IMG/VR virus record: IMGVR_UViG_3300046517_001014
Span: 1 to 31,817 of that record
Strand: one strand, 5' to 3'
Length of the DNA stretch: 31,817 bases
Origin: a virus
Shown: one piece after another, positions 1 to 31,817 of the stretch
Layout: each line of letters opens with the position of its first letter
Numbering within the stretch: the first letter of the stretch is position 1
Program-made: the position numbers and the translations under genes
Notes under the pieces: generated by a model
The model's database searches: none
What the model saw: the letters and a program-made list of their open reading frames with translations, nothing else
What the model was told of the DNA's origin: nothing

Positions 1-1
1 C

Positions 2-961
2 GGGGCCCAGCTCTGCGGCCAGCTCCGGGACCAGCTCTGGGGCCAGCTCCGGGACCAGCTCGGGGGCCAGCTCTGGGGCCAGCTCTGGGGCCAGCTCTGG
101 GGCCAGCTCTGGGGCCAGCTCGGGGGCCAGCTCGGGGACCAGCTCCGGGGCCAGCTCGGGGACCAGCTCCGGGGCCAGCTCGGGGGCCAGCTCCGGGGCC
201 AGCTCCGGGGCCAGCTCTGGGGCCAGCTCGGGGAGGCCTATAACCAGACCTGGTGTTGGGGGCAGTGCGAGAGCTACTGGACGGCATGGGCGAGGTTCGC
301 GATCAGCGTCGGCGTCAAGGTCACTGACGAGCAAGAGCGCCGACTCCGCCTGTGGGAGCAGCTCGCTCGCGCCGCGTTCATGGCGCTGTCCTGGCGCGGC
401 GTCTCGATCCTCGTGCAGCACCCGAGCGTCGCGCGGTTCGACGCGTCGCATCGGCTGCACTGCGCCGATGGCCCCGCGCTCGCGTGGCCTGACGGATATT
501 CGGTGTACGCGGTCAGCGGCATCCGCCTGACGCCCGAGCGCGGCGCCGCGATGGTGGCGGGAACGCTCACGGCGACCGAGATTCGCGACGAGCCGAACGC
601 CGAGGTACGGCGCGTGCTCGTCGCCCAGTACAACGCCGGCGACAGCGGACGCTACCTGCGCGACGTCGGCGCCAAGGTGATACACGCGGACGTTGATGCG
701 CTCGGGCTGTCGCGGCGGCTCCTGCGGATCGATCAGGAGGGCGACGAGCCCTTCGTCGCGGTCGAAGTCACCAACTCGACGCCCGAGCCCGACGGCCACC
801 GGAAGCTCTACACGTTCCGCTGTCACCCCCAGCTCCGGCCGCTGCCGATCCGCGGCATCCGCTCCGACTACGGAGCCCCGCAGGAGATGAACTGCCAGAA
901 CGCGATCGCGTCGACCTACGGCTACGCCGGCGCCGACTACCGCCCGGTCGTGGAGACCTGA
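2..961 (+). CDS. DUF6745-type protein with N-terminal QLxx repeats, 5' partial
   Basis: The reading frame is open from the left edge of the window, so the true start lies outside it; the first ATG in view (380) is internal. The visible protein has two parts. The first is 19 tandem four-residue units of the form Gln-Leu-(Trp/Arg/Gly)-(Gly/Asp), from about position 8. The second is a domain of about 240 residues starting near [11 protein letters not shown]. That domain carries landmarks I associate with DUF6745: [10 protein letters not shown], a [19 protein letters not shown] stretch, and [15 protein letters not shown]. No biochemical function is known to me. The same frame runs without a break from the repeats into the conserved domain, which is the main reason for choosing it over the other two open frames in the repeat. 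The next gene starts 3 bp after the stop. Family identity is from memory of the motifs; the function is unknown. Confidence 0.8.
8..235 (+). repeat. 12-bp coding minisatellite, 19 units
   Basis: Nineteen head-to-tail 12-bp units of the form CAGCTC-NGG-GRC run without a single indel. Almost all variation is at two bases: the first base of codon 3 (T, C or G, giving Trp, Arg or Gly; one unit has TGC, Cys) and the second base of codon 4 (G or A, giving Gly or Asp; the last unit ends in Glu). Units 6 to 9 are four identical WG units. Units 11 to 14 alternate GD-RG-GD-RG, a 24-bp higher-order period. This pattern suggests recent expansion by slippage or unequal recombination. Confidence 0.95.
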
Positions 962-964
962 TCC

Positions 965-1228
965 ATGCCCGCGATCACGCTCTCCGACTGGAAGCGCGGC
1001 GCTGGTCTCGCCGGCGACGAGTGGACGCACCGGCGCGAGCGGGACGGCTGCGTCGAGATCTACTGGCCCGGCCAGCTCGACGGGCGCGACGGCTGGTGGT
1101 GGGCGATAGGGACCGCTGACGAGATGTTCCTCGCGGGTGGCTGGGCGGCGGGGTCGGTGCGCGACCGCAACGTGGACATCGCGCGGGCGATCGTCCGATT
1201 CGCGCCGGCGCCGGCGAGGGTCTCGTGA
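965..1228 (+). CDS. hypothetical protein, 87 aa
   Basis: This is a small, Trp-rich soluble protein that I do not recognise. It has a DGWWWAIG segment near residue 42 and no signal peptide or membrane segment. The ATG is preceded by a GGAG near 951-954, about 10 bp upstream. It follows the DUF6745-type gene by 3 bp. Its stop overlaps the GTG start of the next gene in a GTGA, so it is read in the same transcript. Composition and codon use match its neighbours. Confidence 0.65.
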   Translation: MPAITLSDWKRGAGLAGDEWTHRRERDGCVEIYWPGQLDGRDGWWWAIGTADEMFLAGGWAAGSVRDRNVDIARAIVRFAPAPARVS

Positions 1229-1431
1229 GCGTGCTCGCGCTCGCCCTGATCTTCGCCGGCGTGTTCGCGCTCGGCTACTCGTTCCGCTGGGCGCTCGAGC
1301 AGCATCCGCCCCTGCCTGCGCTCCCACCGGCGACCGCCCGGGCCATCCGCCGAGCTCGCCGGGCAAACCGCATCGAGGCGCGCGAGATTCAGGCGTCGCG
1401 CTGGTTTCGCGACGACGAGGAGACCCGGTAG
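1225..1431 (+). CDS. small single-pass membrane protein, 68 aa
   Basis: The GTG start at 1225 overlaps the upstream stop (GTGA). Residues 2 to 18 (SVLALALIFAGVFALGY) form one hydrophobic segment at the extreme N-terminus. It is followed by a Pro/Ala linker and a strongly basic, then acidic, cytoplasmic-type tail (RRARRANRIEAREIQ). This is the layout of a small N-in or signal-anchor phage membrane protein. No family is recognised. The next gene starts directly after its TAG stop. Confidence 0.6.
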   Translation: MSVLALALIFAGVFALGYSFRWALEQHPPLPALPPATARAIRRARRANRIEAREIQASRWFRDDEETR

Positions 1432-1845
1432 ATGGCGGCCGACCCCAAGAAGCCCAGCTGGAGGACCGTGATCAAGCGGATGGACCCCGAGTACCTCTAC
1501 GCTGAGGATCTCGGCGGGCCCGGCACGACCGCCGACGTCGAGGTCGTCGACAGCGGCAAGTGCACGATCAAGAACCCGGGCGGCAAGAAGGAGACTCTCT
1601 ATCTCGCGTTCAAGGGCAAGAGCAAGAAGCTCGGCCTGAACGCTACGATGGCCAAGACGCTCACGAGCCTGTGCGGCTCGGATCACTGGGGCGACTGGCG
1701 CGGTTGGATCACGCTCGTAGTGATCCACAAGCGGATGCGCGATCCGACGACCGACGACATCGAGGACATGGACGTCATCAGGATCGCGCCCGAGCGACCG
1801 CGCCGAGCTCCATCGGGTGCAGCGCCGTCCGAGGCCAAGCCGTGA
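1432..1845 (+). CDS. phage recombination-cassette-associated protein, 137 aa
   Basis: The sequence has the pattern of a widespread phage protein found beside single-strand annealing and exonuclease genes: an N-terminal YLYAEDLGG, a central basic GGKKETLYLAFKGKSKKLGLN, then an MAKTLTSLCGSDHWGDWRGW segment. I recall the family as conserved but without an assigned biochemical role. A single-strand or duplex DNA-binding accessory role is plausible from its place two genes upstream of the nuclease, but this is inference. The ATG follows the previous TAG directly and has GAGGAG about 9 bp upstream. The 3' end overlaps the next GTG by GTGA. Confidence 0.75.
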   Translation: MAADPKKPSWRTVIKRMDPEYLYAEDLGGPGTTADVEVVDSGKCTIKNPGGKKETLYLAFKGKSKKLGLNATMAKTLTSLCGSDHWGDWRGWITLVVIHKRMRDPTTDDIEDMDVIRIAPERPRRAPSGAAPSEAKP

Positions 1846-2192
1846 GCTCCCCGATGAAGCCGAGCGATCCAGCGTACTGGATGCTCGAAGAGGGGCTCTC
1901 GGATCCGAGCAAGAGATCGACGCCGACGGTCCACCGCGACGGCTGCTACATCTGCGACGACCCGGAGTTCTCGCTCATGGGGCTGCCGCTGTGCTTTGGC
2001 TGCCACGTCTGCGGCGAGCATGTCGCGGCCGACGATTGCGTGTGCGAGGAGTGCGGCCACGACCACAGCGAGCCGCCGGACATCACGATCGCGCAGGCCA
2101 CTGCGTGGTCGAGCGACGGAGGCAGGCCGTTCGAGGAAGGGTGGTGGTTCGATAACTGCGACCCATTCGACGAGCTACAGGCGGCGCCATGA
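1842..2192 (+). CDS. cysteine-rich zinc-ribbon-like protein, 116 aa
   Basis: The start is GTG at 1842, in a GTGA overlap; an ATG at 1854 is the alternative. Between residues 35 and 75 there are three Cys clusters: CYIC (35, 38), CFGCHVC (51, 54, 57) and CVCEEC (66, 68, 71), plus His60, His73 and His75. This is enough for two zinc sites, as in treble-clef or zinc-ribbon domains. The N- and C-terminal thirds are acidic. It lies between the recombination-associated protein and the PD-(D/E)XK nuclease, so a nucleic-acid-binding accessory role is reasonable but unproven. The ATGA overlap couples it to the nuclease gene. Confidence 0.65.
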   Translation: MSSPMKPSDPAYWMLEEGLSDPSKRSTPTVHRDGCYICDDPEFSLMGLPLCFGCHVCGEHVAADDCVCEECGHDHSEPPDITIAQATAWSSDGGRPFEEGWWFDNCDPFDELQAAP

Positions 2193-3169
2193 GCGATCCG
2201 TACGCCACCTCCCACGAGGACTGGGATCCGCCGGACGACCCGATGCCCGACGATCTCCGCGTCGAGCTCGCGGCCCCCAACATGCGCAAGCTCGTCGATC
2301 CGCGCACGCTGCCGGCGCGCCTCAGCCACCTGCGCGCCGCCGGGGAGTCAGGCGCGCACTGCCTGCACGCGTTCCAGGACGACGACGACGACTCGCTCTC
2401 CAAGCGGCTCGGCACGGGTACGCACGCGCTCCTGTTGGGCAAGCCCACGGCGCTGTGGGAGCAGGAGAGCAAGGCGAGCAAGGCCGCCCGCGACAAGGCG
2501 CTCAAGCTCGGCAAGCCGGCCCCCAAGGTGACCATGGCGCCGCGCTCGGGAGATGAATGGGCGAAGTTCCGCGCGCAGAACCCCGGCGCGACCATCCTGA
2601 TCCGCAGCGAGATGGACGCGGCTCGGCGCATGGTCGACGCGATCCGCGCCAACGCCCACGCTGACCGGCTGCTCTCCGTGCCCGGCCTGATCTGCGAGCG
2701 CACCATCCTGTGGTCGCAGCTCGGGCGCGCTCGACGTTCGACGCCCGACGTTCGCGCGCTCGCCGGCGCGCACGGCCCCTCGTTCAACGCCGAGATCAAG
2801 ACGGCGCGGTCCGTTGCTCCATTCTGGTTCGCGCTCGACGCCAAGCGGAGGGGCTACCACGCGCAACTCGCCGACCAGTCCGCAGCGATCGCGTTCGAGA
2901 CCGGATCGCCACCGCGCGAGAGTTACATCATCGCGGTCGAGAGCAGCCGGCCGCACGTGGTGCAGGTCTACGAGGTGCCGCAGTCGATCCTTGAGGCCGG
3001 CGCGAAGCTGGTCGCGACCTGGATGGAACGCCTCGCGATGTACGAGGCGACGAACATGTGGGGCGGCTACTCGCCTCGTATCGAGGTCCTGGAGTTCGTC
3101 GAGCGCGGCAGCGACGTCGCTGATCCGAGCTGGATGCGCGACGACGAGGAAGGAGAAGCGCCGACCTGA
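2189..3169 (+). CDS. PD-(D/E)XK exonuclease, RecE/DUF3799-like
   Basis: Predicted 326-residue nuclease of the RecE-like family (PDDEXK-like, DUF3799), which resects double-stranded ends for phage single-strand annealing recombination. In order: GTGTHALLLG at residues 75-84 (helical N-terminal motif with a His metal ligand), E160 in ERTILW, the PD motif with D177 in STPDV, EIK with E192 and K194, and YHAQLADQ at 213-220 (the glutamine helix motif). Together these form the complete D...ExK catalytic core. Length fits the family. The ATG overlaps the preceding stop (ATGA). No annealing protein of the RecT or Beta type is visible downstream; a partner may lie left of the window. Confidence 0.85.
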   Translation: MSDPYATSHEDWDPPDDPMPDDLRVELAAPNMRKLVDPRTLPARLSHLRAAGESGAHCLHAFQDDDDDSLSKRLGTGTHALLLGKPTALWEQESKASKAARDKALKLGKPAPKVTMAPRSGDEWAKFRAQNPGATILIRSEMDAARRMVDAIRANAHADRLLSVPGLICERTILWSQLGRARRSTPDVRALAGAHGPSFNAEIKTARSVAPFWFALDAKRRGYHAQLADQSAAIAFETGSPPRESYIIAVESSRPHVVQVYEVPQSILEAGAKLVATWMERLAMYEATNMWGGYSPRIEVLEFVERGSDVADPSWMRDDEEGEAPT

Positions 3170-3247
3170 CAACGCTTTCGGCAGCGCGCCGTTGGTCATG
3201 CAGTAGTGCGCTAGGAGCAGGGTGGCGGACCTGGCCGAGAATCCGCC

Positions 3248-3266
3248 CGCCGGCATTCCGCCGGCG
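3248..3266 (+). terminator. GC-rich hairpin after the recombination cassette
   Basis: A perfect 7-bp inverted repeat CGCCGGC / GCCGGCG is separated by a 5-base ATTCC loop. It lies about 80 bp after the nuclease stop, in a 199-bp intergenic region. There is no T-run after it, so intrinsic termination is uncertain; it could equally be an RNA-processing or attenuation element. Confidence 0.35.
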
Positions 3267-3269
3267 CCT

Positions 3270-3356
3270 GTCAGCGATGGAAGGAACGACGATCGGGTGA
3301 GGATTTTCGCATTGCCTCACCCGACCGAACCGCGGGTTCGACGCCCGCCGCTGGCA
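3270..3356 (+). ncRNA. tRNA-like structured element (non-canonical)
   Basis: The 87-nt segment can close like a tRNA. GTCAGCG at 3270-3276 pairs over 7 bp, with one G-U, to CGCTGGC at 3349-3355. Immediately inside is a canonical T-arm: a GCGGG / CCCGC stem around the loop TTCGACG (3337-3343). The middle does not fit a normal tRNA. Instead of D and anticodon arms it has a perfect 10-bp stem, TCGGGTGAGG / CCTCACCCGA (3293-3302 and 3315-3324), with a 12-base loop. No CCA is encoded. It may be a degenerate or highly divergent tRNA, a tRNA mimic, or an accidental fold. It ends just before the ribosome binding site of the next gene. Confidence 0.35.
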
Positions 3357-3357
3357 C

Positions 3358-3362
3358 GGAGG
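3358..3362 (+). promoter_or_regulatory. ribosome binding site fixing the start at 3369
   Basis: GGAGG lies 6 bp before ATG 3369. The frame is open upstream to 3222, but that extension crosses the structured elements and has shadow-like composition. The strong site supports the short version of the protein. Confidence 0.8.
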
Positions 3363-3368
3363 TATCTA

Positions 3369-3560
3369 ATGGATCAGTTCAACGGAGTGAAGGTGTTCTC
3401 GAGCACGAAGCGCGAGGACAGGGCCGTCATGGGCGAGGCCATCACCGCGTGGCTCGCCGCGCACAGGCGAATCAAGGTCGTCGACAAGGTCGTCTCGCAG
3501 TCGTCGGACAGCGAGTTCCACTGCCTGTCGATCACGCTCTTCTACAGCGAGGGGCCGTGA
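3369..3560 (+). CDS. conserved small hypothetical protein, 63 aa
   Basis: The protein starts MDQFNGVKVFSSTKREDR and continues with a helix (MGEAITAWLAA), a strand (IKVVDKVVSQSS) and a final DSEFHCLSITLFY strand. I recall similar short proteins (VFS-T...DR, QSSDSEFHCL) in bacterial genomes, but no function for them. The alternating helix and strand pattern suggests a compact alpha/beta fold. It has the best ribosome binding site in the early region and starts a new set of genes after the structured intergenic region. Its stop overlaps the next GTG (GTGA). Confidence 0.75.
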   Translation: MDQFNGVKVFSSTKREDRAVMGEAITAWLAAHRRIKVVDKVVSQSSDSEFHCLSITLFYSEGP

Positions 3561-3751
3561 GCGCTCGCGTCACCAAGCCCGACACCTCGTCGAGGTCCTA
3601 CAAGGCAATGCTGCTCGCGCTGACGGGCGAGGTCAGCGTCCAGGCCGCGGCGGAGCGGTACGGGCTCTCGGCCACCACCGTCTATAACGCGATAGCCAGG
3701 GAGCGCGAACGGCAGCGCGACGCGAACCCCGAGGACGAGCTCACGTGCTGA
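3557..3751 (+). CDS. small helix-turn-helix DNA-binding protein, 64 aa
   Basis: Starting at GTG 3557 (GTGA overlap), residues about 26 to 50 read VQAAAERYGLSATTVYNAI. This is a textbook helix-turn-helix in which LSATTVYNAI is the recognition helix, as in resolvase, transposase or sigma-like HTH domains. The N-terminus is basic and Ser/Thr-rich and the C-terminus is charged. At this size it could be a minimal regulator or excisionase-like factor. It sits four genes upstream of the integrase, which fits a control role, but its target is unknown. The last 7 bp overlap the next gene. Confidence 0.7.
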   Translation: MSARVTKPDTSSRSYKAMLLALTGEVSVQAAAERYGLSATTVYNAIARERERQRDANPEDELTC

Positions 3752-3930
3752 ACCGCGACGAGCTGGCCGCGCTCGCCCGCGCCGTCGTCTACGTGCTCGC
3801 CGGCGCTGCGATCCTCGTCGCGATCGGGTGGTGGCTCAGCTGGTGGGCGACTGGCGCGATCGTGATCGGCGGTCTCGCGGCTGCGGGGCTGGACGCGTGG
3901 CGTCGCCCGGGCTGGTGGAGGATGTGGTGA
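3745..3930 (+). CDS. small two-pass membrane protein, 61 aa
   Basis: The GTG start at 3745 lies inside the preceding gene. After a short charged N-terminus (LNRDELAALARA) there are two hydrophobic stretches, about residues 14-28 (VVYVLAGAAILVAIG) and 34-47 (WATGAIVIGGLAA), joined by a Trp-rich turn (WWLSWW). It ends in a basic, Trp-rich tail. No family is recognised. Small early membrane proteins next to an integrase are sometimes superinfection-exclusion factors; that is a guess here. Confidence 0.55.
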   Translation: MLNRDELAALARAVVYVLAGAAILVAIGWWLSWWATGAIVIGGLAAAGLDAWRRPGWWRMW

Positions 3931-4094
3931 CCCCTCCATCCCGAATCCGCATGACCGCCGCCGCGATGGTCGCGCCCGTGGCCGTGGCCGTGGCCGTGCT
4001 GGCGCTCCCCGTGCCTGACCTGCTTGTCGTGCCGCTGATTCTTGGTGCGGGATGGGTGTCCGGTCGCGTGCTGGACAGGCGGCTACGGCGGTGA
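3927..4094 (+). CDS. small membrane protein, 55 aa
   Basis: The GTG start at 3927 overlaps the preceding stop (GTGA). Residues about 9 to 45 are almost entirely Ala, Val, Leu, Ile and Pro (AAAMVAPVAVAVAVLALPVPD, then LLVVPLILGAGWVSG), enough for two membrane segments. The tail VLDRRLRR is strongly basic, so the C-terminus is probably cytoplasmic. It is the second tiny membrane protein in a row and is coupled both upstream and downstream by GTGA overlaps. I do not recognise it. Confidence 0.5.
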   Translation: MTPPSRIRMTAAAMVAPVAVAVAVLALPVPDLLVVPLILGAGWVSGRVLDRRLRR

Positions 4095-4441
4095 CCCGCG
4101 CCGACCTCGACGCGATCCGGGCCGTGATCCGCGAGGAGCTCGCGCGCGCGGTCCACTCCGGACGAGCGTCGGAGGTGGAAATCGGCGCGCTGGTCCAAGG
4201 AGAGATCCAGTGCGAGCAACCAAGGAGCGAGTCCATGGACCCTATCAGCACGGCAGGCGCTGGCGCGTCATCCTCGTCCGAGTGGACGGCGAGCGCAGCG
4301 TGGAGACGTTTGCGAGCGAGGCCCTCGCGCGGAAAGCAGCGGCCGACGCCCGCGGCGAGATCGACGGCCGAACCCTCGCCGGCGCCGTCGCGCTCTACCT
4401 CGCGCACCTCACGGCGCGGGGCCGCAAGGAGCGCACGGTGA
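4091..4441 (+). CDS. possible small helical protein overlapping the integrase
   Basis: GTG 4091 overlaps the preceding stop in GTGA, like the other genes of this chain. The first 40 residues (TRADLDAIRAVIREELARAV, then HSGRASEVEIGALVQGE) look genuinely coded: helical, acidic and basic residues in register. The frame then runs out of phase into the integrase gene for 232 bp. There the translation becomes a Ser/Arg/Ala-rich shadow with no natural character. Either the gene has a long overlap, or it has lost its own stop. A frameshift near 4200 could also fuse the helix to the integrase N-terminus. The first part is more credible than the last. Confidence 0.4.
   Translation: MTRADLDAIRAVIREELARAVHSGRASEVEIGALVQGEIQCEQPRSESMDPISTAGAGASSSSEWTASAAWRRLRARPSRGKQRPTPAARSTAEPSPAPSRSTSRTSRRGAARSAR
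4197..4203 (+). promoter_or_regulatory. ribosome binding site of the integrase
   Basis: AAGGAGA lies about 6 bp before GTG 4210. It supports starting the integrase there and not at the upstream in-frame ATG 4042, whose extra 56 residues are Arg/Gly/Pro-rich shadow sequence. Confidence 0.7.
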
Positions 4442-5220
4442 CGACGGTGCGCTACCGGCTGCACGGCCTCTTGCGGCTGGCCGAGCGCGACCGGCCGCTG
4501 CGCCAGCTGACCGCGCGGCTCGCCGCGGAGCTGCTCGGGCGCCGTGTACTCGAAGTGGTCGCGGACACCCAGGTCGGCGAGCTCGCGGCCGCGCGCGGGC
4601 TCGCCGCGTGGTGCACGGCGCAGGGCTGGCTACCGGGCGACCCGTTCGCGGGGCTCGAGGCGTCCGGCGCGCGGGCCCGCGGCAAGGCCCAGCTGCGGAT
4701 CGACGAGGCGCGCCGGTTCGCCGCCCACGCCCTGGCCGAGGGCACCCCGGCCGGGCTCGCCGCGGCGGTCGCGCTGCTGATGGGCGCGCGGGCCGGGGAG
4801 GTGGTCGACCGGGTCTGCCGCGACGTCGACGATGGCGCCCGGGTACTGTGGATCGAGCGGGCCAAGACCAGGCGCGGCGACCGGCAGCTCGAGGTGCCCG
4901 AGGTCCTGCGCCCGCGCCTGGCCGCGTTGGTGGCGGGCCGGGCCGGGGGTGAGCCGCTGTGGGGCGACGTCGACCGCCACTGGCTCGGCTACCACGTCAG
5001 GCGGCTGTGCGAGGCTGCGGGGGTGCCGGTGGTCTGCCCGCATGGCCTGCGCGGCACCTACGCGTCGATCTCGGCGGGCGCGGTGCCGGTCGAGCACGTC
5101 GCCCGCGAGTTGGGGCAGACCGGGCCCGGGGTGACGCGGCGGCACTATCTCGCACCTGGGGCCGAGCAGGCGGGCCAGCAGCGGGCTGCGCTGCGCGTGC
5201 TGACCGGAGGTCGACGATGA
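4210..5220 (+). CDS. int: tyrosine recombinase integrase
   Basis: A 336-residue integrase that should recombine attP with a host attB and so establish lysogeny. The N-terminus (HGPYQHGRRWRVILVRVDGE) resembles the AP2-like arm-binding domain. A SAM-like core-binding domain covers about residues 55-150 (TLAGAVALYLAHL...). The catalytic domain has Arg194 in MGARAGEV, a beta-hairpin Lys in AKTRRGDRQL, His278 and Arg281 in HGLRGTY, and the nucleophile Tyr313 in RRHYLAPG. The usual GH of box III appears as ELGQTGPG, so that position is atypical. The start is GTG with AAGGAGA. It ends in an ATGA overlap with the next gene, and the tRNA-Leu half-site lies about 420 bp downstream. Confidence 0.92.
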   Translation: MRATKERVHGPYQHGRRWRVILVRVDGERSVETFASEALARKAAADARGEIDGRTLAGAVALYLAHLTARGRKERTVTTVRYRLHGLLRLAERDRPLRQLTARLAAELLGRRVLEVVADTQVGELAAARGLAAWCTAQGWLPGDPFAGLEASGARARGKAQLRIDEARRFAAHALAEGTPAGLAAAVALLMGARAGEVVDRVCRDVDDGARVLWIERAKTRRGDRQLEVPEVLRPRLAALVAGRAGGEPLWGDVDRHWLGYHVRRLCEAAGVPVVCPHGLRGTYASISAGAVPVEHVARELGQTGPGVTRRHYLAPGAEQAGQQRAALRVLTGGRR

Positions 5221-5612
5221 GCGAGACCAGAGGACCACTGACCGCGGCCGAGCTTGCGCTTGTGCTCGACCGCAACGGCGACCTCCTGTCCGAGGTCGTC
5301 AGCGAGCGCGAGTACCAGATCGTGGAGGCGATGGCGCGCGAGATCCTGATGCACCGCGACGCGATGGCACCGGCGATGCTGCGTGCGACCCGGCTCTACA
5401 CGGACGAGCTGGGCGCGCTGCGCAAGCGGGTGGCCGAGCTGGAGACTGCGCAGGCGTGGGCGGCGACTGACGAGCGGATCGAGGTGATCCGGATCGCCAT
5501 CGAGGTGCTCGACAACGAAGGGGAGACCGAGACGGCGCAGGTACTGCGCTCGATGATGGACGAGGCGAACGCTGGGAACTCGACCCCGGGTCAGGTTCCC
5601 GGCGGGGCATAA
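5217..5612 (+). CDS. coiled-coil hypothetical protein, 131 aa
   Basis: The ATG overlaps the integrase stop (ATGA). The protein is mostly helical: LTAAELALVLDRNG, an acidic helix to residue 60, and a heptad-like LGALRKRVAELETAQ around residues 64-80 typical of a short coiled coil. The C-terminal tail is Gly/Pro-rich and disordered. There is no membrane segment or known motif. Being cotranscribed with the integrase and ending 30 bp before attP, it might be a directionality factor or a host-takeover protein, but nothing in the sequence proves it. It uses TAA, a rare stop in this window. Confidence 0.65.
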   Translation: MSETRGPLTAAELALVLDRNGDLLSEVVSEREYQIVEAMAREILMHRDAMAPAMLRATRLYTDELGALRKRVAELETAQAWAATDERIEVIRIAIEVLDNEGETETAQVLRSMMDEANAGNSTPGQVPGGA

Positions 5613-5641
5613 CGCCCGAGAGGATCCGGGCTAAGTAGCTG

Positions 5642-5696
5642 TGCGCGAAGGGGGACTCGAACCCCCACGGTGTTACCCACTAGCACCTCAAGGCAG
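5642..5696 (-). other. attP: phage attachment site (attP): 3' half of tRNA-Leu(GAG)
   Basis: Read on the minus strand, the segment is the 3' half of a class II tRNA. It contains the anticodon loop TTGAGGT (anticodon GAG), the 3' anticodon strand GCTAG, a long variable arm, a perfect T-arm (GGGGG, loop TTCGAGT, CCCCC), the 3' acceptor strand TTCGCGC and discriminator A. The expected 5' half is absent. The would-be 5' anticodon strand (CTGCC) pairs poorly with GCTAG, and no D-arm or acceptor partner (GCGCGAA) follows. A truncated tRNA 3' half beside a tyrosine integrase is the classical attP identity block, which rebuilds the host tRNA gene after integration. Confidence 0.88.
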
Positions 5697-5798
5697 ACGA
5701 CCGACGCGATCACGGCAACTTGCGGGCGACCTGGTTTCCAGCGCGCCGATTCCGCCGCAGGTTCGCCGGGTTGCGCTGGGAACCCCGCCCATAATTCA

Positions 5799-5840
5799 CG
5801 TGCGCACGAAATTCAGGCTTGCGCTCCTGATTGTCGTGCG
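5799..5840 (+). promoter_or_regulatory. operator-like palindrome and half-site
   Basis: CGTGCGCACG at 5799-5808 is a perfect 10-bp palindrome. Its half TCGTGCG recurs at 5834-5840, between the putative -35 and -10 boxes. CGCACGA (5803-5809) and TCGTGCG therefore also form a 7-bp inverted repeat. This arrangement suits a dimeric repressor that blocks the promoter. No repressor is identified with confidence. Confidence 0.45.
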
Positions 5841-5846
5841 TATAGT
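5819..5846 (+). promoter_or_regulatory. promoter, probably giving a leaderless mRNA
   Basis: TTGCGC at 5819-5824 and TATAGT at 5841-5846 are separated by 16 bp, a good sigma-70-type match in otherwise very GC-rich DNA. The ATG at 5853 lies only 6 bp after the -10 box, where transcription itself would start. No Shine-Dalgarno sequence is present, so the transcript would be leaderless. Confidence 0.6.
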
Positions 5847-5852
5847 AATCTC

Positions 5853-6164
5853 ATGACCAACACGAGCGCATCGAATCCCCGCCCGTCCACGCACACCGAC
5901 CTCGCCGGTGCCGTCGATGTCGATGTCGATGTCGAGGTTCGCCTCGCCGATGGGGTTATCCTCACCCAGGGCGAGGTCACCCTGGCCCGGCGGCCCTTCG
6001 ACGGTCGGCTCGCAGCGTTCGGTGACGCGCCCGACATGTGGATCAGCGGCGCGCTGCTGGCGACGCTGCGCAAGCTCAGCGCCCCGGGCTCGGCGACCGA
6101 GCTGGACTTCCGCGCCGCCATCGACGAGATCGAGGCCGCCGCGGTTGAGGCCGCAGGCGCATGA
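5853..6164 (+). CDS. hypothetical protein from a leaderless start, 103 aa
   Basis: The start is ATG 5853, directly at the predicted transcription start; the open frame upstream crosses the attP region and is not used. The N-terminus is Ser/Thr-rich and followed by a GAVDVDVDVEVRLADG segment encoded partly by a GTCGAT hexamer repeat. The C-terminal third is an acidic helix (ATELDFRAAIDEIEAAAVEAA). I recognise no domain. It is the first gene after attP and has an operator-like promoter, so it may belong to the lysogeny or accessory module. It is coupled by ATGA to the next gene. Confidence 0.6.
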   Translation: MTNTSASNPRPSTHTDLAGAVDVDVDVEVRLADGVILTQGEVTLARRPFDGRLAAFGDAPDMWISGALLATLRKLSAPGSATELDFRAAIDEIEAAAVEAAGA

Positions 6165-6400
6165 CCGCTCGCCGGCGCAAGACGGGCAAGGTCGGTGGTC
6201 GCCGCGCCGGCGCTGGCCGGCCGCCGCTCTCCGCCGCCGCGGCCCGCAGCGTCAGGCGCACGGTCCCACTGCTGCCCTCCGAAGCCGCTGCCCACGACGA
6301 GGCTCGCGGCGAGACGCCTTGGGCCGAATGGATCCGCGAGGCCGCCGACCTGGCGATCAGGCGAGCTCGACGATGCCGGTTGAGATCCACGTGGTGGTGA
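6161..6400 (+). CDS. small basic DNA-binding-like protein, 79 aa
   Basis: The sequence begins TARRRKTGKVGGRRAGAGRPP, the basic GG-R-GAGRPP signature common in small plasmid and phage proteins of the ribbon-helix-helix or MobC-like type. It continues with a strand and a helix (SVRRTVPLLPSEAAAHDEA, then TPWAEWIREAADLAIRRA). A ribbon-helix-helix DNA-binding fold is likely but the target is unknown. The natural end of such proteins is near IRRARR. The final 13 codons here are read from the 71-bp duplicated segment starting at 6361, so the C-terminus appears to have been rewritten by the duplication. Confidence 0.65.
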   Translation: MTARRRKTGKVGGRRAGAGRPPLSAAAARSVRRTVPLLPSEAAAHDEARGETPWAEWIREAADLAIRRARRCRLRSTWW

Positions 6401-6431
6401 GCCCCCTGCCGATCACCTTCGTTACGGCGGT
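6361..6431 (+). repeat. 71-bp direct repeat, copy 1 (displaced virion-gene fragment)
   Basis: Positions 6361-6431 match 21826-21896 at 69 of 71 bases, in the same orientation, 15,465 bp apart. The differences are 6381 (T for G) and 6423 (T for G). On the minus strand both copies read AVTKVIGRGLTTTWISTGIVELA, and both differences are silent. Copy 2 lies inside an intact virion gene. Copy 1 has no start codon and ends in TGA at 6359-6357, so it is a gene fragment. Confidence 0.9.
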
Positions 6432-6455
6432 AACGGCACACGCTAGCTGTTCGGT

Positions 6456-6549
6456 CGCCGCCTGAGCGGCGTCCTAGCTGTACCCCGGCCTCGGCCGGCC
6501 CCGTTGGCGGCATCCGGCCGCACATTTTCAATCGCCGCTCTCCGCGGCG
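6456..6549 (+). promoter_or_regulatory. hairpin-rich leader or terminator region
   Basis: Three GC-rich inverted repeats occur in the 163-bp gap before the next gene: CGCCGC-CTGA-GCGGCG (6456-6471), CCGGCC-TC-GGCCGG (6485-6498) and CGCCGC-TCTCC-GCGGCG (6533-6549). The third ends exactly at the GGAAGG ribosome binding site (about 6551-6556). The first and third share the same stem sequences, so they could exchange partners. This layout suits termination followed by an attenuator-like leader, but the function is not shown. Confidence 0.4.
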
Positions 6550-6563
6550 GGAAGGTTACGATC

Positions 6564-7202
6564 ATGAACACGAACATCGCTGACATCACGCTCACTCACG
6601 CGCAGGCCGCTCACTTGCGCGTGGAAAATGACCGGCAGGCGCTCGACTGCCGAGCCGGCGCGCTCGCCGACATCGCCGAGAGGGCGTCCGCGTACGCCGA
6701 GATCGCGCGCATCGACTCGGATCCCGTGCACGTCGCGGTGATGGATCTCATCGTCGGGATGCAGCATGGCCTTCCGGCGGGCGCCGTGCTCCGGTGGCCC
6801 GACGGATCGCTGGCACGCCGCGCGAGCATCGACCTCAACCCGCGGACCGCCGACCACGGACCGCCGCCGGGCGTCACCGACGACCGGATCCGCGAACTCC
6901 GCAGCGAGGCGCTCGGCTCCAGCATGATGCCGCAGGACATCGCGCTCGTCGCGCTGTGCGATCGCGCTCTGGGCGATGAGATCTGCCAGGAGGACTACGT
7001 CACCGAGGAGGACTACGTCACCGAGGGCGGCCTGACTGGCTACCAGCGGTCCGAGATCAGCAGGATCGCTCGCCTGACGGTGGACGCAGCGCGCGCCGAA
7101 TGCGCCGCCATCATCGCGTCCAGTCGCCCGGCGTCCGGATGGGAGGACCGCGCCGTCGTCGCGGCCCAGGCCGCGGGCGTGCTACGGCACGACGCGCAGT
7201 AG
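6564..7202 (+). CDS. hypothetical protein, 212 aa
   Basis: ATG 6564 is preceded by GGAAGG at about 6551-6556; the frame is open further upstream but lacks a site there. The protein is acidic and largely helical. Residues near 132-144 hold a tandem duplication, EEDYVTEEDYVTE, encoded by an 18-bp direct repeat near 6991-7023. The C-terminal part (ISRIARLTVDAARAECAAI) is a long amphipathic helix. No family is recognised. It is the last rightward gene, and its 3' end overlaps the leftward endolysin gene tail to tail by 21 bp. Confidence 0.7.
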   Translation: MNTNIADITLTHAQAAHLRVENDRQALDCRAGALADIAERASAYAEIARIDSDPVHVAVMDLIVGMQHGLPAGAVLRWPDGSLARRASIDLNPRTADHGPPPGVTDDRIRELRSEALGSSMMPQDIALVALCDRALGDEICQEDYVTEEDYVTEGGLTGYQRSEISRIARLTVDAARAECAAIIASSRPASGWEDRAVVAAQAAGVLRHDAQ

Positions 7203-7775
7203 CACGCTGCGATGCTCGGGCTTGGGCCACGTCAGGTCGTGCCCATCCCAGTGCGCCGCGGTGGTGCCCACGATGCCGGGCCGCGCGCCGTTCGGGCCGC
7301 GGCACTGCACGACGTCGAGCCCGGCCCACGTCGGCCGCGTCCAGTCCCACTCGAGCAGGCGCGACACGCCGGTCACGATCGCCACGTGGCCGATCCAGGT
7401 CCGGTGCTCGCCGCCGACCAGCAGCGAGAACGTCGGGTAGGTCAGCAGGTCGCCGAGCTGCGGCGGGCCGCTGGTCACGCGCGTGAACAGCTCGCGCGCG
7501 TGGTCGGCGTCCTCGATCGCGCTGTTGCAGTTGAGGTCGTCGGTGACCGAGGCCCAGGGCCCGACGTTGAAGCCCGGGCGGTGGCGCCTGAGCCCGTAGC
7601 AGCGGCAGATCGCGAACCCGGCGCAGTCGCTGGGGCCGCCGATCGGCGTGTCACAGTCGCCGGTCCCGAGCTCGTAGACGCCGGTGCCGACCAGCGAGCG
7701 CGCGACCGTGACGGCCGCGATCGGCGACGCCGGTCGGCCGGCGATCGCGACCGGGTGGCCGACGGGCCAGGTCAC
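7182..7775 (-). CDS. endolysin, Cys/His peptidase (NlpC/P60 or CHAP-like)
   Basis: A 197-residue putative cell-wall hydrolase that would cut peptidoglycan peptide bonds at lysis. The start is GTG 7775, in a GTGA overlap with the upstream holin-like gene. The expected Cys/His motifs are present: Cys51 in SDCAGFAICR (block DC-GF) and His130 in IGHVAIV, with PQLGDLLTY between them as the usual GDLL strand. The helix before Cys51 (ARSLVGTGVYELGTGDC) matches the N-terminal part of NlpC/P60 amidases. There is no signal peptide, so it needs the holin for release. It is the last gene of the late operon. Confidence 0.75.
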   Translation of the reverse strand: MTWPVGHPVAIAGRPASPIAAVTVARSLVGTGVYELGTGDCDTPIGGPSDCAGFAICRCYGLRRHRPGFNVGPWASVTDDLNCNSAIEDADHARELFTRVTSGPPQLGDLLTYPTFSLLVGGEHRTWIGHVAIVTGVSRLLEWDWTRPTWAGLDVVQCRGPNGARPGIVGTTAAHWDGHDLTWPKPEHRSVLLRVVP

Positions 7776-8476
7776 AGCGGCCCGGCGCTCGTCTGGTAGG
7801 TCGTCACCCCGGCCTTGCCCTTGAGCCGCGCGAACGACGCCCACGCTCGAGCGGCGTCGTTGCTCGGCGGGGCGGTGGCTGCCGCCGCGTGCGCCGGCGC
7901 GGAGCTCGAGCTCGGACCCCGGCTCGCGACCAGCGGCCCGAGCACGCACCCGCCGATCACCAGCCCGGCCGCCTCGGCCTGCGCCTCGATCGCATCCCAG
8001 TCGATCGGGGTGCCGGCGACCACGTAGGTCGCCACGCTGCGCGCCAGCTGGGTGCCAAGGGTGGCGAGCTGGCCCTCGTCGAGCTTGGCGCAGTCGACGA
8101 TCTTGCCGCCGGTGTCGGTGACGAGCTGGCCAGCGCCGCACGCGGTGGTGCACACGGAGCCTCCGATCAGGCATGCGAGTAGGAGCGCAGCGAGCGGTGC
8201 GAGACCCGACGCACGCGCCGCGGCCGCCTGCTCCTTGCCGGCCGCGAGATTCATGGTGACGCTCGCGAGCGTGGTCTGCCCGTTGGCGATCGCTGCGCTC
8301 TTGCCGACGTCGGCAACCCCCTGCGCGCCGACGTAGACCAGCAGTGCGGCGAAGATGCGATCGAGCGCGGCGGGGTCGAGCGCGAACCCGAAGCGCCCGG
8401 CGAGGTAGATGGCAATGGCCGACAGCGCGGCGAGGAACTTCTTGGACGTGAACAGATCGATCAACGTGGCCTTCAT
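7772..8476 (-). CDS. holin-like membrane protein with internal lipobox-like segment
   Basis: The 234-residue protein begins with a holin-type domain: TSKKFLAALSAIAIYLAG (first membrane helix, about 10-29), then IFAALLVYVGAQGVADVGKS (second helix and the G-QG-ADVGK ending seen in phage holins). Residues about 92-108 form a third hydrophobic stretch, PLAALLLACLIGG, with a lipobox-like LLAC at Cys102. A Cys- and Ala-rich periplasmic-type tail follows. It looks like a holin joined to a spanin-like lipoprotein. An in-frame Met75 could start the second part separately, although no clear ribosome site precedes it. AGGA precedes ATG 8476. Confidence 0.65.
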   Translation of the reverse strand: MKATLIDLFTSKKFLAALSAIAIYLAGRFGFALDPAALDRIFAALLVYVGAQGVADVGKSAAIANGQTTLASVTMNLAAGKEQAAAARASGLAPLAALLLACLIGGSVCTTACGAGQLVTDTGGKIVDCAKLDEGQLATLGTQLARSVATYVVAGTPIDWDAIEAQAEAAGLVIGGCVLGPLVASRGPSSSSAPAHAAAATAPPSNDAARAWASFARLKGKAGVTTYQTSAGPL

Positions 8477-8499
8477 CGTGTCCTGCTTTCGGTGGGTGG

Positions 8500-8934
8500 T
8501 CAGTCGTCATGCCCGCCGGGTCGCGGCGGGCGGTAGCCTTGCGGGTAGCCTTGCGGGGCCGTCTTGATCCGATCGCGGCGCTCCGGCGGATCGACCGCCT
8601 GCATCTCGAGCGGTGTGAACCGCTCGCGCCAGTCGAGCGCCGAGTCGACCTTGGCCTCGACGCGGACGATCGCCTGCTTGACCTCGGCTTGGGCGGCGAG
8701 GTCCCGGGCCGTGTGCTCGTCGACCAGGATCGCGACGCGATCGATCGTGGCGATCTGGCGCTCGACGAGGCGTGCGTCCTGCTCGCGCTTGAGCGCGGCG
8801 CTCTCCTTCGTCGCGGCGATATCCTCGCGCCGGATCGTCGCCCACAGGCCGACCGCCCAGCGCGTGACCACGGCGAGCGAGCCGCCGGCTGCGGTGAGCA
8901 GGGTGGTCGCGAGCCCGATCTCGGCGTCGGTCAC
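8500..8934 (-). CDS. membrane-anchored coiled-coil lysis-module protein, 144 aa
   Basis: GTG 8934 overlaps the upstream stop (GTGA). Residues about 6-34 (IGLATTLLTAAGGSLAVVTR, then WAVGLWATI) form one long hydrophobic segment. A charged helix to about residue 105 follows, with heptad-like spacing (VERQIATIDRVAILVDEH). The Pro-rich tail contains a short tandem repeat, PQGYPQGY. The architecture of one anchor plus coiled coil next to holin and endolysin genes suggests a second holin, antiholin or inner spanin, which cannot be separated from sequence alone. Confidence 0.6.
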   Translation of the reverse strand: MTDAEIGLATTLLTAAGGSLAVVTRWAVGLWATIRREDIAATKESAALKREQDARLVERQIATIDRVAILVDEHTARDLAAQAEVKQAIVRVEAKVDSALDWRERFTPLEMQAVDPPERRDRIKTAPQGYPQGYRPPRPGGHDD

Positions 8935-10478
8935 GGCTTGATTCCGATCACCGCGCCGCACGCGAGGGTCGCGAGCGCGAAGGCGACGGTGACGTTGCCG
9001 GTCGCGGCGGCCGCCGCGAGCTGCGCCTGCCACGCGGCGTGCGTGATGAAGTCGGGCGACGCCGTCCGGTTCGATCCGACGACGCTCGCGGCGCCGGTGA
9101 TCGCACCGAGCGGCGTCATCGTCACCGGGTTGTCGGTCGCGTTGGTGCGGTAGCCGCCCGCGATCAGGAGGATGCCCTCGCCGGCGAATCCCGTCGTCTT
9201 GCCGGTGAGGGTCAACGCGGTCTGGAACGCGTTGTTCACGCTGGTCTGGATCACGTCCACCGTCGGGCCCGCGTTCGGCCCGCGCACGACGACGATCCGG
9301 CCGCCGTTGATCGGGTTGCCGCTCGCACCCATGGTGGTCGGCGGCATTGCGCCGTGCCCGGTCACCAGGTCGGCTGACGTGACCGGCCGCGTGAAGATTG
9401 CCATCCGCGTCGTGCTCGTGCCGTCGGTCGAGCTCGCGGTTCCCTGCGACGTCCACGGCTGCGCGCCCGTCGTGGTGGGCGTCGGGATCGCGCCGTTCGC
9501 GCCGCTCGCCGTCTGCGAGAACGCGGTGTAGATCTCGAGGTCCCCGTTGATCGCGCAGCCGGGGCCGACCGGGCTGTACGCGCCCGTGGAGGTGTACGTC
9601 GGGCCCCAGCCGACGATCTGCGGCACCGTCGGCCGAACGCGCGCGACGCCGAGCTTGTCGAGCATCGCGTAGGCGACCCGCTGGCCGAGCACTACGAGGG
9701 AATTGCCGCTGAAGTGGAGGTTGTCGCTGTGGAGCGCGAGGTCGTCCGTCCAGACCTGCACCACGTTCGACGGGAACGTGGTCACCATCGCGTCCTGTGC
9801 CGCCTGGATCGTCGTCAGGAATGTGACCGCGGCCGCCTGGTTCGCCGAGTTGCGGACCTGGATGATCGCGAGCGATGCGCCCCACTTCGCGATCGCCGCG
9901 GTGTAGATCGCCGTCAGGTTCGCGTTGCAGTTTCCCGCGTCGGTCCCGTTCACACCGTCGTTGCCGCCGATCACCGGGATGATGCCGCGCACGCGGCCGC
10001 CGAACTGATCAGCGAGCGAGGTGCTCTGGCTCCACAAGTTCGGCCCGGCCGCGGGCAGCGTCGGGAAGTTGGCGAGCGGCGTCCACTGCTTGGCGGCGAT
10101 CCCGGAGATGGCGTGCTCGAGGAGCGAGCACGGGAATCCGGCGCGCACCATCTCCTGCGCAAACGGGACCTGGAACCCGCTGTTCTGGACGCCGGCGACG
10201 TTGTACGGCCCGACGCCGCCGGTCACGTCGGCCAGGTAGCTGACCGGATCCGACGACGATTGCGAGTAGCGCTTGAGGTAGTTGACCGAGCCGATCGGCC
10301 CCATCACGTTGAACGCCGAGTCGAACTCGCTATCGACGCCCTTGGCCTGCGCGACGCCCTGGCCGACGCCGTTCGAATCGGCGGGGCCGAGGAAGAACAC
10401 GTCGCCGTTGCTGCCCGGGCTCAGGCCAGAGAGCAGCCCGGACACGAGCCCCGAGCGGATTCCGGACCGCAGGCTCAC
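8931..10478 (-). CDS. SGNH-hydrolase tail protein (carbohydrate esterase)
   Basis: A 515-residue virion protein with an SGNH/sialate-O-acetylesterase-like domain that would deacetylate surface polysaccharide during adsorption. Catalytic blocks are visible in order: GPADSNGVGQG at 31-41 with Ser35 as likely nucleophile, GGNDG at 171-175 (the block III Asn) and SDNLHFSG at 251-258 with Asp252 and His255. The second half (about 275-515) is Thr/Ser/Gly-rich and beta-like, as in tail spike or fibre carbohydrate-binding regions, and ends in a hydrophobic helix. It lies between the virion genes and the lysis genes. No trimerisation or auto-cleavage domain is seen on this protein. Confidence 0.8.
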   Translation of the reverse strand: MSLRSGIRSGLVSGLLSGLSPGSNGDVFFLGPADSNGVGQGVAQAKGVDSEFDSAFNVMGPIGSVNYLKRYSQSSSDPVSYLADVTGGVGPYNVAGVQNSGFQVPFAQEMVRAGFPCSLLEHAISGIAAKQWTPLANFPTLPAAGPNLWSQSTSLADQFGGRVRGIIPVIGGNDGVNGTDAGNCNANLTAIYTAAIAKWGASLAIIQVRNSANQAAAVTFLTTIQAAQDAMVTTFPSNVVQVWTDDLALHSDNLHFSGNSLVVLGQRVAYAMLDKLGVARVRPTVPQIVGWGPTYTSTGAYSPVGPGCAINGDLEIYTAFSQTASGANGAIPTPTTTGAQPWTSQGTASSTDGTSTTRMAIFTRPVTSADLVTGHGAMPPTTMGASGNPINGGRIVVVRGPNAGPTVDVIQTSVNNAFQTALTLTGKTTGFAGEGILLIAGGYRTNATDNPVTMTPLGAITGAASVVGSNRTASPDFITHAAWQAQLAAAAATGNVTVAFALATLACGAVIGIKP

Positions 10479-10816
10479 GCCTCGGGCCCTCCGTCACGGA
10501 GGTCGATCGTCGTCACGGCGGCCGTGACGATCTTCAGGCGGGCGCGCCGCTGCCGGACGTTCTCGATGTTGATCACGAGCGACCCGGCAGCGCTCGCGGC
10601 CGGCCCGGTGAACGTGAGCCCGCTGTCTTTCCAGATCCACGCGTCGCCGGGGATGGTGACCGCGGCGCGCTCGAAGCTGCTCAGCTCGACGGTGATCGTG
10701 GCCGAGCTCGTCGCGTCCAGCCACGCGAGCTGGGCGCCGATCCAGCCGTCGCGGATCGGAAGCTCGACGTAGAGCGTGGTGGTGGTCGGGATGGTTCCGT
10801 GGAACAAGCTGCTCAT
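10475..10816 (-). CDS. small virion-associated hypothetical protein, 113 aa
   Basis: ATG 10816 overlaps the upstream stop, and its own stop overlaps the SGNH gene start (ATGA). The sequence is beta-rich (TTTTLYVELPIRDGWIG, ATITVELSSFER, LTFTGPAAS, SLVINIENVRQRRARLKIV). The pattern resembles a small jelly-roll or beta-sandwich, such as a tail tip or adaptor for the esterase. No family is recognised, and the virion role is inferred from its position. Confidence 0.65.
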   Translation of the reverse strand: MSSLFHGTIPTTTTLYVELPIRDGWIGAQLAWLDATSSATITVELSSFERAAVTIPGDAWIWKDSGLTFTGPAASAAGSLVINIENVRQRRARLKIVTAAVTTIDLRDGGPEA

Positions 10817-13161
10817 GTGCTGCTGCCTTCCTCGCGTCGCTGGGACGGTGTGCCGACCTCGGTCCGGTTCTTGACGCTTCCGAACTGGGGCTGTGCCTGC
10901 GGTCGCTCGGGCTCGTACGTGTATTGCGCCTGCAGCACCGAGAGGATCGCGGGGTCCATCGCCGGATCGACCGGGAGCCCAGTGAGGATCGACAGCGCCA
11001 GGCGGCGCGCCGGCGACAGCGTGCGCTGCAGCGTGGGCAGCTCGGCGGCCACCCGGTGAACGAAGTCTGCGAGCTCCTCGGGTGCGATCGCCCGCAGCGT
11101 CGCCGCATCCTCCGGCGTGACCGATCCGCTCGCGGCGCGCTCGAGCACGGCGTGCGGATCCTCGGCTGCCGCGGCAGACCGGGCGAATCCCCGCATCTCC
11201 ATGTCCGACGGCTGCCAGCGATCGGGTCCCATCTGGATGCCGGCGAGGTCCGGACGGCGCGGGATCAGGCTCGACAGGTACTCGATGCGCCGCGCGGCGA
11301 GCGTCTCGATCCGATCAGCGAGAATCGGCTGCGTCGCCCGGAGCGGCCCCAGGCGGGCGCCCATCGCTGTGCGGGCCTCGGGGCGGAGCCGCGGCGTGCC
11401 GGTCTCGTCGTAGGCGGTCTGCGACTTGATCTCGTCGGTGCGGCGCTTGTAGAGCGTGGCGAGCGTCGCTTTGCCCTTGGGTTCCGGATCTTGCTGGTCG
11501 TCGGTCGCCGGCGCATAGCGGAGCCTCCCAAGAATCTCGGTCGCGGCGATCGGGGCGACCGGCGTAGCCTTCGCGGCCCCCTTCGCGGCGACATCGAGGA
11601 ACGAGGACACCGCGGCGCCGGCGCGCTGGCTGGCCTTGCCGACCGCAGCGCTCAGCCCGCCGGTGACCCGGCCGGCGACCGATGCGATCTCGGCCATGCG
11701 GCCGGCGAAGGGGATCGCGTGGAACACGGTCTCGCCGAGCGATTTCTCTCGGGGCACGTCCAGCGCCGCGCGCGCGGCCTCGATCTGCGTGAGGCGCTCC
11801 GATGTCGGCTCCGCGCTGAGCCGCTGGATCGAGCGATATAGATCGCCCACGCGCGTCTCGGCATGGTTGATGTTCTGCGCGGCCTCGAGGCGGGGAGGGA
11901 AGTTCGGCGTGGCCCCGGTATCGGTGGTGCCGTAGCGCTTGAGCATGATCCGATCGACCTCCTCGTCGATGACGGGCGACGTCGGGGACAGCCCACCCTT
12001 GCCGACCACCATCCCCTTGACCTTGTTGTCGAGGATCTCCTGGCGAATCGTCGTCGGCGCATCGCGGAATCCGTCGAGGAACGCCTTCCGTTCCGTATCG
12101 GCCTCGATGCCGATCTTCTTGAGCGCCTGCGCTTGCTCCTCCAGTGCCCGCATCGCGACCTTGGGATCACGCGCGAGCGCGGTCTCATTTCGGAGCAGGT
12201 TACGCACCTTGATGTCGGCCGCGCGCGACTCGACGCCGAGCCCGCGCACGTACTTGCTCGGATGCTTCGACGTGAAGCCCCACGCTTGCTCGGCCTCGGT
12301 GTCGTCCGCGTGATCCCGCAGCGCCTGGACGAACGTGTCGCGCTCGGGCTGGCGCGCGGACTCGATCGCTTCGCGCTCGGTCGACGCCGCGGCAGCGAGA
12401 TCCTTCCGGTTCATCGTCGCGAGATCGGGCGCGAGCTGCTCGGCGACCGGCCCGGAGAGCTTCGCGTCGATCGCGCCCTTCGCGCGCAGCAGCCCGCGCT
12501 CGAGCGCGCCCGCGGCAAGCCCCGCGGCACCGCCGGCGACCCCGCCGAACAGGACGTTGCTCGAGAGCGTTCCCGCGGCGCGCTCGAAGGTGAGCGGATC
12601 GTCGGACAGCGCGAGCTCGCTGACGCCCTGGCCGGCGCCGAAGATGGCGCCCTCGGCCGCGCCGCCAAGCAGCGCGCCGCGCAGCCCGCCGCCCACCGCT
12701 GCGGCGACGCCAGCGCCCGCCTCACTGGCGAGTCCCGCGGGCAAGCTGGCGCCACCCGTGAGGACGGCGGGCGCGATCGCGCCCCCGAGCTCCGAGGCGA
12801 ACGAGATGCCAGGATTCTCCTCGCGCAGCTGGCGCAGATCGAACGCGGCATCGTCCCCACCGAGCGCGCGCGCGAGCACGTCCGAGGTGCCGAGCGACGC
12901 GCCACGAGCCACCCCGGCGAGCCCGGCCTTGATCCCACCGGCGACTCCGCCGTAGTCGGCCGCGCGCGCGGCCTGCGATGCGGCACCGAGCACGTCGACG
13001 TGGGTCTGGGGGCGCCACCCCCGCGAGAGCAGCGCGCTCGAATACTCGGCCGGAACGTCGCGCGCCACGCCACCCGGATCGATCATCGACACCGTGGACG
13101 CCGCGGCGGGGGCGGCTTGGTCAGCGGGCGGGGGCGCCGCAGGGTCGAGCGGATCGGCCAT
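10813..13161 (-). CDS. large internal virion / ejection protein, 782 aa
   Basis: The N-terminus is a Pro/Ala-rich linker. Residues about 70-225 are an exceptional run of Gly- and Ala-rich hydrophobic segments (GGVAGGIKAGLAGVARGASLG; AGAGVAAAVGGGLRGALLGG; LFGGVAGGAAGLAAGALERG), with the glycine-zipper pattern of proteins that insert into membranes. The rest is charged and helical with long coiled-coil potential. In podoviruses, large proteins of this build are stored in the capsid and ejected to form a channel across the cell envelope. The assignment rests on architecture and position, not on a catalytic motif; I see no lytic transglycosylase motif. It overlaps its neighbours by ATGA. Confidence 0.6.
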   Translation of the reverse strand: MADPLDPAAPPPADQAAPAAASTVSMIDPGGVARDVPAEYSSALLSRGWRPQTHVDVLGAASQAARAADYGGVAGGIKAGLAGVARGASLGTSDVLARALGGDDAAFDLRQLREENPGISFASELGGAIAPAVLTGGASLPAGLASEAGAGVAAAVGGGLRGALLGGAAEGAIFGAGQGVSELALSDDPLTFERAAGTLSSNVLFGGVAGGAAGLAAGALERGLLRAKGAIDAKLSGPVAEQLAPDLATMNRKDLAAAASTEREAIESARQPERDTFVQALRDHADDTEAEQAWGFTSKHPSKYVRGLGVESRAADIKVRNLLRNETALARDPKVAMRALEEQAQALKKIGIEADTERKAFLDGFRDAPTTIRQEILDNKVKGMVVGKGGLSPTSPVIDEEVDRIMLKRYGTTDTGATPNFPPRLEAAQNINHAETRVGDLYRSIQRLSAEPTSERLTQIEAARAALDVPREKSLGETVFHAIPFAGRMAEIASVAGRVTGGLSAAVGKASQRAGAAVSSFLDVAAKGAAKATPVAPIAATEILGRLRYAPATDDQQDPEPKGKATLATLYKRRTDEIKSQTAYDETGTPRLRPEARTAMGARLGPLRATQPILADRIETLAARRIEYLSSLIPRRPDLAGIQMGPDRWQPSDMEMRGFARSAAAAEDPHAVLERAASGSVTPEDAATLRAIAPEELADFVHRVAAELPTLQRTLSPARRLALSILTGLPVDPAMDPAILSVLQAQYTYEPERPQAQPQFGSVKNRTEVGTPSQRREEGSST

Positions 13162-15800
13162 CAGCGCTTGCCCTTGGGCGGCGCGGCCGGCGCGGCCTCG
13201 TGTTGCACCTCGGTCGACGGCCCAATCGGGCGGTCAGCGAGCGCCCCGGCCTGGCCGGCTGCCTCAAGCGCCTCGCGCGCGAGCTCACGCAGCCGTGAGG
13301 TGTGGGCGTCGCTCGCGATCTTCGTGAGCGTCTCGCGTGCCGCTGCCGCTGCCGGATCGCCGGCCGCGCCCTGCGCTGCGCCGCCGAGCTGGGCGATTGC
13401 CTGCTGCTGTGCCGGTGACGCCCCCGGGTCGTAGATGCGCCGGGCTTCCGCGAGCCCCTCGCGAACCGTCGCGTCGTAGGCGTCGCGGCTGGCCTGCTCC
13501 TCCGGCGAGATGGGCACGACGGATTCCCGCCCGAACGATCCAGCCCTGAGCTGACGAGGACGGTTCTCGATGCTGCGCTGATCGGGCGAGAGGCCAATTT
13601 GCCGCTTGGCGATCTCGGCGTGGGCGACTTCGTCGAACGTCTCGGTCGGCTTCTGTAGAAGCCCCTGAAGCTGCTCCTGCTCCTGCGTCGGAGCCTGCTC
13701 CGGGATGTTCGAGGTGTCGCGGAGGATGCCCTTCGGCCCGCTCTGGTAGCCGAGCTGCGAAGTGAGGTCGTTGTCGAGGCTCGACTTCGCGTAGCCGATG
13801 ATGCTGTCGATCGCAGCCACCGACTTGCCCTTGCTCGTGATCCGCGAGACGAAGCTGTTGAAGTCGTTCCCGAAGATGTCCTCGACGGCGCCCATCTCAC
13901 GCGACGACACCTTGGCGTCCATCGACTGAATGAATCCTGTCTTCGACAGGTTCAACTTCGTCTTGAACGCCTGCCACTTCTCTCGATCCCATGCGCTCGG
14001 CCCCGCCTGGAGCTCGTGCTTCAGCTCGCCGAGCTGGTCGACGAAGGTCTGCGTCTGGCCGATCTTCTTCGTGACCTTGGCGGCCTCGGTCGGCTCGATG
14101 TGCGCGGGCTTTCCCTTGACGAGCAGCGGCTCGCCGGTCTGCGGATTGCGCACCACACTCGACGCATCCTTGATGCCCTGCTCCTGCGTCTTGCCGGACG
14201 TATCGAGCGTCCGGTTGTACGTTTCGACGTGCTGATTCAGCTCCTTCGCGGTGACCGGCATCGGCGGGATGGCCTCGACGGGGAGCTGCGGATACTGCGC
14301 GTGGATCTGTGCCGGTGTGAGGAGCGTGTTGTCAGCGGCCTTCGCGCCAGCCTCGCGCCCCTCCTTGGCCCAGCCGAGCGCGACATCCTGGCGATTCTTC
14401 CATCGCTCGTCGGCTTGCTTCTGGTTCACCTGGTTCAGCTGCTCGAGCTTGTAGCTCTCGTCGAACACCGTCTTGCGGATGCCCTCGGCTGCCGCGGCCG
14501 CGCGCCCCTGCATGTCCTTGATCGCGGCGCCGTAGTTCGCAAAGCCGGTGCCGCGCGGGTCGAAGTTCTGTTGCTCGGTGAGCAGCTTGTTCGTCGCGGC
14601 CTGATAGGTCGCGAGCCGCACGGTCTCCGAGGCCTGATACAGGTTCCCGGTGCGCGCGAACTCTTGCGCCACGGCGTTCTGTCGGACCCCCAGCGCGAAC
14701 TTGCCGGTCTCGATGTCCTGCTTTTGCGCGTCGATGTCGCGGTCGATGTTCTGCTGGATCAGGTCCATGCCGGCGTTGTGCGACGAACCCGTGCGGCTCT
14801 GCACGAGTCCCCCGACGACTGCGGCGAGCACAGCGGCGACCTTCTGGCCGCCGCTCCGCGTGGACATCCACCGGTTCGGATCGATCTTGGTTCCAGCGAG
14901 CTTCACTGCGTCGGCCACGATCTGGTCCGTCTTGGCCTGCGAGGCCGCGTCGGCCTTCGCGCGCGCCTCCTGGTCGGCGCGGAGCGCGCGCAGATTCGCA
15001 TCGTCGATCTGTGCCTGCTGAAGCGCGAGGCTGGTCCGCCGCTGCGTCTCGATCCCACGCTGGAGGTCGAGCAGCTGCTGCGGCGACGCGCTCTCGACGT
15101 AATGCCGCGCCTGATCGTCGGTCATGCCGGCTAGCGGGTCCTGCTGAACGTCTGCGCGCTCCGACGGCAGCACCGAGTCCGGGTTGCCCGGCGCGACGAA
15201 CGACGGGATCGGAGGCGGGGCCTGGTCGGGCGAGATCTGGATCCCGGGGAGCTGCGAGATGCCGGTGGCCGGCTGCGGGCCGAACGGAACAGGGGGCGGC
15301 GGCGCTGCCGCGAGATCAGGCGGCGGCGCGCCGGCGCCATACGGGAGCGGCGGTGGCCCCGGTGGGCCCGGCGGCGGTCTGCCGCCGCCCACCGGTGGCG
15401 CGCCCTCGGGCGGTGGCCCGATCATCGGCGGCGGCGGTGCGTTGATGTCGAGCGCGGCCGCGGGCACGCCCAGCCCGGGCTGCAACCCGGCGGGCGGCGC
15501 CGCGGGATCCGGCGCGGGCGGGGTCACCGGCGGGGCCACTGCCGGCGCCAGCGGCGCGGCGGCGAGCTCGGGGCCTGCCACGGGCGCACCGTCGGGCCCG
15601 ACCTGCTGGCCGCGTGGTATCGGCGGCAGCCCGGCAGCCCGGCGGATCTCGTCTTCCGGCGTCTCGGGCGCGTCGAAAGCCGGCCAGTGCGCCGGCGGCC
15701 ATTCCTGGTACTGCGGCGCCGCGTCGGCCAGGCTCGGGGGCGCCTCGCCATAGAGCTCGCGATCGATCGCGGTGTCGCCGCGCTCCTCGGTCGCCGCCAC
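13161..15800 (-). CDS. large internal virion-like protein with proline-rich N-terminus, 879 aa
   Basis: The start is GTG 15800, formed with the upstream TAG (TAGTG) and preceded by a GGGGGG run; the frame is open further upstream only as a shadow of the S74 gene. Residues about 34-205 are very Pro-, Ala- and Gly-rich (many PPPP runs) and disordered. Residues 220-300 are a charged coiled coil. At 321-333 there is a hydrophobic KVAAVLAAVVGGL, followed by NAGMDLIQQNIDRDIDAQK, a motif I associate with podovirus internal proteins. The remaining 500 residues are helical and Gln-rich. It probably belongs to the ejectosome with its downstream neighbour. Confidence 0.6.
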   Translation of the reverse strand: MAATEERGDTAIDRELYGEAPPSLADAAPQYQEWPPAHWPAFDAPETPEDEIRRAAGLPPIPRGQQVGPDGAPVAGPELAAAPLAPAVAPPVTPPAPDPAAPPAGLQPGLGVPAAALDINAPPPPMIGPPPEGAPPVGGGRPPPGPPGPPPLPYGAGAPPPDLAAAPPPPVPFGPQPATGISQLPGIQISPDQAPPPIPSFVAPGNPDSVLPSERADVQQDPLAGMTDDQARHYVESASPQQLLDLQRGIETQRRTSLALQQAQIDDANLRALRADQEARAKADAASQAKTDQIVADAVKLAGTKIDPNRWMSTRSGGQKVAAVLAAVVGGLVQSRTGSSHNAGMDLIQQNIDRDIDAQKQDIETGKFALGVRQNAVAQEFARTGNLYQASETVRLATYQAATNKLLTEQQNFDPRGTGFANYGAAIKDMQGRAAAAAEGIRKTVFDESYKLEQLNQVNQKQADERWKNRQDVALGWAKEGREAGAKAADNTLLTPAQIHAQYPQLPVEAIPPMPVTAKELNQHVETYNRTLDTSGKTQEQGIKDASSVVRNPQTGEPLLVKGKPAHIEPTEAAKVTKKIGQTQTFVDQLGELKHELQAGPSAWDREKWQAFKTKLNLSKTGFIQSMDAKVSSREMGAVEDIFGNDFNSFVSRITSKGKSVAAIDSIIGYAKSSLDNDLTSQLGYQSGPKGILRDTSNIPEQAPTQEQEQLQGLLQKPTETFDEVAHAEIAKRQIGLSPDQRSIENRPRQLRAGSFGRESVVPISPEEQASRDAYDATVREGLAEARRIYDPGASPAQQQAIAQLGGAAQGAAGDPAAAAARETLTKIASDAHTSRLRELAREALEAAGQAGALADRPIGPSTEVQHEAAPAAPPKGKR

Positions 15801-16195
15801 TACTCGCCCCCCATGTCGCCGGAGGATCCGCCGCCGGCGTCCCGGTCCGGGTGATAGCCGTACTCGGAAGGCGTCATCGGCGCGCGCGGCGTGAAGTCGC
15901 CTGCGGATTCCGATGCGGCGTCGGCCACGGCTGCGTCGCGGCGCTGCTGCGCGATCCGCGGCTGCTGCCGGATGCTCGAGGGCGTCGGGACTGACCCGGC
16001 GACCGCGGCGCCCTGCGCACCATATCGCAGCGCGTACCACTGGCCGCGGGCATCGGACCCGGCAGCCGGCCTCGCGACCGACTGCCACAGCTGGAACTCG
16101 CGCTCCTGCTCCGGCGATAACCTCGCCGCCGGCGCTTGCTGCTGCGATGCCTGCGCCTGCACGGCGCCCCACTCCGGCGGTGGCCAGATCGGCAC
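15800..16195 (-). CDS. hypothetical protein, 131 aa
   Basis: GTG 16195 directly follows the TAG of the upstream gene, so ribosomes can carry over. The sequence is Gln-, Ala- and Pro-rich, with an early PIWPPPEWG, an acidic helix (SPEQEREFQLWQSVARP) and a disordered Gly/Asp tail. No known domain is seen. It sits between the S74 protein and the proline-rich virion protein and is likely a minor virion or assembly component. Confidence 0.55.
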   Translation of the reverse strand: MPIWPPPEWGAVQAQASQQQAPAARLSPEQEREFQLWQSVARPAAGSDARGQWYALRYGAQGAAVAGSVPTPSSIRQQPRIAQQRRDAAVADAASESAGDFTPRAPMTPSEYGYHPDRDAGGGSSGDMGGE

Positions 16196-17122
16196 CTAGA
16201 CGACCTTGCTTTCGATCAGCTTGAGCCGCTTGTGTAGCGCCGCGATCATGGCGGTGTTCGCCGTCGAGAGATGGCCGCTGTCGACCATCTTGCCGCCCGG
16301 CGTGTCGACCACCGCGTGCGCCATGCCGCCGCGCTCGAGGTCCTGCGCCATGACGCCCGTGCGCTTGCCCGCGCCGAGCTTGTCCTCGTCCTTGTAGCGG
16401 TAGGAATACGATTTCAGCGCGTCGAGCATCTTGTTCGCGTCGTCGTCGCCTTCCTTCACGTCCGTCTTGAGCCGACGGTCGCTGAAGATGGCGCCGAGCC
16501 CGCCGACGATCGCGTTGCCGTACTTGTCGATGTTCGACTTCTCCGGCGCGCCCGCGTTCTGCGCGCCGTAGCCCTGCAGCGCCTGCCCACGCGCGCCCTG
16601 ACTGGCCTGCAGCGCCTGCGCGCCGTAGCCCTGCAGCGCGCCCGTATACTGCGTCTGCGCCTGGTTTCGCTCGGCGAGTCCGGCGACCGCCTGCTGCCCG
16701 GCGAGCCCCGCGTCCTGCCTGCCCGACTGGATCGCTGCGGTCCGCGCCGCGGAGGCAGCGTTCTGCGGCGCGGCGCCGGCCGCCATCGACTGCTGCGTTG
16801 CCTGGTTCCGTAGCATCGCCTGGCGCAGCTGCTCGGCGCTGACGGAGTTCTGGCCGTTCGCCTGCTGCTGCAGGGCCAGCATGTTGTTCTTTTGCTGGCC
16901 CTGGTTGTAGTTGAACTCCTGATTCTGCTGATCGGCAGTTCCGCCGGCGGCCGCGGCCTGCTGATAGAGGAGATCCTTCCGCTGCGCTTCCGCTGCGGCG
17001 CCCGGATCCTTCTGGAGGTTGCCGCCGATATCCCACCACGGCGCATTGGAGTTGTCGGCATCGCCGCCCAGCGGCTCGAACAGCCGTTGAGCGGTGTCAC
17101 CCCAGGAGTTCCAGAAGGCCAT
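16196..17122 (-). CDS. Gln/Ala-rich virion protein with C-terminal S74 self-cleaving chaperone domain
   Basis: A 308-residue protein. Residues 1-200 are Gln-, Ala- and Asn-rich and helical, with an exact octapeptide repeat ALQGYGAQ at 162-169 and 181-188. From about 210 comes an intramolecular chaperone (peptidase S74) domain: IFSDRRLKTDV with Ser214 and, five residues on, Lys219, the spacing of the known Ser/Lys dyad; then LDALKSYSYRYK, TGVMAQDLE and a C-terminal coiled coil. In tail spikes this domain drives trimerisation and then cuts itself off just before the Ser. Here it is joined to a helical segment, not a beta-helix fibre. It starts at ATG with a weak GAGAG site. Confidence 0.8.
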   Translation of the reverse strand: MAFWNSWGDTAQRLFEPLGGDADNSNAPWWDIGGNLQKDPGAAAEAQRKDLLYQQAAAAGGTADQQNQEFNYNQGQQKNNMLALQQQANGQNSVSAEQLRQAMLRNQATQQSMAAGAAPQNAASAARTAAIQSGRQDAGLAGQQAVAGLAERNQAQTQYTGALQGYGAQALQASQGARGQALQGYGAQNAGAPEKSNIDKYGNAIVGGLGAIFSDRRLKTDVKEGDDDANKMLDALKSYSYRYKDEDKLGAGKRTGVMAQDLERGGMAHAVVDTPGGKMVDSGHLSTANTAMIAALHKRLKLIESKVV

Positions 17123-17125
17123 AAA

Positions 17126-20100
17126 TCACACTCTCTGCGCCGGCGGGAGGCGCATCAGGAGTCCTGGTTCGATGCCGACCTCGAGGCCGAGGCCGGTCAG
17201 CTTGAACGACTCGCCCAGCGGCGCGCCCCACGCCCCGCCCTGGGGCGAGAACACGACGGGGCTGTTCGAGACCATGCCGGCCACGTTGACGACCTTCGTC
17301 GGCGTCACGTCGGCGTCAAGGAGGCCGAGGAGCGTCGAGCCGGTGTCGATCGCGGTCTCGAGCTGCGCGACGGTCGGCACGCCAGTCACGAGCACGCCCA
17401 CCGTTCCGATCGACGGTGACCACGAGCCAGTGGAGGCGTCGTAGGCGAAGTGATCGCGCACATCGACCGAGCCTGCGCCGACCACGAAGGCCATGTTGAG
17501 GACGATGAGGTTGCCTGCCTCGCCGACCGCCATCGCGCGGAAGATCGCAGTCCAGGTGGTGCCCGACGTGAGCACGCGATGCACGAAGTGCGTCGTGTCG
17601 AGGTCGGCCGTCGACGTCGAGCGCACCGCCGTGAGCCGGACCTTGATCGCCTGGCAGATCGGTCGCTTCGGGCCGTGTTGGACCTGTAGCGGACCGCCGA
17701 CGACCGTAGGACTCGGCGTCCACGCTTCGTCGTCGACGTACGTCGGGCCGCCGGCGTCCTGCTGGTAGTTGTAGGCCACACGCACGCGCAGGAGATGGTC
17801 ACCGCGGTACTCGCCGAGCACCTGTAGCTTGCGACAGCGCGTGGCCGCCTGCAGATCGGCAAGCTTGATCCATGCCGTCTCGACGTCGGGCCCGTAGTCG
17901 ACCCCCGTGTACGTCGTCAGCTGCGTGCGCGTTCCGGTCGCGGTCAGGTAGACCTGCGCGCCGCCGTACATGCAGGAGTGCACACCGTCGGAGATCGTCC
18001 ACTCCCCCCACTGCCCACCGGGGAAGTCGGGACGCGGATAGGCCCACATGATCATCCGCGACGCCGTCAAGATGCGGACCTGGTGTTGCGCTTCGAGGAC
18101 ATCGATCGAGAGCACGTCCTCGTCGTCGAAATCGGACACCGCGCCGCCGACATAGGTCAGGTTGCCGCCGTGATCGAGGAGCTGCCAGCCCTTGTCGCTC
18201 TTGAACAGCGTGCCGAGCGGCGTCAACGCCTGTGCATCATGCGATGTCACACCGACGTCCGCAGAAACGATGCGCGCGAGCGTGTAGTTCTGGCCCTGTC
18301 CGAGGTTGTCGAGCCCGACTCCGGCGAACGCGTAGAGCGCGGTCTCGCGGCCGACGTACACGGTCTCGTCCTGGACGAACACCGTCGTCATCCGGCCGCC
18401 GTCGCGCGGCACGTCGAACGGCAGCGAATCGTGGAAGGCGGCGACCTCGCCGGCGCCGCGAAGCTTCGACGGCCACACGCGATCCGGGTCACCGGCAACC
18501 CCGCCCAGAAACAGCCGCACATCGGTCGCCGCGATGATCGACGCGCCGGGCGGCGCGAGGTTCTCGAGCACAGCGCCGTTCTCGGGGTTCTCCTCCTTCG
18601 TCCCAAGTACGGCGTCCGCCATCTCATCACGCCATGCGACCGCGGGCTCGAACGCGGCGGTCGAGTCGTTCGGGATGAACTTGTTGGGATTCGTCGTGTT
18701 GTTCGGGTCCGAGCTCGTCGCGAGGAAGTACCCAGTCTCGTCGGTCGGGTTGACCTCCGTCCTCCACACTTCGGCCGCGATCGCGCCCGTGGCGGTCGTC
18801 TTGTGGGTCGCGTTGAGCGGCGCGAGCGTGCCCATCGCGAAGCCTGCCGGACCGCCCGACATCGTGGCCTTGCCGATCGTCGCCGTCGTGGAGCGGTCCA
18901 CATCGCCCTTGCCGTTGGGCCACCGCCACGTGACCTTGTACCCGTAGGTGCCGTTGGCCACGGAGCCGGTCCCGCTCTTGAGCATGTCGTAGGACCACGG
19001 GTAGAAGTGGAACCCGACCTCGACGAGCCGCGTGCCGTCGTACTGCAGGATCTCGCCGGCGGCGATGTAGAGCGTTGCTCCGATGCGCGCCACCCGGCGA
19101 GCCTCGTTCGAGTCGAACGTGAACGAGATGTCACGCGGCGAGCGGGCCGCGTATCCGGTACTGCCGCCGCCGACCGCGATCCTGCGCTTCGCCGTACCCA
19201 TCCACGAATACGTGGTCGAGCCGGACGTGAGCGCCACCCCCGGCAGGAGCCCGTTGTTGGGGCGCAGTCCGCCGCCGACCGCATAGGCCGCCTTCGCGCA
19301 AAAGAACGCGTCGTCGCGGTACAGGAGATAGGCATTCTGCGCTTGGGTCACGTTGGCGAGTGCGACGTCGCCCTGGAACTCGGAGTTCTGCCCGAACTCC
19401 ATCCACAGATAGACCGACCCGTTGTAGTCGAACGCCCGCGAGGCTGGCGCCAGTCCGTTGGTGAGCGTCGCCTGCGTCCCGAGCGTCCCCGCGCTGTCAA
19501 CGAAGTTGAATTTGGTCGCGAACAATGACCCGAACGACGCGGACTGCTGCGCTGACCAAAATACGTAACAGCGAAATGCGCCGCCGTTCTGCACCGAGCG
19601 ATGCGCAGCGGCGATCTGGTTCACCGGCGTACCCGCCGCCGTCCCGATCGCCTGGCCCGTGGTCACGTCGGCGAGCGTCGAAGTCGTGAGGAAGTCGCCT
19701 TGAATGTTAGATCCATTCGCGCGCACCACCTGGGTCTTGGTGCCGTCGGGGATCGTCGAGACAGCGAGCGGTCCATCCGCGGTCCGCGCCTTGGTGACTT
19801 GCGTGATCACGAGCGCCGGTGTCACCGTGAACACCTCGTAGCTCGTGGTCGTCACGCGTCGGGCAACACCGACGCACAGATCCTGCGATCCGACCTTCAC
19901 GACATCGTAGAAGGAGTTGAACGTCCCGCCTGCCAGGATCGTCGCAGTCGGCATTGAGCTGAGGTTTATCGCTGCCGGGTTGGCGGCGAGTACCACCAGC
20001 GCGGTCACGGACTGCACGAAGATCAGGATCCTTGTGGCGAGCGCGACGACGCGGGGGCGAGTGACCGTGATGAGTCCGGCGCCGAGCGATACCGGACCCT

Positions 20101-20566
20101 GGAGTACCGATCCTGTCGTCTTGTCGACGGCCGCAAGGAGAACGTCCGTGCCCTCGGCCCACGCGTAAATGATCACGCCCGAGAGCTCGGCGCGGTCACC
20201 GTCGAGCTGGTCCCCGGCTCGCGAGAACACCGGGGTCTCATCGACCTTCACCGCGAGGTGTGTTCCGCGCAGCACCCAGGCGGACAGCTGCGCGTTCCAG
20301 CTGTAGACGCTGTCCTTCGTGAACAGGACGAGCTCGCTGCCATTCCGCACGATCCGTCGCGCGTTCGCGATCGTGCCGCCGCCGAAGATCGCGCCCGCCG
20401 GCGTCCCGAACGGGAATCGCGGCTGCAGGCCACCGATCTCATCGAACTGGACATCACGGCAGATGTCGAGGAACGGCTCGGGGCGCGCGCGGTCGTCGGT
20501 GCGCTGCTGCAGCCCGGCCGCGAGCGGCAGGTTCCTGAGGGTCCACTGCAGGCCGTTGTGAGCCAT
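17126..20566 (-). CDS. very large tail nozzle-like virion protein, 1146 aa
   Basis: This is the longest gene in the window. The sequence is beta-rich throughout with blade-like repeats (RRIVRNGSELVLFTKDSVYSW; TVYVGRETALYAFAG; LFKSDKGWQLLDHGGNL), consistent with the propeller-type tail nozzle of podoviruses (gp12-like tubular protein B). The N-terminus begins with a short TLRNLPLAAGLQQRTDD and the C-terminus ends SFKLTGLGLEVGIEPG. It follows the putative adaptor genes, as the nozzle does in T7-like and related phages. No enzyme motif is seen. Assignment by size, order and beta pattern is reasonable, but a fused receptor-binding part is possible. Confidence 0.65.
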   Translation of the reverse strand: MAHNGLQWTLRNLPLAAGLQQRTDDRARPEPFLDICRDVQFDEIGGLQPRFPFGTPAGAIFGGGTIANARRIVRNGSELVLFTKDSVYSWNAQLSAWVLRGTHLAVKVDETPVFSRAGDQLDGDRAELSGVIIYAWAEGTDVLLAAVDKTTGSVLQGPVSLGAGLITVTRPRVVALATRILIFVQSVTALVVLAANPAAINLSSMPTATILAGGTFNSFYDVVKVGSQDLCVGVARRVTTTSYEVFTVTPALVITQVTKARTADGPLAVSTIPDGTKTQVVRANGSNIQGDFLTTSTLADVTTGQAIGTAAGTPVNQIAAAHRSVQNGGAFRCYVFWSAQQSASFGSLFATKFNFVDSAGTLGTQATLTNGLAPASRAFDYNGSVYLWMEFGQNSEFQGDVALANVTQAQNAYLLYRDDAFFCAKAAYAVGGGLRPNNGLLPGVALTSGSTTYSWMGTAKRRIAVGGGSTGYAARSPRDISFTFDSNEARRVARIGATLYIAAGEILQYDGTRLVEVGFHFYPWSYDMLKSGTGSVANGTYGYKVTWRWPNGKGDVDRSTTATIGKATMSGGPAGFAMGTLAPLNATHKTTATGAIAAEVWRTEVNPTDETGYFLATSSDPNNTTNPNKFIPNDSTAAFEPAVAWRDEMADAVLGTKEENPENGAVLENLAPPGASIIAATDVRLFLGGVAGDPDRVWPSKLRGAGEVAAFHDSLPFDVPRDGGRMTTVFVQDETVYVGRETALYAFAGVGLDNLGQGQNYTLARIVSADVGVTSHDAQALTPLGTLFKSDKGWQLLDHGGNLTYVGGAVSDFDDEDVLSIDVLEAQHQVRILTASRMIMWAYPRPDFPGGQWGEWTISDGVHSCMYGGAQVYLTATGTRTQLTTYTGVDYGPDVETAWIKLADLQAATRCRKLQVLGEYRGDHLLRVRVAYNYQQDAGGPTYVDDEAWTPSPTVVGGPLQVQHGPKRPICQAIKVRLTAVRSTSTADLDTTHFVHRVLTSGTTWTAIFRAMAVGEAGNLIVLNMAFVVGAGSVDVRDHFAYDASTGSWSPSIGTVGVLVTGVPTVAQLETAIDTGSTLLGLLDADVTPTKVVNVAGMVSNSPVVFSPQGGAWGAPLGESFKLTGLGLEVGIEPGLLMRLPPAQRV

Positions 20567-20883
20567 CAGAATACCGTCACGTCGACGGTGATGTCGGCGC
20601 CGAACCCGCTGGCGCTCAGCACGATCACCTGGTCGCTCCGGGACACCTCGCCCAACAGCCCCGCCGATGCGGCGCCGCGCGGCGGCGAGGCGATCACCAT
20701 CGAGGGCACGCGGCCGAGGCGGTGCGCCTTGGTCACCGTCCCGTTGTCCGGGATCACGACGTTGCGGATCGCGCGCGCGTCGGCCGCCGGCGCCGTCTGG
20801 AGCTCGCGGATCGCGTCGGCATGCGACTTCCGCACGCGCTCGGCAGCATCGTCCGCGAGCCGAAGGTCCGCGACCTGCCTCAC
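20566..20883 (-). CDS. small virion-associated protein, 105 aa
   Basis: The start is GTG 20883 in a GTGA overlap with the adaptor-like gene; the longer open frame upstream is its shadow. The first half is helical (VADLRLADDAAERVRKSHAD), the second beta-rich with a turn-rich VIPDNGTVTKAHRL and an ADITVDVTVF end. No family is recognised. The position between the adaptor and nozzle genes suggests a connector or tail-completion role. It overlaps the nozzle gene by ATGA. Confidence 0.6.
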   Translation of the reverse strand: MRQVADLRLADDAAERVRKSHADAIRELQTAPAADARAIRNVVIPDNGTVTKAHRLGRVPSMVIASPPRGAASAGLLGEVSRSDQVIVLSASGFGADITVDVTVF

Positions 20884-21575
20884 CGGTACCTCCAGCTCGC
20901 CGGATTCCAGATCCCGTTGATGTCCGACCGCCGGCCGAGCCCGCGCACGATCTGCCGCTTGGGCATCGTCAGCGAGCGCTGCACCGCCCATTCCTTGAGC
21001 CGCTTGAACGCGGCGGTGCTCTCGTCGATCGCTCGCTGCTGCATCGACTCGCTGCGATGGAGGGCGACCGAGGCGACGCCCCAGCCGATCGCCTCGAGCC
21101 CATCGCTGGTCACGACATCGATCGACGTGGAATCGGCCGACGTGTTGTAGCGCGTCGGCTGGGGGACGTAGACGTGCTTGTATGTCCCGGTCGTCGGTGT
21201 CGGAAAGAGCTGCAGGGTGACCCCGGAGAGACACCACGCGCGCGCCTCGCTCCCGCTGATACCGAGCAGCACGTCGCGCTCCTGGATCATCAGCTCAGGG
21301 AGCTCGCGGCGTCGTCCCGCGCTGTCGATCACGAAGTCGACGCCGATCGTCGATCGGTGGTCGCTCGGCAGCGAGAGGTCCGCGAGGTTCACGCTCGCCG
21401 TGGTCTCGAAACATCGTGCCCCGGTGTCCGCGACCGTCGTGTGGAGCCGCCCGTAGAACGTCGAGACGTGCGCCTTCCACTCGGTGGGATCGATCTGATC
21501 GCCACCACCGGCGGTCGTGTTGGCGAGCTGCTGGCTGTACGTCACCAGCTCGCCGAGTGTCACCGGGAAGGGCAT
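20880..21575 (-). CDS. head-tail adaptor-like protein, 231 aa
   Basis: The sequence begins PFPVTLGELVTYSQQLANTT, a pattern I associate with podovirus adaptor or tail tubular A-type proteins. It continues with helices, a beta core (VTLQLFPTPTTGTYKHVYV) and a C-terminal helical bundle (LEAIGWGVASVALHRSES) ending in a basic tail. Its length is close to that of gp11-type adaptors. It lies downstream of portal and capsid and upstream of the nozzle, the expected order. AGGAG sits about 4 bp before ATG 21575. Confidence 0.6.
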   Translation of the reverse strand: MPFPVTLGELVTYSQQLANTTAGGGDQIDPTEWKAHVSTFYGRLHTTVADTGARCFETTASVNLADLSLPSDHRSTIGVDFVIDSAGRRRELPELMIQERDVLLGISGSEARAWCLSGVTLQLFPTPTTGTYKHVYVPQPTRYNTSADSTSIDVVTSDGLEAIGWGVASVALHRSESMQQRAIDESTAAFKRLKEWAVQRSLTMPKRQIVRGLGRRSDINGIWNPASWRYR

Positions 21576-21587
21576 TACGCTCCTGGC

Positions 21588-21971
21588 TCAGGGCCCGATC
21601 AGCCCGTCGGACAGAAAGACCACGGTGAACGTCAACCACTGCAGCGCCGCGAGGTCGACCAGGTTGTTGCTTGCATCGTAGATCGACACGCGCAGCTTCC
21701 TCGTCGACACGTTGTAGTCGCCGCACGTGAACGAGTAGCCCTTGACGTTCGCTGGCGTGGTCGCGTGGATCACGCCAGCCTTTGGGCCGACGAACGTGCC
21801 GGGCACCTCCTGGTTCGTGCTCCACGCGAGCTCGACGATGCCGGTGGAGATCCACGTGGTGGTGAGCCCCCTGCCGATCACCTTCGTGACGGCGGTGGTG
21901 CCGCCGACGAACTTCACGAGGAAATCGCGCTCGCTCGGCTCCGAGGTCAGGACCGGGTAGAAGTCACCCAT
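21588..21971 (-). CDS. virion-associated protein, 127 aa; source of the 71-bp repeat
   Basis: ATG 21971 has a strong GGAGGAGT just upstream. The protein is beta-rich: GDFYPVLTSEPSERDFLVKF, GRGLTTTWISTGIVELAW, VKGYSFTCGDYNVSTRKLRV and LQWLTFTVVFLSDG. It could be a small structural or decoration protein. Residues about 26-49 are encoded by the segment duplicated at 6361-6431. It starts 1 bp before the previous gene ends its stop region, so the two are closely coupled. No family is recognised. Confidence 0.65.
   Translation of the reverse strand: MGDFYPVLTSEPSERDFLVKFVGGTTAVTKVIGRGLTTTWISTGIVELAWSTNQEVPGTFVGPKAGVIHATTPANVKGYSFTCGDYNVSTRKLRVSIYDASNNLVDLAALQWLTFTVVFLSDGLIGP
21826..21896 (+). repeat. 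71-bp direct repeat, copy 2 (inside the intact virion gene)
   Basis: Partner of 6361-6431 with 69 of 71 bases identical; similarity stops abruptly on both sides. Here it lies entirely within the minus-strand coding sequence at 21588-21971, which makes this the likely parental copy. Confidence 0.9.
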
Positions 21972-21972
21972 C

Positions 21973-22725
21973 TCACTCCTCCGTCCAGCCCATGCGGACC
22001 TTGTACACGCCGGCCGCGGACTGCGACGGCGAGTACAGCGCGAGCAGGAACTGGTCGCTCGGGCCCAAGGTGACCGGCGGCAGCCCGACCACGTGGTGGG
22101 TGATCGTGCCGATCGCGCTCGCGCCGATCGACTCCGGCTCGGCGCCGAACACGAACATATATTTGTCACCAGCGATCGCGATCGACGGCCGGAACTGCCC
22201 GTGGCCGAGATAGCGGACGTTTGCCGACTCGACTCCGACCACGACGGCCCCGCCGGTGGACACGAGCACCGGCGTGGCCGAGGATTGCATGTTCGGGTTG
22301 ACCGTGGCCAGCAGCGTGCCGCCGGAGCTGATGCGGGTGGCGCCCGTGTCGAGCTCGGTCGCCCAGCTGTCCGCGGTGCCGTTCGCGCCGGCCGTGATCA
22401 CCTCGATCTCGATGAAGTCGAGTTCGCAGCGCACGAGATTCGTGCTGCCCGTCGAGTTGATCAGGTGAATGAACGCCTTGGTCATCGTCGCGTCGGCATC
22501 GACGAGCACCGGCGCCGCGTGGCCGGCGAGGGTCGTCGCGGCGTCGTTCGTCGCGTTGTGGGCCGCGAAGTAGGTCCCCTGGTTCGCGGCGGTCGTGCGC
22601 CACTTCCCGAGGGGTCGCGTGACGAGGTTGCCGTAGCGATCGGCACGAACAGGACCTCGCACGCCGTTCGCGATCGGACTCGGCAGTCCGCGGAGTGCCA
22701 GGCCATTGAAGTTGATATCAGACAT
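21973..22725 (-). CDS. putative capsid decoration or minor virion protein, 250 aa
   Basis: The start is ATG 22725 (SDINFNGLALRGLP); the open frame to 22893 is a shadow of the capsid gene. The protein is beta-rich and low in charge: TKAFIHLINSTGSTN, LDFIEIEVITAG, GGAVVVGVESANVRYLG, DKYMFVFGAEPES and a final GVYKVRMGWTEE. Its position directly after the major capsid gene, 73 bp away, suggests a head decoration or minor head protein. I recognise no named family. There is no clear Shine-Dalgarno; two small hairpins lie in the upstream gap. Confidence 0.6.
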   Translation of the reverse strand: MSDINFNGLALRGLPSPIANGVRGPVRADRYGNLVTRPLGKWRTTAANQGTYFAAHNATNDAATTLAGHAAPVLVDADATMTKAFIHLINSTGSTNLVRCELDFIEIEVITAGANGTADSWATELDTGATRISSGGTLLATVNPNMQSSATPVLVSTGGAVVVGVESANVRYLGHGQFRPSIAIAGDKYMFVFGAEPESIGASAIGTITHHVVGLPPVTLGPSDQFLLALYSPSQSAAGVYKVRMGWTEE

Positions 22726-22798
22726 CGTTCGGTCGTTTCTGCGGAGCGACTGCCCCGCTGTGGCAAAGCGTTTTGGTGTTGGCCAGTCCGGCTGGCGG

Positions 22799-24019
22799 CT
22801 AGGTGGTCGCGAGCGAAGCGACGCCCTGCGCGGAGGTGTCGTCCTGGATGAGGTTGCAGAACCCCTCGATGCGCCCCTCGACGCCGTTGTCATCGCTCTG
22901 GCGCAGCATCGGCAGCCCGTCGAGATCGATCACGTGCGGCAGGCCCTTCAGGTGCTTGATGTACTGCGAGCCTGAACGCGACACCCGCGTCTCGTTCATC
23001 GGGCAGTCCGGATCCGAGTACACCTTGAACGAGCCAGCGCTCGTGTGGATCATGATGTACTGGAATCCGTAGTTCGCCGTTCCGCCGCCGTCGTCGAACT
23101 CGACCTTGGCGTTGAGCCGCTGGGCCGCGTTGAAAAAGTGCGTCGGGTTCAGGAAGCCCTGATCGATGTTGTGGCTCTTGCCGACCTTCGAGATCTTGAT
23201 CGCGAGCCGGCCGAGCGCCACCTCCGCGTTGAGCGAGGTGTCGTCGAGCCGCGATCCGCCGAGCCGGTTCGGGTTCACGCCGCGGTCGATCCCACGGAAC
23301 GAGTCGACGCCGCGCACCGGAGCCGCAAGCGGCGTGCAGACCCGGAGCCCCTCCATGCAGGTGCCCGGGTCGCCATCGCGAAACAGGTAGTCGTTGACCT
23401 GGATCGATCCGGTGATGTCGGTGATGTCGTCGACCTCGACCTTGCCGCCATCCTCGTCGACGGCGATCACGAACGTCGTACCAGCTCGCGGCGACAGGCC
23501 AGTGACCGTGTCGTCCGCGATGAGGGTCATGTCCTCCTTGAAGTTCCGCGCGTCCTCGGGGTCGGTCAGCGTCAGCACGTTGCCGGTGATCGACGAGACG
23601 CGGCCGCGGAGCCCGGTGGTGTCGCGGTAGAAGTCGAACGCGTAGGAGTCACCGACTTCTTCGAGGACGCGATCGGTCTCCATCGTGACAAGATTGAAGA
23701 ACGCGGCCTTGTTGCCTTCGGCGGCGAGCGCGGCCTCACCGTCGATGGTGACGATGCCGAACTTCGGCGTGCGCAGCGCGCGCGGCTGCTTGCCCTTGCT
23801 GCCCTTGGCGTTCGCGCGCGCACGCGAGAACGTGCCGGACACGCCTTGGGGGTTGCCGTAGCGGATCGCGTAGAGGAAGGAGTCGCCGCCGAACCCGTCC
23901 TCCTTGGGCATCATTGCCCACCAGACGTGGTCTCGGAGGGTCAGATCGGCGATCTGGTGATCGGAATACTCGCGCTTGTAGATGAACGCGACGGTCGAAA
24001 GCGTACTGGCGGAGGACAT
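22799..24019 (-). CDS. major capsid protein (HK97-fold type)
   Basis: A 406-residue protein with features of an HK97-fold coat: an N-terminal arm (STVAFIYKREYSDHQIADL), then an E-loop-like region (GNPQGVSGTFSRARANAKGS). A long spine helix follows (ALAAEGNKAAFFNLVTMET). An inserted beta domain covers about residues 150-215 (ITGNVLTLTDPEDARNF to VNDYLFRDGDP). The P and A domains end with FKVYSDPDCPMNETRV, typical of phage coats, and LPMLRQSDDNGVEGR. It lies directly downstream of the scaffold gene, which settles the identity. GAGGAGA about 6 bp before the ATG is a strong site, as expected for the most abundant virion protein. Confidence 0.85.
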   Translation of the reverse strand: MSSASTLSTVAFIYKREYSDHQIADLTLRDHVWWAMMPKEDGFGGDSFLYAIRYGNPQGVSGTFSRARANAKGSKGKQPRALRTPKFGIVTIDGEAALAAEGNKAAFFNLVTMETDRVLEEVGDSYAFDFYRDTTGLRGRVSSITGNVLTLTDPEDARNFKEDMTLIADDTVTGLSPRAGTTFVIAVDEDGGKVEVDDITDITGSIQVNDYLFRDGDPGTCMEGLRVCTPLAAPVRGVDSFRGIDRGVNPNRLGGSRLDDTSLNAEVALGRLAIKISKVGKSHNIDQGFLNPTHFFNAAQRLNAKVEFDDGGGTANYGFQYIMIHTSAGSFKVYSDPDCPMNETRVSRSGSQYIKHLKGLPHVIDLDGLPMLRQSDDNGVEGRIEGFCNLIQDDTSAQGVASLATT

Positions 24020-24070
24020 GAGGGGTCTCCTCGTCCACCGCGGCGATCGTCAGAGCAGCGTGGAGCTCGC

Positions 24071-25270
24071 CTAGTCGAGCTTCCCGGTTTCGAGCGCGCG
24101 CAGGGTGTCCCGTCGGGATTCCTTGCGGGCTACGTCGCCGCTCTGCGCGGGCCGCGGCACACGTGATGTGCTGAGGTCATTGCTGAGCGTCCTTGCCGGG
24201 TGCTGCTTGTCGGCGGGCTTGTTGTTCGGCTTCGATGTCGTCGTGGAGGTCGGTCGCGGGATGCCCAGCTCGTCGAGCTCGGCGCCGCGAGATTCTTCGT
24301 AGCGGGCGATCACGTCCGCGGGATCGGGCGCGTCGCCGTCAAGCTCGGCGGTCATCGCGACCGTGAGCTCCCACAGCTTGGCGCGGAGCTTCGTGGCCAG
24401 CTTGGCCGCCTGTGCCTTGCCGGCCGCCGTACCTTCGGCTCGCGCCTTGTCGATCGCGGCGGTCGCGGCGCGCGCAATCGGCGCAGCCTCGGTGATCGCG
24501 TCGAGCGCGCTGTCGAGATACTGGCCCTGCAGTTCCTGAAACTGCGTTTGCTTGTCCTTCGCGGCAAGCTTGGCCTCGAGCGCATCGATCCGCTTCTGGG
24601 TCTCGTCGCCGCGATCGGCGAGCTCGCGCTCGCGCATGGCGCGCTCGGCCTGCTGCTTGCGCGCGGGGTCGGCGGCGCCGGCCTTGCTGTGTGCGTAGAG
24701 CGTCTGGGCGGCGGGCTCGAGGTCGTCGTCGCCGAACCCCAGCGCGCGGAAGGCGTCGACCAGGTGGACGCCGCCCTTGCGGGCCTTGGCCTGGAGCGCC
24801 TCGAAATGCTCGGCCTTCGCGACGCGCGGCGCCCACTCGGTCTCGATCGCCTTCGCGCGGGTCTCGAGCTCGGCGCGAGCCTTGGTGGCCTTTTCCCGCT
24901 GACGAGTCTCGGCGGCCTGGATCGTCGCGAGCCGCTTGGCGACGGCGGGATCCTCGGCTGCCGCGGCGGGATCCGGCGCGCGATGGCCATCGGGCTCCCC
25001 GCCGTCGCCGTCGCCTGGCACGTCGTCCGCCGGAGGTTCCTCGCGCGTCGCTGGCTTCACGTCCGGCTTGGCGCTGCGGTCCTGTGGCGGCACCGACGGC
25101 TTGGCGCCCGCGGGGTCGGCATGGCCGCCCTCGAGCATCCGCAGTGTGTCGCCGCGGCCGGCCTTCGCTCGCTGCTCGGCGATGACGCCGCGGTGCGGAG
25201 CGTTCAGCACCACCGCGCCGGGCACGTTCGCTGGATTCGCTGCGGGGACGGTCGGCGCGGGGTCGGCCAT
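24071..25270 (-). CDS. capsid scaffolding protein, 399 aa
   Basis: Highly charged and almost entirely helical, with a Pro/Asp/Gly-rich linker at about 50-105 and a long coiled coil at about 110-290 (RLATIQAAETRQREKATKAR; RKQQAERAMRERELADRG). This is the usual scaffold architecture, and the gene lies between portal and coat. A short motif is present near both ends: GRGDTLRMLEGG at about 38-49 and RRDTLRALETGKLD at the very C-terminus. In scaffolds the C-terminal basic helix binds coat. The copy near the N-terminus is unusual. No protease domain is visible, so the scaffold may be removed by exit or by a host enzyme. Confidence 0.8.
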   Translation of the reverse strand: MADPAPTVPAANPANVPGAVVLNAPHRGVIAEQRAKAGRGDTLRMLEGGHADPAGAKPSVPPQDRSAKPDVKPATREEPPADDVPGDGDGGEPDGHRAPDPAAAAEDPAVAKRLATIQAAETRQREKATKARAELETRAKAIETEWAPRVAKAEHFEALQAKARKGGVHLVDAFRALGFGDDDLEPAAQTLYAHSKAGAADPARKQQAERAMRERELADRGDETQKRIDALEAKLAAKDKQTQFQELQGQYLDSALDAITEAAPIARAATAAIDKARAEGTAAGKAQAAKLATKLRAKLWELTVAMTAELDGDAPDPADVIARYEESRGAELDELGIPRPTSTTTSKPNNKPADKQHPARTLSNDLSTSRVPRPAQSGDVARKESRRDTLRALETGKLD

Positions 25271-25342
25271 TCCCCATGAGAAATAGCACCCGGCGCGCGG
25301 TGTGCGCCAGCGTCAACCTTTGGGCGGCTGTCCGGCGGCCGG
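25271..25342 (-). other. intergenic gap with hairpin between scaffold and portal
   Basis: The 72-bp gap holds a GGCGC / GCGCC inverted repeat with a 7-base loop (near 25292-25308), plus GC-rich self-complementary sequence close to the portal stop. It may slow transcription or process the mRNA between portal and scaffold, whose dosage differs. There is no T-run. Confidence 0.3.
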
Positions 25343-27220
25343 TCAGCCGGCGCGCAGCATCATCGCCTGCGGCGAGAGCGCAGCCTCGGGCTGCGTCGGC
25401 ATCGGCGAGGTCCCGGCGCCCGGTGGCAGCGCAGCAGATCCCGGGGGCCCGGCGCCGGCGTTCTGGTTCGCGGCGGCGCCGGCGAGCATGTGCGCGGCGA
25501 GCACCGTGTACTGGCGCAGCGCCTCCAGGATCTCTTCTGGCGCCCCGAGGTCGCGATCGCGGAGGTAGGCCATCTGGCCCATACGGGCCATGAGCTGCAG
25601 GTTGCCGAACGGCTCGGGGACCACGGTGTGCCCGTCCTCGATCGCCTCGAGGTCGCGCTCGACCGACTCCATGCCCTGCGTGTAGAGCGATAGGATGTGG
25701 TCGAGATCGGGGTGCTTGGTGAGCCGGCGCCATTCGTCGGTGGTGATCACGCCGGCCTGCGCCCATTCGAGCGCGGTCTGGTAGCGACCCGCCGGCGTAC
25801 GGCCAAGCGTCGACGCCGCGGCGATCTGCACCTTCACGTCGCCCATGTCGACGTCGCCCCACTTGATCTTGCGCGCGCCGAACTTCGCCTTGCGCGTGAC
25901 CACCGGGGCGTCCGCGCCAAGATCCTTGCAGCAATCGAGGATGTGGACGAACACCTCGAGCACGAACGACTCGAAGTCCTTTTCCTGCGGCGCGAATCGC
26001 TGCGTGGTCTGGTCGCGGTACTCGCGCATCCCGACGGCCGAATCGATGCCGGCCGGCTTCGCCGCCTGCGCGGCCATGCGCGAGACGCCGCTCTCCTCGA
26101 AGGCCGAGCCCTTGAGCGTCTCGCGGTTCTGGTAGACCTCGGGGCTGTTCGCCTGCGGTGTGATCGTGAGCGGACGTTCGCCCTTCACCACGCAGACGGT
26201 GCCGATCCGGTTGATCGACTGGATCGCGAGGTTCGCGTCCGCCATGTCCACGTACGTCACCGGGACGGCGTAGTGGTCGAGGTTCATGTCGATCTGCCAG
26301 TTGCGCTTGTTCAGCGCGCGCTGGATTCCGGCGATGCGCTCGGCGAGCGAGATGCCGTACCAGCCGGCCTCGCGCTCCGACCACACCATGCACGCGAACG
26401 GGAACTCGTCCTTGTGCCACTCCTCGTCGAGGAGATCGCAGCCATCGATCGTGATCGTGTGGCGCCCGGCGCGGTAGCCGTCGTAGCCGAAACGTCCGAT
26501 CGGCATCTTCCAGCTCTCGATCGCCACGAGGCTGTCGTCATCGATCGGCCGGTAGCCCGCCCACATTCGCGACCACCCGCGCCCGGTCTGCGCGCGATCG
26601 ATCTCGTCGGTGTACTCGGGGAAGCGCGCCTTGAGCTCCTCGCGGTCGACGTTCGTCATCCGCTGGTGCATCTGGCGCGGCGTGCCGCCGTTCCTGCATT
26701 CCGCTTCGTCGACAACAATATCGTCGACGCGCACGTGCTCGACCTTCACCTCGTCCCAGCTGTTCGTGTAGACCTTGATGAGGCCGGTGCCCTTCTTGGC
26801 TGCCGCCTTGAACGCGCGCCTGCACGCCTTCGCGACGCCGAGCAGCTTGCCGAGGCCCTCCGCGTACCACTCGAGCCGCGTCGCCGTGCGCTGCACCGAC
26901 CAGTCGCCGTCGTCGGTCATGAACCGCGGCCGCACGTCGGTCGCGGCGATCGCCGCCGTCACCGTGTCGACGTTGGATGCGATCACGTTCTCGATGACGA
27001 GCCCGATGCCCTCGGCATCGCCGTCATCGATCATGGCGTCGGGTGAGTTCGCGCAGTTCGGATCGTAGAGGTGCTCGAGCTGCACGAAGCGATTGAACAG
27101 TAGGAACTGATCGCGCTCGATCCGGTCGACGTACGGGAACACCACCTTGTGGACCTGGCCCTCGTCCGCGTTCCACCACCGGCGCTTGTCGGGCGGCGGA
27201 GCCTGGCGCCGTGTCCTCAC
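25343..27220 (-). CDS. portal protein, 625 aa
   Basis: The length and sequence fit a podovirus-type portal that forms the dodecameric DNA channel and the seat of the terminase. Recognisable parts include the N-terminal VFPYVDRIERDQFLLFNRFV, a wing region (LEWYAEGLGKLLGVAKACRRAFKAAAKKGTG...), and the stem and clip area around NKRNWQIDMNLDHYAVPVTYVD. A crown helix follows with SRMAAQAAKPAGIDSAVGMRE and TQRFAPQEKDFESF. The C-terminal tail is Ala/Gly/Pro-rich and disordered. Start is GTG 27220 in a GTGA overlap. Order terminase, portal, scaffold, coat supports it. Confidence 0.85.
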   Translation of the reverse strand: MRTRRQAPPPDKRRWWNADEGQVHKVVFPYVDRIERDQFLLFNRFVQLEHLYDPNCANSPDAMIDDGDAEGIGLVIENVIASNVDTVTAAIAATDVRPRFMTDDGDWSVQRTATRLEWYAEGLGKLLGVAKACRRAFKAAAKKGTGLIKVYTNSWDEVKVEHVRVDDIVVDEAECRNGGTPRQMHQRMTNVDREELKARFPEYTDEIDRAQTGRGWSRMWAGYRPIDDDSLVAIESWKMPIGRFGYDGYRAGRHTITIDGCDLLDEEWHKDEFPFACMVWSEREAGWYGISLAERIAGIQRALNKRNWQIDMNLDHYAVPVTYVDMADANLAIQSINRIGTVCVVKGERPLTITPQANSPEVYQNRETLKGSAFEESGVSRMAAQAAKPAGIDSAVGMREYRDQTTQRFAPQEKDFESFVLEVFVHILDCCKDLGADAPVVTRKAKFGARKIKWGDVDMGDVKVQIAAASTLGRTPAGRYQTALEWAQAGVITTDEWRRLTKHPDLDHILSLYTQGMESVERDLEAIEDGHTVVPEPFGNLQLMARMGQMAYLRDRDLGAPEEILEALRQYTVLAAHMLAGAAANQNAGAGPPGSAALPPGAGTSPMPTQPEAALSPQAMMLRAG

Positions 27221-27570
27221 GATACCGCCTTGATCTCGTACACGTGGGCGACCTGCCCGGTGTTCCCTGACACCGCGGTGCCGAGGAAGGTCAGCGCGTA
27301 GCCGTCGGGCGCGCCGAGCTGCTTGCCGGTGGGTACCACGACGAACCGCCGGTTGCGCTTGGGCCCGTTCGGCGTGGTCTCAACGAACAGCGTGAGCACC
27401 TCATCGAACTGCGCTTGTCCGCGCGCGACGACCAGGCGCTGCTCGAGGCAGTACGCGACCGAGCGCACCACGCCGGGATCGTTGATCTGGAACTGGATCT
27501 CGTACTGATCCTCGGGGAGGCGCAGCGGCAGCGCGCCGATCAGAAACGACTTCGAGGAGCGCTCGCTCAC
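27217..27570 (-). CDS. hypothetical protein between terminase and portal, 117 aa
   Basis: A beta-rich small protein: LPLRLPEDQYEIQFQINDPG, VARGQAQFDEVLTLFVETT, NRRFVVVPTGKQLG and a last VAHVYEIKAV strand. No domain is recognised. ATGA or GTGA overlaps on both sides make it an obligatory part of the packaging operon. A minor virion or packaging accessory role is inferred from position only. Confidence 0.6.
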   Translation of the reverse strand: MSERSSKSFLIGALPLRLPEDQYEIQFQINDPGVVRSVAYCLEQRLVVARGQAQFDEVLTLFVETTPNGPKRNRRFVVVPTGKQLGAPDGYALTFLGTAVSGNTGQVAHVYEIKAVS

Positions 27571-27827
27571 CGCGGCTCGTCCTCGCGCGTGAACCCGGGC
27601 ACCTTGCCGCCGGGATACGTCGATGCGTCACGGAGCGGATCGGTGTGCTGCTTGGCAATCGCCGCCGGCTTGGTGGGCGCGTCGGGCTTCGGGGCCGGCG
27701 CCTGCAGGGTGGCGGACATCTCGCCGATGGACAGCGACGTCACGCCCACGGCGATCAGCGCCGGCGCTCGCGTGATCAGGAGGTCGATCAGCGCGGCGGC
27801 ATCAGTGGATCTCGCCGGGATCGGCAT
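27567..27827 (-). CDS. small hypothetical protein, 86 aa
   Basis: ATG 27827 overlaps the terminase stop (ATGA). The N-terminal half is hydrophobic and helical (AAALIDLLITRAPALIAVGV), possibly amphipathic or one weak membrane segment. The second half is a Pro/Ala/Lys-rich linker. No family is recognised. The long open frame upstream of this start is only a shadow of the terminase gene. Confidence 0.55.
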   Translation of the reverse strand: MPIPARSTDAAALIDLLITRAPALIAVGVTSLSIGEMSATLQAPAPKPDAPTKPAAIAKQHTDPLRDASTYPGGKVPGFTREDEPR

Positions 27828-28864
27828 CAGCGCTTTCCAAGATGCCCGATCTTGCTCCCGCGCAACAGCGCGTTGAACTCGCCGCGCGGCTTCGAGCCCA
27901 CGGGCGCATCTCCCCATGGATCCCGCTTCGGGGGCGGCTTCTTCGTCGATTTCTTGCCCTTCGCGACGCCGCCGGCGACCTTCGATCCGGCGGGCAGATC
28001 CCCCTCGTCTTCCGGCGGCGCTGAACTGCCCGAGAACATCGACCCGAGCTCGGTGCGGATGTACGTGGCTGAGTCCGCGCTGTGGTTCGCGACCGACTTG
28101 TCCTCCTTGGGCTGGTCGTACTCGTCGGGCTTCCACTGCAGCGTGCTCAGCTGGTCCTCGAGCGGCGAGCCGGCCAGCACGAGCATCCGGGCATCGGTCA
28201 GGTCGCCGTTCACCACCTCGATCGCGCCCGGCTTGCCCTTCTTGTTCGCCGCCTTGAACTTGATCCCGTAGACCTCCGCGAGCTCGTCGAGCACCGTCTC
28301 GCCGAGCCCGGCGAGGTCCGCCACCGCGGCGACCGGCCAGCCGGTGATCCCGAACAGGCCGCCGGGTTCGTCGTAGACCTCGCCGCGCATCGCCGCGGCC
28401 ACCGCCTCGGGCCCGATCAGGAGCTCGGCGATCAGCTTGGGGTACATCCGCCGGCGCTCGAACGAGAACACGTGGAAGAACCGGCGCAGCGGATCGGAGG
28501 GCGCGAGCGCGAAGATCGTCAGGGCGAACGGGTCGCGCGATCCCAGATCGGCGCCGTAGCCGAACAGCCACTCCTCGAAGTCGGGCAACGCGGCGACCGC
28601 GGCCTCGAGCATCGGCAGCCCCTCGAGCTTGCGGTCGCCGTACGGCGCCCACCGGTTGAACAGCTTTCCGTGCTCGTCGTGCGCCTGGTAGGCGTACATC
28701 GCCGTCGTGTGATCCGAGGCCCAGAGCCCGAGGTACTCGCGCAGCCAGATCGGATTTTGATCGCTCCATTTCTGGCGCAGTTTCTCGACGAGCGCCGCTT
28801 CCCAGTTGAGGATCAGCGCCGGGTAGCGCGCCGCCGCGTCGGGCAGCGCGAGCACGTCGAGCAT
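27827..28864 (-). CDS. terL: terminase large subunit, nuclease part (after in-frame stop)
   Basis: This half carries the RNase-H-like nuclease that cuts the packaged DNA. Asp106 lies in GYGADLGSRDPFALTIFAL, Asp183 in VADLAGLGETVLDELAEVYG, and a final acidic residue, probably Asp264, in HSADSATYI. Before it, WSDQNPIWLREYLGLWASD is the conserved linker to the ATPase. The segment is in the same frame as the ATPase half, separated by one TAA and 20 sense codons, whose translation (RLRDEPDFVDWIGWSSHAWS) also looks like terminase. ATG 28864 lacks a good ribosome site. The tail is basic and disordered. Read through, the full protein would be about 585 residues. Confidence 0.85.
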   Translation of the reverse strand: MLDVLALPDAAARYPALILNWEAALVEKLRQKWSDQNPIWLREYLGLWASDHTTAMYAYQAHDEHGKLFNRWAPYGDRKLEGLPMLEAAVAALPDFEEWLFGYGADLGSRDPFALTIFALAPSDPLRRFFHVFSFERRRMYPKLIAELLIGPEAVAAAMRGEVYDEPGGLFGITGWPVAAVADLAGLGETVLDELAEVYGIKFKAANKKGKPGAIEVVNGDLTDARMLVLAGSPLEDQLSTLQWKPDEYDQPKEDKSVANHSADSATYIRTELGSMFSGSSAPPEDEGDLPAGSKVAGGVAKGKKSTKKPPPKRDPWGDAPVGSKPRGEFNALLRGSKIGHLGKR

Positions 28865-28924
28865 CGACCAGGCGTGCGAGCTCCAGCCGATCCAGTCGAC
28901 GAAGTCGGGCTCGTCGCGGAGCCG

Positions 28925-29584
28925 TTAGAGCCGGTGCATCTCGCCGCCCTTGCGGGTGACATCGTAGAACCGTCCGCGCAGAACGTGACCCGGCGTGCCG
29001 GCGAGCACGATGCAACCGCGACGCTCGCCGAGCCGGGGCCCGACGGCGCGATCGAGGAACATCTCGAGCAGCGCCATGTCGTGCGACGCCGTTTCGTCGA
29101 CCTGCACCTCATTGAACGGCTGGCCGCGGTACCGGTTGACCTGTTTCTTGTCGTCAATCCCAGCGAGCTGGTAGGTCGCGCCGGTGCGCCTGCAGGTGCA
29201 CCGCAGCCGGCTCTCATTGAAGGAGAACTCGTCGCGCAGGCCGAGCTGGTCGACCAGCTCCTTGAGCGGCTCCCAGTTGAGGCGCTCGGCCTCGGGCCGC
29301 GAGGTCGCCGCGTAGATGATCCGCGCGCGCGGGATGAACACCATCTTGATCAGCGCGCGGACCCGCAGCACGGTCGTCTTGCCGCCGCCGCGGCCGACCA
29401 GGATCGAGATGCGCAGCGCCTCGTCGAGCGCGGCATCGAGCTGCGAGGGGTGGCAGTCATCGAGGAGCCGCTGCCGGACGTCGTTGGCCCAGGCGTGATC
29501 GATGTCCATCGCGGCGCGGTCGCGCGCGGCTGCCTTCTTCCGGCTGTGCGGCTTGGCGCGACCCGCGGCGCGCCGCTTCGCCAT
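28925..29584 (-). CDS. terL: terminase large subunit, ATPase part (ends at in-frame TAA)
   Basis: The 219-residue half holds the packaging motor ATPase. Walker A is LVGRGGGKTT with Lys69, Walker B is NEVQVDE with Asp163 and Glu164, and the coupling motif is LAGTPG at about 194-199. The N-terminus is a basic tail followed by HPSQLDAALDEALRISIL, the normal start of the motor domain. The protein ends ...GGEMHRL at TAA 28927-28925, just where terminases pass from motor to nuclease. The frame stays open beyond it to the end of the nuclease part. Either a nonsense mutation, a sequence error, or a recoded stop is present. GAGGAG lies 3 bp before ATG. Confidence 0.85.
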   Translation of the reverse strand: MAKRRAAGRAKPHSRKKAAARDRAAMDIDHAWANDVRQRLLDDCHPSQLDAALDEALRISILVGRGGGKTTVLRVRALIKMVFIPRARIIYAATSRPEAERLNWEPLKELVDQLGLRDEFSFNESRLRCTCRRTGATYQLAGIDDKKQVNRYRGQPFNEVQVDETASHDMALLEMFLDRAVGPRLGERRGCIVLAGTPGHVLRGRFYDVTRKGGEMHRL

Positions 29585-29591
29585 CAGCTCC

Positions 29592-29993
29592 TCAGGCCGG
29601 GCGCCACGTCTTGACCGCGGTCCGCTCGACGATGTCGTACTCGACCGTGTGCCGCGACGGGTCGATGAACGTGATCAGGAACGCGCCGAGCTCGCGAACC
29701 AACTCGATGCGGTGCTCTCGGCCGTTGCTCTGCTTGTTCGCCGTCAGCACCTCGCCGCTCTGCTGCCCGCGGACCTGGAACGATTTGTCGATGAAGCGCA
29801 TGAAGGCGACCGGCATCCCCGGCCCCACATCCGGTCGTGTCTCCGCGGCGATCTCCTCGAGCGCCCTGGGCGGGGGCGGGGCGGGGGCCGGCGGGCGCTC
29901 GCCATCGCCGCCGTCCTGGTTGGCGGTGGCTACCATCGCGGCAGCGTTCGTGCGCTGCCGCGCCTTGATCGCGTCCTTCTGTTTCTGGTTCAT
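29592..29993 (-). CDS. hypothetical protein upstream of terminase, 133 aa
   Basis: ATG 29993 has a good AAAGGAA site 7 bp upstream. The N-terminus is basic and helical (NQKQKDAIKARQRTNAAAMV), followed by a Pro-rich linker (PPAPAPPPPRALEE) and a beta-rich C-terminal domain (DKSFQVRGQQSGEVL; HRIELVRELGAFLITFID). The build resembles small phage terminase-adjacent or minor head proteins. A terminase small subunit role is possible but nothing specific proves it. It ends 7 bp before the terminase start. Confidence 0.6.
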   Translation of the reverse strand: MNQKQKDAIKARQRTNAAAMVATANQDGGDGERPPAPAPPPPRALEEIAAETRPDVGPGMPVAFMRFIDKSFQVRGQQSGEVLTANKQSNGREHRIELVRELGAFLITFIDPSRHTVEYDIVERTAVKTWRPA

Positions 29994-30490
29994 CGGCGGT
30001 TCCTTTCGCGGCGGTCGGCCTTGGGGAAGCGTCCGAGCAGCGGACGCCACCGGGCCATCGGGATCTTGCGCTCGAGCTGGCGAGCCATCGGTGTCGAACA
30101 AACGTAGTTGAACGGGGCGGCGGGGTCGACGCCGATCGCAGCGAACAGCCCCCGACCGATCCCGGCGCCGGGCCACAGCCGACCCCGACCGCCGCGCCGA
30201 TAGTGCTCCTTGGCGAACACGTAGTAGACCAGCGGCGGCGACTCCGCCGTGTCTGCGGTGACGAATCCGAGCAGGTCGGCGACGCCGTCTGCGCTACCTG
30301 GCACCGTGGCGACCACCGTGCGGACGTCGGGCCGGCGCAGCACCTTCTCGATCTGCGGGATCATGATCGAGTACCAGTCGTCGACCTGGATCAGCCCGGC
30401 CGTGTAGGCATCGCGGTACGAGCCGACCCAGGCGTCCACGATGAACAGGTGATCGGCGGGCGCGGCTGGGCGGTAGACGATCGCGGTCAC
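29990..30490 (-). CDS. GNAT-like acetyltransferase, 166 aa
   Basis: The start is GTG 30490 in a GTGA overlap. The protein has the order of the GNAT fold: an initial strand (AIVYRPAAPADHLFIVDAW), a helix, central strands (VRTVVATVPG; LLGFVTADTAESPPLVYYVF) and then KEHYRRGGRGRLWPGAGIGRGLF, which fills the place of the acetyl-CoA-binding loop and helix. Phages of several groups carry such a gene next to terminase, and its substrate is not known to me. The C-terminus is unusually basic. It may be a structural relative lacking activity, because the usual R-G-x-G/A turn is irregular. Confidence 0.6.
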   Translation of the reverse strand: MTAIVYRPAAPADHLFIVDAWVGSYRDAYTAGLIQVDDWYSIMIPQIEKVLRRPDVRTVVATVPGSADGVADLLGFVTADTAESPPLVYYVFAKEHYRRGGRGRLWPGAGIGRGLFAAIGVDPAAPFNYVCSTPMARQLERKIPMARWRPLLGRFPKADRRERNRR

Positions 30491-30744
30491 TCGGTCACCC
30501 GCTCGATCCGCGCGCAGCTTGCGACGACATGCAGCGCACCGGTGACCTCGAGCCAGGCGCTGGGCCTGCCGTCCTCGTGGTCCGGCGTGGCCTTTGGGAT
30601 GTAGACCGTGAGCACCGGCGCCCGGATGTCGACCGCGGCCACCGCGAGCTCCCAGTGATCGGTAGCGACACACCACACGAGCGGCGCGGCGCCGTGGCGG
30701 TTGAAGTAGACACGGAAGCGACCGATCGCAATCGGCGGCGTCAT
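30487..30744 (-). CDS. small hypothetical protein, 85 aa
   Basis: ATG 30744 overlaps the upstream stop and its stop overlaps the GNAT-like gene. The sequence is strand-rich (IGRFRVYFNRHGAAPLVWCV; AAVDIRAPVLTVYIPKA; LEVTGALHVVASCARIERV), consistent with a compact beta fold. No family is recognised. Confidence 0.6.
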   Translation of the reverse strand: MTPPIAIGRFRVYFNRHGAAPLVWCVATDHWELAVAAVDIRAPVLTVYIPKATPDHEDGRPSAWLEVTGALHVVASCARIERVTE

Positions 30745-31115
30745 GACAGCAACGCCTTCACGCGCTTGTGCCGGCGCTCCTCCTTGAGCTTCTTGCGCTG
30801 CTTCCGGAACTCGTTCTTGCGGCCCTCGGCCAGCATCCGCGTGTCCATCGTCTCGGGGTGTGGCTTCGCGGCCGACTTTCCGTGCGATGCGGTGACGACG
30901 AACTGCGTGTGGACCGGCGGGCAGGAGATGCGCCAGGGCGACCACTCGCCGCAGTAGAGCGTGACGCTGATCCACTTCATGCACTTCGCCTCGACCGGCG
31001 GATCTCCGGCGCCGTCACGTTCGACCGTCGCCTCGAAGCGTCCGTGAACCGGACACTCGTAGTCGGCGGTCATCAGCGCGCCGGGTGAGGTGCGGACCTT
31101 GATCGTCCAGGTCAC
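30741..31115 (-). CDS. zinc-ribbon-like protein with basic tail, 124 aa
   Basis: The N-terminal part, ADYECPVHGRFEATVERDG, matches the first knuckle of FmdB-type or phage zinc ribbons. Later Cys residues in AKCMKWI, LYCGEWS and ISCPP could complete one or two metal sites. The last 35 residues (MLAEGRKNEFRKQRKKLKEERRHKR) form a very basic helix suited to nucleic acid binding. The start is GTG 31115 in a GTGA overlap. The target is unknown. Confidence 0.6.
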   Translation of the reverse strand: MTWTIKVRTSPGALMTADYECPVHGRFEATVERDGAGDPPVEAKCMKWISVTLYCGEWSPWRISCPPVHTQFVVTASHGKSAAKPHPETMDTRMLAEGRKNEFRKQRKKLKEERRHKRVKALLS

Positions 31116-31414
31116 GCAACATCCTCGCCGGTGAACTCGGTGAACCCGATCTTGTTCTCTGCGATGTCGCGACCGAGGTAGACGCGTACGGCACCGTGCG
31201 CGAAGTGCAGCGTGATGAACTCCGCGCGCGTCATGTCGGGCAGGCGCTCGCCGAGTTCGATCCTCGCCTGGAGGCGCCGGGCGATCCCGTCGAAGCCTTG
31301 GACGCCGACGCGGTACGACATCGGCGGGGCCTTCAATGACCGGACGCGCCCGACGTAGTGGGCGCGAATCCGTTCCTCTTCGGTGATCGACAGGTCGTTG
31401 TTGAGGTCATTCAT
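31112..31414 (-). CDS. hypothetical protein, 100 aa
   Basis: The protein is acidic at the N-terminus (NDLNNDLSITEEERIRAHYV) and then alternates helix and strand (GIARRLQARIELGERLPDM; TRAEFITLHFAHGAVRVYLG). No known domain is seen. It is coupled by ATGA and GTGA overlaps to its neighbours in the first part of the late operon. Confidence 0.6.
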   Translation of the reverse strand: MNDLNNDLSITEEERIRAHYVGRVRSLKAPPMSYRVGVQGFDGIARRLQARIELGERLPDMTRAEFITLHFAHGAVRVYLGRDIAENKIGFTEFTGEDVA

Positions 31415-31770
31415 CCGAGAACGCTCCTTCGCTCCTTGGAATCGATGGCCGCGACGTCGCGCAGGAGCCTCGCGCGGTACTCGGCGGTCTGCTGCCGGAT
31501 CCAGATCATGACGACGGCGGGCGTGAGCTTGCGCAGCTCGGCCGCCTCCGCCTTCCGCTGCTCGGCGGCGACCGATGCGGCCCGCTGGGCGAGCCAGGCG
31601 ATGCGCGACGCCGCGTCGTGACCCTTCGGCTTGATCTTGCCGGCTCGGATGCCTCGGATCTCGGCAAGGATCGCCGTGAGGGCCTCGCCGAAGATGCTAG
31701 CAGCGAGATCCGACGTCGGATCGATCGGATCGGCGACGATCGCTCGCGGTTCTGTGCGCTTCGTTGGCAT
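31411..31770 (-). CDS. first gene of late operon, possible terminase small subunit, 119 aa
   Basis: The protein is almost all helical: an N-terminal basic tail, ASIFGEALTAILAEIRGI, a long helix ASRIAWLAQRAASVAAEQRKAE, and TPAVVMIWIRQQTAEYRARL. Small helical proteins at the head of a packaging operon are often terminase small subunits, and the size fits. I do not see a definite HTH, so this is only a suggestion. AGGA lies just before ATG 31770. The upstream 47 bp to the window edge are AT-rich. Confidence 0.6.
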   Translation of the reverse strand: MPTKRTEPRAIVADPIDPTSDLAASIFGEALTAILAEIRGIRAGKIKPKGHDAASRIAWLAQRAASVAAEQRKAEAAELRKLTPAVVMIWIRQQTAEYRARLLRDVAAIDSKERRSVLG

Positions 31771-31817
31771 GTTCCTGTCTATTTAGGTGTTTTGGGTGAT
31801 GAAAACGCGTCTATGCC
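31771..31817 (-). promoter_or_regulatory. possible late promoter region, cut by the window edge
   Basis: This short stretch is clearly more AT-rich than the rest. On the minus strand it holds TAAATA (31785-31780), 9 bp before the ATG, which could be a -10 box; no convincing -35 is seen. If used, the late mRNA would have an extremely short leader. It may instead need a phage activator. Confidence 0.3.

Follow-up and report, generated by a model that had tools for sequence, protein, structure and literature searches.

A single-base in-frame stop in a phage terminase gene, absent from a near-identical assembly, is most likely a base error

The large terminase subunits (TerL) of phages (PHROG 2; Pfam Terminase_3), of which those of P74-26, Sf6 (gp2), D6E, and T4 (gp17) have solved structures, share a set of ATPase motifs and acidic residues in the nuclease part. 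Stop codons inside phage genes are also known: in phAss-1, 41 ORFs contain TAG, suppressor tRNAs are encoded, and the recoded residues lie where Gln is conserved (PMC10607447). We analyzed the IMG/VR record IMGVR_UViG_3300046517_001014 over its whole stretch of 31,817 nucleotides (hereafter, the window), in which a terminase large subunit gene is interrupted by an in-frame TAA. The protein resembles phage TerL in the ATPase motifs and the presumed nuclease acidic residues, and also in its uninterrupted length of 585 residues and the fold of the ATPase part; it differs in that, in this record alone, a single base at codon 220 breaks the frame. As in phAss-1, a stop lies inside TerL and the frame beyond it is open and conserved; in contrast to phAss-1, a single TAA is involved, a search revealed no tRNA gene, and no relative carries the stop.

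Terminase frame and position of the stop codon

The whole terminase frame runs on the minus strand from 29584 to 27827 and comprises 585 codons. Reading starts with an ATG and proceeds for 219 amino acids (5' part, 28928..29584, minus strand, holding the ATPase core) up to the TAA at codon 220, which occupies 28925..28927. Beyond the TAA, the frame is open as far as a TGA at 27829-27827; this 3' part (27827..28924, minus strand), 365 amino acids followed by the TGA, probably encodes the end of the ATPase domain and the nuclease domain. The stop is followed by 20 codons, RLRDEPDFVDWIGWSSHAWS, before an ATG is reached at 28864; these codons can be aligned to the terminase relatives. By eye, no sequence resembling a ribosome site was found directly 5' of ATG 28864, and a start there would drop a conserved segment including WSSH. 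The initial annotation had described this arrangement of the frame, the stop, the 20 sense codons, and the ATG with no good ribosome site, and we found it correct.

All of the ATPase motifs lie upstream of the stop: Walker A (GRGGGKT, residues 64-70), Walker B (EVQVDE, 159-164), and the coupling motif (LAGTPG, 194-199), each of which is kept across the terminase relatives. Downstream are D346, D423, and D504, the presumed nuclease acidic residues, which are invariant in the 10 relatives compared. Thus, the earlier statement that both halves hold their full active-site motifs stands for the ATPase motifs and presumptively for the nuclease residues. That the stop separates the ATPase from the nuclease was imprecise. 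Codon 220 is about 20 residues past LAGTPG and about 125 residues ahead of the first nuclease motif, and the ATPase domain chains of P74-26 are about 250 residues long; hence, the stop most likely falls before the end of the ATPase domain, in its C-terminal part, and thus short of the ATPase-nuclease junction. Accordingly, splitting the chain at this position would not yield two cleanly separated domains.

The identity of the protein was examined by profile, fold, and sequence searches. The joined frame matched PHROG 2 (terminase large subunit) with an E-value of 3.7e-15 over residues 45-508, and the 5' part by itself matched the same family at 8e-10. When a model of the intact protein from a second assembly of the same phage (the twin, described below) was used for a fold search, the top match was the ATPase domain of the P74-26 terminase (5.2e-8). 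The nuclease part of this model was of low confidence, and the fold search is therefore informative for the ATPase part only; for the nuclease part, the assignment rests on the three invariant aspartates and the PHROG 2 match extending to residue 508. A sequence search of the PDB gave only weak helicase matches, and a search of deposited phages gave no match.

Comparison with a second assembly and with wider relatives

IMG/VR also contains this phage in metagenome 3300047319, where two contigs jointly span the whole window, and only seven of the 31,817 bases differ between the window and these contigs. One of them, IMGVR_UViG_3300047319_000976 (10,099 bases), aligns end to end with window positions 21719-31817, and its sole mismatch is base 28925. 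The other, IMGVR_UViG_3300047319_000837 (31,756 bases), covers positions 1-21845; it is identical to the window across 8325-21845 and shows six mismatches to 1-8489, all in the first 54 bases. All six belong to a tandem array of a 12-nt unit, GGGGCCAGCTCN, which occupies 1-281 and within which the window's contig starts; the array lies in the plus-strand frame 2-961, where it encodes four-residue units. Misassembly is common where contigs end in tandem arrays. When this contig-end array is set aside, the sequences differ at base 28925 alone over approximately 31.7 kb. On the coding strand, the third base of codon 220 is A in the window record instead of C in the twin, so that codon 220 of the twin is TAC (Tyr), and its terminase frame runs through all 585 codons without interruption.

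Some features of the two assemblies were observed besides. A 74-nt direct repeat is present at 6358-6431 and 21823-21896, with the copies 96% identical and separated by 15.5 kb; it is at this repeat that the twin assembly breaks into its two contigs, which overlap by 127 nt (21719-21845), and the window is continuous there. The window and the twin contig both stop at base 31817, which suggests that the genome physically ends there or that the two assemblies share a junction. At the other side, the 31,756-base twin contig carries the phage 9,911 bases past the left end of the window (its positions 1-9911).

We then compared the terminase with 10 relatives, of which nine, the twin among them, come from IMG/VR contigs and one from a contig of an Actinomycetota MAG. 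The nine relatives other than the twin have 43-74% identity to it. At codon 220, Tyr was present in nine of the 10 (twin included) and Phe in the remaining one; none of the 10 has an internal stop, and all relatives found encode a single-chain terminase. Conservation of the protein extends to either side of codon 220, and substitutions among close relatives favor third codon positions in both parts, which indicates that both are under selection as protein. Several candidates in this comparison were rejected. The stop in one relative (L015) was its natural C-terminal TAG, that reported for another (L003) was the terminal TGA of the gene itself, and a sequence retrieved with a degenerate DNA pattern (L008) was an unrelated chance match.

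As for the rest of the phage, an exonuclease VIII-like gene (2189-3169, plus strand) and an integrase-like gene (4042-5220, plus strand) were observed, from which the phage is probably temperate. The large frames of the structural region that were tested (7182-25270, minus strand), including those of 1146, 1292, and 782 amino acids, had no PHROG match at a threshold of 0.001. Among the structural-region frames tested, only that at 7182-8510 (minus strand) gave a match in Pfam, a weak one to CHAP. The phage belongs to a group poorly represented in reference libraries.

Base error, private mutation, and recoding

The initial annotation left three readings of the TAA: readthrough, a two-chain terminase, and a nonsense mutation or an error in the sequence. 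It proposed that the codon be compared in relatives, where a sense codon would indicate error or mutation and a conserved TAA would support recoding. The comparison returned a sense codon throughout, TAC in the twin and Tyr or Phe codons in the nine others, so that only the last of these readings was borne out. The TAA is private to this record. This points to a sequence error, or to a mutation confined to this record, rather than to unusual biology.

If the TAA were decoded as an amino acid by programmed or suppressor-driven readthrough, a full-length terminase would be made, and the open and conserved frame on either side of the stop is in keeping with this. However, the TAA is missing even from a copy that is otherwise identical over approximately 31.7 kb, and a stop at codon 220 occurs in no relative. 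In known recoding phages, many genes contain the stop and suppressor tRNAs are encoded (PMC10607447). An ARAGORN search of the window, the additional 9.9 kb of the twin, and the contigs of the two nearest relatives detected neither suppressor tRNA genes nor any others; this gives weaker support against readthrough and is not decisive alone. Some recoding phages lack a suppressor tRNA gene. No recognized gene interrupted by another TAA was found in the window, and the few other TAAs that have an open frame on both sides are as expected at 70% G+C. TAA ends none of the 16 other minus-strand frames checked; we rejected this as a hint of reassignment, since a window of 70% G+C holds few TAA triplets. 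Readthrough thus appears extremely improbable. The same applies to a terminase made as separate ATPase and nuclease proteins, the second starting at ATG 28864. Each part does keep active-site motifs of its own, but the chain is single in all relatives, including the intact twin, the break most likely falls within the ATPase domain, and the internal ATG would be without a ribosome site and would forfeit 20 conserved residues. Even taken jointly, recoding and a two-chain terminase are highly unlikely.

A private nonsense mutation, in which some or all phage or prophage copies in the sample carry the stop, is a credible though less probable explanation. It would yield a truncated protein of 219 residues lacking the nuclease, and packaging would fail unless an intact copy complemented it. 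In an assembly, it would give the same single-base pattern as an error, and the integrase-like gene hints at a temperate lifestyle, under which a phage with a dead terminase could last a while as a prophage. Against this, such a mutation would be counter-selected in a replicating phage, no other decayed gene is known here, and there is otherwise no difference from the intact twin outside the terminal array. That the TAA is real and marks a packaging-defective strain, a prophage or helper-dependent phage that lost its terminase very recently and is otherwise identical to an intact strain, is less likely than not.

The difference itself is a single base, shared neither by the near-identical copy nor by any of the relatives found; that it reflects an error rather than a real mutation is what we infer. 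A C-to-A error on the coding strand (G-to-T on the other), arising in the reads or in the assembly consensus, would turn the Tyr codon TAC into TAA. Changes of this type have been reported to result from 8-oxoguanine (PMC6337315). Since 3.3% of all single-base changes in the terminase gene create a stop, one stray base would be a sufficient cause. The one change in approximately 31.7 kb outside the contig-end repeat falls in a gene needed by a tailed phage, and an interruption in a hallmark gene readily draws a reader's notice. Taken together, these findings suggest that the terminase gene of this phage is probably ordinary and uninterrupted, with Tyr at codon 220, and that the stop in the record is most likely a base error of sequencing or assembly.

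The stop consequently carries little biological weight, and the record should not serve as an instance of terminase splitting or recoding. It instead illustrates cleanly how a single unsupported base in a metagenomic contig can mimic recoding, and how a near-identical contig of a separate assembly is enough to settle the recoding question.
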